A DNA stretch of 57,429 nt from a virus: the IMG/VR virus record IMGVR_UViG_3300037427_004775, positions 1 through 57,429 of that record; one strand, given 5' to 3'. The notes beneath the pieces were generated by a model. The model ran no database searches, was not told where the DNA came from, and saw only the letters and a program-made list of their open reading frames with translations. Made by a program: the position numbers and the translations under genes. This document shows, one piece after another, positions 1 through 57,429 of this stretch (the first letter of the stretch is position 1; every line of letters begins with the position of its first letter).

Positions 1-3000
1 ATCCATTTCTTGAGCTGTCTCAAAGTTTATAAAGCTTCTATTTCTTATTTTATTTGTTGTATAAAGCTCATCGATTTTTGTTGATAGATGAGAGTAGTGA
101 ATATCGATCGGTCTTAATGCACTAGATGACACTTCAAAACCTGTTCCTGTCAAGTGGAAACAGTTTTGAGAGTAATCATTAATAGTAATTTTCTTATTTG
201 CGTCTGACCCAGTCGTTAGTTGTTCACAAGAAGCATCCATTCTGAGTTTTTCAAATGAACCAGAAATATTTGTTGTGAAATTAAAATTGATTGCAGGATT
301 TCTGACGCCTAGTGATTTATAGTTTCTTACGTGTTCCTGCCACTCATTAATAGCTAGTGCTTTCGACCAGAATCTGAAGTGGCCTGCTTGGCCTCCAAAG
401 TTTGTTACGTGGATTTCTTGATTCTGTCTTGATGATGCAGCCAAATGAGCATTTAGAAATCTCTTGTTTGATGACGCCAAGGAAAGACTTTGTGAGCCCA
501 CAGTCATAAAGGTTCCACTTGTTTGCAATGTAGAACTTATATTAGAAAAAACCGAACCGGTAGGGTTCTTTGAATCTTTGAAGTAAGACGACGTCATAAA
601 TGTATTGGTGACATCCAATTCTCCGTAGACAGACTTCCCGACTCTTAGAAAGTAAGAGCTTGACCCGGGTACTAAAATCTTATCGTTTCGCTCTCTACCA
701 AATGATATCCACCACATGTCTCCATCTAAAACATTTGTTCCCGTAATAGACAGTTCTAAATACCTGGAATCAGAAGAATTCTCACCCATACCAGGGCGCG
801 CATGTAATGTTACCCTACTTCCTGTAACTTCGGATCCTGATACCAAAATAAGATTTGCAATCATACCGTGCTTTAACGACGGCGCTGATGTTCCTGTAAC
901 ATTTAGCCTTACGAGGCTTTGTGTTAGATACGTAGAACCCGTGAGTCTCATTGGGAAACGATAAACACCTTCAAACGTCCACGAACCAGAAGTCAAAAGA
1001 CCGTCGGAAGATACATTGGTTCCAGTTCTTTGCTTTTTATCGTTGTAGATAAACGTACCCTTTGGTAATGGAAAACCAGGTTCAACTCGAGAAGAAGAAA
1101 GAAACGGAGATATCAAGAAGGGTTTATTTAAAGAAACACCATGATGAGTAAGCGTTCCTGCGGCAGTTGCCCATGATCCTGAGAAGTCTGCAAGGGCTGT
1201 TACAGCTTTTCTAGTCACCCTCGATCCGCTTAGTGCTCTTCTCGATGGGCCGCCGAACTCTCGGATCCTAAGTGAAGAATCAGGCTCTACGCCCATGGAT
1301 CTAATCAGGGCTTTGACACTGTGAATTGTCCCCTTTGATTTTATGACTTCCGGAAGATTTGTCAATACCTGACGCCAGATTTTTGATTGAATTTTTGATA
1401 AGCCCTCTGAGCCTATACTGGAATCTGGCTTTAAATTTCTCCCTTCAACGAACTGCGGAAGTGATGCGCCTCCAAAAAGATTGGGTAAATCAAATCCATA
1501 ATATTCAGCAATAAATGTCAAAAAAGTATCAGACGTTGTATCTTCGTCATAATAATCAGTTGTAAGAACCTTTGAAAAACTATCAATAAAAACCTTCAAC
1601 TCATCGAAGTGCTTGGCCCAAACATATAAGAAGCCCGACAATAGTTGATATGTGCCTAGTTCACCGGAGCCTGGTCGGCCGGTCCCACCGTAACTACCTG
1701 ATACTGACCCCATGGGGTCATCTAGACCCTCAAAATCACTGCCTTCTTCAAAATAATGAGATGGAACTAATCTTGTAATTAAGTTTGGATTTACGTCGTC
1801 ATAGGCGCTGGCTGTGATCAAAAGTTTAATATTTTTCTGTCTTACATCGTTAAAGTATGGAAAAAGAACGGGCGACATCGCAACATCTTCTTCGACCATT
1901 GGATTGGAAATTGAAGACGTTGTCCTAAGCGACATCTTAAAGTTTGTTATCCTAGAATGAAGAGAGTTTCCTGAATAGTCGAGGACCAAGCTATTATCGG
2001 TTCCGATTGTTCCAGATGGCTCGTTAAATCTATAATATAGTGCCATTGACTTGTCTTGATAGACAGATCTTTTTCCACTATTCACTAGGTCATCTTTTGT
2101 CAGGGTCTTATGATAAACTCTTAGTTCGTCTAATGCACCAGTAAGTGTTGCCTTTGGCTCAAACTTAATTGTTGAAAGACCTATACTAGATGTTACAAAT
2201 GAACTGCCTGAGCCTATTAGAAAGTTTGCCTTCTTAAAGTTTGATCCAAACGTACCAAAGTCACCTCTTTCTGAAGACGTAGCTATTAGTTTTGCATTTC
2301 TATACATAGAAATTTTATTAGTGGGCGTATCTCTATTAAAAACAAGGGCGCAGTGCTCAAATCTACCTTTCTTGACAGGCATTTGAGCATGCATTAAGCT
2401 ACTACCAGAGCTTATGGCAAAGAATATATTGGCATGGGTTTTACTCGAAGCTGAATATTTCATTCCAACTGAATAGCCGAACCTACTCGAACTATCAATT
2501 TTTTGACAAACTATCTGATTTTGGACTTCTTCATCGGGCACATATATGTGAAACTCAATAGACACCGACTTACGAATCGGATCTAATGCAGCCCTACCAG
2601 AGGCATCTTTAGAAAGAGCTGGGTTTTGTAACCCTGCAATATCGCTAACAGAAATATAACTCCCGCCTGATGCTCCGGAGGAGCCTGAGAAGTGTATGTA
2701 TCCCTTGTTTTTTGGCCACGTATCGAGAACATGCCTTTCAAACCCGGTGAGAGTATCCTCAAAGTTCTCTATTTCTTTTCTTGTTCCATCAAACGGGTAG
2801 TGATTGACAATTCTATCAAATGCTATATTCGTATTGACGGTTGCCGATCCAAAGAATGTGTGATTCTCAAAATTAGAAAAATCAGTATTGACTTGCTGAG
2901 TTGACTTAAACCCTTGACCAAATGCATCATATCTAAAAGAAGAGCTTATATTGTCTGTATTTACCATATCAAGTTCAGCTCGCTTATTAGCGAGACCACC

Positions 3001-3072
3001 CATGATCTTCTTTTTATCACTTGCCTTGAACAAGGTTGGACGCGGGTCCCTATTGCTTCTTTTTTTCGCCAT
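1..3072 (-). CDS. LamG-domain tail/baseplate structural protein (3' end outside window)
   Basis: The frame is open from an ATG at 3072 (TAATG overlap with the preceding stop) to the left edge: 1024 codons without a stop, C-terminus missing. Residues about 85-325 look like a concanavalin A/LamG sandwich (VNHYPFDGTRKEIE, then SVSIEFHIYVPDEE, FEHCALVFNRD and ALDELRVYHKTL). A second LamG-like stretch ends near residue 915 with GHFRFWSKALAINEW. Between them, residues about 500-600 carry KSKGTIHSVKALIRSMGVEP, which resembles the fold-defining helix of P2 gpI-type tail proteins; that match is weak. Repeated SGS turns suggest an extracellular beta-rich virion protein. It is the most promoter-distal gene of the baseplate run, so a peripheral baseplate or receptor-contact role is likely. 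The exact T4 counterpart is not assignable. Confidence 0.8.
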   Translation of the reverse strand, partial: MAKKRSNRDPRPTLFKASDKKKIMGGLANKRAELDMVNTDNISSSFRYDAFGQGFKSTQQVNTDFSNFENHTFFGSATVNTNIAFDRIVNHYPFDGTRKEIENFEDTLTGFERHVLDTWPKNKGYIHFSGSSGASGGSYISVSDIAGLQNPALSKDASGRAALDPIRKSVSIEFHIYVPDEEVQNQIVCQKIDSSSRFGYSVGMKYSASSKTHANIFFAISSGSSLMHAQMPVKKGRFEHCALVFNRDTPTNKISMYRNAKLIATSSERGDFGTFGSNFKKANFLIGSGSSFVTSSIGLSTIKFEPKATLTGALDELRVYHKTLTKDDLVNSGKRSVYQDKSMALYYRFNEPSGTIGTDNSLVLDYSGNSLHSRITNFKMSLRTTSSISNPMVEEDVAMSPVLFPYFNDVRQKNIKLLITASAYDDVNPNLITRLVPSHYFEEGSDFEGLDDPMGSVSGSYGGTGRPGSGELGTYQLLSGFLYVWAKHFDELKVFIDSFSKVLTTDYYDEDTTSDTFLTFIAEYYGFDLPNLFGGASLPQFVEGRNLKPDSSIGSEGLSKIQSKIWRQVLTNLPEVIKSKGTIHSVKALIRSMGVEPDSSLRIREFGGPSRRALSGSRVTRKAVTALADFSGSWATAAGTLTHHGVSLNKPFLISPFLSSSRVEPGFPLPKGTFIYNDKKQRTGTNVSSDGLLTSGSWTFEGVYRFPMRLTGSTYLTQSLVRLNVTGTSAPSLKHGMIANLILVSGSEVTGSRVTLHARPGMGENSSDSRYLELSITGTNVLDGDMWWISFGRERNDKILVPGSSSYFLRVGKSVYGELDVTNTFMTSSYFKDSKNPTGSVFSNISSTLQTSGTFMTVGSQSLSLASSNKRFLNAHLAASSRQNQEIHVTNFGGQAGHFRFWSKALAINEWQEHVRNYKSLGVRNPAINFNFTTNISGSFEKLRMDASCEQLTTGSDANKKITINDYSQNCFHLTGTGFEVSSSALRPIDIHYSHLSTKIDELYTTNKIRNRSFINFETAQEMD

Positions 3073-4589
3073 TAAATCACGCTAAAAACATTTCCAGTAT
3101 TTTTAAAATATAAATCTATGCCTCGTTCTTTAACTAAAAACTCTATTTTGTAACTCCTTCCCTTAGAAAGCGCATCAAAATACAGATCAAAAAACATACC
3201 TTTTCCATCTGAGGACAGATTTGTAGATCGCTTCACAGTATCAAACGGTATTATCACATCATTCGTTCTTGCATCTATCACCCTATAGAACATTTCTTTT
3301 GTTATTATTGATTTCTTTTCTCTCGGTGTTTTTCTAGCTTTTACAATCACTGGGGTCATATCAGCTATATGCACTCTAATTCTAGCCTTGTCGCCTAAGC
3401 GATACTGACTTCTTTGATTTGTCATTGTTACAGAAAGTCTTCTTGGAGATGAATCAAAACTTGAACGGGTTATTTCATTTATAACAATAGAGCCCGTGTG
3501 ATATGCAATATTCATATCTTTAGAGAGCCAATACACTTTGAAAGTTCCAGAGCCCACTGAATTTATTTCGCCTGTTAGACTTGTTTCTAGCGAAGAAATT
3601 GCAAACGATGCCGAGTACACCCCTGTCACATAATTTTTTCCTATCTTATGCTGTGATGCGCTCAATATTCTAGAGAAAGAACCTGATTTCAGCTTTAGTG
3701 TGATACACTCAGATCCGGACATTTGGACAGCTGCAGTACCAGAAAGTATATTGGCTGGCTGGCCCCTGTGATAATTTCTAAGAAAGATTGAACCTGTCAA
3801 ATCAAAAAACATAGATTCTTGATGATCGTGCTCTGAGTTATCATACTGCACCAAGATCTTTGGTCGTTTATAGACATTTGAAGCATGTCTCGAGGCAAAG
3901 CGTTTTACAAATCTTGTCTTTTCGTCTGTCTCATTTGTCCCAGAGAATGATAATCTAAGACCATGATCAGGCAAGAGGCCTGCAATTGTTGCAGAAACTA
4001 TCGTTGTGATATCAATTGATAAGTCTTCTTCGCCCGTATCAAACGACTGTGTCTTAAATAGGTCTACTACCCCTGAACCGTTTTGCAAGTTACCACTTGC
4101 TATTATATCAATATTGCTTTGCCCTAAAACACCGAATGCATTAGATCCAGAGGAATTCCACAAAACGGGTGTACCGCTTTGAATTGAAGATGTAATAAAG
4201 TTACAACTATCTAGATGGGAAAATGTCTTTACATCCATACCGACACCTTCATCAAAAGATTTTGAAAGCGGGTATACGATCATTTTAAAATTAGACGGAC
4301 AAGATTGACCGCCGTACACATCGTATAGTTTGAGTGTGCACTTAAATGAGTCGTGAGAAATATCTAGAATTGATCCAGTCAAAGATTGCAAAGGTGCAAG
4401 ATCAAACTTAATTAAAAGCCTAGAAAGCTCATTTAACGAAGATGAACCGTTGAGTGTGCTCTCGGCAAACATCTTGAATAAATCTAAAGTTCCGGCCTGG
4501 CCAACATTGGCGTCAGTTGCTCTAAACTTATCTGATACTATCTTATTTGTAATATACGTGTCTTTTAGCGGTTTTAGGATTTTATACAT
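3072..4589 (-). CDS. Baseplate/tail-associated structural protein, DNRLRE-like
   Basis: 505 residues beginning MYKILKPLKDTYITNK, the usual opening of DNRLRE-type beta-sandwich domains found in secreted and virion proteins. The first 260 residues keep the pattern of that family (LLIKFDLAPL, then KMIVYPLSKSFDEGVG, SIDITTIVSA and KRPKILVQY). The remaining half is beta-rich, with Ser/Gly-rich linkers, and ends without a recognisable catalytic motif. The gene lies 8 bp after the baseplate wedge gene and overlaps the LamG gene by one base, so the three are probably co-translated. Function within the baseplate is inferred from position only. Confidence 0.7.
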   Translation of the reverse strand: MYKILKPLKDTYITNKIVSDKFRATDANVGQAGTLDLFKMFAESTLNGSSSLNELSRLLIKFDLAPLQSLTGSILDISHDSFKCTLKLYDVYGGQSCPSNFKMIVYPLSKSFDEGVGMDVKTFSHLDSCNFITSSIQSGTPVLWNSSGSNAFGVLGQSNIDIIASGNLQNGSGVVDLFKTQSFDTGEEDLSIDITTIVSATIAGLLPDHGLRLSFSGTNETDEKTRFVKRFASRHASNVYKRPKILVQYDNSEHDHQESMFFDLTGSIFLRNYHRGQPANILSGTAAVQMSGSECITLKLKSGSFSRILSASQHKIGKNYVTGVYSASFAISSLETSLTGEINSVGSGTFKVYWLSKDMNIAYHTGSIVINEITRSSFDSSPRRLSVTMTNQRSQYRLGDKARIRVHIADMTPVIVKARKTPREKKSIITKEMFYRVIDARTNDVIIPFDTVKRSTNLSSDGKGMFFDLYFDALSKGRSYKIEFLVKERGIDLYFKNTGNVFSVI

Positions 4590-4597
4590 TGTTCAAA

Positions 4598-6445
4598 TTA
4601 GCTCGCATAAATGATGATATCTGCAACCGGATACTTCATTTCAAAAATTGCACCCTTGGGTGGAAAAACTACACCTTTTTTAGTGCTTGCCTTAACATTA
4701 AAAGAATTAGTAGAATATTTCAACCCCGTGTCTTCACCTGATATCGAAAGGATCTCTAGATTATTAAAAGAAAGTATGCCTCGTGTGGATAAAATAACTG
4801 CCATTATATCAGATTTGATAATTGGTTGTTCTATCTGAAAATTTCTTATATGAAAGAATTTTGTCAGTCGCTTTTTTAGCACTGCTAAAATAGACTTGGT
4901 ATTTTGAGTAGAATCGATTACTACATCTATTTTTAATCGTACATTTAAAACTTTTGCATCTAAAATATCTAAGGAGTCTGAAACCATTCTAAATTCATTC
5001 AAATACGTTGACAAATTCTTCTTTAAAGAATCAGGCGCGATGGAAAGTTTACTGGACTTATTAAGACAGATCACATAAAGCAGAGAAGATAAAGGGTTGT
5101 TTGGGTTTGATGATATTGATGCCCTAAATACTTTTCCAAAATTACTTGGCATCGTGTATATTCTTGCCAACAAATCTTGTTTTGTTACAATTCTAGATTG
5201 ACTATTTCTATAGGAAGTTACGTAAGCCTTTAATTCATTAATAGTTGGAGCATTTTGGCCACCTGCGGCTGCCGTTGGATTTGTGACGGATAAAGTTCGA
5301 CGAACCATTTGGGCACCGAATACGCTAGTTTTATGGGGAAAAAGAATGTTTATCTCTTTAAACGATCGCATGCTTCTTGCGCCTATATTATGTTTCAATC
5401 CGCCGCCGCGGCGATAGGTGATTGACAGCGTTGTATTGACGGGTGCAACTCCCAAAGTTCTAGTTTTCAATAAAGAGTTTGGATCGATTGAAAATCTAGA
5501 AAACGTCTTTTTCCCATAAAGAGGTAGCGATAAAATAGACGGATCAGGTATTATGTCATCATCTAGTGATTCTGCCAGTCCGCTGCCAAAACGAAGAACT
5601 GTTGTTTTAGCTGTCAAATCATAAGTTTTAACATATCGATACGGTGCTGGAACTACTTGTAAATTCTCAGGAACAAGATCTTGATCTGCTATGTTTCCGT
5701 TTAATACAGGCTTGAAAACTGTGTCCTGTGTTAGTGAACCCACCTCATGATATCTATTACCATCTGAATCTATCACAGATAAAATTTCGGTAACGTCTGA
5801 ATCTCCGAGGACTACTTTTCTAAACTTTACAAGTGTTGACCCTATTGACTTTTTCTTTGTTGCAACAACACCACTTATCATTACTGTTGTTAGTTTTAGC
5901 AAAAACTTTGATGGATTTCCTGCGCTATTAGTACCCGCCAGGGATACTTCTGCAAGGAGCTCTCCAAATCTATCTTGTTTTGAAAAATCAACATCTTCTG
6001 GCATTACAAATGTAACCCCATTGGAAGCTACAGCAGATGTGTTTCTTCGAATAATTGGAAGTGCAGAACGATCTGGAATGTATTCACCTTCAGAGAAAAC
6101 TGCAGGTGCTTGAAATGTTATCTCAACTTCTGTAGATGCGGGTGAAGGACCAGATCCCTCTACACCCGCTGTTCTTAAATGCCGTTCTATGTTTTGTAAC
6201 TCAGTTGCTGTTTCTATATTCAACTCAGAAAATTGATGGTCTAGATAGAATGACATAACATCACCTACGTAAGCACCCATTTCCAAGAACATTCCACCGA
6301 CGGATGCTTCTGAAAAGTCTTTGACATTGTTTGGAAAGAAAGTTTGAGCATAGTTTAACAAATCTCTTCTAAAACCTTCGAAGTCTTTGTTCAAATAAAC
6401 TATTTCTTTCTTTCTTTTGAGGTCATTTTTATTGTCTTTAGCCAT
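4598..6445 (-). CDS. Baseplate wedge protein (Baseplate_J / gp6-like)
   Basis: 615 residues. The N-terminus (NKDFEGFRRDLLNYAQTFFP, then FSEASVGGMFLEMGAYVGDVMSFYLDHQ) is the classic opening of T4 gp6-like wedge proteins, which form the inner ring connecting baseplate wedges. The central part has the Baseplate_J feel (VLRFGSGLAESL, then NTTLSITYRRGGGLKHNIGA), and residues about 410-500 include NELKAYVTSYRNSQSRIVTKQDL, the segment typical of this family near the dimerising region. Length matches gp6 (about 660). It is followed by two structural genes and preceded by a gp25-like gene, the order expected for a T4-type wedge operon. Confidence 0.85.
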   Translation of the reverse strand: MAKDNKNDLKRKKEIVYLNKDFEGFRRDLLNYAQTFFPNNVKDFSEASVGGMFLEMGAYVGDVMSFYLDHQFSELNIETATELQNIERHLRTAGVEGSGPSPASTEVEITFQAPAVFSEGEYIPDRSALPIIRRNTSAVASNGVTFVMPEDVDFSKQDRFGELLAEVSLAGTNSAGNPSKFLLKLTTVMISGVVATKKKSIGSTLVKFRKVVLGDSDVTEILSVIDSDGNRYHEVGSLTQDTVFKPVLNGNIADQDLVPENLQVVPAPYRYVKTYDLTAKTTVLRFGSGLAESLDDDIIPDPSILSLPLYGKKTFSRFSIDPNSLLKTRTLGVAPVNTTLSITYRRGGGLKHNIGARSMRSFKEINILFPHKTSVFGAQMVRRTLSVTNPTAAAGGQNAPTINELKAYVTSYRNSQSRIVTKQDLLARIYTMPSNFGKVFRASISSNPNNPLSSLLYVICLNKSSKLSIAPDSLKKNLSTYLNEFRMVSDSLDILDAKVLNVRLKIDVVIDSTQNTKSILAVLKKRLTKFFHIRNFQIEQPIIKSDIMAVILSTRGILSFNNLEILSISGEDTGLKYSTNSFNVKASTKKGVVFPPKGAIFEMKYPVADIIIYAS

Positions 6446-6451
6446 TTAATC

Positions 6452-6931
6452 TTATCCTGCTAATGTTACTATCACATCTAAAATTTTTCTTTTTCCCAAT
6501 CTTTGAACATCATATTCTAGTCGAATAATAACTTGAGGCAACTCTGTTTCGTTATCTCTTAATCTATGAACAGTCATCGTTTTAAGCGATACAAAGGGTA
6601 AATATTTACCAACTGCTGATGAAATCCGTTTCATGGCCTCAGATTCAAATGTTTTTTGGCCCATCAACTCTATACTCAAAGGCCTTAGATTAGCACCGTA
6701 GCCTGGTCGGCCGAGTCGCTCTCCATGATTAGTTTGAATTAAATTTCTTAAGTTATCGCTTACTTGATCTACAATATTATAGTGCATTTCAAAAACACCT
6801 GCCCTGTCCCTCGAGTGTCTAAGCGGTGTCATTATTCCGATAGGGATAGCTGATGCTGCTATTTTTGCATCTTCTTGATCTGACAACACATCAGCGATGT
6901 CTTTACCTGTGCTTTTAAACTTGAACTTCAT
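6452..6931 (-). CDS. Baseplate wedge protein, GPW/gp25-like
   Basis: 159 residues of the gp25/GpW lysozyme-like wedge family that anchors the sheath-initiating part of contractile baseplates. The family core is visible: MHYNIVDQVSDNLRNLIQTN followed by HGERLGRPGYGANLRPL around residues 50-85. A C-terminal beta segment (TVHRLRDNETELPQVIIRLEYDV) is also typical. It lies 6 bp upstream of the gp6-like gene, as in many contractile systems. The ATG overlaps a short open frame ending TGA (6928-6930), discussed as a finding. Confidence 0.9.
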   Translation of the reverse strand: MKFKFKSTGKDIADVLSDQEDAKIAASAIPIGIMTPLRHSRDRAGVFEMHYNIVDQVSDNLRNLIQTNHGERLGRPGYGANLRPLSIELMGQKTFESEAMKRISSAVGKYLPFVSLKTMTVHRLRDNETELPQVIIRLEYDVQRLGKRKILDVIVTLAG

Positions 6932-6994
6932 GACAAACCTAATCTTCTATAATCTATAATGTAAGTATCAGCTTCTTTAAATCTTGTAATGACA

Positions 6995-7948
6995 TTATCC
7001 TCCCATTAATGGGTCAAGTATTGGTATTGGTATTGTCAACTCCTGCATCGGAGTAAACGTAGCAATAATTGTCCCGAGTATCATAATGACCCCAATGACA
7101 GGAGCAAGCAAAATAGCCAGGGCACCGAAATCAATAAGTCCCAAAAGACCATTAATGATCATCATAATAAACTCAATAATAAACTTTATAATATGTTCAA
7201 TAATTGCTGCAATATCCTCTATCAAATCCCATATAAATTCAAATATTTGTGCTATTACTGCAACGATCGATTCCAATAGCGCAATTACGCCCTCTAAAAT
7301 TGGCTCAATAATTGCAATTATAATATCCATAAACGGCGGAATACCCAGTAATTTCATAATTGCTGCAATGATATCTTTAATGGCTTCAATTACCCAGAGT
7401 GCCATTTCAATAACAAACATTGGTGGAACTAGCGCTTTGATTATAACAGCTATTATTGCTTCAATAATTGGCATCAAGATTGCCATAATAATTGCAATTA
7501 GCATGTTAATCAAAAACTCTATTAAAAACATCAATAGCGCTAAGAAATCTGCAAATAGCATTCCCAACAAAGATAAAATATAGGCTATTGCTTCTGCTAA
7601 TTTTTGAAGTATTAATGCCAAAATCTCAAATGGCAATCTCATAATCTTTGCTAGCATTTCTAAGAGCTGAGCGATCATCTCCATTATTTTGGATATTTGT
7701 TCTAGCAACCATATCGGCACCTTGGCAATCTCTGTAAGGACCATAATGATTAGGCCCGCAAGGAACATTATTATTTTAATAATTGGGCCGAAAATTGCTT
7801 CGAGTATTTGCATGATGATTGTTGTAATCATCTCTATAACAAATAGAAGAAACTCTACTGCCTTTCCAAGGACAGCCAAGATGAGCTCGACTATGAGCAT
7901 AATTAACTCAAGTATTGACCCCTTAAATAAGCCGTAGAATGTTGCCAT
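6995..7948 (-). CDS. Extremely hydrophobic Ile/Leu/Met-rich protein of the baseplate cluster
   Basis: 317 residues that are almost entirely Ile, Leu, Met, Ala, Val and Phe with single Glu, Lys or Asp residues every 7-11 positions (for example IIMQILEAIFGPIIKIIMFL, later IAAIIEHIIKFIIEFIMMI). No loop-rich soluble domain is visible. The end is IPIPILDPLMGG. This could be many transmembrane or amphipathic helices in series, or a long helical rod with a hydrophobic face. It sits 1 bp after the spike gene and before gp25, so its expression is tied to baseplate assembly. I recognise no family. A membrane-interacting tail component, ejected or inserted during infection, is an inference. The start MATFYGLF is tightly coupled to the upstream stop. 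Confidence 0.75.
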   Translation of the reverse strand: MATFYGLFKGSILELIMLIVELILAVLGKAVEFLLFVIEMITTIIMQILEAIFGPIIKIIMFLAGLIIMVLTEIAKVPIWLLEQISKIMEMIAQLLEMLAKIMRLPFEILALILQKLAEAIAYILSLLGMLFADFLALLMFLIEFLINMLIAIIMAILMPIIEAIIAVIIKALVPPMFVIEMALWVIEAIKDIIAAIMKLLGIPPFMDIIIAIIEPILEGVIALLESIVAVIAQIFEFIWDLIEDIAAIIEHIIKFIIEFIMMIINGLLGLIDFGALAILLAPVIGVIMILGTIIATFTPMQELTIPIPILDPLMGG

Positions 7949-7949
7949 T

Positions 7950-9545
7950 TCATTGCTTCACTTTAACTGTAGAAGAATGTCTCGGGCGACCAGAGGGATC
8001 GCTTTTGGCGATGGTGGCCATTTCTGCTACAAGACCCACACCACCTTCATCCATTTCTTTGCCATCTGGGTAGCAGACCATATCACAGTATGTAGACCAT
8101 GATGTTTCTTCGTCAAGGGCGTGCTCGTCCATTAAAGAGTCTGGGCCCCCGCCGAGATATACCTTTCCATTCTTCCCAGGTTTAATAAAGATATTACCAT
8201 CTTTATGTAGAATTATTTCTGCACCGGGGTAGCCTTCTGTATCGTCGGTCACGTCATCCGGAGTATCGGCTGACACGCCCAATCTTAGTGTTTGGTTTGC
8301 ACCTATTCTTATGTGGTCAGATTTTACTGTCACATAAGAGCCTGCTTCAGAACCTTCGGTGAGATCAACTTCTTCTGGTTCAGTTTCCCCTGATTGAGGG
8401 TTGCTAAATGGTATTGTGGGTATTGTCTGAGTTCCTGCATTAGTCACAGTTGCTGGAAAAGTACCGTTGGCGTCAGCGCCAGTAATATACTCAGGCGCTG
8501 CATTACGATAACCGTATAAATTAATTGAAGCATTTCCAAGACCGGGAGTGTGAGATTGTTGCCATTTGTCCATCAAGTCTGGGTCTGAGAAGATTGTTTC
8601 AGATAGCTCGAACGCCTTGTTGAATTCGGGCTGGCCCAAAGTATTTAATGATGTCACTTGATCAGGAATATTTCCAGTAAATCCTTTTCCAACAGTTATT
8701 GAAATTTTGCCCATTGTTGTTTCATTTATTGCTTCGTCTATCGGTGATACAATTCTTGGCACGGCTCCTAAAATTATTGATGTATTGTTCGATCCATTAA
8801 TAACAAAGTCACCTTCACTTCCCTTAACTGCGGGCATAGACGGTTCCCAACTATTCATAGAGTTTTGGACTATTCGAGGATAGTCAGCAGATTCAATAGT
8901 AAGCGTTCTAGAATTGTCTTTGTTTGTTAGGTCAGCATTTGTAACATCTGACCCTTCTACAATTGGCAGTGTTCTTCCGTTTGGAAAATCAGGTATATAT
9001 TCACCCATGTCTCCGAGGGCGTCTGATACAGATGCGCCTTCTTTAGAGAACCAGGATACACGCATGTCTAAGTCTCTATCAACATGAGTAAAGTTTAAGT
9101 CTTCGCTCAATCTTGAACCGACCACTCTGGAAAACCAAAACCCACCTTTCATATTGTGTGGTTCGGGCGTTGACCAATCACCCTCTTCACTAATAGTCGG
9201 GTATACAGGACTTAAGATCACCTCTGTTACGATTGCCCGCTGGAATGGGCCCTTACCTGATGTCTGAGTCCTTATTGCGTCTATGTCGCTTGTAATATTA
9301 TTCGTGCCACCTCGAAGCATATCAGAGTCCGCAGAACCACCCAATAAAGTTTCAGGGGTGGCCATGTCACCCTGAGAAGGCGTGTCTGGATACGTTACCC
9401 AGACTACCTCACCTATTTTTAAAGGTAGCATGAAGTGCGTTGAAAAGAACGGATAAAATAACTCTTCCTCACCGGCAGGGAGGATACGAGCAATTATTGA
9501 ATTTGCTGGGGGATATACCGATCTGTTAGTGGGATTTGATGCCAT
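7950..9545 (-). CDS. Baseplate central spike/hub protein, gp5 OB-fold-like
   Basis: 531 residues. The N-terminal part has the OB-fold character of gp5/gpV-type spikes (LPLKIGEVVWVTYPD near residue 50). The C-terminal part (about 400-490) has the short-strand pattern expected at the start of a spike beta-helix (VKSDHIRIGANQTLRLGV, then GAEIILHKDGNIFIKPGKNG and KVYLGGG). No lysozyme catalytic domain is evident, unlike T4 gp5. The middle contains Pro/Gly-rich variable sequence. It begins ATG two bases from the stop of the preceding small gene. Role: needle tip that punctures the outer membrane upon contraction. Confidence 0.75.
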   Translation of the reverse strand: MASNPTNRSVYPPANSIIARILPAGEEELFYPFFSTHFMLPLKIGEVVWVTYPDTPSQGDMATPETLLGGSADSDMLRGGTNNITSDIDAIRTQTSGKGPFQRAIVTEVILSPVYPTISEEGDWSTPEPHNMKGGFWFSRVVGSRLSEDLNFTHVDRDLDMRVSWFSKEGASVSDALGDMGEYIPDFPNGRTLPIVEGSDVTNADLTNKDNSRTLTIESADYPRIVQNSMNSWEPSMPAVKGSEGDFVINGSNNTSIILGAVPRIVSPIDEAINETTMGKISITVGKGFTGNIPDQVTSLNTLGQPEFNKAFELSETIFSDPDLMDKWQQSHTPGLGNASINLYGYRNAAPEYITGADANGTFPATVTNAGTQTIPTIPFSNPQSGETEPEEVDLTEGSEAGSYVTVKSDHIRIGANQTLRLGVSADTPDDVTDDTEGYPGAEIILHKDGNIFIKPGKNGKVYLGGGPDSLMDEHALDEETSWSTYCDMVCYPDGKEMDEGGVGLVAEMATIAKSDPSGRPRHSSTVKVKQ

Positions 9546-9546
9546 T

Positions 9547-9918
9547 TTATCCCTCGTTCCCTATCTTGTCAAAGATATCATCTGGGTTTATTGTAGCAGA
9601 TTCTTCTTCAGCTTTGCCTATTAGCTCCGCTAGTTTTAAAATCTGATCGTTTGATTTACACATTCTTTCTAGGTATTTTGCAGCTGTTGGGCCCAATGCT
9701 GAGTGTTGCATTGCGTTTCCCTGCATTTCCTGGTAGATATCTGTAAAAAGAATTGATGCATTCTCTCTGTCTGTTAGGGCATTTTCATAAATCTCTTTCC
9801 AGAGATGTTTTCTTTTATCTTCTAGTGCACTAATTGAGTCTAATAAATCACCAAATCGATCTACTCTTTTGGTAATTTCTCCTGCATTCTTCAATGCCTT
9901 GTCTAGTCTTTTTGTCAT
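9547..9918 (-). CDS. Small helical protein of the baseplate operon, unknown
   Basis: 123 residues if started at the ATG at 9918, which has GAGGG five bases upstream; an ATG at 9939 would add seven residues but lies inside the upstream gene. The sequence is charged and helical throughout (LDKALKNAGEITKRVDRF, then ISALEDKRKHLWKEIYENA and LKLAELIGKAEEES), consistent with a coiled coil, and it has no enzyme motif. It lies between the late-sigma-like gene and the spike gene. It might be a small assembly factor or a wedge component, but nothing in the sequence proves it. Confidence 0.7.
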   Translation of the reverse strand: MTKRLDKALKNAGEITKRVDRFGDLLDSISALEDKRKHLWKEIYENALTDRENASILFTDIYQEMQGNAMQHSALGPTAAKYLERMCKSNDQILKLAELIGKAEEESATINPDDIFDKIGNEG

Positions 9919-9925
9919 ATTACCC

Positions 9926-10663
9926 TCACAATATATCAAAGTTATCAGTGCCTACAAGCGCCTTATAATGCTTCCTTATTGAGCTCATTGCTATTGAAAG
10001 TTGTTTTGGATTTAGGCTTGATAAGTTTCTCATATAAACAAAAAGAGCTCGCTTATTTAAGAAGTCAAGTTGATCAACACTTTCAAAAATAGTAATAATT
10101 GCATTAATACATGCTAGTTCATTATCACTAGAAAGTCTAGTCTTTATCTCATATAACAATCTGATTATTGCTTCACTATTTTCTCTTTTGATCATATCGT
10201 AATCTTGAGCTGGAATTGCTCGATAGTTTTCTATCATTTCTACGTCTATTGATCTAAGAGATGTTCGATCTTCTATGCAGACATGCCGCTTATTTAATTT
10301 TTGCCTTTGTTTTGTCTTTATAATTAACCAGTTTTTGGCCACAACATTAAAATATGAAAATGCTTTGGTCCCGCGGGCTGGATCCCATTTGTGCATTGAC
10401 TCATACAAAAACGAAACACAATCATTCTTAAGGGAATCATATGATCCCATACCAAATGACTTAGTAAATCCATGAATAAAAATTAAATTTTCAACTAACT
10501 TATCAAAAGCAGGTAAAATTTTCACAACATAAATCTCATGTTTTGTTGCTTCAACTTCCTCGTTTTGATACTTTATTATTGCATCTTGAGTATCTGCATT
10601 GAAATAAAGATTTTTTGTTGATTTCTTTGATCTTGTTCTTCTTTTTCTTCTTTTAATCGCCAA
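9926..10663 (-). CDS. Late-transcription sigma-like factor (T4 gp55-like)
   Basis: 245 residues. The stretch KWDPARGTKAFSYFNVVAKN (about 92-111) matches sigma region 2 as seen in T4 gp55, where an FxAYF-type motif binds the beta-prime coiled coil and recognises the -10 region of late promoters. Upstream of it, YDSLKNDCVSFLYESMHKW fits region 2.1. No convincing region 4 is present, again as in gp55. The N-terminus is strongly basic (AIKRRKRRTRSKKSTKN). The start codon is TTG at 10663, with a GGAG about ten bases upstream; no ATG occurs until residue 72, so the TTG is favoured. It overlaps the preceding gene by 11 bp. Confidence 0.7.
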   Translation of the reverse strand: MAIKRRKRRTRSKKSTKNLYFNADTQDAIIKYQNEEVEATKHEIYVVKILPAFDKLVENLIFIHGFTKSFGMGSYDSLKNDCVSFLYESMHKWDPARGTKAFSYFNVVAKNWLIIKTKQRQKLNKRHVCIEDRTSLRSIDVEMIENYRAIPAQDYDMIKRENSEAIIRLLYEIKTRLSSDNELACINAIITIFESVDQLDFLNKRALFVYMRNLSSLNPKQLSIAMSSIRKHYKALVGTDNFDIL

Positions 10664-10982
10664 GTTCTTCTTCTCCTTCTTCAGGTCTAGCTATTAGATT
10701 CTCTTTACTTTCAATGCTCATCATTGTATTCGCGACATAAAGTATAGAATCCCTAGACATAGATACGTCTCTTAGTACCTTTCTGACTTCTGGAGAATTA
10801 TAAAATAAGGGGGTCTCCAAGATTTTTGTTATAGATCCATAACGTGAATCAAGCACATCTAAACATTCTCCTATCGCGTCTTCAACGCGAAGGATAACCC
10901 TGGCAAACTTAAAAGCGTAAAATAGTGACACTGATGTAACAAGAGAGAGAATAGCTGTGCTAATTATCCACGGTGATATCAT
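10653..10982 (-). CDS. Single-pass membrane protein, unknown
   Basis: 109 residues with one N-terminal membrane helix (WIISTAILSLVTSVSLFYAF, about 5-24), then a helical soluble domain (FARVILRVEDAIGECLDVLD) and an acidic tail (ARPEEGEEELGD). The ATG overlaps the glycosyltransferase stop as ATGA, and the 3' end overlaps the sigma-like gene, so it is in the same transcription unit. No family recognised. Confidence 0.65.
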   Translation of the reverse strand: MISPWIISTAILSLVTSVSLFYAFKFARVILRVEDAIGECLDVLDSRYGSITKILETPLFYNSPEVRKVLRDVSMSRDSILYVANTMMSIESKENLIARPEEGEEELGD

Positions 10983-12142
10983 TTTATATACTCGTAGTAT
11001 ATTTTATTATAATGCTCCTTGATTGCTGACATACTGTGAGATGTCCTTAGTTTTTCGCCGAGATCATCGGCCCACTCTGCAGGCATTGCGGGTTTCTTAT
11101 AAAATGTTTTTAGTCTTTGTTTGAAATTTTCTTCAGATGGTTCTGCCCATTTTGAGCCTTTAATAAAGATGTGACCATCAATTCTAGAATCGTGAACCTC
11201 TTCTAGTCTATAGCTTACACTTATAAACTTTCCCCTATTCATAAAATCTAAGTGCCCAGACCAGTTAGTTGCGATCACAGGAATTTTATGTACTGAGGCT
11301 TCTAAAATTGGTAGCCCGTAACCTTCGCCACGAGTCAAGCCAATAAAACATTTGATTGACTTATCCCTATAAAGACTAGTCATTTCATCACCGGACATCA
11401 AGCCGTGCAATAAGCTTACTCTGGGATAATCTCCTGTTCTTACTTCTGAAAGTAGTCCTTTTAAAGCTCTCTTCGTCAAAATCCTATCAAGTGTTGTGGC
11501 TCTTCCGGAAGATGCCTTGATAACAAGGCCTACATCTTTATTCCCTTCAAATGTTTCACAGAACCACTTGACTGTATTGTATGTATTTTTTCTATCATTG
11601 TATGGATTGTCACCTGTTAGTGTCCCCACCATTAAAAAATTAAAATCAGTGTTTAAATTTAAATCAATTTCTTCAACATTTTCTTTGCTACATTCGTCAA
11701 AATATGCTTCTGGAATTACTTCGATTGGTGTTGTTACGTTTCCAGAGTTGCAAATAGTCTGTTTTGTATGGACAGATGGAACTATAACTAGATCCATCTT
11801 GTTGCATGCAGTGACCCACTCTGGGTGGCAGATATCTGTTTCTACAGCTGCTGTAACACCCACATTGAATCTTGCTAGCATTGGATCCCACTCATTAGGT
11901 AACTGTATTTGAAATGATACGTCTGCACCCTGTCTTTCTAGCGGCCCAGAACAACCCATTATTTGACCTACAAGACCGTCTAAACCGTCTGGGTTTATAT
12001 ACCACGTTGTATTTCCCCACGGTGTTAATTGAGTCGATATCTTTGCATCTTCAATACTTGATACCCACTTAAAAACTTGTCTTGCATGCTCCCCATAACC
12101 TGATGCTGTGATCAGTGGGCCTCTTACGACAATATTCTTCAT
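10979..12142 (-). CDS. Glycosyltransferase, GT4-like (GT-B fold)
   Basis: 387 residues. The N-terminus MKNIVVRGPLITASGYGEHA has the glycine-containing acceptor loop common in GT4 enzymes. Residues about 165-215 give the linker and start of the donor domain (FNFLMVGTLTGDNPYNDRKN). The donor-binding signature is clear at about 268-300: FIGLTRGEGYGLPILEASVH followed by KIPVIATNWSGHLDF, the E-x7-E type motif that binds nucleotide sugars. An SD GGAG precedes the ATG. It is the last glycosyltransferase of the island, directly ahead of the late-sigma and baseplate genes. Sugar and acceptor are unknown. Confidence 0.85.
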   Translation of the reverse strand: MKNIVVRGPLITASGYGEHARQVFKWVSSIEDAKISTQLTPWGNTTWYINPDGLDGLVGQIMGCSGPLERQGADVSFQIQLPNEWDPMLARFNVGVTAAVETDICHPEWVTACNKMDLVIVPSVHTKQTICNSGNVTTPIEVIPEAYFDECSKENVEEIDLNLNTDFNFLMVGTLTGDNPYNDRKNTYNTVKWFCETFEGNKDVGLVIKASSGRATTLDRILTKRALKGLLSEVRTGDYPRVSLLHGLMSGDEMTSLYRDKSIKCFIGLTRGEGYGLPILEASVHKIPVIATNWSGHLDFMNRGKFISVSYRLEEVHDSRIDGHIFIKGSKWAEPSEENFKQRLKTFYKKPAMPAEWADDLGEKLRTSHSMSAIKEHYNKIYYEYIK

Positions 12143-12148
12143 TTTATT

Positions 12149-13393
12149 CTAGAGCTCCTCGCAACGCCATGGTTGATATCCTTCTTTAAAACTTTCGATA
12201 CACTCAGATAAAGTTTCGTTCCAATCATCGACCGTATCTTGCATGTTAAACTGTGTTTTTGCATAGTCCTTTACTTTCTTACTTAGTTCGCTTTTTTCTT
12301 CTGGAGATAGGCTGTATAGTTTCATAATAGCATCAGAAATTGTTTCAGCAGACACATAATCTTCATAGATGTAAGGAACACCTTGTGAACCAACAAGAGT
12401 TCGATATTCTATAGGCATAGCAACGCCATTATGCGTTCCATCGCGATGATCCTCCACTTGTCTAGTTAGACCACCGGTCTTTGGTGCAATAATTGGTGTG
12501 CCGCCCATCATAGCTTCTAGTGTCCCTAGACCAAATCCCTCAGCAAGGGAAACATTAATACAGAAATCACTAATGTTATAGAGAATGTTTATTTTATCAA
12601 ACTCTAGTCTTTCACTTGAAAACCAGACAGATTCATTAATTCCAAGTTTTTCTGCAGCTGCAAATAGATTAGGACCTTCACCATCTAAAGGATCCGTATG
12701 CATAATTAGACACGCTTTTCTATGACCGTGCTCCTTTTCTAAATTATCCATAAATAGTTTCCATGCCCATAAAAGATCATTTGGTCGTTTTCGCTTGGCA
12801 TTTCTATTAATCCAAATCCCAACAAACCAATCTTCTTTTCCGGGACCCAGAACTTGTTTTCTCAGCTCGAGCTTTTCATCTTTGGGAATCTCATTATAGA
12901 TTTCCTTGGGAACAGCATGAGGAATGAAATTGGTTTTTTCTGGATGTCTGTCTCTTATAAGGCTATATGTCATATGAGAGTGGCAGTTTATAAGGTCGGT
13001 TGCCTGATAAATTGCATCATTAAACTCTGGGTATGGGCCGTTGTCCCAAACATGCCACCAAACTATTGGACAAATTTGGTGTACTTCATCTTCCATTTCA
13101 AATAACCAGATAAAAAATCTAGGGTCAGTGAACAAAAACAGAGCATCTGGTTTTTCTGTAGCTAGTGCCACTCTCAGAAGTTCAGGATCACCAAAACCAT
13201 CAATAGGTTTGATAATAAAATCTTCATTGACAACAACAGTTTCATAATCACTATGCTTTAAAGCAGCTCCAAATTGTCTAAACGACCAGTCTCCTTTTTC
13301 AAGGAGGCCTTGGATTAAAAATCGGCTCTGAGTGCCGACTCCGCTTGTGCTTAAAGCATGATCTGAAAGCATTAAAACTTTTTTCTTTTTCAA
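12149..13393 (-). CDS. Glycosyltransferase family 4 protein
   Basis: 414 residues, GT-B fold. N-terminal KKKKVLMLSDHALSTSGVGT is a typical acceptor-domain start. The donor domain contains FCINVSLAEGFGLGTLEAMM then GGTPIIAPKTGGLTRQVEDH, the EGFG and second Glu characteristic of GT4. The start codon is TTG with GGAG five bases upstream; the alternative ATG at residue 7 has no such site. It lies 6 bp upstream of the neighbouring GT4-like gene, suggesting the two act in sequence on one glycan. Confidence 0.88.
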   Translation of the reverse strand: MKKKKVLMLSDHALSTSGVGTQSRFLIQGLLEKGDWSFRQFGAALKHSDYETVVVNEDFIIKPIDGFGDPELLRVALATEKPDALFLFTDPRFFIWLFEMEDEVHQICPIVWWHVWDNGPYPEFNDAIYQATDLINCHSHMTYSLIRDRHPEKTNFIPHAVPKEIYNEIPKDEKLELRKQVLGPGKEDWFVGIWINRNAKRKRPNDLLWAWKLFMDNLEKEHGHRKACLIMHTDPLDGEGPNLFAAAEKLGINESVWFSSERLEFDKINILYNISDFCINVSLAEGFGLGTLEAMMGGTPIIAPKTGGLTRQVEDHRDGTHNGVAMPIEYRTLVGSQGVPYIYEDYVSAETISDAIMKLYSLSPEEKSELSKKVKDYAKTQFNMQDTVDDWNETLSECIESFKEGYQPWRCEEL

Positions 13394-13445
13394 TTTTACT
13401 CCAGTAATCTTGTGAAATCATACAATTTTAAAATAAAGTAGTTAA

Positions 13446-14282
13446 TCACGTACAGTATTTTGTATCCTTATAAGGACAAAACTTACAAGAATTTCTATTT
13501 TTAAGATAAAACCCTTTTGAAACAGCCTTTATCATATTTGACATTATTTTTGTAGCTCTATCTAAAGATTTTGGACCTACTGAAACCGGAACTAGTTCGC
13601 ACATATTCCCTGGTTTCCCGCCTCGCTTCAATAGTATGAAACCGCACCTTATGTCTTTTAACGGAACATTGTGTTTTCTAGACCAGAAATGCTTATATAA
13701 AATAAGCTGAGCTGTCATTAGAATATCTTGCTTTTTTTCTCGACGCCACCCATAAGATTGCGATGTTTTCCAGTCAAGAATCCATATCTTGTCATTTCCT
13801 CGCTTGTCTGGCGCTACAATAACTGCATCTATAAATCCCTTGAACTTTACAAATGAACCCTCTATTGGCTCATAAAGTTGTTCCTCGGCTTTAACAGTTT
13901 CCCAGCCTGGGAACGTCTCATCCAAAAAGCCTAACACGTCGTCCCACATGTTAGTTGCCCAGTCACACCATTCTTCGACTGGTGCGTGCTTATACCAACC
14001 TGGCATTTTTTCATACCACTCAGGTTCTCCGAAGCCGTGTTTTTCCCATGCTGTGGTTATATCATTTAACAATTTTTTCTTGTCAATTTGCTTTGTTTCT
14101 AGAAGTGTTTCACAACCCTCATGGACAGCAGTTCCGAAGTCTAGGTATGGGGAGGGCTCGAACATATCAATCTTATCAACATAGGTTAACTTGTGTCGAT
14201 ATGCGCATTCTTTCCAGTTTTTAATTTCTGAAAATGAAACGTGTGGTTTGCCAGTAGGTAAAAGTTTATTTTGGTCGGTCAT
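13446..14282 (-). CDS. PD-(D/E)XK nuclease, RecB/Cas4-like
   Basis: 278 residues of the PDDEXK_1 type. Motifs in order: HVSFSEIKNWKECAYRHKLTY (N-terminal SxSxIxxFxxCPxxY-like helix), DFGTAVHEGCE (the conserved GxxxHxxLE-like His), DAVIVAPDKRGNDKIWILDW with KTS following (D...DWK catalytic pair), and a C-terminal Cys set CKFCPYKDTKYCT that with an upstream Cys would hold an Fe-S cluster as in Cas4 and AddB. In phages such proteins process DNA ends during recombination or replication. It is functionally out of place within the glycan island. There is a 52-bp gap to the preceding GT gene and no strong ribosome-binding site. Confidence 0.85.
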   Translation of the reverse strand: MTDQNKLLPTGKPHVSFSEIKNWKECAYRHKLTYVDKIDMFEPSPYLDFGTAVHEGCETLLETKQIDKKKLLNDITTAWEKHGFGEPEWYEKMPGWYKHAPVEEWCDWATNMWDDVLGFLDETFPGWETVKAEEQLYEPIEGSFVKFKGFIDAVIVAPDKRGNDKIWILDWKTSQSYGWRREKKQDILMTAQLILYKHFWSRKHNVPLKDIRCGFILLKRGGKPGNMCELVPVSVGPKSLDRATKIMSNMIKAVSKGFYLKNRNSCKFCPYKDTKYCT

Positions 14283-14349
14283 AATGTTGTTCTTTTGATG
14301 GTTTAAATCCTATAGTTAATTGTATACCGACTATTGGAGTTGTTTCAAA

Positions 14350-14700
14350 ATGTTTGCAAAGCTGGTCGCGGGAATTAGTTGTTTAATAGGTGTTCACACG
14401 CTTGTTTGGTTTTCAACAAATCTTCAATTTGTTAATGAAAAAATGGCAGACAAAAGTCTGGAAATAGCTATCGGGTTAGGCATTCCAATTTCTCTACTTG
14501 CATATTTTGGAACAAGATACACGTATCAATCACTAGAAAATTCAGCATGGGCAGTTAGATTTGTAGCTTTTGGTACTTCATACTTAGTTTTTCCATTCTT
14601 GACATGGTGGATGCTAAAAGAAACGATGTTTACTCCAAAAACACTTACATGTATCATATTGTCACTTACAATTGTAGCTATTCAAATTTTCTGGAAATAG
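14350..14700 (+). CDS. Four-helix membrane protein on the opposite strand
   Basis: 116 residues when started at the ATG at 14350 (GGAG ten bases upstream); an in-frame TTG at 14320 would add ten residues. Four hydrophobic helices are visible (FAKLVAGISCLIGVHTLVWF; IAIGLGIPISLLAYFG; WAVRFVAFGTSYLVFPFLTW; TLTCIILSLTIVAIQIFW), with WWMLKETMFTPKT between helices 3 and 4, reminiscent of small DMT/SMR-like transporters. It is one of only two supported plus-strand genes here. It is convergent with the epimerase gene (stops one base apart) and divergent from the nuclease gene. Confidence 0.65.
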   Translation: MFAKLVAGISCLIGVHTLVWFSTNLQFVNEKMADKSLEIAIGLGIPISLLAYFGTRYTYQSLENSAWAVRFVAFGTSYLVFPFLTWWMLKETMFTPKTLTCIILSLTIVAIQIFWK

Positions 14701-14701
14701 C

Positions 14702-15592
14702 TCAGTATTTTACTATTGTACTCTTTAAATCATGCTTGGGCGTGTATTTTAAAATAGCACTGGCTTTACCTATGTTTGCCAATGTTTCTTTAGATTCCCC
14801 GATTCTGTCGGCAACTCGAATATGAGGCCCTCCAATCATTTCAGAAATATCTATAATCGATGTGCTAACCCCTGTCCCAACATTGAAGACCTCGCCGTAT
14901 GCGTAGATTGAATCAACTGATATTGCTAGAACTGACGCATCGACAATGTCATCGATATAAGTAAAGTCCCTCTTTTGAAATCCAGAGCCCACTACGGTAT
15001 GCGGTGTTCCTGCAGCTCTTTGCCGCTTGAACAAACCGATAACAGGAGCATAGTGTCCCTTCTTTGGTTCGCGGGGGCCATACACATTAAAGTATCTCAA
15101 AATCACAGTCTCTAAGTTATATAAGTTACTATAGAGTCTACAAACTTCTTCTCCCATCCATTTAGACAGGGAGTACGGGGTTTGACAATCAACAGGCATG
15201 TCTTCTGTAAATGGGGGTCTGTTGGACTTTCCGTAACAGGATGAGCTGGCTGAATAGATTATTCTTTTTACGCCGGCCCTCTTGGAAAACTCACATACCA
15301 TCTGTGTGCCTAAAACATTAGTTTCAAATGCGCTACCCGGTTTGGAAACCGAAGGTTGTATTCGTGCCTTTGCTGCGGCATGAAAAACTATTTCGACACC
15401 TTCATATAGTGGTGCGGTTGAATTGTCTAAAATACTTTTAGTGTGGTATTCTATTCCTTCAAACTCATAGAATTCTTCATTTTCCTCTGCAGACTCGTCA
15501 TCAATAACAATAACAGTGTGACCTAAATTTTTCATTCGTAAGGCCAAGTGTGATCCAACGAACCCCTTGCCTCCTGTTACTATAACTTTCAC
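14702..15592 (-). CDS. NAD-dependent sugar epimerase/dehydratase (extended SDR)
   Basis: 296 residues. The Rossmann motif MKVIVTGGKGFVGSHLALRM (GxxGxxG) opens the protein; the catalytic Ser/Tyr-x3-Lys is IYSASSSCYG and TPYSLSKW, and ILRYFNVYGPRE follows. This is the UDP-glucose/UDP-GlcNAc 4-epimerase type; substrate cannot be read from the sequence. It starts with GTG, overlapping the stop of the UDP-sugar dehydrogenase gene (GTGA), so the two are translationally coupled and probably feed the same sugar nucleotide. Confidence 0.9.
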   Translation of the reverse strand: MKVIVTGGKGFVGSHLALRMKNLGHTVIVIDDESAEENEEFYEFEGIEYHTKSILDNSTAPLYEGVEIVFHAAAKARIQPSVSKPGSAFETNVLGTQMVCEFSKRAGVKRIIYSASSSCYGKSNRPPFTEDMPVDCQTPYSLSKWMGEEVCRLYSNLYNLETVILRYFNVYGPREPKKGHYAPVIGLFKRQRAAGTPHTVVGSGFQKRDFTYIDDIVDASVLAISVDSIYAYGEVFNVGTGVSTSIIDISEMIGGPHIRVADRIGESKETLANIGKASAILKYTPKHDLKSTIVKY

Positions 15593-16455
15593 TCGTCGTC
15601 TTCCTTGCTAACTGCACGGCCAATCATATTTTCCCAATCTCTGTCAGATCTTAAGCGATTATTTTTTCTATTGACAGCTGTTAATAGCGAAGCATCAACC
15701 CTTAAAATTGATGATAGATAGATTATTGCATTAAGGTCTTTTGGAAAACAATGACCGCCGAATCCAAAGTCGCCATCTGGGCCTGGTACAGATAGGTGGC
15801 TGCGGCCTATTCTTTTATCATGAAGCGCATACTCCGTTACCTTATCGTAATCTATATCGAGCTTTTGACAAATATGATACATTTCATTAGCAAATGTTAC
15901 CTTAGTTGCAAGAAAACAGTTAGTAAAGTACTTGACCATTTCAGCAGTATTTGACCCGGTCTTGATAATAGGGACTGTTGGAAAGACTTTTCTAAATACT
16001 GATTTCACCACAGTGCTTGAAGGCCTTGGGCCTCCGATAATAATCCTTGTTTGTCCCTTGAAGTCTTCGATGTAATTAGCTTCAGTTAAAAACTCTGGAT
16101 TGAAAACTACTGAACAGTGCCTCGATTCTTTGTTGAGTCTTTCTGAAGTGCCTGGTGGAACTGTTGACTTCAAGACTAGAATCTTATCGTTTCCCTCCTT
16201 TTCTGCTAATTCATCGATTTGTGCAACAACAGTATCTACTATACTTAAATCACATTCTCCCGAAGATCGCATTGGTGTGGGTAGACAAATAAAAATAATG
16301 TCTGTGCTTTCAACTAGGTCATCTAGACTACGGCAAGAAGAATTTTTTGATGGATCCTTATCATATGTCAGAACCTCCAAGTGATTTGAAAAGCCTTCCC
16401 TAACAGCAGAACCTACAAATCCCTGCCCTACAATTCCTATTCTATTTGTGTTCAT
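15589..16455 (-). CDS. UDP-glucose/GDP-mannose dehydrogenase family, short form
   Basis: 288 residues. Contains the NAD-binding start NRIGIVGQGFVGSAVREGF, the LKSTVPPGT motif, FNPEFLTEAN and the active-site Cys in FGFGGHCFPKDLNA near residue 245. Canonical UDP-glucose 6-dehydrogenases are 390-440 residues; here the C-terminal UDP-binding Rossmann domain is missing, the protein ending shortly after the central dimerisation helix. Enzymes of this short type may oxidise differently activated sugars or need a partner. SD AAGGA precedes the ATG. Adjacent to the epimerase and a HAD phosphatase. Confidence 0.88.
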   Translation of the reverse strand: MNTNRIGIVGQGFVGSAVREGFSNHLEVLTYDKDPSKNSSCRSLDDLVESTDIIFICLPTPMRSSGECDLSIVDTVVAQIDELAEKEGNDKILVLKSTVPPGTSERLNKESRHCSVVFNPEFLTEANYIEDFKGQTRIIIGGPRPSSTVVKSVFRKVFPTVPIIKTGSNTAEMVKYFTNCFLATKVTFANEMYHICQKLDIDYDKVTEYALHDKRIGRSHLSVPGPDGDFGFGGHCFPKDLNAIIYLSSILRVDASLLTAVNRKNNRLRSDRDWENMIGRAVSKEDDE

Positions 16456-16768
16456 TCACGTCCTTCTTTTCCTTTTCTATGAAATATACCATATCATTCA
16501 AAGCCTTATCTCCGATGTAAACATCATAATGAGGTTTTCCCAAGTGTAACTCATGATATTTTGCGCCCCACTTATTTAATTGCTCACTAGTAAGTTCTGT
16601 CCAATCTATCCCGGTCGTTGAGCCGCGGGCAGTAAAATAAATAATTGTATTTCCAGATGCGTAGAGTCTGTTAACTAGCTTTATTCTATCAGTGAAAGGT
16701 ATTGCTTCTTCGTATTTTCCATCTGTAATTGAACAGATGGTTCCGTCTATGTCAAAACAGTAAATCAT
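16442..16768 (-). CDS. Small HAD phosphatase of the capsule-biosynthesis type
   Basis: 108 residues. Motif I is CFDIDGTIC (DxDGT), motif II lies in IIYFTARGSTTG, and IGDKALNDMVYF resembles motif IV. Small HAD phosphatases like this occur with sugar-phosphate nucleotidyltransferases in capsule clusters. SD GAGGA five bases before the ATG. The 3' end overlaps the dehydrogenase gene by 14 bp. Substrate presumably a sugar phosphate (inference). Confidence 0.8.
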   Translation of the reverse strand: MIYCFDIDGTICSITDGKYEEAIPFTDRIKLVNRLYASGNTIIYFTARGSTTGIDWTELTSEQLNKWGAKYHELHLGKPHYDVYIGDKALNDMVYFIEKEKKDVNEHK

Positions 16769-16808
16769 GTTATCCTCGTAAATTTATACAGTAAACCTAG
16801 AGAATTGT

Positions 16809-17546
16809 TCAGGATTCTAAAAATCTACCCACTCTAGATCGTATACTGTTAATTGAAGTTTCAGATTCTTCTTCTGTGTTTATTACAAGGAAAAAATTTG
16901 ATTTAAACATCTTTTCATACTCAAGCCTGTTTCGATCAACTGCTGACCAAGATCGTTTAACAGTTCGAGGCGTTAATGTCCGGCCGGGTGTTTTTAACTT
17001 AGATCGTTCACGATTTCTTCGTTGTGATTCTTTTAAGGGAACATGAACGTAAATCATTGCAACATCATAACCGCTTTCTTTTGCATTTACTACTTGTTGC
17101 TTTATATCTCTAAGCGAACCGCCTGTGCCGTCTACAACATAATCTTCTTTGTTTAAACAACATGCCTCCCGGTCTTTTTTAGCTTGTGCGCGTGCTTGAT
17201 TAAATAGCGTCATATCTCTGCTAAGTGTACTTCGAAGGCGTTCATAGTCTGGTTCTAATCTTGACATTGTTTCTGTGTCACCTGATTGTTCTGCTGCCTT
17301 GTATTCAGAACGTATTGGCATGTATTCATCCATTACTGATTCTCGATCCATGGGGATGCATTCAGCTTTCATTGAGGCCTCATACTGATCGTCTGGGTTA
17401 ATGACACGCATTTTCTGCTTTAAGCCTAGCGATCTAATTACGTGTGACTTTCCTGAACCTGGGCCGCCTGCCATAAATATGATTTTTGGCGATTTGCACT
17501 CTTTGCTCTCTAATATGAGCTGTCTTATGTACTCACGTAATGACAT
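16809..17546 (-). CDS. P-loop kinase, zeta-toxin/AAA_33-like
   Basis: 245 residues. Walker A is IFMAGGPGSGKSHVIRSLGL (about 25-44); VVDGTGG near residue 135 and MIYVHVPLKESQRRNRERS resemble the Walker B and lid regions of zeta-toxin-like kinases, which phosphorylate small molecules such as UDP-GlcNAc or polynucleotide ends. The N-terminus MSLREYIRQLILES is an amphipathic leader separate from the kinase, discussed as a finding. SD TAGGAG. Placed between sugar genes, so a nucleotide-sugar or sugar kinase role is possible, but so is a toxin role; no antitoxin gene is recognisable beside it. Confidence 0.7.
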   Translation of the reverse strand: MSLREYIRQLILESKECKSPKIIFMAGGPGSGKSHVIRSLGLKQKMRVINPDDQYEASMKAECIPMDRESVMDEYMPIRSEYKAAEQSGDTETMSRLEPDYERLRSTLSRDMTLFNQARAQAKKDREACCLNKEDYVVDGTGGSLRDIKQQVVNAKESGYDVAMIYVHVPLKESQRRNRERSKLKTPGRTLTPRTVKRSWSAVDRNRLEYEKMFKSNFFLVINTEEESETSINSIRSRVGRFLES

Positions 17547-17564
17547 TTCAACTCCTAGAATTAA

Positions 17565-18518
17565 TTAGGAATTAAAAATTGTTTTATAAGTACCTAATAG
17601 CTCTAATTTTTCTAGCATCTTTTCATCAATCAAAGACTTTCTTGTTGAAATATAATCTATATGATGCGTTTTATGCGGCTTCTTTTTCAAAGATGTTAAT
17701 CGAGAATAACATTCCCACTCATCATCTAGTATCTTATAGGTGTCTTTAATATTGGTATTTGAAGAATTAACCAAACTTGAAACTGTTATGTCTATTTGAT
17801 AGTTTAGAGGCTTATCACCCGCTTTATTATGAAATCTAATCCTTATACCATCTGGTTCTGAAACGTCTCTAATTTCAAAGACGTCTTGATAGTCTCTAGA
17901 AAATTTTATTAGTTTTGACATTACAGAATAAAAACTGCTTTGTGGTACTAGTACATCCAGATCTTTTCCAACCGGGTAGTCTGTTGGAAAGTTGTCAACC
18001 ATGTAGGGTGAGTCTATCTTTGTTAATGCATATAGATCTTCACTTATCATACTTAGAAATCTTGGTATGTCCAGCTTAGAAATGTTATTCTTACCGTACT
18101 GAATGAATAAATCAGTTATGAACTTGGAATGCTCATGAGTATCTCCCATGTGAATAATGGTATCTGGCTTATCTAAGTGATCCTTGACAAATGCATACTT
18201 CTGTCGTATTACTTTCTTTATTTGTTCTGTTACAGTTGAGATTGGATTCCCATCAGACTTAACCCTATACGCGGGATCAGGTATTTCTATTTGTATCAGC
18301 CTAGCTACTTTTGGATGAGAAGATAGACGATCTAGTTTTTTAGTTATTTTCCAATCTGCTATACTATCAGGCTCATATATTTTTCTTATGAACTCTTCAT
18401 AGTTGTTATCAAACATACAGTCTCTAACCGCAGTTACTTTGAATCCACTACTTAGATCATAAGTTATCATATCGTAATAGTCTCTTGCAACTGACCAAAG
18501 TATTACTGGAAAAATCAT
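17565..18518 (-). CDS. Putative nucleotidyltransferase-fold protein of the glycan island
   Basis: 317 residues. The C-terminal half has YPVGKDLDVLVP near residue 180, similar to the GS-x-DxD core of the nucleotidyltransferase fold, and NYQIDITVSS about 50 residues later supplies a possible third Asp. The N-terminal half (DTIIHMGDTHEHSKFITDLF) is unlike any enzyme I recognise. It overlaps the ParB-like gene (ATGA). Such pairs occur in surface-polysaccharide clusters, where their exact chemistry is not defined. Confidence 0.5.
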   Translation of the reverse strand: MIFPVILWSVARDYYDMITYDLSSGFKVTAVRDCMFDNNYEEFIRKIYEPDSIADWKITKKLDRLSSHPKVARLIQIEIPDPAYRVKSDGNPISTVTEQIKKVIRQKYAFVKDHLDKPDTIIHMGDTHEHSKFITDLFIQYGKNNISKLDIPRFLSMISEDLYALTKIDSPYMVDNFPTDYPVGKDLDVLVPQSSFYSVMSKLIKFSRDYQDVFEIRDVSEPDGIRIRFHNKAGDKPLNYQIDITVSSLVNSSNTNIKDTYKILDDEWECYSRLTSLKKKPHKTHHIDYISTRKSLIDEKMLEKLELLGTYKTIFNS

Positions 18519-19000
18519 TTTAAACCATACCTCTCTTTAATTAAGATCCAGCGATTATTTAGTTCGCTTATGTCACCTGTATTAAATAGCTCTGAATTTG
18601 AAAAATAGTTAATCCCATAATACTTTGGATTATCTTTTGTTTTTCCTGTTCTTCGCTTAAAAGATACGGGTACACCTTTTAGATTATAAAAAATAGAACA
18701 AGCAGTTCGGTGAGTTCCACCATTTAAAAGATTATCAGACGGATCTACTTCTAGTGGAAATTTTTCAGAAAATCCATTTATCTCAAAAGATCTAGCCAAC
18801 ATACCAAGATTTATGGTTGATTGATATGGGTCTCTTTTTTTTCTTGAGTTTATCCAGCTATGATAAAGCTTTATTCCATTTTGATTCAAGTTAGCCATGT
18901 TTTCTAAAGCTAGTAGTATTACAACTATTTGAAAAGAATAAAGCTCTCCTCTTGACACTTGCAAGCCTAGCAATTTTTCTATTGGCCAGACTTCAATCAT
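18515..19000 (-). CDS. ParB/Srx-like fold protein
   Basis: 161 residues. FPLEVDPSDNLLNGGTHRTA (about 92-111) resembles the DG-x-HR motif of ParB/sulfiredoxin-like domains, which bind nucleotide and include small phosphoryl-transfer enzymes. No helix-turn-helix follows, so this is not a partition protein. It sits between a cupin and a nucleotidyltransferase-like gene. Start ATG overlaps the cupin stop (TAATG) with SD AAAGGTG. Confidence 0.5.
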   Translation of the reverse strand: MIEVWPIEKLLGLQVSRGELYSFQIVVILLALENMANLNQNGIKLYHSWINSRKKRDPYQSTINLGMLARSFEINGFSEKFPLEVDPSDNLLNGGTHRTACSIFYNLKGVPVSFKRRTGKTKDNPKYYGINYFSNSELFNTGDISELNNRWILIKERYGLK

Positions 19001-19395
19001 TAATCACCTTTAATTAATCGATAACTGTCACTATCAAAATGTTGAGTTGAAAACTCAAAAAGTTCAGAATCCTCAACAGCTATCATCTGATGTCGAAGGC
19101 CTCTATAGACGTGGAAGTTATCTCCTGGATTTAGAATTAGCTCATTTGCATTTTCAATAGAGTCTTTCTCAGAATATTTCACGATCATTTTTCCGGACTG
19201 AAGATAAAATACTTCATCCTTAAGTCTGTGAACATGCCAAGAACACCGTTTGTCTTTATTGAAAAATAATAGCTTTCCACAATATTCGGGTCCATTACAA
19301 ATCCATCGCTCCCAACCCCAGCCCTTATCGACGTGAGTCATCTCTAACGATATGCTTCTAGGAAGAGCGATGGGTTCTTTTTTACTCACTCTCAA
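19000..19395 (-). CDS. Cupin-domain protein
   Basis: 131 residues. A single double-stranded beta-helix is visible: GWGWERWICNGPEYCGKLLF, then CSWHVHRLKDEVFYLQSGKM (metal-ligand HxH...E), and LNPGDNFHVYRGLRHQMIAV. The type is that of sugar-phosphate isomerase cupins. The start is uncertain: TTG at 19395 or GTG at 19389, both overlapping the NeuB-like stop; an internal ATG exists at residue 20. Tight overlap with the NeuB-like gene suggests a joint role in making or modifying the ulosonic acid. Confidence 0.75.
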   Translation of the reverse strand: MRVSKKEPIALPRSISLEMTHVDKGWGWERWICNGPEYCGKLLFFNKDKRCSWHVHRLKDEVFYLQSGKMIVKYSEKDSIENANELILNPGDNFHVYRGLRHQMIAVEDSELFEFSTQHFDSDSYRLIKGD

Positions 19396-20242
19396 AATAC
19401 CTTAGTTTTGTAGAAACTGCGCGTTCTTCGGAAGAATAAGTCTTTTCACCAGTTCCCAGAGTTGCAGTAACATTTCGTGCATCTCTTACTAGGCGTCTTA
19501 TTCCTTCTGGTTCCAGGGAAGCTGACTGATCTGAGCCGTACATTGTTCTGTCTAGTGTGATGTGACGTTCAATAGACGTAGCACCCAAAGATACAGCCAA
19601 TATTGAGGGTACAAGACCTCTTTCGTGGCCACTATATCCTACAGGACAAGAGTATCTTTCTTTTAGAGTTGTTATCATATTAATATTGCAATCTGAATCG
19701 TTGCACGGGTAAACTGACACTGTATGGAATAGAGTGAACGGACAGCCGGCTGTCTTAAAAATCTTAACAGCTGCGTCGATCGTCTCCATAGTACACATTC
19801 CTGTTGAAACAAATGTGTGCTTTCCTTCCGATGCTACTTTTTCTAAAAATGCAGGATTAGTAACCATAGCAGATGCCACCTTATTAAAGGGGACACCGGC
19901 TTCATTGAGAAAATCTTGACTGTCTTCATCCCATGCAGAAGCTGTCCACATGATTCCGGAAGCTTTGCAATAGCGGTCTATTTCTTTATACTCTTCTAAA
20001 GAAAACTCTAAACCTTCTTTCTGTGCTCTTTGAGTAGTTCCCCATGGGCTTTCTCGTTGGCCATCTAGGTATTTTTGAGTATATACAACGTCAATATTAC
20101 GTTTTTGAAACTTGACTGCGTCGCATCCGGCATCAACAGCTACGTCTATTAGTTTCTTAGCAATGTTAACATCGCCGTTATGATTTATCCCAACTTCTGC
20201 AATGATGAAGGGTGCTTGTGCGTCTGTGTATGGATTAAACAT
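19382..20242 (-). CDS. neuB: NeuB-family ulosonic acid synthase, lacking SAF domain
   Basis: 286 residues. The TIM-barrel motifs of sialic/legionaminic/pseudaminic acid synthases are present: FIIAEVGINHNGD, AVKFQKRN, STGMCTMETI, FTLFHTVSVYPC, VGYSGHERG and SIERHITLDRTMYGSDQSAS. The enzyme condenses phosphoenolpyruvate with an N-acylated hexosamine. The family usually has about 340-350 residues with a C-terminal antifreeze-like SAF domain that closes over the active site of the partner subunit; here the protein stops at the barrel. SD GGAGAG. It overlaps the NeuA-like gene upstream and the cupin gene downstream. Confidence 0.9.
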   Translation of the reverse strand: MFNPYTDAQAPFIIAEVGINHNGDVNIAKKLIDVAVDAGCDAVKFQKRNIDVVYTQKYLDGQRESPWGTTQRAQKEGLEFSLEEYKEIDRYCKASGIMWTASAWDEDSQDFLNEAGVPFNKVASAMVTNPAFLEKVASEGKHTFVSTGMCTMETIDAAVKIFKTAGCPFTLFHTVSVYPCNDSDCNINMITTLKERYSCPVGYSGHERGLVPSILAVSLGATSIERHITLDRTMYGSDQSASLEPEGIRRLVRDARNVTATLGTGEKTYSSEERAVSTKLRYFESE

Positions 20243-20897
20243 TATTTTCTCTCCTAAGCATTATAAGTTCAATTAATTTTAAGTCTTCTTCTGTATCAAT
20301 TTCTAAAGCAGACAACTTATCAATAGGATAAATTTCAGCTTTGCCGGAATATCTGCATCCCGTTTCTAAAAGTGCGTTTCTAGATGTAATATAAAACATG
20401 CCGGATTCTTTGTACAGGTTACCTTGTTGCTGTCTTGTTGGTCGTTTGAGCGGATCAAACAAAGGGCTACCATTTGACCACCAGAATCCATGATCAATAT
20501 GACCAGAAACTAAGGAATCGAGGTCAGGGTTTTCATTATAGTAAGTTAGTGCGCTTGTTATGATATCACAAGAAATTAAAGGGGAGGTTGCTTGTACAAA
20601 TAGCATCGTATCAAAACTTACGCAATCAGCAAAGTGAATCAATGCACTTTCAGATGATGACGTATCTTTACAAATTGCGGCAGGTCTTTTTAAACCGTTT
20701 GCACCTAGTGAAATGGAATAGTCTAATATTGCATCGTCATCTGAAGACACCCAGGTCTCATCTACTAGTTTCGAGCTAAGACAAGCATTAATGCTGTAGT
20801 AAAGCAGGGGGTTTCCATTTAAGGGCACGAGATTTTTTTTCGGTATTCCCTTGCTTCCACCCCTAGCTGGAATAATTGCAACTATTTTTTGTGTCAT
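20235..20897 (-). CDS. neuA: CMP-sialic acid synthetase-like cytidylyltransferase
   Basis: 220 residues. IIPARGGSKGIPKKNLVPLN is the NeuA signature for CTP binding; ETWVSSDDDAILDYS and MLFVQATSPLIS follow as in the family, and ALEIDTEEDLKLIE ends the fold. It activates a nonulosonic acid as the CMP-sugar. It overlaps the NeuB-like gene by 8 bp and the sialyltransferase-like gene by ATGA. A second cytidylyltransferase lies at 22222-22941. Confidence 0.92.
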   Translation of the reverse strand: MTQKIVAIIPARGGSKGIPKKNLVPLNGNPLLYYSINACLSSKLVDETWVSSDDDAILDYSISLGANGLKRPAAICKDTSSSESALIHFADCVSFDTMLFVQATSPLISCDIITSALTYYNENPDLDSLVSGHIDHGFWWSNGSPLFDPLKRPTRQQQGNLYKESGMFYITSRNALLETGCRYSGKAEIYPIDKLSALEIDTEEDLKLIELIMLRRENNV

Positions 20898-21529
20898 CTT
20901 ACTATCTTGACATTATTCAAATTGGGTTCAAACGTAGAGTTTGTAAAAAACGTAAATTCATTATTTGGAAATTTAGAAAGTAAATCGGCCATAAACTCTT
21001 TCATAACAAGACCTTTCTTTTTTTGATAGTCTTGTGATTCTGGTTTTTTACTATGGGAATGATGAGAAAAATAATTTGATTCAAAAAAATCCAAACCAAT
21101 TACATGAATCACACTAGACTTAACTACTTGAGCTGCGTGGGCTACTGCCAAAACACCTGTCGATGGAAATCCACCAGCACCGGTCTTTGATATTGGTACC
21201 ATTTCTTCGCTCAAGAATGTTGATCTTATCCCATGGCCATCTAGATGGCCCTTTAGAGGACTCTGGTTGTACTCTGGTTCCCTTACGTTAAGTTGGCAAT
21301 GTGTTATTGCATATTTTTCGTATTGTTCCTTACGCAGCAAGGATCGCCCATCTCTGTTGATCACATGGACAACTTGTTTTTGGTTCTTGATGAAGTCTGA
21401 AATATAGTCGAACTTGTCGAGTTCAGTGGTCCACTCGTTGACAAGGAGACATGTATCATATGACTCTTTTAGCTCGGCGATTCTTGCAGAAGACGAACCT
21501 CTACAAATTACTACACAAGATTCACTCAT
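20894..21529 (-). CDS. Sialyltransferase-like protein (GT42-type pattern)
   Basis: About 211 residues from the ATG at 21529, which overlaps the methyltransferase stop by eight bases and has GAAGG upstream. The pattern CVVICRGSSSARIAEL, then DTCLLVNEW and FPSTGVLAVAHAAQVVKSSV followed by IHVIGLDFFES parallels Campylobacter CstII (GNGPSLKEID, SGVYMCAVAIALGYKEIYLSGIDFY). It is directly adjacent to a CMP-sugar synthetase gene, which fits. The identification rests on motif order read by eye, so it is a hypothesis. Confidence 0.55.
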   Translation of the reverse strand: MSESCVVICRGSSSARIAELKESYDTCLLVNEWTTELDKFDYISDFIKNQKQVVHVINRDGRSLLRKEQYEKYAITHCQLNVREPEYNQSPLKGHLDGHGIRSTFLSEEMVPISKTGAGGFPSTGVLAVAHAAQVVKSSVIHVIGLDFFESNYFSHHSHSKKPESQDYQKKKGLVMKEFMADLLSKFPNNEFTFFTNSTFEPNLNNVKIVR

Positions 21530-22229
21530 TACCTTCGTTTCCTGTTTTGGCAACATCTACCCCTATATTTTCTCTATTTTCATAATTAAAATCGTGGCCG
21601 CCTGCAGCATCCTCCGTAATTACACCTTTATTTCTCCAGTATCTATTTCTAGGGTCTTCTGTATTCCAAGTCCAAGAGCAAAAGCTTATTGACTTAGATA
21701 CCAATAGATCCTTAATATTTTGGGGTGCATTTGAAATCAGACGATCACCCATATAGTGGGGTGCAATGTACCAGGTACCGCCATCCTTGGTTACTCTTGC
21801 CAGTTCTCCTATTGCTATTTCCCAAGAAGAATTTACAAGCTTTGACAAAGATGCTTTTGAAATAATGGCATCGAATGTATTGTCATCAAACGGAATTGTT
21901 TCCCCGTCCCAATACTGAGCATCTACACCTGTTACTTCGTGAAATCTGCCAAATACTACTCTAACTTCCTTGGTGTCAATATCCATTGATGTTACATTGG
22001 CCTTTCCTAGTTTTGATGCTACTACTTCATCATAGGCGGCGCCGCATCCATAGTCAAGAACACGCGGGGTTTCTTTGCCATCCCACTTGAAAGTATTGTT
22101 CCAAAAAGAATCCCAAACCTCCAACTCTAAATCAAAATTTCTATAGTTGTTCCACCGCCTTTCATCGGGTATGGCTTTGATCAACTTTTGTTGATCGATA
22201 GTTAGGTACTTATCATATACTTCACTCAC
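21522..22229 (-). CDS. Class I SAM-dependent methyltransferase
   Basis: 235 residues. Motif I is RVLDYGCGAAYDEVVASKLG, motif II VTSMDID, and the post-motif region is FDAIISKASLSKLVNSSW followed by GGTWYIAPHYMGDRL. Start GTG at 22229 with AAGGAG seven bases upstream. Position inside the CMP-sugar genes suggests methylation of a sugar or sugar precursor, but acceptor is unknown. Confidence 0.85.
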   Translation of the reverse strand: MSEVYDKYLTIDQQKLIKAIPDERRWNNYRNFDLELEVWDSFWNNTFKWDGKETPRVLDYGCGAAYDEVVASKLGKANVTSMDIDTKEVRVVFGRFHEVTGVDAQYWDGETIPFDDNTFDAIISKASLSKLVNSSWEIAIGELARVTKDGGTWYIAPHYMGDRLISNAPQNIKDLLVSKSISFCSWTWNTEDPRNRYWRNKGVITEDAAGGHDFNYENRENIGVDVAKTGNEGNE

Positions 22230-22941
22230 ATTGACTCCTTAAGACAGAACTTTGCCAGTATGCGTCTATTTCCATTGTAACTTCTTGAATCCAAGGTTTT
22301 ATCTTATATCCCAACCATGGAAAGGGAAGAAAGCCTTCTTTCTTCATTAAAATTTCTCGTCTGCAAATAAAAAACGATCCATTTGCAAAGTAAATGTCCC
22401 CAGCAGAGTTTTTGTCATTTACATTATCAATTTTTGTTCCAGTGCTTATTACCTGTTGATCCATGTATGTCTTCAACAAGTCGTTTTCAACTGTAAATGC
22501 TCTAAACGGATTGAACATGTTAAATTCAGAAACACTTTGAATAGAATCATATCCAGGATTGTCTACCAAAAACTGAATTGCCTTATCTAGTTCTTTGCCT
22601 TCTGCACCGAGAGAATTTCCCAAAAGAACGACCAATATGTCAACAGTTTCCTGTGTTTGTTTTTCTATCTCATTGATTCCGTGAATCATGACATCATGGT
22701 GGGAAGAGTCATCACCCGCTAATTCATCAGGTCTTGAAATAACCCAATAGGGTAGATTATCGGAGTTGCGTTTTATAAGGTAGATATCTGTACTAATATA
22801 TACCCGTTTTATTAGCTTTGATTGTAGTGCTTTTTCAACTGGGTGCTGAAAAAGTGGCTTGTCATCAAACAACATCGTGTTTTTACTTTTAACTGATTTA
22901 CTGCCGGCTCTTGCAGTTTGAAGTGCGTAAACATTAGGCAT
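22222..22941 (-). CDS. Second CMP-sugar synthetase-like cytidylyltransferase
   Basis: 239 residues from the ATG at 22941; an in-frame TTG four codons earlier is possible but less well placed relative to the GAGG site. ALQTARAGSKSVKSKNTMLF replaces the usual ARGGSKG-x-K-x-KN, keeping the basic and glycine positions. RVYISTDI, LVVLLGNSLGAEGKELDKAI and DIYFANGSFFICRREIL fit the fold. With the HAD and SIS genes immediately upstream it resembles a Kdo- or legionaminate-type activation step. Confidence 0.75.
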   Translation of the reverse strand: MPNVYALQTARAGSKSVKSKNTMLFDDKPLFQHPVEKALQSKLIKRVYISTDIYLIKRNSDNLPYWVISRPDELAGDDSSHHDVMIHGINEIEKQTQETVDILVVLLGNSLGAEGKELDKAIQFLVDNPGYDSIQSVSEFNMFNPFRAFTVENDLLKTYMDQQVISTGTKIDNVNDKNSAGDIYFANGSFFICRREILMKKEGFLPFPWLGYKIKPWIQEVTMEIDAYWQSSVLRSQCE

Positions 22942-23341
22942 TGTAATATCCAAACCTCTCTAAATCGATAAACGTGTCATTCCAGATACCATTAAATCTT
23001 ACAGCCTTATCATCAATATAGAAAACTGCTCTAGGCTTTTCAGCTGTTACTTCTTTTACAAAAGACGACATATTGTTTTTCTCAAGCCATTCCCATATTA
23101 GTTCAACGCCTGTCTTGCCGTTTATAAGCATTCTATCTTTTCTAGCTTTTGCACTGTAAACAACTATCACATAATCTTTTGATAGTCTTTCTAGTGCCTC
23201 TCGAGCTCCTGGGATGGGATCGTCATATACAGTACCGTCATGGAAACCTTTTGAGTTTTTATGTATTACACCGTCGAAATCAATCCCGATTTGAAATGTC
23301 TCATCAGGAAATGAATGCTCTCTTGTTTCATTTTTTGTCAT
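22934..23341 (-). CDS. HAD-superfamily phosphatase
   Basis: 135 residues. Motif I GIDFDGVIH, then GAREALERLSKDYVIVVYSA (motif II region), RAVFYIDDKAVRF (motif III/IV). It has no large cap domain. It overlaps the SIS isomerase gene by 14 bp and the cytidylyltransferase gene by 8 bp. Likely dephosphorylates the sugar acid or a sugar-phosphate intermediate made by the neighbours (inference). Confidence 0.75.
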   Translation of the reverse strand: MTKNETREHSFPDETFQIGIDFDGVIHKNSKGFHDGTVYDDPIPGAREALERLSKDYVIVVYSAKARKDRMLINGKTGVELIWEWLEKNNMSSFVKEVTAEKPRAVFYIDDKAVRFNGIWNDTFIDLERFGYYNA

Positions 23342-23915
23342 TTTTACCTAATGCCCATGGATCTTTTCTTTTGATCTCATCAATGATTGCTGGACATGCA
23401 TTGTCTGTTTCATGAATCAATTGATAGAACAAGATAAGCGTTAACACCTCACATGTATGAAAATACTTGCAGTCTAACACTACTTCATTTATTCCCTTCC
23501 CCAATCTTTTAGAAGTTTGACCAGAAATCATTCCCGTATTTAGCCCAGATGATTTTGCCCATGATAATGCTCGAGTTATGTTTTTGGAATTTCCTGAACA
23601 TGATAGACCTATAACCATTGTCTTGGGTGGTACATCAGTTACACCCGCAGTTTCTAACCATCGTATAAAAATGTTCTCGTAGCCATGATCATTTGCGCAT
23701 GAAGTTATGTAGCCAGTCGAGTCAAATGACATTACCAGCTTATCGGAAATCAATCTTGTACAATCAGTTGCTCCATGAGCAGCTACAAAGTGAAGACCGC
23801 CGTTACCTATAAGATAAATTCGATCAGAAGATAAAAAGTCACTTACTAGACGCTTCCATGATTCTGATCCTATCGTTTCTTTAAATTTCTCTTCAATGTT
23901 TTCAAAGTCAATCAT
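23328..23915 (-). CDS. SIS-domain sugar-phosphate isomerase, GmhA-like
   Basis: 195 residues from the ATG at 23915 with GAGGAA upstream. SIS features: RIYLIGNGGLHFVAAHGATD (phosphate-binding GNGGS-like loop), then SCANDHGYENIFIRWLE, VIGLSCSGNSKNITRALSWA (second phosphate loop) and a C-terminal His/Glu region (FHTCEVLTLILFYQLIHE). GmhA makes sedoheptulose-7-phosphate isomers; close relatives act on arabinose-5-phosphate. It heads the HAD / cytidylyltransferase cassette. Confidence 0.85.
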   Translation of the reverse strand: MIDFENIEEKFKETIGSESWKRLVSDFLSSDRIYLIGNGGLHFVAAHGATDCTRLISDKLVMSFDSTGYITSCANDHGYENIFIRWLETAGVTDVPPKTMVIGLSCSGNSKNITRALSWAKSSGLNTGMISGQTSKRLGKGINEVVLDCKYFHTCEVLTLILFYQLIHETDNACPAIIDEIKRKDPWALGKNDKK

Positions 23916-23949
23916 TATATTCCTCAAATTAATTTTATTGTGAAAAGTC

Positions 23950-24786
23950 TTAATTTACAACAATTGGTACAAAAATATACGTGTATGGGCCCGGGAGGGC
24001 ACCAAAAGAATAATGAATTTTATAGCTATCGCCTATTAATTCGTTTAAAGAATCCCTAGCAGCATCATGTTCTAGTTGGCTTTCTGACTTTACTAGGGAT
24101 TCTATTGATATTACCGGTGTGTGCTTGTCAATAACCTTTTTGGCTCCCTTGAGCACTTCTCTTTCCAGTCCCTCTACATCAATCTTGATTAGCGAAATCT
24201 TGTCAGCTGTATCACCGAATACAGAATCGAGTGTTGCGACTTTTGAACTTCCGGGGGCATTTGTTATTTTTCCCGTACCCAAGTTGTAGTCTTTTCTTTT
24301 TTCAAATTTTAACATACCTTGTTGAGATGATATTGCTTCTACTCCATTTAAATTTATTATTACTTTTTCCGCTATATCATTTAAAATTGCATTCTCTCTT
24401 ATTAGAGATATTAACGGTTTTCTTGGTTCAAATATATAGGATTTATCAAAATCACAGACTTTTAAAAAATAAATAGAATGATTTCCAATATGACCGCCAA
24501 CATCAATAATGATGTTGTTTTCAGAAAGAACGCTTTTGATTTCGTCAAGTAGTTCATGTTCATAAAAATCTTTCTCCATTTTTATCTTTTCAAAGATGTA
24601 ATCAAATCTATAGTCTTTTATCTTAATTTCTCTATTGAATTTTGAGAAAGTAAACGTCTCATATAAGAGCATCTTTTGAATTCTTTTAGATATCGTCTTT
24701 TTTGCACCATACGATGGAATACTAAATTCCTTACATATAGAACGGAGCTCCTTCAAAGAAAGCTCACCCAGGGTATTGTTGAGCAT
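23950..24786 (-). CDS. FkbM methyltransferase with N-terminal SAP-like helix pair
   Basis: 278 residues. The start chosen is the ATG at 24786, with GGTGGAG seven bases upstream; the longer frame from a TTG at 24861 adds a non-typical Arg/His-rich stretch. Residues about 9-40 (LSLKELRSICKEFSIPSYGA then KKTISKRIQKML) form a SAP-like nucleic-acid-binding helix pair. The FkbM core is IIIDVGGHIGNHSIYF, YIFEPRKPLISLIRENAILN and LIKIDVEGLEREVLKGA. An FkbM enzyme usually O-methylates sugars; the SAP-like addition is unusual. Confidence 0.75.
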   Translation of the reverse strand: MLNNTLGELSLKELRSICKEFSIPSYGAKKTISKRIQKMLLYETFTFSKFNREIKIKDYRFDYIFEKIKMEKDFYEHELLDEIKSVLSENNIIIDVGGHIGNHSIYFLKVCDFDKSYIFEPRKPLISLIRENAILNDIAEKVIINLNGVEAISSQQGMLKFEKRKDYNLGTGKITNAPGSSKVATLDSVFGDTADKISLIKIDVEGLEREVLKGAKKVIDKHTPVISIESLVKSESQLEHDAARDSLNELIGDSYKIHYSFGALPGPYTYIFVPIVVN

Positions 24787-24870
24787 TTTTAAACTCCACC
24801 ACTGATGGTCGTTTTGACGTTTGCGATGACGAATAGACCTGTATCTTAAATGCCTAGACAATTCGAACCC

Positions 24871-26187
24871 TTAATGCCACACGGGAGTATTGACTGATAG
24901 GTCGCTCGCAGCTTTTTGATATTCCTTTAGTGCATCGTCTAAACCTAGCGATTCTTTCAAAGGTAAAAATACCTCTCTATGTAAAGCTGTAAGAACAGTG
25001 TTTGGTACCCAATGCCTAGTACAATTAGAACAATGCATATTGCATACGTCTATAGGGGAAAGATCTTCTCTTATTTTTTGATAAGCATTACTGCGCCAAA
25101 CTGACTCGAAACTATCGTTTGTTACGTTTCCGATATTGTACTTTTCTCTTTGATCAGACTTAAATGTTCCGTTATCGTCATATAGATGACAACAAACATA
25201 TGTTCTACCAAAAGCATCGATCAAAGAAAACAATTCAGTTGTAAAGCATGTTATCTCATTATTACTATAGTACTTTCTAGTCGGAAGTCCGTCAATAACG
25301 TCTTGTTCATCTAATAGCTTTAAAAAGAAATCTTTTAAATAATTCAAATTAGAATACTCAGAATTAACAAGTTCTTCATTTACAAGAAGGTCATTTTTTA
25401 TCCAATCTAAATCTTCTTTTGTACACAAGTACTTGCCCCCTTCGCCGTGAGCCAACTTCATTGATGCCTTAATCTTATTTTCCTCGGCATATCTTATCAT
25501 GGCAGGAATGCTTCTTACATTATTCTTTTGGATGGTGAATGCCAGACCGATGGAAAAATTAGAGTCTTGATTCTCTTCCATAGCATTTCTTAAATTACCT
25601 ATAGATTTATCAAGCTCTTCAAAGATATCACCGTGATCTTTTCCATATGCTGGTGCTTCGAGGACTCTCCGGACATTCTTTTTTTCAAAGTCTTCCTTCA
25701 CGTCATCTTGTGAAATCCTTACCCAAGAACCATATTGGACCATTGCACTAGCTATTTCTTTAGTAATTCCCACTCCGTTACTGAGTACGCCTACCTTTAC
25801 GCCAAATTCATGGGCAGCCTTTATTAATCTGACAAACTCGGGGTGAGAAACCGGTTCGCCTCCTGTCCATAAAAAAGTCTTAACGCCTAAATCAGCCAAC
25901 TCTTTAAAAAGTTCTATTTGTCTATCTGCTGTTAACTCAACTGTTTCATCATAGTCTTTTTGATTGGTCCATGTCCACCTAAAACACATTCTGCATCCCG
26001 TGGTGCAAAAATTTGTGATCTCAAACTGAACACACTGAGGGACTGGTAAATCATCAGGGTTTTTTGTCTCGTACGCCTTGAAGATATCTGGCGTATTTCC
26101 TAAATAAGTTGCTGGACCATTCTTTCTAGAGCTATCAGACGTCTGAAAGCGATTCATTATTTCTTTTATTTTATCTTTTGTTGACAT
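24871..26187 (-). CDS. Radical SAM enzyme with C-terminal cysteine cluster (SPASM-like)
   Basis: 438 residues. The [4Fe-4S] motif CTTGCRMC (Cx3Cx2C) is in VQFEITNFCTTGCRMCFRWT near residue 60; FLWTGGEPVSHPEF supplies the GGE motif. The C-terminus has CCHLYDDNGTF and CNMHCSNCTRHW, auxiliary-cluster cysteines as in SPASM/Twitch proteins. Such enzymes in polysaccharide clusters epimerise, deaminate or cyclise sugars, or modify peptides; the substrate is unknown here. It lies among FkbM and DUF6625-type genes with 8-11 bp gaps. Confidence 0.88.
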   Translation of the reverse strand: MSTKDKIKEIMNRFQTSDSSRKNGPATYLGNTPDIFKAYETKNPDDLPVPQCVQFEITNFCTTGCRMCFRWTWTNQKDYDETVELTADRQIELFKELADLGVKTFLWTGGEPVSHPEFVRLIKAAHEFGVKVGVLSNGVGITKEIASAMVQYGSWVRISQDDVKEDFEKKNVRRVLEAPAYGKDHGDIFEELDKSIGNLRNAMEENQDSNFSIGLAFTIQKNNVRSIPAMIRYAEENKIKASMKLAHGEGGKYLCTKEDLDWIKNDLLVNEELVNSEYSNLNYLKDFFLKLLDEQDVIDGLPTRKYYSNNEITCFTTELFSLIDAFGRTYVCCHLYDDNGTFKSDQREKYNIGNVTNDSFESVWRSNAYQKIREDLSPIDVCNMHCSNCTRHWVPNTVLTALHREVFLPLKESLGLDDALKEYQKAASDLSVNTPVWH

Positions 26188-26198
26188 TACCGACTCTT

Positions 26199-27089
26199 TT
26201 AGAAAATCTTCTCTTTTACAATTGTCATAACAGATGGATTATCCCCGTAGGTCACCTGTACATCTGTCATAACAAACTTCCAGTGTATTAAATGTACGTA
26301 CATTGTCTCCATTGGATCTTTTTCTTCTGTTCCGTCGTTCTTGACAAGTCTATAAACACGACCATTTTCCCATTTCCATTTTTCTTTAGAATTCGGATCT
26401 GACTGTCCCGGGAGTGTTTCACCTGCATCGTGCTGAATCTTCTTCATTCTTACTTTAAGTGTGCTTCCATCGGGTTTTACTAGTTTTCGATTTAAAAAAC
26501 TGGTTAACTGAACTTCATCTAAGCTTCTATACCTTGTTTGATTAAATGTCTGGATAAATTCTGGAACATATCGGCATATATCAGCTACGCCCGGGATGTT
26601 TCTGTATATTGTAAAGTGGCCACTCATCCAACCTTCACGGGAAGAAATAATGTCATACTCGCTTAACAAATCATCAGTTATGTATTTTCTAATATCACCC
26701 CAAATGATATCCATGTCACAAAGGCCCCAGTAGTCATATCCTTCAAAAATATCATCAAAAATAATCCCATACGTTGCTTTTACATCTCCCATTTTTTTTA
26801 AATTAGTAAACGGAAGATCTTTGCCAATTTTTGTTTTAAATCGTTTAAAAAGATCATCTAGTTCAACTTTGATAAATTGAACGTTTCGCGGGACGTCTTC
26901 TGGTATCTCTAGGTTTGTTACAATCTTCCAGTCTATCGTAGGATTGTGCTTGCATGATATTAAAAATGCCGGCAGCTCTAGAGGCCAAATACCGTTAATT
27001 TCTGAGCCATCGGGCCGGGTATAGTTGTTCCCTTTATTGTCTGAGGGTCTGCCGCCGAAATACCCACACATTAATGCAATTTTCTTCAT
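26199..27089 (-). CDS. DUF6625-type putative glycosyltransferase
   Basis: 296 residues. The start KKIALMCGYFGGRPSDNKGN then FLISCKHNPTIDWKIVTNLE is the DUF6625 pattern, and YDYWGLCDMDIIWGDIRKYI contains a DxD-like metal site of GT-A enzymes. ISSREGWMSGHFTIYRNI follows. SD GAGAAG. The ATG overlaps the stop of the upstream gene by 4 bp. Sugar donor unknown. Confidence 0.75.
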   Translation of the reverse strand: MKKIALMCGYFGGRPSDNKGNNYTRPDGSEINGIWPLELPAFLISCKHNPTIDWKIVTNLEIPEDVPRNVQFIKVELDDLFKRFKTKIGKDLPFTNLKKMGDVKATYGIIFDDIFEGYDYWGLCDMDIIWGDIRKYITDDLLSEYDIISSREGWMSGHFTIYRNIPGVADICRYVPEFIQTFNQTRYRSLDEVQLTSFLNRKLVKPDGSTLKVRMKKIQHDAGETLPGQSDPNSKEKWKWENGRVYRLVKNDGTEEKDPMETMYVHLIHWKFVMTDVQVTYGDNPSVMTIVKEKIF

Positions 27090-28858
27090 TGTTTTCTTCT
27101 CAAAGACTTATAGACCAAGCATCTAGCACCTGGATCAAGTGCTGGTGGCTTATCATATATTTTTTCATATTGTGGGCCCAGCATAGTTTCAATTTTATCT
27201 ACTTTTTCATTTTGGTCTATACTATCATAAACTGTGATTGCCACGTGCGGATAAAAAAACTTTAAGAGTTCCGGGGCTGTTTTTAAAATATCTAAACTAT
27301 AATTGAACACGTCTATTACAAGTAGACCTACAAATTTAGTAAAGTCATAGTTTTCACGGCATTGTCCTCGGGACCATGGTGTTAAGATACCATCCCTTTC
27401 ACTAATATTGGCAGAATTAACAACTTCCCTATGAACTGCGGCTATTATTTCATCTAATGGCGCAGAAAGTGAGGTATTTGTGTCAGGCACATCTTTTATT
27501 ACTTCTTTTAAGAAATCCATTCTTTCTACAGTATCGGGCGTATAAGTTACTTTTCTCATGGTTTTATATTTGTCACTTCTAAGAAAAGCTTTGGTTCCGT
27601 AATCCAGATCATTCGGCATTGATCCATAGCGATAGTTTCCGTCTATTATCCGTTGCGGTTCACCTATACTTTTGCAAATTGACGACACTTCTTTTCCATC
27701 ACTAGTTTTCCAGTTTAGGAACATTGCTATTAAATCTTTCTTAGCATTATGATTAACGATATCCTCGCGAGGATCACCTAAAGTAAATGCTCCACGGGAT
27801 GCACCAGGATTGTTTTGTGAATTTCTCAACCCTATGTCGATCATTTTTAATTGTGGTTCAAAATTAAAAGACATCAAACAGTTATTGAATGCTGTTAAGT
27901 AAACATTCTCATTTTGTAATCCGGCTCCTACTATAACGTGAGAATCTTTATTGTCTAGCTTGGCTATTGCTTCCAAATATTCAACATTATAAAAACACCC
28001 AGTCCTTTTAATTTCCTCAAATATTTCTTCACCATCTAGACCCATAAACTCAAAATTAACACCCTTGTAAGAAAAAGTTGTTGTATCTATCGCAACTGTA
28101 ATCATTTTAGCTTTCATTTCTTCCCAATACTTAGAAGAAGATTCAGGGCGGTATGTTTTCATTTCATCAACATAGATTTTTTTCATTTTTGTTTGATGTT
28201 TTGCTTGCCATATAAGTCCACTCTCTGATAGCCATACATCACAAAATGATTTTGGTGCAGCTATTACATTTCCTATGCCTCTGCTAAAAAACCACTGTGA
28301 TGTGTCATTAAATGCATTTTGGTCAGCGGTCCATTCACTTTTACTAAAACGGTGACCCCATTTTGAGAACCATTTATTTCCAAAATCTCTAGCTGCAGAT
28401 GTGCCTTTTTGTATAATGAGGCCGGAGGCAAACTTATATTTGGCGTTCTTTGCCCGAGCTGCTACATCAAAACTATTTTCTTCACAAAAAACCTCAAGTT
28501 CTTTTAGAGGATTTCTTACAATAGAATCTGCGTCTATCCAAACCAGCGTATCATCTTTTTCAAAATATTTATCTCTGCTCGGGCCGAATACTGTTGTTCT
28601 AAAGCCGGCGCAATATCGCTTTAATGCTTCAGATGGCATAAAATGATCAAGAGCAATAACTTCTATTTTAGTTGAAGGATTGGCCTTGAGTATCAAATCT
28701 ATAACTTTTTTAGACTCAATAGAATCTGTTTGGTCGGCGTTTAATAATAGAAATATGTTAAAATTACTATCGGGAGAATTTACATAAATAGATCTGGCTA
28801 AGTGAATTCCCCACCATGCATATTTGATATCAAATGCTGTAAAATATTGATAGCTCAT
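27086..28858 (-). CDS. Two-domain protein: GT8-like glycosyltransferase plus unknown C-terminal domain
   Basis: 590 residues. The N-terminal 230 residues are GT-A/GT8-like: FDIKYAWWGIHLARSIYVNS, TLVWIDADSIVRNPLKELEV (DxD at about residue 104) and ADQNAFNDTSQWF. The C-terminal part (about 295-590) has YLTAFNNCLMSFNFEPQLKM, AFTLGDPREDIVNHNAKKDL and VGLLVIDVFNYSLDILKTAP and matches nothing I recognise; it may be a second transferase or a methyltransferase-like fold. The ATG overlaps the upstream stop, consistent with assembly-line glycan synthesis. Confidence 0.75.
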   Translation of the reverse strand: MSYQYFTAFDIKYAWWGIHLARSIYVNSPDSNFNIFLLLNADQTDSIESKKVIDLILKANPSTKIEVIALDHFMPSEALKRYCAGFRTTVFGPSRDKYFEKDDTLVWIDADSIVRNPLKELEVFCEENSFDVAARAKNAKYKFASGLIIQKGTSAARDFGNKWFSKWGHRFSKSEWTADQNAFNDTSQWFFSRGIGNVIAAPKSFCDVWLSESGLIWQAKHQTKMKKIYVDEMKTYRPESSSKYWEEMKAKMITVAIDTTTFSYKGVNFEFMGLDGEEIFEEIKRTGCFYNVEYLEAIAKLDNKDSHVIVGAGLQNENVYLTAFNNCLMSFNFEPQLKMIDIGLRNSQNNPGASRGAFTLGDPREDIVNHNAKKDLIAMFLNWKTSDGKEVSSICKSIGEPQRIIDGNYRYGSMPNDLDYGTKAFLRSDKYKTMRKVTYTPDTVERMDFLKEVIKDVPDTNTSLSAPLDEIIAAVHREVVNSANISERDGILTPWSRGQCRENYDFTKFVGLLVIDVFNYSLDILKTAPELLKFFYPHVAITVYDSIDQNEKVDKIETMLGPQYEKIYDKPPALDPGARCLVYKSLRRKQ

Positions 28859-30171
28859 CTCTTTTTCTTTTGTGGGCCTTTCATATGAACTAGAACAGTT
28901 TCTGGGTTTGTGTCTATGCCATCAAACTTCTTTGGAAATGTTTTAACAACTACTTTTTCTTTGTGTCGCTCTAAAACATTACCCAATTCATTTTGTGCGC
29001 TCAACCAGACCCATCCGTGTTTTCTAGTTTCTCTTTCCCACTCTTCTATTATTTTAAAATTATCTGGTGTATTTTTGACATATATCATTCCAGCATTAAA
29101 TCTTAGTGGATTATCAATTTTGATTCTTGCACAAAAATCAGTAGACTCGAAAAAGTCAAAAAGATCATAGACATTATCTTCTAGATAGACATCTCCATCG
29201 ACATAAAAAACATCTGAACATGTTTCACTTAAGATGTTCTTTGTATTCCACGTTCTACAACTTTCACAATATGCCCTTTCTTCTTCAAAGTTTTTGAAAT
29301 CTGAATATGTGTCGTCTATGAAGCTGATATTTGAGTGACATCTAAATCTTTTTTTGGATTCATCACTTAAGTTTAGTGATAACATCTTTACTGGAACTTC
29401 TGGATGGTATGTTTCTAGTGATACAATTAGATTCATCATTATGTCGACATACGGTTCATTACAAACTGTTAATATTTGAAGGGTCTTTCCGACTGGATTG
29501 GTTTTTCTGGCACAAAACCATACCGAATCTTCCATTAGGTCTTTGAATAGAAATCTTAGATTTGATGAGTTGTATGCAGACGCAACTTGAGAAAAACTCA
29601 GCTCATAAGCATTCCACTCCTTTTTTTGAAATTCCTGTGCGTCGAAACCATAATCGTGACCTAAAATTATGTCGCCTGTCTTTAATGACTTGGAGAACTT
29701 AGAAACTTCTTCAGCTTTCTTTCCCCCATCACAAAACAGAACAGTAATATAGTCAGGGTTACTAATTAGATCGATTATTTCTTTTCCGTCGTCGGAAAAA
29801 ACGTCTTTGATAGTTAATTCAACTTTTAATTCTTCAAATATTTCTTTTACATCTTTAGATATTAATCTATCGGTTATATCATATGTGCAAAGACTATAGT
29901 CTAGGTTGTGGGCTTTGGCAAACGTATCTAAAATAACAGTCAAACCTCCCTTAAATGTGCCGATTTCAATAATCTTTACAGGCTTGTTTTGAAGAGACAA
30001 GAAAGAAAAAAGCTTATTGAATGATGAGTTTATATTGAAATTTTGTGCAGCAAATAGTTCAAAATTGACGTCTTTTTCAGAACCGTCTTGACCAATATAC
30101 TTTAAAATTTGCAAAGCTTTTGAATGCTTGGATTCATCAGGGTGTTTAATTTTTTTATAGAACTCTTTCAT
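28855..30171 (-). CDS. Fusion: class I methyltransferase-like domain plus GT-A glycosyltransferase
   Basis: 438 residues. Residues about 60-210 look like a CmcI/cephalosporin-hydroxylase-type Rossmann domain: VKIIEIGTFKGGLTVILDTF, LCTYDITD, VLFCDGGKKAEEV and DIILGHDYGFD. After residue 225 a GT-A domain begins (LQILTVCNEPYVDIMMNLIV) with DVFYVDGDVYLEDNVYDLFD (DxD) and LRFNAGMIYVKNT, typical of GT8-like folds. Such a fusion would let one protein transfer and modify the same sugar (inference). It overlaps the GT8-like gene by 4 bp. Confidence 0.75.
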   Translation of the reverse strand: MKEFYKKIKHPDESKHSKALQILKYIGQDGSEKDVNFELFAAQNFNINSSFNKLFSFLSLQNKPVKIIEIGTFKGGLTVILDTFAKAHNLDYSLCTYDITDRLISKDVKEIFEELKVELTIKDVFSDDGKEIIDLISNPDYITVLFCDGGKKAEEVSKFSKSLKTGDIILGHDYGFDAQEFQKKEWNAYELSFSQVASAYNSSNLRFLFKDLMEDSVWFCARKTNPVGKTLQILTVCNEPYVDIMMNLIVSLETYHPEVPVKMLSLNLSDESKKRFRCHSNISFIDDTYSDFKNFEEERAYCESCRTWNTKNILSETCSDVFYVDGDVYLEDNVYDLFDFFESTDFCARIKIDNPLRFNAGMIYVKNTPDNFKIIEEWERETRKHGWVWLSAQNELGNVLERHKEKVVVKTFPKKFDGIDTNPETVLVHMKGPQKKKR

Positions 30172-30172
30172 T

Positions 30173-31060
30173 CTAGTCCCTAGAAAGCATAAAGCTTCTT
30201 ACTATTTTCTTACTAGTACCCTCTAGGTTTTCCCTACAAGCAAATCGAAGCAGATCATCTCCGGAAATTTCTCCGTATATCCCTCTGTGGAAGCCGTCAG
30301 TCATAATTGATGTCACGGGTTCATAACCAGCTTCTTTAAAAAGGCGAGGTTGTGGCACCGGAGTTGCAACTGTGAACCTCGGAATGAAGCCTAGCTTAAA
30401 ATATTCTTTCAATATTGCTTCAAAGTCATTATCTTTTCCATAAAAATGTGGATGCACCTCTAACAGTATTGATATCGGACCTTCATTGTTTGAGAAGTAG
30501 TCTAGGCCTCCCCGGAAGATTGAAACTTCATGTCCCTCAACATCCATTTTTATAAAGTTTGGAAAATCTCTGTCTTTGAAAAAGGTGGACAAACTATAGG
30601 CATCAACTGAAATCTTGCTTGTGCTATGTTTCGTCTTGTGAACACTACTCAAGTTAGGTTTGTCAGCCTGCCAGAACTCTAATGTCGAATCAGAATCTGA
30701 TATTGCACATTGTGTTATTTCACATCTTTTATCATAATTGTTCTCTTTAATATTTGCACGAAGAAGCTCTATATTATTTGGATCAGGTTCGACGGCGTAT
30801 ACCTTCCCGGTGGTGCCGACGCCGCGGCACATATACAATGTAGTATATCCTATGTTGCCACCCAAGTCTAGACAAGTCATGCCTTCAGAAACAACATTTT
30901 GCAATATTCCCATAAAGGCTTTTTCACGGTAACCTTGTGAATAAAGCGCACCTGAAATACCCCCGTCGTATGGGTTTAGATGCATGTTAAAACCATCGAT
31001 ATTTTTCATTAGCCATTTTTCAGACTGTGTTGTTTCTTCAAATAAGCTTTTATTAAACAT
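30173..31060 (-). CDS. FkbM-family methyltransferase
   Basis: 295 residues. FkbM features: MTCLDLGGNIGYTTLYMCRG (motif I), YAVEPDPNNIELLRANIKEN, and NFIKMDVEGHEVSIFRGGLD. The C-terminal region ILLEVHPHFYGKDNDFEAIL is also characteristic. It overlaps the GT42-like gene by 8 bp. Likely O-methylates a sugar residue of the glycan; second FkbM enzyme in the island. Confidence 0.9.
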   Translation of the reverse strand: MFNKSLFEETTQSEKWLMKNIDGFNMHLNPYDGGISGALYSQGYREKAFMGILQNVVSEGMTCLDLGGNIGYTTLYMCRGVGTTGKVYAVEPDPNNIELLRANIKENNYDKRCEITQCAISDSDSTLEFWQADKPNLSSVHKTKHSTSKISVDAYSLSTFFKDRDFPNFIKMDVEGHEVSIFRGGLDYFSNNEGPISILLEVHPHFYGKDNDFEAILKEYFKLGFIPRFTVATPVPQPRLFKEAGYEPVTSIMTDGFHRGIYGEISGDDLLRFACRENLEGTSKKIVRSFMLSRD

Positions 31061-31784
31061 TTAGATCTCCCATGGGAATTGTTTTTATTTTATCAGCTAG
31101 CAAGCTTTTTGATGACAAGTTGATAAATTCTATGTTATTATTTTCTCCAAACTCTACTATAAAGTCTTTCAACTTCTGAGTTGGATGTTCTGAGTCTGGT
31201 GATCTTTCATCAGGTTTACATGATTTTATAATATCTGGTATTTGAACTTTATCATATTCTGGATTATCTGTCCAAAAATATTTACTAGAATACATGTCAA
31301 CGCCTAGAAAGTAAATTCTATCATAGTTCATTCTTGCCATCATATCTAGAATTACAGTTAGACTAGCATTGTTACTAACAGCTACAGCCTGTGGATGTAA
31401 TTTATAAGCTCCGGAAGTTTCTTGTCTATAGTACTTCGGATAAGCATAAATTGATTTATATAGTTCTGGCTTTACATAGTTTAGCAAGTGAGATCTGGTA
31501 CCGTCAATTATCCAGTTTACAGACTTATACTCTTCAGCCTTTTCAATACAGAGTCTTTCAAAGATAGGGCCAGATCGATGAGCTTTTACTTCGACATGAT
31601 AATAGTCAGGAATAATCTCATTGTGTATTATCCAACTATTAGAAGTCCAGACATCGAGTTTATCTAGCTTTTTTAAAAAGTCTTTGTCAATATCTTTTAT
31701 AGAAGGGCCGCAACCTAAAAAAATTGCCTGAGAATTCTTTTTTGAATCTGGTAATCCTAAGAAATGATTTATCTTGATGTTCAT
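31053..31784 (-). CDS. GT42/DUF115-like putative sialyltransferase
   Basis: 243 residues. AIFLGCGPSIKDIDKDFL near residue 20 parallels the GNGPSLKEID nucleotide-binding start of CstII-type sialyltransferases; DVWTSNSWIIH and NNASLTVILDMMARMNYDRI followed by YFLGVDMYSSKYFW correspond to the later motifs. Its relation to the protein at 20894-21529 is at the level of motif order only. Together with CMP-sugar synthetase genes it forms a plausible activation and transfer set. SD AAAGG. Confidence 0.65.
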   Translation of the reverse strand: MNIKINHFLGLPDSKKNSQAIFLGCGPSIKDIDKDFLKKLDKLDVWTSNSWIIHNEIIPDYYHVEVKAHRSGPIFERLCIEKAEEYKSVNWIIDGTRSHLLNYVKPELYKSIYAYPKYYRQETSGAYKLHPQAVAVSNNASLTVILDMMARMNYDRIYFLGVDMYSSKYFWTDNPEYDKVQIPDIIKSCKPDERSPDSEHPTQKLKDFIVEFGENNNIEFINLSSKSLLADKIKTIPMGDLNV

Positions 31785-32693
31785 TTAAACCTTTATATTT
31801 TCAAATACATTTAAATAATGGTCTGCAATATGATCAATGTTCAATTCTGAATTTTCATACGTATTTTTTTGAACAGCAGAGTAATCTAATTCTGGTGGGT
31901 GATAAAGTCTGACAGGGTCGAAATTCCATGGCTCTTCTATTACAATCTCGGCATCGATGCCAGCGATTTCTGGAGTTCCACCGGAAGAAGAACAAACTAT
32001 TTGGCATCCACTAGCTCTAGCATCAATTACAACATTGGGGCAATGATCTAACCATGCAAGATGAAGAAACTTTTTACTTCGCTTATACAGCGATATCAAG
32101 GTGACCCAATCTAATGGGCCTACATAAAAAATTCGAGGGTGATCAATTTTATAGTCAGGATTGTCGCCGGCGATAACTAGACATGCATCTACTGGTGCCT
32201 TTTCAAGAAAATAACCTACATTATCTTTTAAGCGCTTGTGGGGGCGCCAGCTCGATGCACAACTCCAAACCTCAGAAAAATTATTAATAACCGGATGTTG
32301 AATTTCCAGTATTTTATCTATCACATCTAAACAGGTTCCATTCCTAATCACATAAGAATTGTCATGTTCTCCAAAGTATTTTTCCGTTAGCTTTTTATTA
32401 AAATCAGATTGAAAAATTACTGCATCTGATATTTTATAAGACATTGAAATTGGTGCATTTAACTTATCATAGTCTTGTGCAGAATTAAAGTAGATTCCAT
32501 CTAACCTTAGTGCCATTGGTTTAAACTTGACGTTTAAGTTAGTCATAATAAATGAAAGTATAACATCTACTTCTTCTGCAGTTTCTGGGGTTATATTATG
32601 CCCCTTTGTAACCAATGACTTTCCTAGTTTTTTACCAAAGCTATTTGGGCCTGATGATGATGAGAAGTTTACATTGTCTAAATAGACATTCAT
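31785..32693 (-). CDS. Glycosyltransferase, GT4-like
   Basis: 302 residues from the ATG at 32693, which overlaps the GT2 stop as ATGA; the longer frame to 32753 lies wholly within the upstream gene. MNVYLDNVNFSSSSGPNSFG is a GT4-like N-terminus; AVIFQSDFNKKLTEKYFG, SCASSWRPHKRLKDNVGYF and LHLAWLDHCPNVVIDARASG then CQIVCSSSGGTPEI form the donor domain. Confidence 0.85.
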   Translation of the reverse strand: MNVYLDNVNFSSSSGPNSFGKKLGKSLVTKGHNITPETAEEVDVILSFIMTNLNVKFKPMALRLDGIYFNSAQDYDKLNAPISMSYKISDAVIFQSDFNKKLTEKYFGEHDNSYVIRNGTCLDVIDKILEIQHPVINNFSEVWSCASSWRPHKRLKDNVGYFLEKAPVDACLVIAGDNPDYKIDHPRIFYVGPLDWVTLISLYKRSKKFLHLAWLDHCPNVVIDARASGCQIVCSSSGGTPEIAGIDAEIVIEEPWNFDPVRLYHPPELDYSAVQKNTYENSELNIDHIADHYLNVFENIKV

Positions 32694-33400
32694 TTTAAGA
32701 ACCCCCGAGCACGAACCATGTTTATTGTTGCAATTTGCTCCATTTCGCACCAATTTCTTTTATCTTCTGGGATTGAAGATGAGTCAATATTATAAAGATA
32801 ACAAACTTCATCAATATAATTTCTATTTTTTGTTAAAAATAAAAGTGGCAACATTAAAGCTTGATCGTAGCCTCTTTTGAACCACGTTCCATTGACATGT
32901 TTAAAGTTATGATCAGAAATTTTAGTCAACAAACTTGAGCGAAATGTTCTAAAATGTGATGTACACCATGGCCACTGATATGGGTTTACACCTAGCGGCA
33001 TTGGCCTGGAGATATTCATACTATTTATGTCCCACTGATGACCGGTCCAGACAACGTCGGCGCCATTTTCGTAAGCAGACAAAACAAGTTTTACGGTATT
33101 ATTATTACACAAAGAATCATCACCGTCAATTGTCCCGATTACGATCCCATCTTCATCTTGATATTTTCTAGCAATCTCAATGATATTTCTAAGCGCGAAT
33201 TTTTTTTCTTCATTCTTAATAATAGTAAAACGCTTATCTTCTCCTACCAGTTCTACTAATCTATCTGATGTATTGTCAGTTGATATATCGTCTACTAGAA
33301 CATGTTCCCATCTATCGTCATTTTGACTCTTGACAGAATTTATTAGAGTTTCTAGATTGTTTGAAGCATTATAGCATGGTGATATAAAAACTAACTTCAT
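32690..33400 (-). CDS. Glycosyltransferase family 2 protein
   Basis: 236 residues, GT-A fold. MKLVFISPCYNASNNLETLI, then HVLVDDISTDNTSDRL and VIGTIDGDDSLC (DxD) are canonical GT2 motifs. It continues to YLYNIDSSSIPEDKRNW. Its start is one base from the stop of the large fused glycosyltransferase. Acceptor unknown. Confidence 0.9.
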   Translation of the reverse strand: MKLVFISPCYNASNNLETLINSVKSQNDDRWEHVLVDDISTDNTSDRLVELVGEDKRFTIIKNEEKKFALRNIIEIARKYQDEDGIVIGTIDGDDSLCNNNTVKLVLSAYENGADVVWTGHQWDINSMNISRPMPLGVNPYQWPWCTSHFRTFRSSLLTKISDHNFKHVNGTWFKRGYDQALMLPLLFLTKNRNYIDEVCYLYNIDSSSIPEDKRNWCEMEQIATINMVRARGFLK

Positions 33401-35319
33401 TATCTATTTCTCGCAATCCAATCGCTTACTAGAGGGGAGTGGTCTCTATCGATACTTAGATGAGGGGTAGGTTGATTAAAATCTACCTTTGAGTGAAATA
33501 TCCACCCACCCATCTCAGAAGATAGTTTACTTGCCTGTGCATCCATTTCTTCTTCTGTTACCTCAGACCATGCTTTGTCAAAAAACATGTTATTTTCTGA
33601 TGTGTCTTCTTGAATTATGTCATACAGGCTTTGCCAGTGTTGTGACCAATAATCACGATATGTTCTAATTTTTCTTTTAATATTGAACCACGAATAGTGT
33701 TGTACAGATGGGAGTTGAGACAGGACCTGATTTAACCAGTTTTCATATTGAACCTTAATATCATCATTTTTTAATCCCTGGATCCTTGCTTGATTTACAT
33801 CATCTGTAATAAAGTTTGCAAATTGTATTGGTTCAAAACTATCTGATCTTATATAGTCACAGCCGTCAGAGCCTGGAGATGAGTATAGATTTCCATCATC
33901 GTCAAATTTTCTTAATTTTGCTGGAATTCCATGGGTTATATGAGGCAGATTTTTACTCAACCTCCACTTCCATGGGTTTATGTCCATGCGAACCTTCTCT
34001 GGTCCTCCCCAGTACTCGATCACCGGAAGGGCTATCAATTCTACATTTGCTGGAAAATTTCTAACTAAACTAGTAATTTTTTCATAGTCACTTTCATGAA
34101 CTATTTCATCTGAATCTTGTTGCCAACAAAATTTCTTAGTGCACATTGATCTTGCCAAAGCTTTTTGTGCGCCATCAAATACAGCGAATCTCTTATCACT
34201 CCAATCGCGGGCTTGTTGGTGAATAACTAATTTATCATTCTCACTTGATAACTCTTGTAATTTTTCCCATGTTCCATCTGATGAACCGCCATCGACTACT
34301 ACAACTTCATCACAAAATCCGAGCATTGACCTGATAGATGCTTCGAAAGGATAATCCTGGTCAATGCAGTCCTTGGTCGTCGTATATCCGGATATTGGTG
34401 GGTTGTATGTCATGTCAAACTTCACACCATTCCAAAATCTATCTCGAGCAGCATAAAGATAAGCGACTGTATCGAATTCATCATCTGTATTGAACCAAAT
34501 TTCGTCTTTATGCTGAACAAAATCATTTAGTTCTAGTTCACAACCAAGTAGTTTTGCTTCAATGACCATTCTGGGACACGTGTCATTACCTTTGGGTAGA
34601 TAAACAAATCCTTCAGCAGCGGCAAGTTTTTTCAGTACTTCTGTATGTGGTAATCCCCAAACGACTTCGTACTCTTTATTATTGTCTTTACACCATTGCT
34701 CAGCATCATCTGCACCCTTTATCCAGGAGTTCGAACCCAAGACTAACCAGCCTGAACGCTTATCGTTTTTCTTTAAATTATTGAGAAGCTTGACATCTAA
34801 AAATGTTCTATCACTAAAAACTGATGACAATACTACATTATTTTTCTCTGATAGGAATGGATACATTTTATGATACAGTTCCATTTGCTTTTCTGACATC
34901 CACCAAAGCGTGGTAGCTCCATAGTAGAATGCTGAAATTATTTTTCCATTCATCGATTCTCTACAATCACATGGAGAATTTTCACTATACTGATGTTTTT
35001 CAGGTGATCGATATTTGCAAAACTTGTAATCATATTCTAGAATTGAATATTTGACATTTGCAACAATTGATGGAATCAACTCAAGATTCATTGCAGAAAA
35101 ATTACCAAAAACCCAGTATGCACCTGACAGAGCCTGAAGAGATTCCATAGAGACTTGTTGAGATCTTAGTTTCAAAATCCTCATTGGGGAGGATTCAATC
35201 AAAGCTTCTGATGTGAGCTCTGCTCCTCCTGCATAGTCCTCAGCAAACATGTCTGAAACAAACACAATTTCTACTTGACGTGTATCAATATTTCCATTCT
35301 GATCCGGGCTTACTAGCAT
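33400..35319 (-). CDS. Fused glycosyltransferase: GT4-like N-terminus plus GT2 C-terminus
   Basis: 639 residues. Residues 15-300 form a GT-B-like domain (EIVFVSDMFAEDYAGGAELT, LVLGSNSWIKGADDAEQWCK, EGFVYLPKGNDTCPRMVIEA). From about 310 a GT2 domain of the WaaE/KdtX type begins: TTTKDCIDQDYPFEASIRSM, EVVVVDGGSSDGTWEKL and FCWQQDSDEIVHESDYEK. A C-terminal helical segment follows. This is the first gene of the island in reading direction, preceded by a 244-bp spacer with a -10 box. SD GAGAG. Confidence 0.85.
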   Translation of the reverse strand: MLVSPDQNGNIDTRQVEIVFVSDMFAEDYAGGAELTSEALIESSPMRILKLRSQQVSMESLQALSGAYWVFGNFSAMNLELIPSIVANVKYSILEYDYKFCKYRSPEKHQYSENSPCDCRESMNGKIISAFYYGATTLWWMSEKQMELYHKMYPFLSEKNNVVLSSVFSDRTFLDVKLLNNLKKNDKRSGWLVLGSNSWIKGADDAEQWCKDNNKEYEVVWGLPHTEVLKKLAAAEGFVYLPKGNDTCPRMVIEAKLLGCELELNDFVQHKDEIWFNTDDEFDTVAYLYAARDRFWNGVKFDMTYNPPISGYTTTKDCIDQDYPFEASIRSMLGFCDEVVVVDGGSSDGTWEKLQELSSENDKLVIHQQARDWSDKRFAVFDGAQKALARSMCTKKFCWQQDSDEIVHESDYEKITSLVRNFPANVELIALPVIEYWGGPEKVRMDINPWKWRLSKNLPHITHGIPAKLRKFDDDGNLYSSPGSDGCDYIRSDSFEPIQFANFITDDVNQARIQGLKNDDIKVQYENWLNQVLSQLPSVQHYSWFNIKRKIRTYRDYWSQHWQSLYDIIQEDTSENNMFFDKAWSEVTEEEMDAQASKLSSEMGGWIFHSKVDFNQPTPHLSIDRDHSPLVSDWIARNR

Positions 35320-35356
35320 ATACTTCTCTCTTTTAGATATCTACTGTAGTAAAGAA

Positions 35357-35368
35357 ACAGTTAACTGT
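35357..35368. promoter_or_regulatory. 12-bp perfect palindrome in the leader of the glycan island
   Basis: The sequence ACAGTTAACTGT is its own reverse complement. It lies between the putative -10 box (35394-35399) and the start codon at 35319, in what would be the 5' untranslated leader. It is followed by CTACTGTAG (35341-35349), a near-palindrome. A repressor or regulator site is possible; no cognate protein is identified. Confidence 0.35.
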
Positions 35369-35393
35369 ATCTCTATTCTCTTCTCTCTAATAT

Positions 35394-35418
35394 ATTATAA
35401 TCTATCTAATTAAGATAG
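35394..35418 (-). promoter_or_regulatory. Putative -10 box with adjacent inverted repeat
   Basis: On the minus strand TATAAT lies at 35399-35394, about 75 bases before the first gene of the glycan island. Immediately upstream is an inverted repeat CTATCT-AATTA-AGATAG (35402-35418), which sits where an activator or repressor could act. No good -35 hexamer is visible at 16-18 bp spacing, and no T4-late TATAAATA box either, so a middle-type, activator-dependent promoter is an option. The rest of the 35320-35563 spacer is AT-rich with CT repeats (35442-35457). Confidence 0.3.
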
Positions 35419-35500
35419 TATCACTCTATTAGTATTCTCTCTCTCTCTATAGAACATTAAACTAATCCTGGTGAATGTTTAAAAATAATTTTTACATTTT

Positions 35501-35527
35501 AAAAAAGATGTCTATGGTTAAACATCT
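35501..35527 (-). terminator. Weak rho-independent terminator after the fibre genes
   Basis: Read on the minus strand, AGATGT (35527-35522), a ten-base loop and ACATCT (35511-35506) are followed by a run of six T (35506-35501). The stem is only six pairs and AT-rich, so termination may be partial. It lies 37 bp after the stop of the fibre gene and before the putative promoter of the glycan island, which is the expected position. Confidence 0.35.
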
Positions 35528-35563
35528 CTCTTGTTAATTTTAAAATTTCTATATTAGTGAATT

Positions 35564-38500
35564 TTATCCACAGTAAATGTAACCATAGATTCCGGAAGCT
35601 TGACCGTTTTCATCAAACGTCACATCTTCCATAGCCTTTCCGACGGTGTAACCGTGAATAATATCATCATCTTGTTTCATCAGATAACCAGCAGTACTGC
35701 TTGTACAAAGAAGGTCACCTGCTTCAATAGCACCCCCCTCATTGCAAACCTTAAATCCTGCTAGGTCAGGTTGCGTTGATGAATCATCAGCTTCCTGTCT
35801 ACTATCTCCCAGTGATGCGACTTTCCACATCTTAGAATAGTCGTCAGCAACAACAGTATCCCCATCCTCAAATTTTCCTCTATTGTATCTGTTCCCTAGA
35901 GAATCAAGTTGAGTTCTAAACCTAATGAAGGTCTTATTACCATCATCATCTTCATTATGGCGCGCCAGGCTACCAAAGCCCATGTCGACACGACTTTGAT
36001 GCGTCTTAAACCACGCGATGCCGCATACATTTTTTTGCTTTGGAGAAGAAGATCTTTCAAGTTTTCCATCAACTAGAACACAGGCATCACTGTAAGTTAT
36101 GTCCGATCCATTTTCAATATACCTGTGGCCTTCTGTAAAAATGGAGTCTTCTGAAACATTTCCATCCAAGAACATCATGTTATTGTCACCTGTTCTAATT
36201 CTAACACTTTCAGTAGGTGATGTGCTAGCATCAGGGGTGAGATAGAATCTCATCTCACCCGCAGAGTCTGAATCTGAGTGATCACCGTATGCAAGAATCT
36301 TTATAGAGCCAGCTGTTCTTGCGGTTCCGCCTTCAATTTTTGACCGCCACATTATTGTGCCGATCTCATTGTTGTCATCAATATCGGTATCTTCTTTTAT
36401 GAAATATAAGGCACCATCAGTGGCTTCAGTATTACTATCACAGTTGAGTGTGATAGACGGAGATGAACTATCTAACCAGAGATCACCATCATCAGTGAGG
36501 TACATCAGCTTAGTTGAAGAATGGTTATACCAAGCAAACTCCGAATCGGTATTATCACTATCGTAATCGACAAAGAAGTTCATACTCTTATCGCTCATAA
36601 TATTGGCGTTTAGATCTGTAGCGCCCTTCAGTGTCGTTGCTCCACCCGCTTGAAAATAACCGGCAACATCAAGGTTTCCAGATCCGTCTAGATTAGCAAC
36701 ATTGACATTCGAAGTAGCACCATCAGGCGTCATCCAAAACCTAAATTTAGAACCATGCGCTGAATTATAAGCAAAAGCTTCTGTTGTTTGTACTGTAATT
36801 CCTCCAATTTGAGCATAATCAGACCCGTTTTCTGAAGCCCGAAAGGCTAAGAAACCTAATTCATCTCCGGAACCGATTGTATTATCACCCGTTTCCACTC
36901 TACTCAAGTAAAGAGAGGCCTTTTCATCATAAGTGTAATTGTATATATTTCCAGCCGCCGTTAACCGCAATTTCTCTGTAGCTGTAGCTGACCCGTCCGG
37001 GGTTGTGAAGAAGCGCAGCTGACTGGGAGAGTCTCCGGCTGCCATTGAAGCTTCCGATACCGCTTGTATTTTTGCTGATTCCATCATGGTGCCCGACACG
37101 ATTGCCGTATGCATTCCAGAAGTATCTTCCTTACCTAAAAACGCTATCGTTCCGATAGCGTTATTCGATCCAATTACACTGTCATTTCTAATAAGATTTA
37201 ATCGTGCTCCGACGTCTCTGGATGAATAAAGTTGTCCATCGTGAGCAATCCTCAGTCTTTCTGATAGGTCGTCATCGCCACTATAGTTCGTGCAAAAAAG
37301 AAGGTTTGTATCATGTTTTGTTGAATCTGCATGAGCTGATCCATCACGCTCAGCAATAATTGCCGCTCCGATTGAATCAGAGTCAACCTCAGTTCCCGGA
37401 TCGAAGGCAAGTGCTGCAAATGTTCTCTCTATGTTTGATTTGTTTCGAATCAACAAATCCATATGATCTAGTGTATTCGAACTACCAAGTTCACTGTCCC
37501 ATTTATCTGTCAAGGTTTTTGCTATTGTAACGTACGGAAGACTAGATAGGTTAGTGTCTGTGTTGTCACCAAATGCAACCTTTCCGTTTGTACCGTCCAT
37601 AAAAATAGCATGAGTCTTGTCAGTGCTTTCAACTCGAAAGTCGACATCATTAGAGCTATCATTTAAAACAATTTCGTCACCATCAGAAGTAAAGACTTGA
37701 TTTGTACCCCATGTCGATGATTCTCCAATCATAAACTTAGAGTCACCTCTATCATACCCGGTGTACCATACATCCGTTTGTGTTGAGCCGTTGTTTGCTA
37801 GAGTACTGAACCAAATTCTAGAATCCCCGGGATTTGATGCCTGGGCTTTTCCCGTAATGTAAACTTGTGCATCTGGATTAGAATCTTTCCCACCATAAAA
37901 TAGAAACTTGCCGTTTGTTCCTGTAAAGTATGTTTGAGCCTGGCCTCCCATCGTTACAGCACTAAACGATGTTGCAACGCCCGAATTGTCATTTCTTCTT
38001 AAAACAAGGGCATATGTCTGGCTCATATCATTAATATCTAGCGCGCCCATGGGCGCGTTATTGCCGATGCCGACACGATCGTTGCCACCGTCAACATAAA
38101 GCATGTTAGTTTGCCCATTAGACTCAACTCTGAAATCATGATCAATTGAATCGTTATTAACTACTGTTTCTCCGTGACCTATAGAAAAGAGTGAACTAGT
38201 ATCATTTCCGCCAGCCCCACCGGTGTGCTTTTTAACCTCAAAAGCCTTTTCAGTTGCTGTTCCTGTGTGAATTATCTGGATCCCTACTTGATCTGTCTGA
38301 GTTGATACAGTTAAAAGACCTCCGCCTCTATACTGAACTGTGACGTCTTTATCATAACCAGCAGACGTATCAGTAATGAAAACTTTTGGTTTCCGAAAAC
38401 CTGAAAGGCCTCCACCAGATCGACCAGAAGTCATTGTCATTAAGTTAAAATTACTACCGTTATCATTAACAGCAAATCTAATATCAGCATGAGACTGAGA

Positions 38501-38761
38501 ACTACTAAAGATAAGGTCTTGATTTGTATACGGTTTGGAAACTATCGATCCTGCTTTGTTTGTTGATCCACCGTCTTTTCCAACAAATATAATACTACCG
38601 CTAGCATTTCTTTGATGTGCATTTCCAAAGTCACCTGCCTGTACGACTAAAGATACACTACCAGGAGATGTGCCGTCATCGTTGGCAACCTTCCAGCGTG
38701 CCTCATCCACAACTGTGGACGACATAGATCCTGTAGTAGTTAATGATCCGATTAGTGCCAT
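35564..38761 (-). CDS. Long tail-fibre/adhesin protein with DFRVE-type modules
   Basis: 1065 residues, Gly/Ser/Asp/Asn-rich, beta-structured. It contains two clear copies of the module seen nine times in the next gene (DHDFRVESNGQTNMLYVDGG and DVDFRVESTDKTHAIFMDGT), plus LGxxGIGxxAP-like turns (RVGIGNNAPMGALDIND) common in phage fibres. Repeats of the type TIAFLGKEDTSG, LGFLAFRASENGS and EIGTIMWRSKIEGG form a second module series. The C-terminus QASGIYGYIYCG lacks a recognisable peptidase/chaperone domain. It overlaps the larger fibre gene by one base (TAATG). Likely a trimeric distal fibre part. Confidence 0.8.
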   Translation of the reverse strand: MALIGSLTTTGSMSSTVVDEARWKVANDDGTSPGSVSLVVQAGDFGNAHQRNASGSIIFVGKDGGSTNKAGSIVSKPYTNQDLIFSSSQSHADIRFAVNDNGSNFNLMTMTSGRSGGGLSGFRKPKVFITDTSAGYDKDVTVQYRGGGLLTVSTQTDQVGIQIIHTGTATEKAFEVKKHTGGAGGNDTSSLFSIGHGETVVNNDSIDHDFRVESNGQTNMLYVDGGNDRVGIGNNAPMGALDINDMSQTYALVLRRNDNSGVATSFSAVTMGGQAQTYFTGTNGKFLFYGGKDSNPDAQVYITGKAQASNPGDSRIWFSTLANNGSTQTDVWYTGYDRGDSKFMIGESSTWGTNQVFTSDGDEIVLNDSSNDVDFRVESTDKTHAIFMDGTNGKVAFGDNTDTNLSSLPYVTIAKTLTDKWDSELGSSNTLDHMDLLIRNKSNIERTFAALAFDPGTEVDSDSIGAAIIAERDGSAHADSTKHDTNLLFCTNYSGDDDLSERLRIAHDGQLYSSRDVGARLNLIRNDSVIGSNNAIGTIAFLGKEDTSGMHTAIVSGTMMESAKIQAVSEASMAAGDSPSQLRFFTTPDGSATATEKLRLTAAGNIYNYTYDEKASLYLSRVETGDNTIGSGDELGFLAFRASENGSDYAQIGGITVQTTEAFAYNSAHGSKFRFWMTPDGATSNVNVANLDGSGNLDVAGYFQAGGATTLKGATDLNANIMSDKSMNFFVDYDSDNTDSEFAWYNHSSTKLMYLTDDGDLWLDSSSPSITLNCDSNTEATDGALYFIKEDTDIDDNNEIGTIMWRSKIEGGTARTAGSIKILAYGDHSDSDSAGEMRFYLTPDASTSPTESVRIRTGDNNMMFLDGNVSEDSIFTEGHRYIENGSDITYSDACVLVDGKLERSSSPKQKNVCGIAWFKTHQSRVDMGFGSLARHNEDDDGNKTFIRFRTQLDSLGNRYNRGKFEDGDTVVADDYSKMWKVASLGDSRQEADDSSTQPDLAGFKVCNEGGAIEAGDLLCTSSTAGYLMKQDDDIIHGYTVGKAMEDVTFDENGQASGIYGYIYCG

Positions 38762-41700
38762 TATTCGTCATCCTCTAGAGGGGTAAGACCCATCTTATAT
38801 TTCTTTCCTGTTAAGTTATTAACAACGACTAACATATCTGGTTCCTCATAAATTGTCCAGTTTCCTCGATCGTTTCTTAAGTGTAGATCGCCTGTGTAGA
38901 TATTGGCAAATCTCAACGCAGCGCTACCTAAATTATAAGTGCTATCTGCTGAGGGTAACACATGAGAATTGACCCTTCCAGTAAATGTAATTGTGTCACT
39001 ATTAGCGTTACCCAAAGCTGTGTTGCCCTTAAGATTTGTATTTCCATTAACTTTGAAATTGCTCTTTGTTGCAAGCGCGCCACTTACGACCATATCTCCA
39101 CCGAAACATGAAACACCGTGTCTATGCGCTGCAGCAGCCGTCTCACCGCCAACTGAACCAGAAACGAAGAAGAAGACATCTTGCCCTACATTAGAAGCAT
39201 CATAAGCTACTGGTGAAACTCCCCCGATATGATTACCACTTACAAAAGCGATTGAACTTGTACATATGATTGAAGTACCGCGGTGGTTTTCAACATGACC
39301 TGTCCTGAATCCTCGATCTGTAAAGGCTGGGTTGGTTGCAGATCCAAAGTTTGCTGAAATTGTTACTTGATCACTTCCGGCATTGATAGAAAGACCGATG
39401 CCACTACCTTCTTTTAGCTTGAATGTATCAGCAAGACCAGCAGCTGTTGAAGTTCCCTCTGTATTTCCGCTACTGTCGAGAACAGCCATTTTTCCATAAT
39501 TGTTGGTAAGTGAATTTCCAGACTTATCATAAATTGTTCCAGAAACAACTACATCGCCACCAAACACTGAAACGCCTCGAACTTGCGTGTCCTTGTCATT
39601 AGAGCCCGATACGAAGAAGCAGACGTCCGTACCACCTTTTGTATTCCCAGTAATAGCCTCAGAACCAGTAAGAATACTTACAAAGTTTGCACCGGAATCG
39701 ACCCAAAATGCGTGATCTTTTGAATCAGACTCAACTCTAAAGTCATTAGTTGCATGCCCATCTTCGTTGAAAATAACTCCGGCTGCACCAACCCTGATTG
39801 CTTCATCGTTTGTACTACCTATGATTGTAGTTACTGCTGTCTCACCCTTGTTGACATAGACGATATTTGCCGATGAGTCAACAAAGAATGCTTCATCCTC
39901 TGCTGCAGTTTCAACACGGAAGTCTACACCATCTCCGTTTTCATTTATTACAACTACATCATTTCCAGCATCTACCAGAAATGCCTTGGTATCATTTGTA
40001 GTTTCTATTCTAAAGTCATGATCCTGGCCGTCTTCGTTAACTACGATGGCACCACCTGTAGCAGAAGGAAAATCCATAAGTGCTTTATTCGAAGCCCCTA
40101 GCGCACTTCCCATAGCAATTCTCAACTTATCAGAGTCACTATCATCCATTCCGATTGAATGTGCTGTTGTTCCATTCTTTGCAAAGGATACTTGTGCATC
40201 GTAAGCGTTGCCTGAGGATTCGTTTTCGATTAATAGGATAGCTGCTGCAGAGTCTTGTGGATGTGTAATATGAAGAGATGCATTTGAATCTACTGAAATG
40301 GTTCCAATGGCCACAGTATCTTCACTCGCATCTACAAAAAGCATTCCCGCTTGATTAAGTGATTCAACCCTAAAGTCTCTTGAAGTTCCACCTTCGTTGA
40401 TGACGACATCTGCAGCCCCCACCGAAAATACCTCTGTACTTCCACTAACGAATTGTGCGATATCACCCGCTGCAGCACCACTACCAGGATTATTTTTAAC
40501 CAACAACCCTTTTCCGCTAGCGGCATCTTGAAGAATATCTAGTTTTGCACCGTGAGATCCAGCCGCAATATTAATTCCAATGGTATCTGCAGATGCATCA
40601 ACAACAAACAAGTTGGTATCAGTGTCACCTTCAATTCTAAAATCTATATCTGCATGGCCTTCATTGAAAACAATCTCGCCGCCTGCTGCTGCAGGTAGAT
40701 CAATAAGAGAAACTCCCGCACCAAGCGAGCCGCCAGTGCTAATTTTAAATTTATCAGAATCACTGTCATCCATTCCAATGCAGTGTTTTGCTGTACCTTG
40801 TTTTGCAAAGGTTATTTGAGCATCGAGTGCAGATGCCGTCTCATTCTCAACCATAAGAATAACTCTTTCAGCACTTGAATTTGAGCTATTTCCTATATGA
40901 AGCTTTGTAGAAGATGATGGATCACTAGTTCCGATTGAAACTCCGTCGTTGGTTCCATCAACATGTAACATATGAGTGTCTGCGTTCGACTCGACTCTAA
41001 AGTCTCTAGTTGCACTCCCTTCGTTAATAACAACATCTGTGCTGCCTACAGAGAATACCTCAACTGATCCGCTAATAAATTTTGCCACGTCACCCATCGC
41101 GGCTGCTGAGCCGGGATTATTAGTTACTAATAGTCCTACTTCAGATGCATCGTTAGCTAGGATATCAAGTCGAGACCCATGGGAACCTGCAGCGACATTA
41201 ATACCAATAGAGTCAGTAGACACATCGACAACAAATAGATTGGCATCATTTTGACCTTCAATTCTAAAGTCGGAATGAGATGATCCGGAACCATGCTGAT
41301 TAAAGATTGCACCCCCATCTTTTCCAAGCCAAATATCTGACTGCGTTATTCCGTTTCCAACCCCGCCGTGACCAATACCAACACTAAAATCTCCGCTGGC
41401 CGGTATTACATGATAGTGAGGTGAAGTAACAGACGTCCAGGACCCTAGTGTCCCGCCAACTGTAACACTTCCTGAAAAGTGGGCATCGCCACCAAATACT
41501 GCAGTACCATATGTACCGCCGCGGCCTCTCTGATCCTTGGAACCAGAAACAACAAAGCAAGCATCAGTCATGTTTGCAGAAGAGGGCATACCTGCGGCAC
41601 CGGTTAAGATCAAAACCTGGTCTAAGCTGGCATCAACAAACAGAGCGTGAGTTTTGTTGTCTGTTTCTACACGAAAATCATTTGCTGCGTTACCATCTTC

Positions 41701-43014
41701 ATTTATGATAACACCAGCTGCAGCTACTGTTATTGCAATGTCGTTAGTCGAGTGAATATGGGTTGAAACTGCACTTTCACCCTTGTTGATATATACAGCA
41801 TTATTGCCACCATCTACAAAGAAAGCCTCATCTTCATTATTTGTTTCTACCCTAAAATCATGATCAATAGAGCCTTCGTTAACAACAGTTTCATCAGCAC
41901 CGATCCTGAATTTTTCTGATCTAGTAGCACCACCCGTCATTGTCTTGAAGACGATTGCAGCGTCTTCAGACCCACCGGTATGTGTTGTTGTTAATGCCTC
42001 GACACCTGCAACATATTCATAGTTACTGTCTGATGTTTCTAGTCTAAAAAGAATCCCAGTACCAATTCCGGCTGAGCTGATTGCAGTAGCCGACATTTTT
42101 TCTAAAATAAGTGCGCTATTAACCCCAGTGGGCGAATCATTTCGAAGTGCAATATGGAGCGGTGCCAATGGACCGTGAGATGATGGAAGCGTGGTACTGC
42201 TAGATCCAGAATAGATAAGAATCTGTTCAGCACTAGTATCTGCCTTAAAGAAGGTGGCTTGATGTTGAGATCTTATTTCCATGTCGAGCGCACCACCGTG
42301 CTCATTGACAACGAGACCACCACCAATCTCTGCGGAACCTGAAACATAGAGAGATCCGGATCTACTAAGGTCTACTTCAATTACCTGTTTTTCAGCATAA
42401 AGCGTTCCTGATACTACAAGGTCCCCTCCGAACACCGCGGTACCGCAATATCCGTTGCTCCCGTCGTTTCGCTTAGAATTCTTAGATCCAGAGACCCAGA
42501 AGTTGACATCTAACATGTTATATGGATCATTAGCAGCTGTATTGGAACTTGTATGCGGGTGTGAGCCACCGATGGATTGAGAAAGAATAAACATTCTCTG
42601 ACCAGACCCACCTGGGCTGGCGCTAGAGCCAGAAATAAATGTTATAAACGGAACAGCGTTTGCACCCGAAGCTACGAGAATATGAGCTTTTGTTACTCGT
42701 TGAGTCGCATGATGCGGAAGTATGTCCATTTTTTCATCAAAAGCAATTCTGACATTACCGCCATACGTGTTTGCTAATGCAAAACCGCCAGATAACGAAG
42801 CATCTGTTTGATATATTTGAACCATACCAAAATTGCCTGAACCTGAATAGACCCTATCAGGTCTAGATCCTACAAAATCTGTCGCGACCGAAGCCGAGTA
42901 AATTAATAGCCCCGGAGAACTGCCATCGGTTTTGTTCACAGCCCAGTTTCCGCCAGAAACTACTAGTGTATTTGTTCTAATTTGTTTTGCTAAAAAATCT
43001 TTAGGATTACCCAT
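38761..43014 (-). CDS. Giant tail-fibre protein with nine DFRVE-type repeats
   Basis: 1417 residues. The pattern xDFR(V/I)E(S/T)xxxTxxxFVDxxxDxVxI occurs nine times, each preceded by a VINE-type strand. Interspersed are short motifs FFVSGS..., CFGGDMVVSG and AVFGGDAHFSG, an alternating series that probably builds a long beta-rod. The C-terminal domain NSHVLPSADSTYNLGSAALR then FANIYTGDLHLRNDRGNWTI is the terminal fold common in T4-like marine phage fibres. The N-terminus MGNPKDFLAKQIRTNTLVVS likely attaches to the baseplate. SD GGTGGAAA. Confidence 0.85.
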   Translation of the reverse strand: MGNPKDFLAKQIRTNTLVVSGGNWAVNKTDGSSPGLLIYSASVATDFVGSRPDRVYSGSGNFGMVQIYQTDASLSGGFALANTYGGNVRIAFDEKMDILPHHATQRVTKAHILVASGANAVPFITFISGSSASPGGSGQRMFILSQSIGGSHPHTSSNTAANDPYNMLDVNFWVSGSKNSKRNDGSNGYCGTAVFGGDLVVSGTLYAEKQVIEVDLSRSGSLYVSGSAEIGGGLVVNEHGGALDMEIRSQHQATFFKADTSAEQILIYSGSSSTTLPSSHGPLAPLHIALRNDSPTGVNSALILEKMSATAISSAGIGTGILFRLETSDSNYEYVAGVEALTTTHTGGSEDAAIVFKTMTGGATRSEKFRIGADETVVNEGSIDHDFRVETNNEDEAFFVDGGNNAVYINKGESAVSTHIHSTNDIAITVAAAGVIINEDGNAANDFRVETDNKTHALFVDASLDQVLILTGAAGMPSSANMTDACFVVSGSKDQRGRGGTYGTAVFGGDAHFSGSVTVGGTLGSWTSVTSPHYHVIPASGDFSVGIGHGGVGNGITQSDIWLGKDGGAIFNQHGSGSSHSDFRIEGQNDANLFVVDVSTDSIGINVAAGSHGSRLDILANDASEVGLLVTNNPGSAAAMGDVAKFISGSVEVFSVGSTDVVINEGSATRDFRVESNADTHMLHVDGTNDGVSIGTSDPSSSTKLHIGNSSNSSAERVILMVENETASALDAQITFAKQGTAKHCIGMDDSDSDKFKISTGGSLGAGVSLIDLPAAAGGEIVFNEGHADIDFRIEGDTDTNLFVVDASADTIGINIAAGSHGAKLDILQDAASGKGLLVKNNPGSGAAAGDIAQFVSGSTEVFSVGAADVVINEGGTSRDFRVESLNQAGMLFVDASEDTVAIGTISVDSNASLHITHPQDSAAAILLIENESSGNAYDAQVSFAKNGTTAHSIGMDDSDSDKLRIAMGSALGASNKALMDFPSATGGAIVVNEDGQDHDFRIETTNDTKAFLVDAGNDVVVINENGDGVDFRVETAAEDEAFFVDSSANIVYVNKGETAVTTIIGSTNDEAIRVGAAGVIFNEDGHATNDFRVESDSKDHAFWVDSGANFVSILTGSEAITGNTKGGTDVCFFVSGSNDKDTQVRGVSVFGGDVVVSGTIYDKSGNSLTNNYGKMAVLDSSGNTEGTSTAAGLADTFKLKEGSGIGLSINAGSDQVTISANFGSATNPAFTDRGFRTGHVENHRGTSIICTSSIAFVSGNHIGGVSPVAYDASNVGQDVFFFVSGSVGGETAAAAHRHGVSCFGGDMVVSGALATKSNFKVNGNTNLKGNTALGNANSDTITFTGRVNSHVLPSADSTYNLGSAALRFANIYTGDLHLRNDRGNWTIYEEPDMLVVVNNLTGKKYKMGLTPLEDDE
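39690..41870 (-). repeat. DFRVE protein-coding repeat region (nine copies)
   Basis: Nine copies of a roughly 26-residue module with consensus DFRxExxxxTxxFxVDxxxxxVxI, at approximate DFR codon positions 41858, 41680, 41265, 40998, 40640, 40370, 40015, 39920 and 39738. Spacing varies from about 95 to 415 bp, so copies are separated by other fibre modules rather than strictly tandem. Copies share residues but diverge in DNA, so this is an old protein repeat and not a recent duplication. Confidence 0.8.
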
Positions 43015-43025
43015 ATTATTTCCAC

Positions 43026-43271
43026 CTACTCAGATCGTGCAGCCATATAGTGTACATATCCTGTAAATACATCAGAAAACTCTAAATCAAAACCATTGAT
43101 AGAGACATTTCTAACATATGCATTTACATTATCTGAACCACTTAATGTCGGCAACAGTGTCACATTGACGTACGGATACTTAACAAAAGTATCTGAGAAA
43201 CTTATATAGCTTCCGGTTACTTTAGATAGCGATACTTTTCTAATTTCTACTTCCAGAGCCGGAGCGGACAT
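43026..43271 (-). CDS. Small H-type-lectin-like virion protein
   Basis: 81 residues with FVKYPYVNVTLLPTLSGSDN, then NGFDLEFSDVFTGYVHYMAA, the strand pattern of small H-type-lectin-like domains in phage fibre regions. It resembles the C-terminal part of the gene at 43271 (FTGTVHMHALYI), suggesting duplication. SD GAAGGGG. Located just before the giant fibre gene; perhaps a fibre cap or attachment piece. Confidence 0.55.
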   Translation of the reverse strand: MSAPALEVEIRKVSLSKVTGSYISFSDTFVKYPYVNVTLLPTLSGSDNVNAYVRNVSINGFDLEFSDVFTGYVHYMAARSE

Positions 43272-43618
43272 TAAACTGCCCCTTCTTTTATATAAAGTGC
43301 ATGCATGTGAACTGTACCTGTAAATGATTCACTTGCTGAAAGGGTCACTTTTTCTGTTGTTACTTTAAGAACTGTAATGTTTACGGATGATGCATTATTT
43401 TCTTCTTCATCCATCGCAGTTGCAGTAACAATGGGTGCAACAGGAAATGCGGCCAGAAATGTATATTCTACTTCATTTTGATTTTCAAATGTGATAGCTT
43501 GAGCTTCCCAAATTGTCTCCTTTCCTGCCATGTATTCCATGACGGGCCGAGTCCTCATATATGGGTATGTTTTTCGATATCTATTTCTATCTCTTTTTTT
43601 GAATTTTGCACGGGCCAT
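43271..43618 (-). CDS. Small fibre-associated protein with basic N-terminus, lectin-like
   Basis: 115 residues. The first 30 are strongly basic (MARAKFKKRDRNRYRKTYPY), then a beta domain AITFENQNEVEYTFLAAFPV then APIVTATAMDEEENNASSVN and VTLSASESFTGTVHMHALYI. The domain matches the neighbour at 43026 in strand order. SD AAAGGAG. It overlaps the next gene by one base. Confidence 0.55.
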   Translation of the reverse strand: MARAKFKKRDRNRYRKTYPYMRTRPVMEYMAGKETIWEAQAITFENQNEVEYTFLAAFPVAPIVTATAMDEEENNASSVNITVLKVTTEKVTLSASESFTGTVHMHALYIKEGAV

Positions 43619-43668
43619 TTGCTTAAGACTCCTTTCTGTAAAATAAGTATTAGGCTAAACAAACGACA

Positions 43669-44958
43669 TCAGAGAACTTTTGAAGCTAAAGTAGCTAACT
43701 GCGATCTTTCTCCCTTTTCTAGCTTGATATGACCGGTAATCGCTGAGTCCTTAAACTTTTCAGCAACAATAGCTAAACCATTTGATAACTTATCAATGTA
43801 AGGTGTATCTATTTGTTCAACATCACCGAGGAGAACCACCTTAGAATTATCGCCTACTCGAGTAATAATTGTTTTTAATTCATGAATTGTTGCATTTTGT
43901 GCCTCATCTACGATAATAAATGCATCATTAAAAGTTCTACCTCGCATGAATGTAAGTGGTGCAACTTCAATTTGTCTTTTTTGACACATCATTTCAAAGT
44001 ATGTCAAATCTTTAAAGTTACATCTAAAATTATCTGCTATTGGAGACATCCACGGTGACATTTTTTCTTCAAGGCTTCCCGGTAAAAATCCGATATCTTT
44101 TCCAACAGGCTGCATCGATCTTGTAATGACAATTCGATTGTACTGCTCATTATAGATTCCGGAGAGTGCACTCATCAAAGTTAAAAATGTTTTTCCAGAA
44201 CCAGCAATACCTGTAATCGAAACTAGTTTTATTTTGTCATTAGTCAAGAGGTCAAGCGCAAATTTTTGCTCTTTATTCCGCGGATTTACCTTCATCATAT
44301 TGTTAAGTTGAGGATTAATTTCAATCAACTTATTATCTCTAACTGCGGCAATAGCAGAAGCATTACAGTCGTCAGACTTCAAAACAACAAACTGGTTCGG
44401 ATAAAGCTCTTCGTTGATATCTGATACGCACAAATCACCATTGTAAAAATTATCAATCAATGTTTTACTTACTTGAACTGTATCGACACCGGTGAAGAAC
44501 TCATACTCGCCCTCTGTTTTAATGTGATCTTTATAGTAATCCTCTGCTTTTATTTCTAATGCATCGCATTTAACTCTAAAATTGATATCTTTGGTAACAA
44601 TTGTAACATCTTCACCTTTTTTTATAAGATCAAGCCCTACACCAAGAATTTTATTATCCCCCGTACTGTGGCTCAGATCAGGCGGCAATAGGTCAATGTT
44701 GTTAAACTCTACCTTAATAGATTGATTTCCATGATCTAGAAAAACACCTTCTGTCAAAGAACCTTTAGATCTAGCATCATCTAAAAATCTATTAACATAC
44801 CTGGCATTTTCCCCTAAGAGGCCGTGTACTTCTTTTTTTCTATCAAGTTCATCTAGTACAACTAGAGGGATTACGACATTAGCCCCTGGGAAGGAATGAA
44901 TAGCAGTTTTGTCATATAAAAGTACGCTTGTGTCAAGAATGAATGTTTTTCTACTCAT
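43669..44958 (-). CDS. phoH: PIN-PhoH fusion ATPase (PhoH2-type)
   Basis: 429 residues. The N-terminal PIN ribonuclease domain shows KTFILDTSVLLYDKTAIHSF, LVVLDELDRKKEVHG and a later Asp-containing segment (VTIVTKDINFRVKC). The C-terminal PhoH ATPase has Walker A VSITGIAGSGKTFLTLM, the RSMQPVGKDIGFLPGSLEEK motif and Walker B FIIVDEAQNATIHELKTIIT followed by GDVEQIDTP. PhoH2 proteins unwind and cut RNA. SD GGAG. Transcribed away from the sigma-like gene on the other strand. Confidence 0.93.
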   Translation of the reverse strand: MSRKTFILDTSVLLYDKTAIHSFPGANVVIPLVVLDELDRKKEVHGLLGENARYVNRFLDDARSKGSLTEGVFLDHGNQSIKVEFNNIDLLPPDLSHSTGDNKILGVGLDLIKKGEDVTIVTKDINFRVKCDALEIKAEDYYKDHIKTEGEYEFFTGVDTVQVSKTLIDNFYNGDLCVSDINEELYPNQFVVLKSDDCNASAIAAVRDNKLIEINPQLNNMMKVNPRNKEQKFALDLLTNDKIKLVSITGIAGSGKTFLTLMSALSGIYNEQYNRIVITRSMQPVGKDIGFLPGSLEEKMSPWMSPIADNFRCNFKDLTYFEMMCQKRQIEVAPLTFMRGRTFNDAFIIVDEAQNATIHELKTIITRVGDNSKVVLLGDVEQIDTPYIDKLSNGLAIVAEKFKDSAITGHIKLEKGERSQLATLASKVL

Positions 44959-44981
44959 TTAAATCTCCGTTATGTGATTTT

Positions 44982-44991
44982 GTACATGTAC
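44982..44991. promoter_or_regulatory. 10-bp palindrome in the PhoH / sigma-like divergent region
   Basis: GTACATGTAC is perfectly self-complementary and lies in the 82-bp region between the start of PIN-PhoH (44958) and the plus-strand regulator (45041). Position suggests an operator controlling one or both genes, perhaps bound by the regulator itself. It is short, so chance cannot be ruled out. Confidence 0.3.
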
Positions 44992-45040
44992 TGAGTTTTG
45001 CATTTTAATAAAACATCGATCATTAACATGAGGTTTATAC

Positions 45041-45304
45041 ATGGAAGATGTTGTTAAAGGTGTCAGCTGCTTCTCAGCACACAAAAAATGTAATATAGAA
45101 TGTGACAATAAAGGTTGTCGATTATGGATTGAAAATCCCGGATCACTAAACTGTACTCTTATCGAGGCCTCTAATGGGCCCAAAACTTTACAAGAGGTGG
45201 GAGAAATTTTTAACATTACTAGAATGAGAGTTTGTCAAATTGAGAAAAAGATCTTGATGAAACTAAAGGATCTTCAAGTTTTGTCATTCAATAATCCTGG
45301 TTAA
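45041..45304 (+). CDS. Sigma-70 region 4-like DNA-binding protein with Cys-rich N-terminus
   Basis: 87 residues. KTLQEVGEIFNITRMRVCQI then EKKILMKLKDL (about 53-80) matches sigma region 4.2 (E-x-GE-x-F-x-(V/I)TR-x-RV-x-QIE). The N-terminal half has five cysteines (CFSAHKKC, CDNKGC, NCTLIEA), perhaps a zinc site. SD GAGG seven bases before the ATG. It has no region 2, so it is a regulator or partial sigma rather than a full sigma. It ends ahead of a strong terminator. A minus-strand frame on the same bases is a shadow. Confidence 0.75.
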   Translation: MEDVVKGVSCFSAHKKCNIECDNKGCRLWIENPGSLNCTLIEASNGPKTLQEVGEIFNITRMRVCQIEKKILMKLKDLQVLSFNNPG

Positions 45305-45343
45305 TAGTAATTATCGCCTTCAGAAACTATTTGTTCTTACAAA

Positions 45344-45367
45344 AAAACCCTGCCTAAGCAGGGTTTT
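45344..45367. terminator. Bidirectional rho-independent terminator
   Basis: AAAACCCTGC-CTAA-GCAGGGTTTT, a perfect ten-pair stem with a four-base loop, flanked by A-run and T-run. It ends transcription of the plus-strand regulator (stop at 45304) and of the minus-strand FtsZ-like gene (stop at 45388). This is the clearest terminator in the window. Confidence 0.9.
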
Positions 45368-45387
45368 ATAATCTGTATTAAAAATGT

Positions 45388-46641
45388 TTACTTGAGACCA
45401 CACATCATCATGATTGCTATTAAACCGGGTGCACCATCGTTTACATAGACACCTGAAAACAACGTATCAGCTCGACCGCCAACATAAGAAATGGCCGATT
45501 CTAGATGATTGCTAACAGAAGGTAGGTCTAGAACAGGTGTTGGGGCAACAAGCAAGAGCGATCCTGCTGAACCTTTTTGTGTAATGGATGGACAAGGTGA
45601 TCCTTTGAGGCAATTTTGATAAATTACAGAACCTAAACCACGTTGCTCCGGATCTCTTATGATTGATGTCCCTAGAAAAATTCTTCCAGATGATTTCAAA
45701 CAAGACTCTAGATCTTTAGAATCAAAAGTTTGAACAGTAGAAGATTCTGAAGCCAGCTTAAGAACATGACCCAGCATCTTTGAAAAAGCCTTATTAGCAG
45801 CTGGGTACATTCCCAACATTCCAACTTTTCCTCTGAGTAGTTTTAATTGCTTTTCGTTATCTAGAACAATATGAGGATGATCAGCTACGGATGCAAGTAA
45901 GTGATTTGAGTTAGCTTTGATGGTGGGGTTCAATAGTTCCTGAGCTGTTGGGGTGGTTGTTATATAGACAACTCTTCCGCTACCCTGTGTGGACTTTAAA
46001 TGTCTTTCAAGTGAATCATTGAGTGCTGCAGCAGAACTTCCTGTTCCTCCACCGCCTCCTGCACAAACGAAAATCCAGTCAACGTCTCCGATCTTGGTTC
46101 GTAAAGCATCTTCCACCAGCGCGCTGTTTTCAGATAAAACTGCAGTACCTAAATCAACGTTTTTTCCAACGCCATCGGCCCCTGGAATAAGAAGAAAGTG
46201 ATCTTCTTCAACATCGTCAGGTTGATCTTTTTCCGTAGTGTTTACTAGAATTGTTTTGTTGAAACCCAGGTCTAAAAATGCCTTGGCCAGTTTTCCACCA
46301 CCTCCACCCAAGCCAATAAATGCACATGAAAGCGCTGAAGCAGCTGTGTTTTCTGGTAGTAGTTCTTCGCTCTTAACTTCATCATTTTCATCAAAATGGC
46401 TTACAAAGTCAAAATCATCAAAATCTTGAGACATATTAATTTCCTCCGAGTGTTCAGGCTCATCTTCTATATAATTAACATCTTCATGAAGTTTTTTATT
46501 CTCTTTGTTTATAGAGGCTTCATCGTCATTCATTGTTGACTTTTCATCACTGAGCACATTCTTTTTCCCGGGCTTACCATTCAAACCTCGCTTTCTTGCA
46601 TGTTCTCTAGTCATAGTAGATGTTTTTACTGTACTGGCCAT
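45388..46641 (-). CDS. FtsZ/tubulin-like GTPase with long acidic N-terminal extension
   Basis: 417 residues from the ATG at 46641. Residues 1-105 are charged and probably disordered (basic start, then Glu/Asp-rich). The GTPase domain then begins: CAFIGLGGGGGKLAKAFLD, the tubulin signature FVCAGGGGGTGSSAAAL, and a T7-loop-like VQTFDSKDLESCLKSSGRIF where the FtsZ consensus is NxDFADV. The catalytic Asp-like residues seem retained. Phage tubulins (PhuZ, TubZ) position DNA or organise infection centres; this one is distinct in having an N-terminal extension. A TATAAT lies eight bases before the ATG with no SD. Confidence 0.85.
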   Translation of the reverse strand: MASTVKTSTMTREHARKRGLNGKPGKKNVLSDEKSTMNDDEASINKENKKLHEDVNYIEDEPEHSEEINMSQDFDDFDFVSHFDENDEVKSEELLPENTAASALSCAFIGLGGGGGKLAKAFLDLGFNKTILVNTTEKDQPDDVEEDHFLLIPGADGVGKNVDLGTAVLSENSALVEDALRTKIGDVDWIFVCAGGGGGTGSSAAALNDSLERHLKSTQGSGRVVYITTTPTAQELLNPTIKANSNHLLASVADHPHIVLDNEKQLKLLRGKVGMLGMYPAANKAFSKMLGHVLKLASESSTVQTFDSKDLESCLKSSGRIFLGTSIIRDPEQRGLGSVIYQNCLKGSPCPSITQKGSAGSLLLVAPTPVLDLPSVSNHLESAISYVGGRADTLFSGVYVNDGAPGLIAIMMMCGLK

Positions 46642-46685
46642 CAATAATAATTATAATGTTAATAGCAGTCAAGTTAATTCAAGTC

Positions 46686-46886
46686 TTAGCTTTTCAGTTT
46701 CCATTGAAGCGCTTTCTTTCTAGACGCCAAAGAAATTTCAATTTCTTCAGTGGGCAAATCTAGACTATCTTTTATTTCCCATAGTGACTTTTCTATTTCA
46801 TCTGTGATTTCATCACACTCTTCAGCGTAAACCACAGCCGGCTCACTTGTTCTAAAACGTTTTCTAATTTCAGCATACCAATTCAT
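46686..46886 (-). CDS. Small acidic/helical protein, unknown
   Basis: 66 residues (MNWYAEIRKRFRTSEPAVVY...). Glu-rich and helical (ECDEITDEIEKSLWEIKDSL), ending with a basic tail. The SD GGGAG lies inside a 7-pair hairpin directly before the ATG (46887-46903). No family recognised. It is upstream of the FtsZ-like gene in reading direction and could be its partner; that is only positional. Confidence 0.6.
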   Translation of the reverse strand: MNWYAEIRKRFRTSEPAVVYAEECDEITDEIEKSLWEIKDSLDLPTEEIEISLASRKKALQWKLKS

Positions 46887-46903
46887 ACAATCTCCCAGAT
46901 TGT
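46887..46903 (-). promoter_or_regulatory. Hairpin overlapping the ribosome-binding site
   Basis: On the mRNA, ACAATCT-GGG-AGATTGT forms a perfect seven-pair stem with a three-base loop, ending directly at the ATG (46886). The GGGAG ribosome-binding site lies in the loop and stem, so folding would limit translation initiation. The remaining 98 bases up to 47001 have only a short dyad (ATGACC...GGTCAT) and no gene. Confidence 0.45.
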
Positions 46904-47001
46904 CTCTGTAGCTACTTTAGCAACAAAGAGGTGGTAATAGGTATAAACCAACTAGGGAAACAATCTGCAGGGTTCTGCAGTTATCTATGACCATCCTGGG
47001 G

Positions 47002-47274
47002 TCATTCCCCCACTAGACTAATCCTTGCGTACCTTCCCTGCTTAGAAAAGAAGCACTTTGCTATCGAAGAATTTACAATATTCTTTGTAGCTTTGCCAGG
47101 AATAAATATTTGAAAATCATAAAGTTCGTAAACTTTTCCTTCAAGCATTACGAAATACTTTTCATTTATTTGATTATTGTATTTGTTTCGTACTTTTTTA
47201 ACATCAACAATTAATCCCGTATCTTCCCGACCTGTTTCGTGATTCCATACACCTACTACTTCATTTTTTTTCAT
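47002..47274 (-). CDS. Small protein of unknown function, beta-rich
   Basis: 90 residues starting MKKNEVVGVWNHETGREDTG; short strands throughout (LIVDVKKVRNKYNNQINEKY, FVMLEGKVYELYDFQIFIPG), like a small SH3- or KOW-type fold. SD GAGGG seven bases before the ATG. No motif I can assign. Confidence 0.6.
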   Translation of the reverse strand: MKKNEVVGVWNHETGREDTGLIVDVKKVRNKYNNQINEKYFVMLEGKVYELYDFQIFIPGKATKNIVNSSIAKCFFSKQGRYARISLVGE

Positions 47275-47328
47275 AAAAGATCCCTCAAGTATAATTTTAT
47301 CATGATCTGACTGGTATTACATGAAACT

Positions 47329-47586
47329 TTAATGTCTTGGAAGAACCCATGGTTCTGGTAAAATAGAAGAATTTGTATTGCATGTGCATGTTGTTCCGCT
47401 TACTTCTAGCATACCTGCTGTTGAACCACAGGACTCTTCACACTGAATTATTACAGCTTCATCTACTTGACAAGAGTTTATCATCATCCCTGCAACAACA
47501 GCACAACAGATAAACAGTGTCATTTTTGATATCGTGGATCCGACTGTTCGTATTAGAACTTTATCTGACGTTTCTGAATCATCCAT
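47329..47586 (-). CDS. Small membrane-anchored cysteine-rich protein
   Basis: 85 residues with one hydrophobic segment (MTLFICCAVVAGMMINSC), then a Cys-rich exported part (CEESCGSTAGM, TCTCNTNSS). MMINSC could be a lipobox (Ile-Asn-Ser-Cys) but has a long n-region, so either a transmembrane anchor or lipoprotein. It starts directly after the stop of the PAS gene (TAAATG). Confidence 0.55.
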   Translation of the reverse strand: MDDSETSDKVLIRTVGSTISKMTLFICCAVVAGMMINSCQVDEAVIIQCEESCGSTAGMLEVSGTTCTCNTNSSILPEPWVLPRH

Positions 47587-48264
47587 TTAATCTACGACTC
47601 CATGATGATCTTTTACATCTTGAATAATGTTATGAGAATCCGGATGAAATACCACAAAAAACCCGCGTTCTTCACCAATTCTTGTTGCACACATTAAACC
47701 AGGAACGTGCTTTCCTTGTTTGCTAATATAAACATATCGAGTTTGTATTGAGTTTTTTCTGCTCATCTCCGGAGAGCTGCACAATTCACCGATCTTTGAC
47801 ATAAGTACAATATCATTAATTCTATGGGCATAAACATTATCAAGTTCTCCACAACAGTACCCAAGAAGGTCTGTCATTAATTGATTTGCTTGAAGAATTT
47901 TATGATCATTAGTCAACATCATTGCTGGAAATAACATCTTTTTAGTAAAGTTACCCGCAGCTTCAGAACTGGACATTGGATCAGCAGATATTTTAGACTG
48001 CCTTAAAAAGTAGAGAAGCTCTTCTATTTCTCTTTCTCGTTTTTTGTTCAGGGCTTCAAGCGCTTTGTGCATTTCATTTTGAACTTTTGTCAAAAGAATG
48101 GATTCGCTCATCATAATAAACCAAATAGACCCAGCCATAAGTGTTATACCTAGCGACCGACCAGTATGATTTTCCCACCCTCCAAGACAAATAGCTAGTG
48201 CACCAGCAATAAAAAGCAAAAAACTACACAGTTGAACTTGGTTCCGTGGCAAGTTAGGAAACAT
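47587..48264 (-). CDS. Two-helix membrane protein with coiled coil and PAS-like domain
   Basis: 225 residues. Two N-terminal membrane helices (QLCSFLLFIAGALAICLGGW; ITLMAGSIWFIMMSESILL), a coiled coil (MHKALEALNKKREREIEELL), then a PAS-like domain (FPAMMLTNDHKILQANQLMT then DLLGYCCGELDNV and TRYVYISKQGKHVPGLMCAT). No kinase or output domain. A phage-encoded membrane sensor is unusual. A TATAAT lies 6 bases before the ATG and no SD is evident. Confidence 0.65.
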   Translation of the reverse strand: MFPNLPRNQVQLCSFLLFIAGALAICLGGWENHTGRSLGITLMAGSIWFIMMSESILLTKVQNEMHKALEALNKKREREIEELLYFLRQSKISADPMSSSEAAGNFTKKMLFPAMMLTNDHKILQANQLMTDLLGYCCGELDNVYAHRINDIVLMSKIGELCSSPEMSRKNSIQTRYVYISKQGKHVPGLMCATRIGEERGFFVVFHPDSHNIIQDVKDHHGVVD

Positions 48265-48371
48265 GCTAATATTATAACTTAATTAATCACCGGGTTAAAC
48301 ACTGGACGATTCCAGCTTTAGAGATATCGTCATTTGACATATAAGGTGTTATTAGTTTTTTAATTAATGAT

Positions 48372-48403
48372 TGAGGCACCTGTAATCCCGTGCCTCCCTG
48401 CGG
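48372..48403 (-). repeat. Post-stop hairpin repeat, copy 1
   Basis: On the mRNA this reads as a conserved CCGCAGG, then GAGGCAC, a ten-base loop and GTGCCTC. It begins 10 nt after the stop of the gene at 48414. Two further copies occur at 48661 and 48988. No T-run follows, so it is not an ordinary terminator. Confidence 0.8.
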
Positions 48404-48413
48404 ATTTTGAATT

Positions 48414-48629
48414 CTACTTCTTCTGAACGAATGCGTAGAGCTTCTCTGCTTCTGCAATAACATCTTCTGCCGCGTAAGGCAATATTGCCTTTCGCTGATA
48501 TTTGCTATCATTTTCTGCAGCAAAATGCTCGTTTTGTTCAAGTCGACTCGTTCTATCAGAAACAATTCCAATAGCCATACCCAGCAAATCTGTGCGGAGC
48601 TGGTACCCGCTTTTCTTTGAATCACTCAT
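48414..48629 (-). CDS. Small T4-like-phage hypothetical protein
   Basis: 71 residues from the ATG at 48629, which has AAAGGAG just upstream. SGYQLRTDLLGMAIGIVSDR then TSRLEQNEHFAAEND and PYAAEDVIAEAEKLYAFVQK is a helical pattern I associate with small conserved proteins of T4-like marine phages; no function is assigned. A longer overlapping frame at 48287-48625 is a shadow. Confidence 0.7.
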   Translation of the reverse strand: MSDSKKSGYQLRTDLLGMAIGIVSDRTSRLEQNEHFAAENDSKYQRKAILPYAAEDVIAEAEKLYAFVQKK

Positions 48630-48660
48630 TTTACTCTCCTTTGTGTGTGTGTGTTGAGTG

Positions 48661-48692
48661 TGAGGCATCTATAATCCCATGCCTCCCTGCGG
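48661..48692 (-). repeat. Post-stop hairpin repeat, copy 2
   Basis: Same 32-base element as at 48372 but with the closing base pair changed on both sides (GAGGCAT and ATGCCTC instead of GAGGCAC and GTGCCTC on the plus strand), so pairing is kept. It starts 9 nt after the stop of the gene at 48702. Confidence 0.8.
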
Positions 48693-48701
48693 CTAGGTTT
48701 A

Positions 48702-48887
48702 CTATCCGTTCTTTGTTGCTTGAACGTGTAAACGAACTTCTTGTGCTGAAGCTTTTACTTCTTGCATTGCTTTTCTAACTCTAGTACCTGCTGAGTTATT
48801 TCCACCATCATAAAATTTATCATAGTCATTTCGAACTGACTCTAAAAGACTGATCATCTCACTTAAAGTGTCTGGTGTATTGCTCAT
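48702..48887 (-). CDS. Histone-H1/Hc1-like small DNA-binding protein, copy A
   Basis: 61 residues from the ATG at 48887 with AGGAG upstream. The core YDKFYDGGNNSAGTRVRKAM then QEVKASAQEVRLHV matches the Hc1-like consensus (GNKAAGTRxRKALxxLKxLxxExR) seen in bacterial H1-like nucleoid proteins. A paralogue lies at 49662-49859. Presumed to bind phage or host DNA; strength of binding unknown. Confidence 0.7.
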   Translation of the reverse strand: MSNTPDTLSEMISLLESVRNDYDKFYDGGNNSAGTRVRKAMQEVKASAQEVRLHVQATKNG

Positions 48888-48987
48888 TGTTAATCTCCTA
48901 TTCATGAGTTTTGGAATAGCCATTCCGCTATTAGTATAAAAAATTATAGAACTAGTGTTAAATTCATCAAATTACTAGTTGAATAAT

Positions 48988-49018
48988 TGAGGCACCTGTA
49001 ACCCGTGCCTCCCTGCGG
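48988..49018 (-). repeat. Post-stop hairpin repeat, copy 3
   Basis: 31-base copy with a nine-base loop (one base shorter than copies 1 and 2) and the same GAGGCAC/GTGCCTC stem and CCGCAGG flank. It begins 10 nt after the stop of the lipoprotein gene. Confidence 0.8.
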
Positions 49019-49028
49019 TATAGCTTAA

Positions 49029-49148
49029 TTACTCTTCAGTTGAATCACCAGAGTCAACTACTTCTGCAGTATCTGACCCGGTATCTTCATCTTTGTCACT
49101 ACACGCACATAGAAACCCAAGTGCCGCAATCGTAAGAAAATACTTCAT
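49029..49148 (-). CDS. 39-residue lipoprotein
   Basis: ATG at 49148 with GGAGGTGAAGA directly upstream, a near-ideal site. MKYFLTIAALGFLCAC is a signal peptide ending in a lipobox (Leu-Cys-Ala-Cys), and the mature part is acidic and Ser/Thr-rich (DKDEDTGSDTAEVVDSGDST). A phage lipoprotein of this size might block superinfection or act at lysis; there is no direct evidence. The 134 bases between this gene and the tmRNA hold a possible 24-codon frame from 49272 without a good ribosome site. Confidence 0.75.
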   Translation of the reverse strand: MKYFLTIAALGFLCACSDKDEDTGSDTAEVVDSGDSTEE

Positions 49149-49282
49149 TCTTCACCTCCAAGACGACAATATACACACAAACAATTCGTTGTATATACTC
49201 AAGTTTGCTTATTTAAGCTATTTTCTTTCGGAGGGCCCACATTCCATCGAAGAGGGTATTCTTTATTATTCATGTCTTTAAA

Positions 49283-49654
49283 TGGTGGACCCGGCGGGAG
49301 TCGAACCCGCGTCCGCAATAGCTTCAAAGTCAAGTCATTCACAGGTTTGTCTAATTTATTCCCAAATTAGAAAGGTAGCCACAAAATTCCCTTTTCCTAT
49401 GTAGCCTTGGAAAACCACCTGATCAAATCAGGGTAACCATTGCGATTTTTTTATTTCGCAGGATCTCTACCTGTTATCTTAAATTGGGTAATAAGGTCTT
49501 AAGCAACCCCACCGACTAAGCCGCTAAGCGGGCAGATTCGAAGTGATAATTGTTATTGGCAATTAAATTTTTGAAACCGCGTTTAAGGTCCGCTATTTCG
49601 TGTGACCACCTGCACTCTCGTTCTCTCCTACCCCGTCGAAGCCGTTTCGGGCCC
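49283..49654 (-). ncRNA. ssrA: tmRNA (SsrA), tag ANNNYHFESARLAA
   Basis: 372 nt. The 5' GGGCCCGAAACGGCTTCGAC and 3' CGGGTCC-ACCA form a seven-pair acceptor stem with a G3-U70 wobble, the alanine identity element. The T-arm GCGGG-TTCGACT-CCCGC is intact and CCA is encoded. The reading frame at 49560-49516 gives the tag ANNNYHFESARLAA and TAG stop, ending in the LAA degron recognised by ClpXP. It starts 7 nt after the Hc1-like gene's stop (49662), so it is likely excised from a joint transcript. It rescues stalled ribosomes and marks products for proteolysis. Confidence 0.95.
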
Positions 49655-49661
49655 TAATTAG

Positions 49662-49859
49662 TTATTTATCTTTTTCTGCATTGATCGTGGTACGAACCAA
49701 GTCAGCTGCAGCACCCTTGAGAGCTCTTAGACCTCTTCGCGCGCGCACACCTGCTGATTTATTTCCTCGTGCATTCTTATGAACATCAAGTTCAAGACTT
49801 TCAACCAGAACTTTAATTTCTTCCCACTGTTCAAGAATAGATGAAGTATTGTCTGCCAT
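49662..49859 (-). CDS. Histone-H1/Hc1-like small DNA-binding protein, copy B
   Basis: 65 residues. DVHKNARGNKSAGVRARRGL then RALKGAAADLVRTT shows the same GNKxAGxRxRxxLxxLK core as copy A. N-terminal helix SSILEQWEEIKVLVESLELD. SD GGAGGAATAAATC before the ATG. It is followed at 7 nt by the tmRNA. Confidence 0.75.
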   Translation of the reverse strand: MADNTSSILEQWEEIKVLVESLELDVHKNARGNKSAGVRARRGLRALKGAAADLVRTTINAEKDK

Positions 49860-49910
49860 GATTTATTCCTCCTAATTGTCTATACGACATTATTATATAT
49901 CTAGTCGACT

Positions 49911-50156
49911 TTAATTAGTGACAATCAATGTACTGCTTTTATTAATCTCACCATCTGCCACCGCAGTACATGCCTTGGAAAGATAACGCATTTCTTCTAT
50001 GTTTTCTAGTTCTAAAGATAAGAGATAGACTAGTTGAACAATTTGCTTTTGTGATACTCCAAAGTTTAAAATTTCTTGAACGATATCTCGGCACTTTGCC
50101 CTATCTTTTATATCTAGTTCATCTTCTGTATCACCGTATGTTTTTATCTTTGCCAT
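49911..50156 (-). CDS. Conserved small phage hypothetical
   Basis: 81 residues; KIKTYGDTEDELDIKDRAKC then RDIVQEILNFGVSQKQIVQL and VYLLSLELENIEEMRYLSKA, all helical. This pattern recurs in T4-like marine phages as I recall it; function unknown. The start lies 26 bp inside the preceding gene, so the two are translationally coupled. Confidence 0.65.
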   Translation of the reverse strand: MAKIKTYGDTEDELDIKDRAKCRDIVQEILNFGVSQKQIVQLVYLLSLELENIEEMRYLSKACTAVADGEINKSSTLIVTN

Positions 50157-50652
50157 CTTCGATCATATCCTTGTAGCTTATTTTATTATTCTCTACAAGT
50201 TCTGCTCTTGTAAATGACTCTATTTTAACTTTTGCCCCACCGAGCATTTTCATAATCTTTCCAGAAACTGTGCCTTTAAACTCTTCCCTGGTAAGTACAA
50301 TAGGCGGCGCTTCGAGACCCGTTTCATAATAAAACTGAACTTCTTCCCAAACAGGGATATCACATTCGTAAGTGTCTAGTATTTTAGCAATATTTTCTGG
50401 GATCGATGCTCTAATATCTTCTTTAGTCATTACAGAGATTGACATCTCTCTACCAGTTACGATTTCAGATTCACATACATCAGTAATGTTGTGAACGACA
50501 CCACAGTTATTGCAGTGAACAATTTTTGAAAGCACGTTGTCATCATTATCAATAACTGTAAACACTACAAACTTATGAAAAATCGGATCTTTCATTTTTC
50601 GAAACTGTGGTAAAATACAATGACATTGAATCAAGTGTTTAATACCTCTCAT
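50131..50652 (-). CDS. Conserved phage hypothetical with Cys pairs
   Basis: 173 residues. CHCILPQFRKM and HCNNCGVVHNITDVCE look like a zinc-ribbon (C-x-C, C-x2-C). The remaining sequence is mixed alpha/beta (IPVWEEVQFYYETGLEAPPI, FKGTVSGKIMKMLGGAKVKI). ATG overlaps the deformylase stop. No assigned function. Confidence 0.7.
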   Translation of the reverse strand: MRGIKHLIQCHCILPQFRKMKDPIFHKFVVFTVIDNDDNVLSKIVHCNNCGVVHNITDVCESEIVTGREMSISVMTKEDIRASIPENIAKILDTYECDIPVWEEVQFYYETGLEAPPIVLTREEFKGTVSGKIMKMLGGAKVKIESFTRAELVENNKISYKDMIEDGKDKNIR

Positions 50653-51137
50653 TTTAACTTCCTTAGTTTTTTCATAGCAATTCTTCTTGTATTTCTATTG
50701 ACCCTACTAAGAAATGTCTTTCCTAGTAAATGATCCACTTCATGGTGAATGCACACAGCTTCAGGCCCCGAAAAAACCTTCTTGGCCGTGGCACCGTTAA
50801 TGTCTAAGTATTCAACAGTTATCTGCATTGGCCTTGCTACATGCACGCCAATATCGGGAAAACTTAGACAACCCTCTTGATTGACTTCATTCCCGGCAGT
50901 TGAAACAATAACTGGGTTGATCATGCAGTTTGGTTGATCTTCTTCTTCTGAACAATCGAAAACAAGAATAGACTCAGTAAATCCGACTTGATTTGCTGCT
51001 AGTCCACAGCCGTTATTTTCGTACATTGTATCAATCATATTATTGATTTTATTTAACAGTGCCTCGTTGATTTCGAAAACTTCCTCCGTGGGTGTATCCA
51101 AGCATTTATTTGGATATCTTAGAATATCAAGAATCAT
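50649..51137 (-). CDS. def: Peptide deformylase
   Basis: 162 residues. All three motifs are present: GCGLAANQVG (I), QEGCLSFP (II, metal Cys) and HHEVDHLLG (III, HExDH). It removes the formyl group of nascent proteins. Phage deformylases of T4-like marine phages are usually shorter at the C-terminus; here the length is nearly bacterial. It is the only clear enzyme of co-translational processing in the window besides the tmRNA. Confidence 0.95.
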   Translation of the reverse strand: MILDILRYPNKCLDTPTEEVFEINEALLNKINNMIDTMYENNGCGLAANQVGFTESILVFDCSEEEDQPNCMINPVIVSTAGNEVNQEGCLSFPDIGVHVARPMQITVEYLDINGATAKKVFSGPEAVCIHHEVDHLLGKTFLSRVNRNTRRIAMKKLRKLK

Positions 51138-51637
51138 TTCGAATGCCTATCTGCAACTGATGACGATGCCCAAGATTCTGGTTTCACTTTAAACGGAAAA
51201 CCAGCACTTCTTGCATAACCTGTTAACATGTCAGCATATTTTCCAGTTTCACCATTTTCGATAGATGCGCTTATATCTAGATGTAATTCTATAGAAGCTT
51301 CAGGACAACTTTTTGAAATTTTTAGTGCAGTATCAACTGTTTTTTGAACTTCAGCTAGCATTCTTGTTGCTAGGGTTTTGAATGATTTGGGTTTTTCTTT
51401 TTTTCTACTGATAAAATATGTTCCACCAGATTGTCCATCAGCACCGTGGAGACAAATAGCTTTTGCAAATACGCAACTGTCTTTATTTAAGATGCTATCT
51501 GTACCTACAAATATTTTCCCCCCTTTTCTCGTGTGCGTCTTTAAAGTTTCTAAAATTTCAACAAAAGAAACATGTTTCTCACCATTCGGTGTAAACCATA
51601 CTTGATCAGTGTCTTTGTCTTCTTCCTCATTTGTCAT
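51134..51637 (-). CDS. YkuK-like RNase H-fold protein (DUF458)
   Basis: 167 residues. GGKIFVGTDSILNKDSCVFA then KAICLHG and SGGTYFISRKKEKPKSFKTL match the DUF458/YkuK family, an RNase-H-like fold with the first Asp in VGTDS; SIELHLDISASIENGETGKY supplies the next Asp. Nuclease activity is likely but unproven. Overlaps the deformylase gene by 4 bp and the GroEL-like gene by 11 bp. Confidence 0.8.
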   Translation of the reverse strand: MTNEEEDKDTDQVWFTPNGEKHVSFVEILETLKTHTRKGGKIFVGTDSILNKDSCVFAKAICLHGADGQSGGTYFISRKKEKPKSFKTLATRMLAEVQKTVDTALKISKSCPEASIELHLDISASIENGETGKYADMLTGYARSAGFPFKVKPESWASSSVADRHSK

Positions 51638-53030
51638 AGACTAGTGCTCCTGATGTACTGATTAATAATTTTAAATTCTCATGGGCGGACTTGACAGATC
51701 TCAATAGTGATCCTGTAGGAATACATTTGGCATCTTTAAAAAATAGTCGAATTGAACTCGACAGGACATTGCTTAACCAATCCTCAGATAGATCTAGATC
51801 TTTTATCCTCGTCATTCCGTAATCTCTAACAATAGGGATTGATCGAAAACCTCCGTCGATATCTTTTCTAATTTTTCTGGCCAAGTCTTTTGGTATATCT
51901 TTACTTAAAGACACATGCACACTTCTAGATGAAAGCGATCTAATTCTTTCTCTGATCGATGATTCATAAAGATCAAATGTATGTGAATCTAAAGTTTTTC
52001 TTTTTATTTCTATTTCAGAACGTAGTCGCTGCAAGTGCAATCTAGTTGAAGAAGCACCGCCAATATTTGTGATTAAAAGTTTACCTTTTCTTATTTCAAC
52101 GTGATCAGCCACAGAGACTTCATTATAGTCGATGCTTGATATCAATTCGCCTTTGAGATAAGAAACAGGATCTGTTTTACAAACTACGGATATGTCAACA
52201 AAAGAATTGATAAGATTTTCATCATTTTTTAGCTTTAGAGGGAACACATTAAGTGTTTGTCTCTGCATATTGACATAAAGTGTTTGGAGTACTTCGTCTC
52301 CAAAGCCCCTTGCAATTAAAATAACTGGATCTAAATTTTTTGAAGCACTTTCTAGCAAATGATTTATCTCTGAAACAGATTCTATAATCCCATCAATAAC
52401 TATGCAATTTACAAAACTATGATTCCATTGACGTCCATTGAAAAAGAATTCATCAAATGTTTCTATTGAAAAGGCGTGAGAGTGCTTTACTTCTAATGTA
52501 GTGAAGGCTTCCTGGTTTGTTTCAATAAAGATTTTACCATCGAGCCCAGCATATTTGCAACTATTTAGTATAAGATCCTTGCTTAGTTCAGCCTTGTTTA
52601 ACTTATTAATGAATCCAAAAAAACTATCTGATGTTCCAATGATCGATGAACTTGAAATATCTTCATAAAATGAACGCTCTAGTTTTTCAAGTACTTGGAT
52701 TGGATCCAAACCAGAAGCTTTTTCTATTAATAAATGTTTGAGAACTTCAATAGAATAGAAAAAAGAAAAGTCAGAAAAGAAAGGCGATGATCGAAACGCC
52801 TTCAAAGACTGACTTACTAGTATTTTAACGATCTCTTTAGTTACCGGAGATTCATATTCAATACATTGAATCGCCTCTACTAGACCGTCTAAGTGAAAAA
52901 GTTGACCATTTTTATTTTCGAAAATAGCATCTTTATTATAAAATAATGAGATATCGTTAGAAATCTGCTGAATGCCGTTTTTGAAGTCATTAAAATAGTC
53001 GTCTGCTGCAATGACTTTCGTATAGCTCAT
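51627..53030 (-). CDS. Divergent GroEL-like chaperonin with degenerate ATP-binding motif
   Basis: 467 residues versus about 548 in GroEL. The apical domain pattern is clear: GKIFIETNQEAFTTLEVKHS followed by HAFSIETFDEFFFN (GroEL: GVITVEDG...[20 protein letters not shown]), then VSEINHLLESASKNLDPVIL and IARGFGDEVLQTLYVNMQRQ then LNVFPLKL, as in GroEL's LLIIAEDVEGEALATLVVN. SGLDPIQVLEKLERS matches AGMNPMDLKRGIDKA. But the GroEL DGTTT loop is replaced by SDFSF, the LGPKGR loop by a different sequence, and the PGGG motif near the end by GGFRSI. Hence it may be a non-hydrolysing or otherwise altered chaperonin, or a scaffold. Confidence 0.65.
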   Translation of the reverse strand: MSYTKVIAADDYFNDFKNGIQQISNDISLFYNKDAIFENKNGQLFHLDGLVEAIQCIEYESPVTKEIVKILVSQSLKAFRSSPFFSDFSFFYSIEVLKHLLIEKASGLDPIQVLEKLERSFYEDISSSSIIGTSDSFFGFINKLNKAELSKDLILNSCKYAGLDGKIFIETNQEAFTTLEVKHSHAFSIETFDEFFFNGRQWNHSFVNCIVIDGIIESVSEINHLLESASKNLDPVILIARGFGDEVLQTLYVNMQRQTLNVFPLKLKNDENLINSFVDISVVCKTDPVSYLKGELISSIDYNEVSVADHVEIRKGKLLITNIGGASSTRLHLQRLRSEIEIKRKTLDSHTFDLYESSIRERIRSLSSRSVHVSLSKDIPKDLARKIRKDIDGGFRSIPIVRDYGMTRIKDLDLSEDWLSNVLSSSIRLFFKDAKCIPTGSLLRSVKSAHENLKLLISTSGALVYDK

Positions 53031-53052
53031 AAAACCATTGTACTGAATTAGA

Positions 53053-53304
53053 TCAAATCGTGATCCAGATGACTGAATATTTTTCGATTATTGTTTTTTG
53101 TAGTGTTATAGTGATGTCATTTGAGCTAATCTTTACGGGCTTTAAACCGTCAAATGAAAGCCACCCGCTTACACTAGAATAAGCAATATCTTTTTGTGTA
53201 TGAAAAATCTCTTCCCCTGGATAAAAAAAGTTATTATGTCCTCTGACACTTACTTTGAAAGGTGTACCTTTTTTAATTGTACCTTCGAGGGCTTGATAGG
53301 ACAT
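53053..53304 (-). CDS. Small beta-rich protein beside the GroEL-like gene
   Basis: 83 residues: GTIKKGTPFKVSVRGHNNFF then FDGLKPVKISSNDITITLQK. It is beta-rich, which would fit a co-chaperonin such as T4 gp31, but no mobile-loop motif is evident and I would not name it. SD GGAGAAAG. It overlaps the preceding gene by 1 base. Confidence 0.55.
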   Translation of the reverse strand: MSYQALEGTIKKGTPFKVSVRGHNNFFYPGEEIFHTQKDIAYSSVSGWLSFDGLKPVKISSNDITITLQKTIIEKYSVIWITI

Positions 53305-53585
53305 TAGCTTTCTCCAGAAGAGCTTTTACCAAAATTACCAAAAGCATCTGCCAAAGCAGCACTAGCGGACTTTATTTTCTCAGATTCAGCATTCTTTTCT
53401 TCCAAAACTTTAGTCTTTTCAGCAATTTCAAATGCCGTTCTAAAAATAGCACCTAAAATACCCAATGAGACTAGCGTGATTCCAAAAGCTTGATTGTCCC
53501 ATACACTATGACTTAAGGCACCCATAGCTACCATGAGTTCTTGAATTTGAAATTTGATACCGACTTTATTTGATTGAAAACGCAT
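53304..53585 (-). CDS. Small membrane protein with coiled coil
   Basis: 93 residues from the ATG at 53585, which has AGGAGG eight bases upstream (the longer frame to 53633 has none). One hydrophobic helix FGITLVSLGILGAIFRTAFEI then a charged coiled coil EKTKVLEEKNAESEKIKSAS. Lies between PrkA and the small beta-rich gene. Function unknown. Confidence 0.65.
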   Translation of the reverse strand: MRFQSNKVGIKFQIQELMVAMGALSHSVWDNQAFGITLVSLGILGAIFRTAFEIAEKTKVLEEKNAESEKIKSASAALADAFGNFGKSSSGES

Positions 53586-53636
53586 TGTTGTACCTCCTGT
53601 CTTATTATAAGGCAGGAGATAACTAATGTTCAAATA

Positions 53637-55571
53637 TTATGAGTCACGCCAAAGGTTGTTGCTTGCATATGTCAAAATCTCTTCGGCAGAGTTTTCATCA
53701 TAACCGTACTCATCAATCATAGTCTGGACCATTTCTGAATATTTTTGCTGTTGATCATCATCTCTAGATTTGCTCTTTGTTACGACTCGGGCAAGATCTT
53801 TGACAGATGACATAAGATATGTCTCGATTGCTTCTTTGAGTGGCGCATAGCTAGTATGATCAATTTTTTCATTTCTTCGCATCTTAGCAAACATATATGC
53901 AGTAACATCTGATCTAAATCCATCCCTGGACGACCCCATGATACCTATTGTCTCTTCAATGGCTCGCATAAAGTCCTCATCTGGCTCCATGGACTCTTTT
54001 GTCACCCTGTTTTTCATATTTTGCCTAGTGGTATAAGCCTCAGCATTATCAAGGTAGGTGTCAAATATTGATTGAGCTTGTTCAGAATAAGCAGTGATGA
54101 AAGCTTTTGCGATCTCATTTTCTAATATTTTTAAATACTCTTCTCTAATTACCTTTCTAAGTAATTCTAGACAATATGTTCTAAATTCTTCATTTATTAG
54201 CTGCTCTTCTGTTTGACGTATTAATGAGTGTATAACAGAGACAGGGGTTATCATGTTCTTTTCAGAGTCTGTTAAGGAATTATCAATAGCCTTCATAATA
54301 AAACGTGTTGAAATTCCATCCATGCCTTCATTTCGAGTTTCCTCTCTAAGGTCTTTTATGTCTACTTTTTTGACTTTCCCTTTTTCAATGACGTCTTCAC
54401 CATTGTAAATTTTCATTTTTGTAAGGATATCACACTTCGAAGTAGGCTTTAAGCGACTCATGACTGAGAACATCGAAGCTATTCGTAATGTATGCGGTGC
54501 AATGTGAGCTGAAAAGTCTGATCTACTCAGCTGCTTTTCATAGATTTTGACTTCTTGATCAAGTTCTAACACGTATGGCACATTAATTTTAACGACACGA
54601 TCTAAAATGGCTTCGTTTGTATGCTCACTCTGGAATCGATTCCACTCTGACTCATTACAGTGTGCCAGTATCACACCGTCAAAATAAATCATGTCATGCT
54701 TTCCAGGAGATGGGACTCGCTTCTCTTGCGTTGCTGTGATTATTGTATGAAGGAATTCGATTTCATTTTTGAAGATTTCAACTAATTCGACAATTCCTCT
54801 ATTTCCAACATTGAATGCACCGTTCAATGATAGCACGCGTGGATCATCTTCTGAGTACATGTCCAGCTTCGAAATATCTTCAGAGCCAATCAATACAGAT
54901 ACATCCTGACTATTAGCATCCATAGGTGGCACAGAAGCAATTCCTCGCCTAGCACGCTGAGAGAACGTTGACTCTTTTACGGTGAAATCTTCATATTTTC
55001 CGTCGTGTTCTTCTAATAATCTATGTCTTGCAATCGGGCTTATATCACCCTCTATTTTTACGCCCAACATCTCTTCAAAACGTGTGCGAAGACTTCTTGG
55101 TATAAGGTGTAATGGTTCACCTCTTTGCGCATCACCTTCAAGATGAAAGTAACTCTCTCCATCGAGCGCCTTCTTGATGTGTTCTGTTAGTGCAGATTTA
55201 CCAGCACCCACCGGACCCATGAGAAGTAATACCTGTCGAGATTCTTCACCCCGCTTGGCAGCAGAGTTTAAAAATCTCATAATTTTAGCAATGACTCTTT
55301 CGTTTCCAAAGAATTCATCTTCAAAATATTTGTAAATTTTTATAGAGTCGCCACCAAAAAGCTTATGACAACGTTCATCAGAATCATCCATCACTCGAAC
55401 ACCGTGAACTTCTAATGCATTGCACAATCTTTTATGCGATAGCTTTACAAGATCTGGGTTTTGTTTTACGAGATCAAGGTATTCTAAAAATGTTCCCCTA
55501 AACTTTTCTCTCTTTTTTTCATTTCTTTGACTCTGAATTAAATTCAAGAAATCGTTTTCATTTTTAGGCAT
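53637..55571 (-). CDS. prkA: PrkA-type serine protein kinase
   Basis: 644 residues, same as bacterial PrkA/YeaG. The AAA domain contains VLLLMGPVGAGKSALTEHIK (Walker A, about 110-130) and MIYFDGVILAHCNESEW (Walker B region plus sensor), with the arginine-rich helices SFSQRARRGIASVPPM of PrkA. The C-terminal PrkA domain follows (SLIRQTEEQLINEEFRTYCL, VTAYMFAKMRRNEKID). PrkA is an AAA-linked serine kinase or protease-like regulator of stationary-phase and sporulation responses. SD AGAGGAAAA. Directly after the SpoVR gene. Confidence 0.95.
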   Translation of the reverse strand: MPKNENDFLNLIQSQRNEKKREKFRGTFLEYLDLVKQNPDLVKLSHKRLCNALEVHGVRVMDDSDERCHKLFGGDSIKIYKYFEDEFFGNERVIAKIMRFLNSAAKRGEESRQVLLLMGPVGAGKSALTEHIKKALDGESYFHLEGDAQRGEPLHLIPRSLRTRFEEMLGVKIEGDISPIARHRLLEEHDGKYEDFTVKESTFSQRARRGIASVPPMDANSQDVSVLIGSEDISKLDMYSEDDPRVLSLNGAFNVGNRGIVELVEIFKNEIEFLHTIITATQEKRVPSPGKHDMIYFDGVILAHCNESEWNRFQSEHTNEAILDRVVKINVPYVLELDQEVKIYEKQLSRSDFSAHIAPHTLRIASMFSVMSRLKPTSKCDILTKMKIYNGEDVIEKGKVKKVDIKDLREETRNEGMDGISTRFIMKAIDNSLTDSEKNMITPVSVIHSLIRQTEEQLINEEFRTYCLELLRKVIREEYLKILENEIAKAFITAYSEQAQSIFDTYLDNAEAYTTRQNMKNRVTKESMEPDEDFMRAIEETIGIMGSSRDGFRSDVTAYMFAKMRRNEKIDHTSYAPLKEAIETYLMSSVKDLARVVTKSKSRDDDQQQKYSEMVQTMIDEYGYDENSAEEILTYASNNLWRDS

Positions 55572-55623
55572 AAGTTTTCCTCTGTCTTAGAACCATTATA
55601 GGCCTACATTTAGTAAATATAAA

Positions 55624-56931
55624 TCAAATTTCCCATGGTTCCTCTTCAATGATCGTATGAAGCTTAACAACACCATTCCAGAGGATTGAAATATTATTAA
55701 CAACCTGCTCGGCGTAGTTCAATTCTAAGTCTCTATCGTCGTGATCATGCTGTAAAACGAGGACATTTCCAGGCTCTATATCAATCACACCGATCACTGG
55801 GATACTATTTGTTCCCGTACTAGTAATGAGCGCTTCTTTTATTTTTCTCCAACCATGATCATCAGATATGTCATCTATTGTATAGGCATTCTTTTTAGCA
55901 GAATAGCTAAATAAATTTAATTTTAAAAAATCTTCTTTTGTTAAAAGCGCTCGAAGGGCAGCAACATCATGAAATACTTCTCTAATAAAAAAGCACTCAT
56001 CAAGCCCCTGTTCTTCTTCTATTCTTTGAAAAAGATGAAAACCCAAGTGATAAGGATTTATTGCACCAACGTGCGGCCGCACGACTTGATTGTGCGTTTT
56101 CAAAAATGGAATGTGAAGGTCTTCAGTTAGTTTTAACTCATGCATCATTTTGTAGTGCCAGAACGAAGCCCAGCCTTCATTGAGAATTTTTGTTCGAATT
56201 TGTGGTACAAAATATAAAGATTCATCCCTCACGATTGAGATGAGGTCTCTCTCCCAGTCTGATAAATGATTACCGTGCTCAATAATAAAACCCAGTACAT
56301 CAATATCAAAGTTTATTGGAACCTTTTCGCAATCAGTGTCCCTATACTTGTCATCCTTGCTTGTTCTAATTTTTTTAATTAGATCTTCTTTTAAAATTTT
56401 ATGATCTATTCTTTCCTGACCATCGCGATACGTCTGAAATCTTATGGAGTGAGCTGCATCTAGTATTTTTTCAACCTTTTCTATTCCAACAGACGGATCT
56501 TCAATGTAGCCCTGGATTCGATTTCTAGCATTTCTAAACTTTGAAAGAACTGTGCTCGGGTTAGTTTTTGCAAACTGTGGGTTATTTTTAAAGAAATCAG
56601 AGTGCCCAACACAGTGTGCCATGATTAGAACTTGCATATAGAGGGGATTTTCTCTCATTAGATAAGCAATTGATGGGTTTGAATTGATAATCAATTCATA
56701 AGGGAGACCCTCAAGGCCTGCGTTATAAAGCTGATGCGTTCTTTCAAAACTTTTCCCATAAGACCAGTGTGGGTAATGACTCGGTAAACCATGATAAGAC
56801 ATGTGTCCAATCATTTCATAGTAGTCACATATTTCATAATCAATGGGAAACCAGTCAAGGTTATAAGACTTGGCCAAGTCTATAATTCTATCATCCCACT
56901 TTTCTAGATCGCTTATTTTCCAATCATTCAT
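55624..56931 (-). CDS. spoVR: SpoVR family protein
   Basis: 435 residues from the ATG at 56931, which overlaps the YeaH stop by 8 bases. YNLDWFPIDYEICDYYEMIG then MSYHGLPSHYPHWSYGKSFE and YELIINSNPSIAYLMRENPL are the SpoVR signature, and MAHCVGHSDFFKNN with later His residues gives a metal-like site. Bacterial SpoVR/YcgB is 470-510 residues, slightly longer. In bacteria it is almost always encoded beside prkA and yeaH, as here. Function: needed for spore cortex in Bacillus and linked to stress responses elsewhere. Confidence 0.93.
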   Translation of the reverse strand: MNDWKISDLEKWDDRIIDLAKSYNLDWFPIDYEICDYYEMIGHMSYHGLPSHYPHWSYGKSFERTHQLYNAGLEGLPYELIINSNPSIAYLMRENPLYMQVLIMAHCVGHSDFFKNNPQFAKTNPSTVLSKFRNARNRIQGYIEDPSVGIEKVEKILDAAHSIRFQTYRDGQERIDHKILKEDLIKKIRTSKDDKYRDTDCEKVPINFDIDVLGFIIEHGNHLSDWERDLISIVRDESLYFVPQIRTKILNEGWASFWHYKMMHELKLTEDLHIPFLKTHNQVVRPHVGAINPYHLGFHLFQRIEEEQGLDECFFIREVFHDVAALRALLTKEDFLKLNLFSYSAKKNAYTIDDISDDHGWRKIKEALITSTGTNSIPVIGVIDIEPGNVLVLQHDHDDRDLELNYAEQVVNNISILWNGVVKLHTIIEEEPWEI

Positions 56932-57429
56932 TGAATTGTCCCCCAAAGAGTTTTGCAAAAGCCGGCCAGATATCTTCCTTATCTGTCAACAAAACATTCT
57001 TGAAATTTTTATCAACAAGAACTTCGTACTCTTGCGACATGGTCGATCTTTCCATTGTTCCCCACCGTGGGTGATCTTCTGTCGGTATAATTTCAATAAA
57101 ACAGTAAAGTTGAGCAAGGCGCTTTATGATTCCAGCAGCTTTGATCGCTTTGTCATTATCTTCAGGCCAATTGTCGCCATCTGAACAGTGAAAAGCATAT
57201 ATGTTCCATGAATCCGGATGATATCTCTTCTCGATTATTTCATTTGCCAGAACAGGTGCTGATGAAATAAATGTCCCTCCGGAGGTAGTAACCTTAAAGA
57301 AGTCATCCTCAGATACTTCTTTTGCATCAATTGTGTGAGCAATAAAAACAATTTCTGTATTTTCATATCGATAATTGATAAACTGGTACAGTAAAAAGAA
57401 AAAACTTCTTGCAATATACTTTTTTCTCT
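56924..57429 (-). CDS. yeaH: YeaH/YhbH (DUF444) protein, C-terminal part only
   Basis: The gene runs in from the right edge. 168 codons are visible: TEIVFIAHTIDAKEVSEDDF then FKVTTSGGTFISSAPVLANE and WNIYAFHCSDGDNWPEDNDK are the conserved C-terminal core of DUF444, which has a von Willebrand A-type fold (DGDNW). It ends LFGGQFNE. The N-terminus and start lie outside. Its stop overlaps the SpoVR start. Confidence 0.93.
   Translation of the reverse strand, partial: RKKYIARSFFFLLYQFINYRYENTEIVFIAHTIDAKEVSEDDFFKVTTSGGTFISSAPVLANEIIEKRYHPDSWNIYAFHCSDGDNWPEDNDKAIKAAGIIKRLAQLYCFIEIIPTEDHPRWGTMERSTMSQEYEVLVDKNFKNVLLTDKEDIWPAFAKLFGGQFNE

What the first reader, a model, noticed from the sequence alone, without database searches (positions are those of the whole stretch)
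53637..57429. Bacterial stress trio PrkA-SpoVR-YeaH in a phage
All three genes are adjacent, overlapping and in the order known from bacterial genomes. In bacteria this operon acts in stationary phase, sporulation and stress. Having the full set suggests control of host physiology or of a dormant infection state.
Basis: partly seen in the sequence, partly recalled or inferred. Interest (0 to 1): 0.75.

Follow-up and report, generated by a model that had tools for sequence, protein, structure and literature searches.

The report
Bacterial stress trio in jumbo phages
A set of three genes that bacteria use to ride out starvation (PrkA, SpoVR and YeaH/YhbH) is a strongly preserved part of a group of large, uncultured ocean and lake phages, and unrelated phages have picked up the same three genes at least twice more, so it probably helps these viruses control or exploit a stressed host.

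Summary
PrkA (53637-55571), SpoVR (55624-56931) and the last 167 aa of a YeaH/YhbH (DUF444) gene cut by the contig end lie side by side on the minus strand of an IMG/VR phage record. It is not contamination: the same genes, in the same order, occur in 88 of 91 related viral loci (the other three are cut by contig ends), on contigs up to 361 kb, with phage genes on both sides. Ten of 11 large contigs checked carry a T4-type terminase.

Here it is YeaH>SpoVR>PrkA; in 58 of 63 complete bacterial loci it is PrkA>YeaH>SpoVR. Only YeaH/SpoVR overlap (8 nt).

In all three gene trees these phages form one clade (SH-aLRT 100), near Clostridia-type homologues. Thermus phages and a second large-phage group captured the trio separately (AU tests). 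Catalytic motifs are kept and dN/dS is 0.01-0.09. No integrase was found in 13 large contigs, so a dormancy reading lacks support.

Best reading: a lytic-phage AAA+/vWA/SpoVR remodelling machine managing host stress physiology or protein quality, beside a degenerate chaperonin, peptide deformylase and tmRNA. Mechanism is inferred. Components were reported in phages before; the module-level picture appears new.

The parts
56924..57427 (-). YeaH/YhbH (DUF444, vWA-like) C-terminal 167 aa; 5' part lost at the contig end
   Evidence: Pfam DUF444 4e-55; NCBIfam closest is YhbH type TIGR02877, 4.5e-52, below its whole-protein cut-off; full-length relatives keep the MIDAS DxSxS motif in 87/87
55624..56931 (-). 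SpoVR, 435 aa, ATG start overlapping the YeaH stop by 8 nt
   Evidence: Pfam SpoVR 1e-115; start from sequence and relatives; AF2 pLDDT 93.8
53637..55571 (-). PrkA, 644 aa, AAA+ domain plus PrkA C-terminal domain
   Evidence: Pfam 2e-134 and 2e-74; Walker A in 92/92 of the clade; homologous to solved PrkA 9xip
53304..53633 (-). small ORF directly after PrkA (3 nt gap), unknown; family found next to PrkA in 23 loci
53053..53304 (-). small ORF, 83 aa, unknown
   Evidence: no family hit
51627..53030 (-). degenerate group I chaperonin-like protein, 467 aa, ATP motif lost
   Evidence: Foldseek GroEL E 4e-27, TM 0.5-0.66, about 14% identity; motif loss
51134..51637 (-). RNase H-like protein, conserved in part of the clade
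   Evidence: Pfam PF04308 1e-25; 16 loci
50649..51137 (-). peptide deformylase
   Evidence: Pfam 1e-43; above NCBIfam cut-off
50131..50652 (-). conserved neighbour of unknown function, 173 aa; family in 59 loci
49911..50156 (-). conserved neighbour of unknown function, 81 aa; family in 47 loci
49283..49654 (-). tmRNA with its own tag (ANNNYHFESARLAA)
   Evidence: ARAGORN, Rfam RF00023 108.7 bits; tmRNA also in 16 of 55 related loci

Best explanation
This is a bacterial-type PrkA-SpoVR-YhbH/YeaH operon, captured long ago by an ancestor of a clade of uncultured T4-type jumbo phages and kept since as a functional module. Shown here: the genes are phage-borne, co-inherited as a unit, reordered relative to most bacteria, under strong purifying selection, and captured separately by other large phages. 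Inferred: PrkA forms an ATP-driven AAA+ ring; YhbH/YeaH, with a MIDAS metal site, is its vWA-type adaptor, as in MoxR/vWA pairs; SpoVR, with an invariant His/Glu/Asp set, is a third component, probably metal-binding and catalytic. Together they remodel or inactivate target proteins to hold the infected, often starving, host cell in a low-turnover stress state and keep the proteome usable during a lytic infection, alongside the phage's own tmRNA, peptide deformylase and chaperonin-like protein. My confidence is about 0.95 for identity and phage ownership and about 0.4 for host-stress/proteostasis control as the job; the figure given is for the combined statement.
For: Identity: Pfam, NCBIfam. 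Phage ownership: virus record; 88/91 loci with the trio in the same order; phage helicase, PhoH and polynucleotide kinase-like genes around it; T4-type TerL in 10 of 11 large contigs; the window's baseplate-wedge protein at 43-47% identity in 9 of 12 contigs searched, 36-49 kb from PrkA in five of them, as in the window; even GC. Co-inheritance: the clade is one group with support 100 in PrkA, SpoVR and YeaH trees. Separate captures: AU p 6e-12, 1e-50 and 7e-7 against joint clades. Function kept: dN/dS PrkA 0.02-0.07, SpoVR 0.02-0.07, YeaH 0.01-0.09; MIDAS DxSxS 87/87; 27 SpoVR columns invariant across phages and bacteria. Setting: chaperonin fold, peptide deformylase, tmRNA. Biology: YeaG and YeaH act together as a metabolic brake in N-starved E. 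coli (PMC10954441; PMC4664914). Lytic tendency: no integrase in 13 large contigs.
Against: No expression or biochemical data exist for these phages. The biochemistry of bacterial PrkA is disputed: B. anthracis PrkA showed negligible protease and kinase activity (PMC13001217). In Thermus phage Lalka8 the trio sits between head genes and TerL, which could point to virion assembly rather than host control. The host is unknown. The AAA+/vWA partnership is argued by family resemblance, not tested. The neighbouring genes are conserved only in part of the clade.
Confidence: 0.5

Rival explanations
1. The trio is a phage protein-folding and assembly machine: PrkA/YeaH/SpoVR handle phage structural or replication proteins, with the chaperonin-like protein and tmRNA as partners, and do not act on host regulation.
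For: The neighbours are proteostasis genes (chaperonin fold; peptide deformylase; tmRNA). In Thermus phage Lalka8 the trio lies between portal/minor head genes and TerL, and in phiYS40 it lies close to TerL.
Against: In the window's clade the nearest functional genes are PhoH, helicase and polynucleotide kinase-like genes, not structural ones. Bacterial homologues have regulatory and stress phenotypes. No assembly role is known.
Confidence: 0.25
2. Bacterial contamination or a chimeric contig end in the record.
For: The cluster is at the contig end. One 'phage' record, Enterobacter phage LAU1, does carry host-type yeaGH at its end (86% identical to chromosomal E. coli yeaG).
Against: 88 viral loci have the same order, with phage genes on both sides. 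There is a distinct viral clade at 68-77% identity to the window, against 57% for the best bacterium. The 'Methylococcaceae' 305-kb contig L103 nests inside the viral clade, so it is probably a misbinned phage.
Confidence: 0.02
3. The trio serves dormancy or a lysogenic/pseudolysogenic state or host sporulation, as its gene names suggest.
For: spoVR is named the most abundant sporulation AMG in an oxygen-minimum-zone virome (PMC8940887). YeaG/YeaH quiet metabolism in starved E. coli. The YeaH homologue scores best against the YhbH sporulation model.
Against: No integrase in 13 large contigs. The families are widespread in bacteria that do not sporulate, and the phage host is unknown. No sporulation-specific gene was seen in the neighbourhood.
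Confidence: 0.1
4. Counter-defence: the trio disables a host immune or abortive-infection system, e.g. by remodelling its effectors.
For: Large phages often carry such genes; separate acquisition by several lineages fits strong selection.
Against: No match to defence models except a weak AAA-domain hit to DolB, and chromosomal homologues are stress genes. Strong purifying selection and a stable order across the clade are not typical of fast-changing counter-defence genes.
Confidence: 0.08

Closest known systems
Bacterial prkA-yhbH/yeaH-spoVR operon (E. coli yeaG-yeaH, ycgB; Clostridia-type closest)
   Same: All three families, full-length domains, catalytic motifs, tight gene clustering
   Different: Gene order circularly permuted; carried by a phage; PrkA only about 57% identical to the best bacterium; scores below NCBIfam equivalog cut-offs
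Thermus phages phiYS40, TMA, phiLo, MN1, Lalka8 (SpoVR and serine kinase genes)
   Same: Phage-borne, same order YeaH>SpoVR>PrkA
   Different: Separate capture (AU p 6e-12), about 30% identical; third gene mostly annotated as hypothetical
Huge uncultured phages (LR745206, LR756502, LR756504, LR756511) and related IMG/VR contigs
   Same: Large phages with all three genes
   Different: Mostly Alphaproteobacteria/enterobacteria-type sequences; LR745206, LR756504 and LR756511 keep the bacterial order PrkA>YeaH>SpoVR; in LR756502 SpoVR is far away; LR756511 is a further separate branch
Ralstonia jumbo phage RsoM2USA (PMC8504454)
   Same: SpoVR (ORF28) and PrkA (ORF30) close together in a jumbo phage
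   Different: Annotated singly; third gene and order not described in the paper; record not held, so not tested
spoVR as a viral sporulation AMG in an oxygen-minimum zone (PMC8940887)
   Same: SpoVR in marine viruses
   Different: Read there as spore formation, no mention of PrkA; here SpoVR travels with PrkA and YhbH/YeaH in jumbo phages
MoxR-AAA+/vWA pairs (RavA-ViaA, CobS-CobT type)
   Same: AAA+ ATPase next to a vWA/MIDAS protein (from general knowledge)
   Different: Different AAA+ family (PrkA); the likeness is functional reasoning only

Membership tests
PrkA (PF08298 + PF06798) | AAA_PrkA domain and PrkA C-terminal domain over Pfam cut-off | tested here: met
   448.5 and 250.9 bits against cut-off 25
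PrkA (PF08298 + PF06798) | Intact Walker A | tested here: met
   92/92 of the clade
PrkA (PF08298 + PF06798) | NCBIfam equivalog PRK15455 cut-off | tested here: not met
   387.8 bits against 576: family member, not that equivalog
PrkA (PF08298 + PF06798) | Kinase or ATP-dependent protease activity | not testable with these tools
   Disputed even for bacterial PrkA (PMC13001217)
SpoVR (PF04293) | Full-length SpoVR domain over cut-off | tested here: met
   386.7 bits against 27, profile 1-404/407
SpoVR (PF04293) | Invariant residues shared with bacterial SpoVR (H106, H110, E252, H259, N292-P293-Y294, D322) | tested here: met
   59-sequence phage and bacterial alignment
YeaH/YhbH (DUF444, PF04285) | DUF444 domain over cut-off | tested here: met
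   188 bits against 27 on the C-terminal part in the window
YeaH/YhbH (DUF444, PF04285) | MIDAS DxSxS metal site | tested here: inconclusive
   This part is beyond the contig end in the window; present in 87/87 relatives
Bacterial PrkA-YeaH-SpoVR operon | Usual gene order PrkA>YeaH>SpoVR | tested here: not met
   Order is YeaH>SpoVR>PrkA; 58/63 complete bacterial loci have the other order
T4-type jumbo phage | T4-type large terminase and baseplate wedge in the clade | tested here: met
   TerL in 10 of 11 large contigs; baseplate wedge in the window and in 9 of 12 contigs
Temperate phage | Integrase | tested here: not met
   PF00589 absent in 13 large contigs; contigs may be incomplete

The most novel reading that the evidence does not exclude
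Several unrelated large-phage lineages have each captured the same three-gene AAA+/vWA/SpoVR machine as a unit, and in the window's clade it has been joined with an ATPase-dead chaperonin-like protein, peptide deformylase and tmRNA into a viral proteostasis and growth-arrest island that lets lytic jumbo phages replicate in starved hosts.
Probability: 0.25. Interest if true: 0.8.

Novelty: new variant of a known kind. Interest (0 to 1): 0.6.

Why it matters
PrkA, SpoVR and YeaH/YhbH are widely conserved bacterial stress genes, and what they do together is still unknown. A compact viral version, captured separately by several large-phage lineages and almost always as the set of three, says that the three proteins work as one machine and that this machine is useful during infection. 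It also warns that 'sporulation genes' in ocean viromes may often be this stress module. Cultured Thermus phages carry it, so its role can be tested directly.

Tried and rejected
Contamination: rejected. Enterobacter phage LAU1 as a phage example: rejected, host-type yeaGH at the record end. T4 late-promoter test for expression class: TATAAATA is absent from the window (0 against 5.0 expected) and almost absent upstream of the trio, so timing could not be read. Sigma-70 promoter scan: no more than chance. SpoVR fold search: no PDB match at E 0.001 or better, so no enzyme class could be assigned. PADLOC: only a weak DolB AAA hit. RsoM2USA record not held in the phage collection. Donor: the sister set is Clostridia-rich but mixed, with Bacteroidota and Pseudomonadota nearby, so the donor is not named. 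Prevalence of the trio among contigs with a related TerL: 1 of 13, the only one over 200 kb; the rest are fragments, so core status by this route is inconclusive. The AU test of all three viral groups together did not finish.
Full report
What is there. The window is an IMG/VR virus record, 57,429 bases. On the minus strand at its right end lie the C-terminal 167 aa of a DUF444 (YeaH/YhbH) protein running off the contig, then SpoVR, then PrkA. Sequence inspection places the SpoVR start at the ATG at 56931, overlapping the YeaH stop by 8 nt, and leaves 52 nt with a Shine-Dalgarno-like site before PrkA.

Not contamination. A scan of IMG/VR with the window PrkA gave 147 relatives; the 80 kept were 68-77% identical. 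With the SpoVR scan this made 91 loci, of which 88 have all three genes in the order YeaH>SpoVR>PrkA and 3 are cut by contig ends. A few of these loci are near-duplicates of the same phage, so 88 is not a count of independent lineages. Contigs reach 361 kb. Ten of eleven large trio-bearing records encode a clear T4-type large terminase; the nearest isolates of one of these terminases are Microcystis phage Mel-JY01 and Flavobacterium phages at 41-45%. The window's baseplate-wedge protein is found at 43-47% in 9 of 12 contigs searched, and in five of them it lies 36-49 kb from PrkA, as in the window. Conserved neighbours include PhoH, a helicase, a polynucleotide kinase-like protein and a trypsin-like protease. 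GC is even. In contrast, Enterobacter phage LAU1 carries host-type yeaGH at its end, 86% identical to E. coli chromosomes, which shows what contamination looks like.

Order. Bacterial genomes retrieved with a PrkA alignment show PrkA>YeaH>SpoVR in 58 of 63 complete loci. Five have YeaH>SpoVR>PrkA: four Bacillota MAGs and Sulfobacillus. A sixth hit with that order, L103, is a contig of the phage clade in a Methylococcaceae MAG, probably misbinned. Thermus phages share the permuted order. Three of four huge uncultured phages and 68 of 80 contigs of a second large-phage set have the bacterial order. Some contigs of that second set could still be bacterial, since only 10 of 16 large ones gave a terminase match.

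Trees. The window's clade is one side of a branch with SH-aLRT 100 for PrkA, SpoVR and YeaH. In the PrkA and SpoVR trees it lies with a Clostridia-rich group. Thermus phages and the huge phages lie elsewhere. Holding this clade together with Thermus phages, or with the huge phages, or those two together, is rejected (AU p 6e-12, 1e-50, 7e-7). So at least three captures by phages are needed, with LR756511 a probable fourth. These are quick trees with some long branches (phiYS40, phiLo, L143), so exact sister groups of the Thermus phages are uncertain.

Function kept. Walker A is intact in 92 of 92 clade members. MIDAS DxSxS is present in 87 of 87 YeaH relatives. SpoVR has 27 columns invariant across phages and bacteria, including H106, H110, E252, H259 and D322. 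Among 21 close pairs dN/dS is 0.02-0.07 for PrkA and SpoVR and 0.01-0.09 for YeaH where dS was not saturated; the chaperonin-like neighbour shows 0.13-0.28. SpoVR is predicted with high confidence (pLDDT 93.8) but matches no PDB fold, so its chemistry is open. PrkA has a solved homologue, 9xip.

Neighbourhood. Next to PrkA lies a 467-aa protein predicted with confidence as a whole chaperonin fold (GroEL E 4e-27, about 14% identity). The GDGTT ATP motif is lost in it and not kept in its family. A chaperonin-like family member is within the neighbourhood in most loci (73 loci, including some canonical copies). Several relatives (L035, L036, L038, L039, L056, L073, L080) instead carry an upstream GroEL-like gene on the other strand, and the one inspected (L036) keeps GDGTTT. 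Further on are a peptide deformylase and a tmRNA, with a tmRNA also in 16 of 55 related loci.

How it likely works. Established: E. coli YeaG and YeaH act together to quiet metabolism in nitrogen starvation (PMC4664914; PMC10954441). The enzyme activity of PrkA is disputed (PMC13001217). I infer an AAA+ ring with a vWA adaptor and SpoVR as a third, probably metal-dependent part, used in a lytic infection to manage stressed-host physiology or the proteome. No integrase was found in 13 large contigs, against a lysogenic use. A virion-assembly role is the main rival because of the Thermus phage gene positions.

Known or new. PrkA and SpoVR have been annotated singly in phiYS40-like phages and in jumbo phage RsoM2USA (PMC8504454), PHROGs holds families for all three, and spoVR was counted as a sporulation AMG in an oxygen-minimum zone (PMC8940887). 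In the library searched I found no account of the trio as a repeated phage module, of its order change or of its separate captures; most subscription papers and preprints were not searchable.

Noticed in passing
window 51627-53030 (-): Fast-evolving, full-length chaperonin fold with the ATP-binding GDGTT motif lost, near PrkA in most of the clade; a possible ATPase-dead phage chaperonin.
   Followed up: partly
window 49283-49654 (-): Phage tmRNA with its own tag; tmRNA also in 16 of 55 related loci with varied tag peptides.
   Followed up: partly
window 45388-46644 (-): 418-aa FtsZ/tubulin-like protein (NCBIfam ftsZ E 8e-10, Pfam Tubulin 2.5e-6, both below cut-off); possibly a PhuZ-like phage tubulin.
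   Followed up: no
window, whole: TATAAATA, the T4 late-promoter core, is absent from both strands (0 against 5.0 expected from shuffles).
   Followed up: no
L103 (NHDW01000006.1, Methylococcaceae TMED69): A 305-kb contig in a GTDB species genome nests inside the phage clade: probably a phage contig misbinned in a bacterial MAG.
   Followed up: partly
L099 (MN688132, Enterobacter phage LAU1) 1-3308: Record ends in host-type yeaG/yeaH DNA (86% to E. coli chromosomes), annotated as phage genes.
   Followed up: yes
window 10979-13393 and 24871-26187 (-): Two glycosyltransferases and a radical SAM/SPASM protein in a run of otherwise unnamed genes.
   Followed up: no
L146 (Bacterium HR16) 1557-3173: A GroEL gene lies about 4 kb upstream of the PrkA-YeaH-SpoVR operon on the same strand of a bacterial contig.
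   Followed up: no
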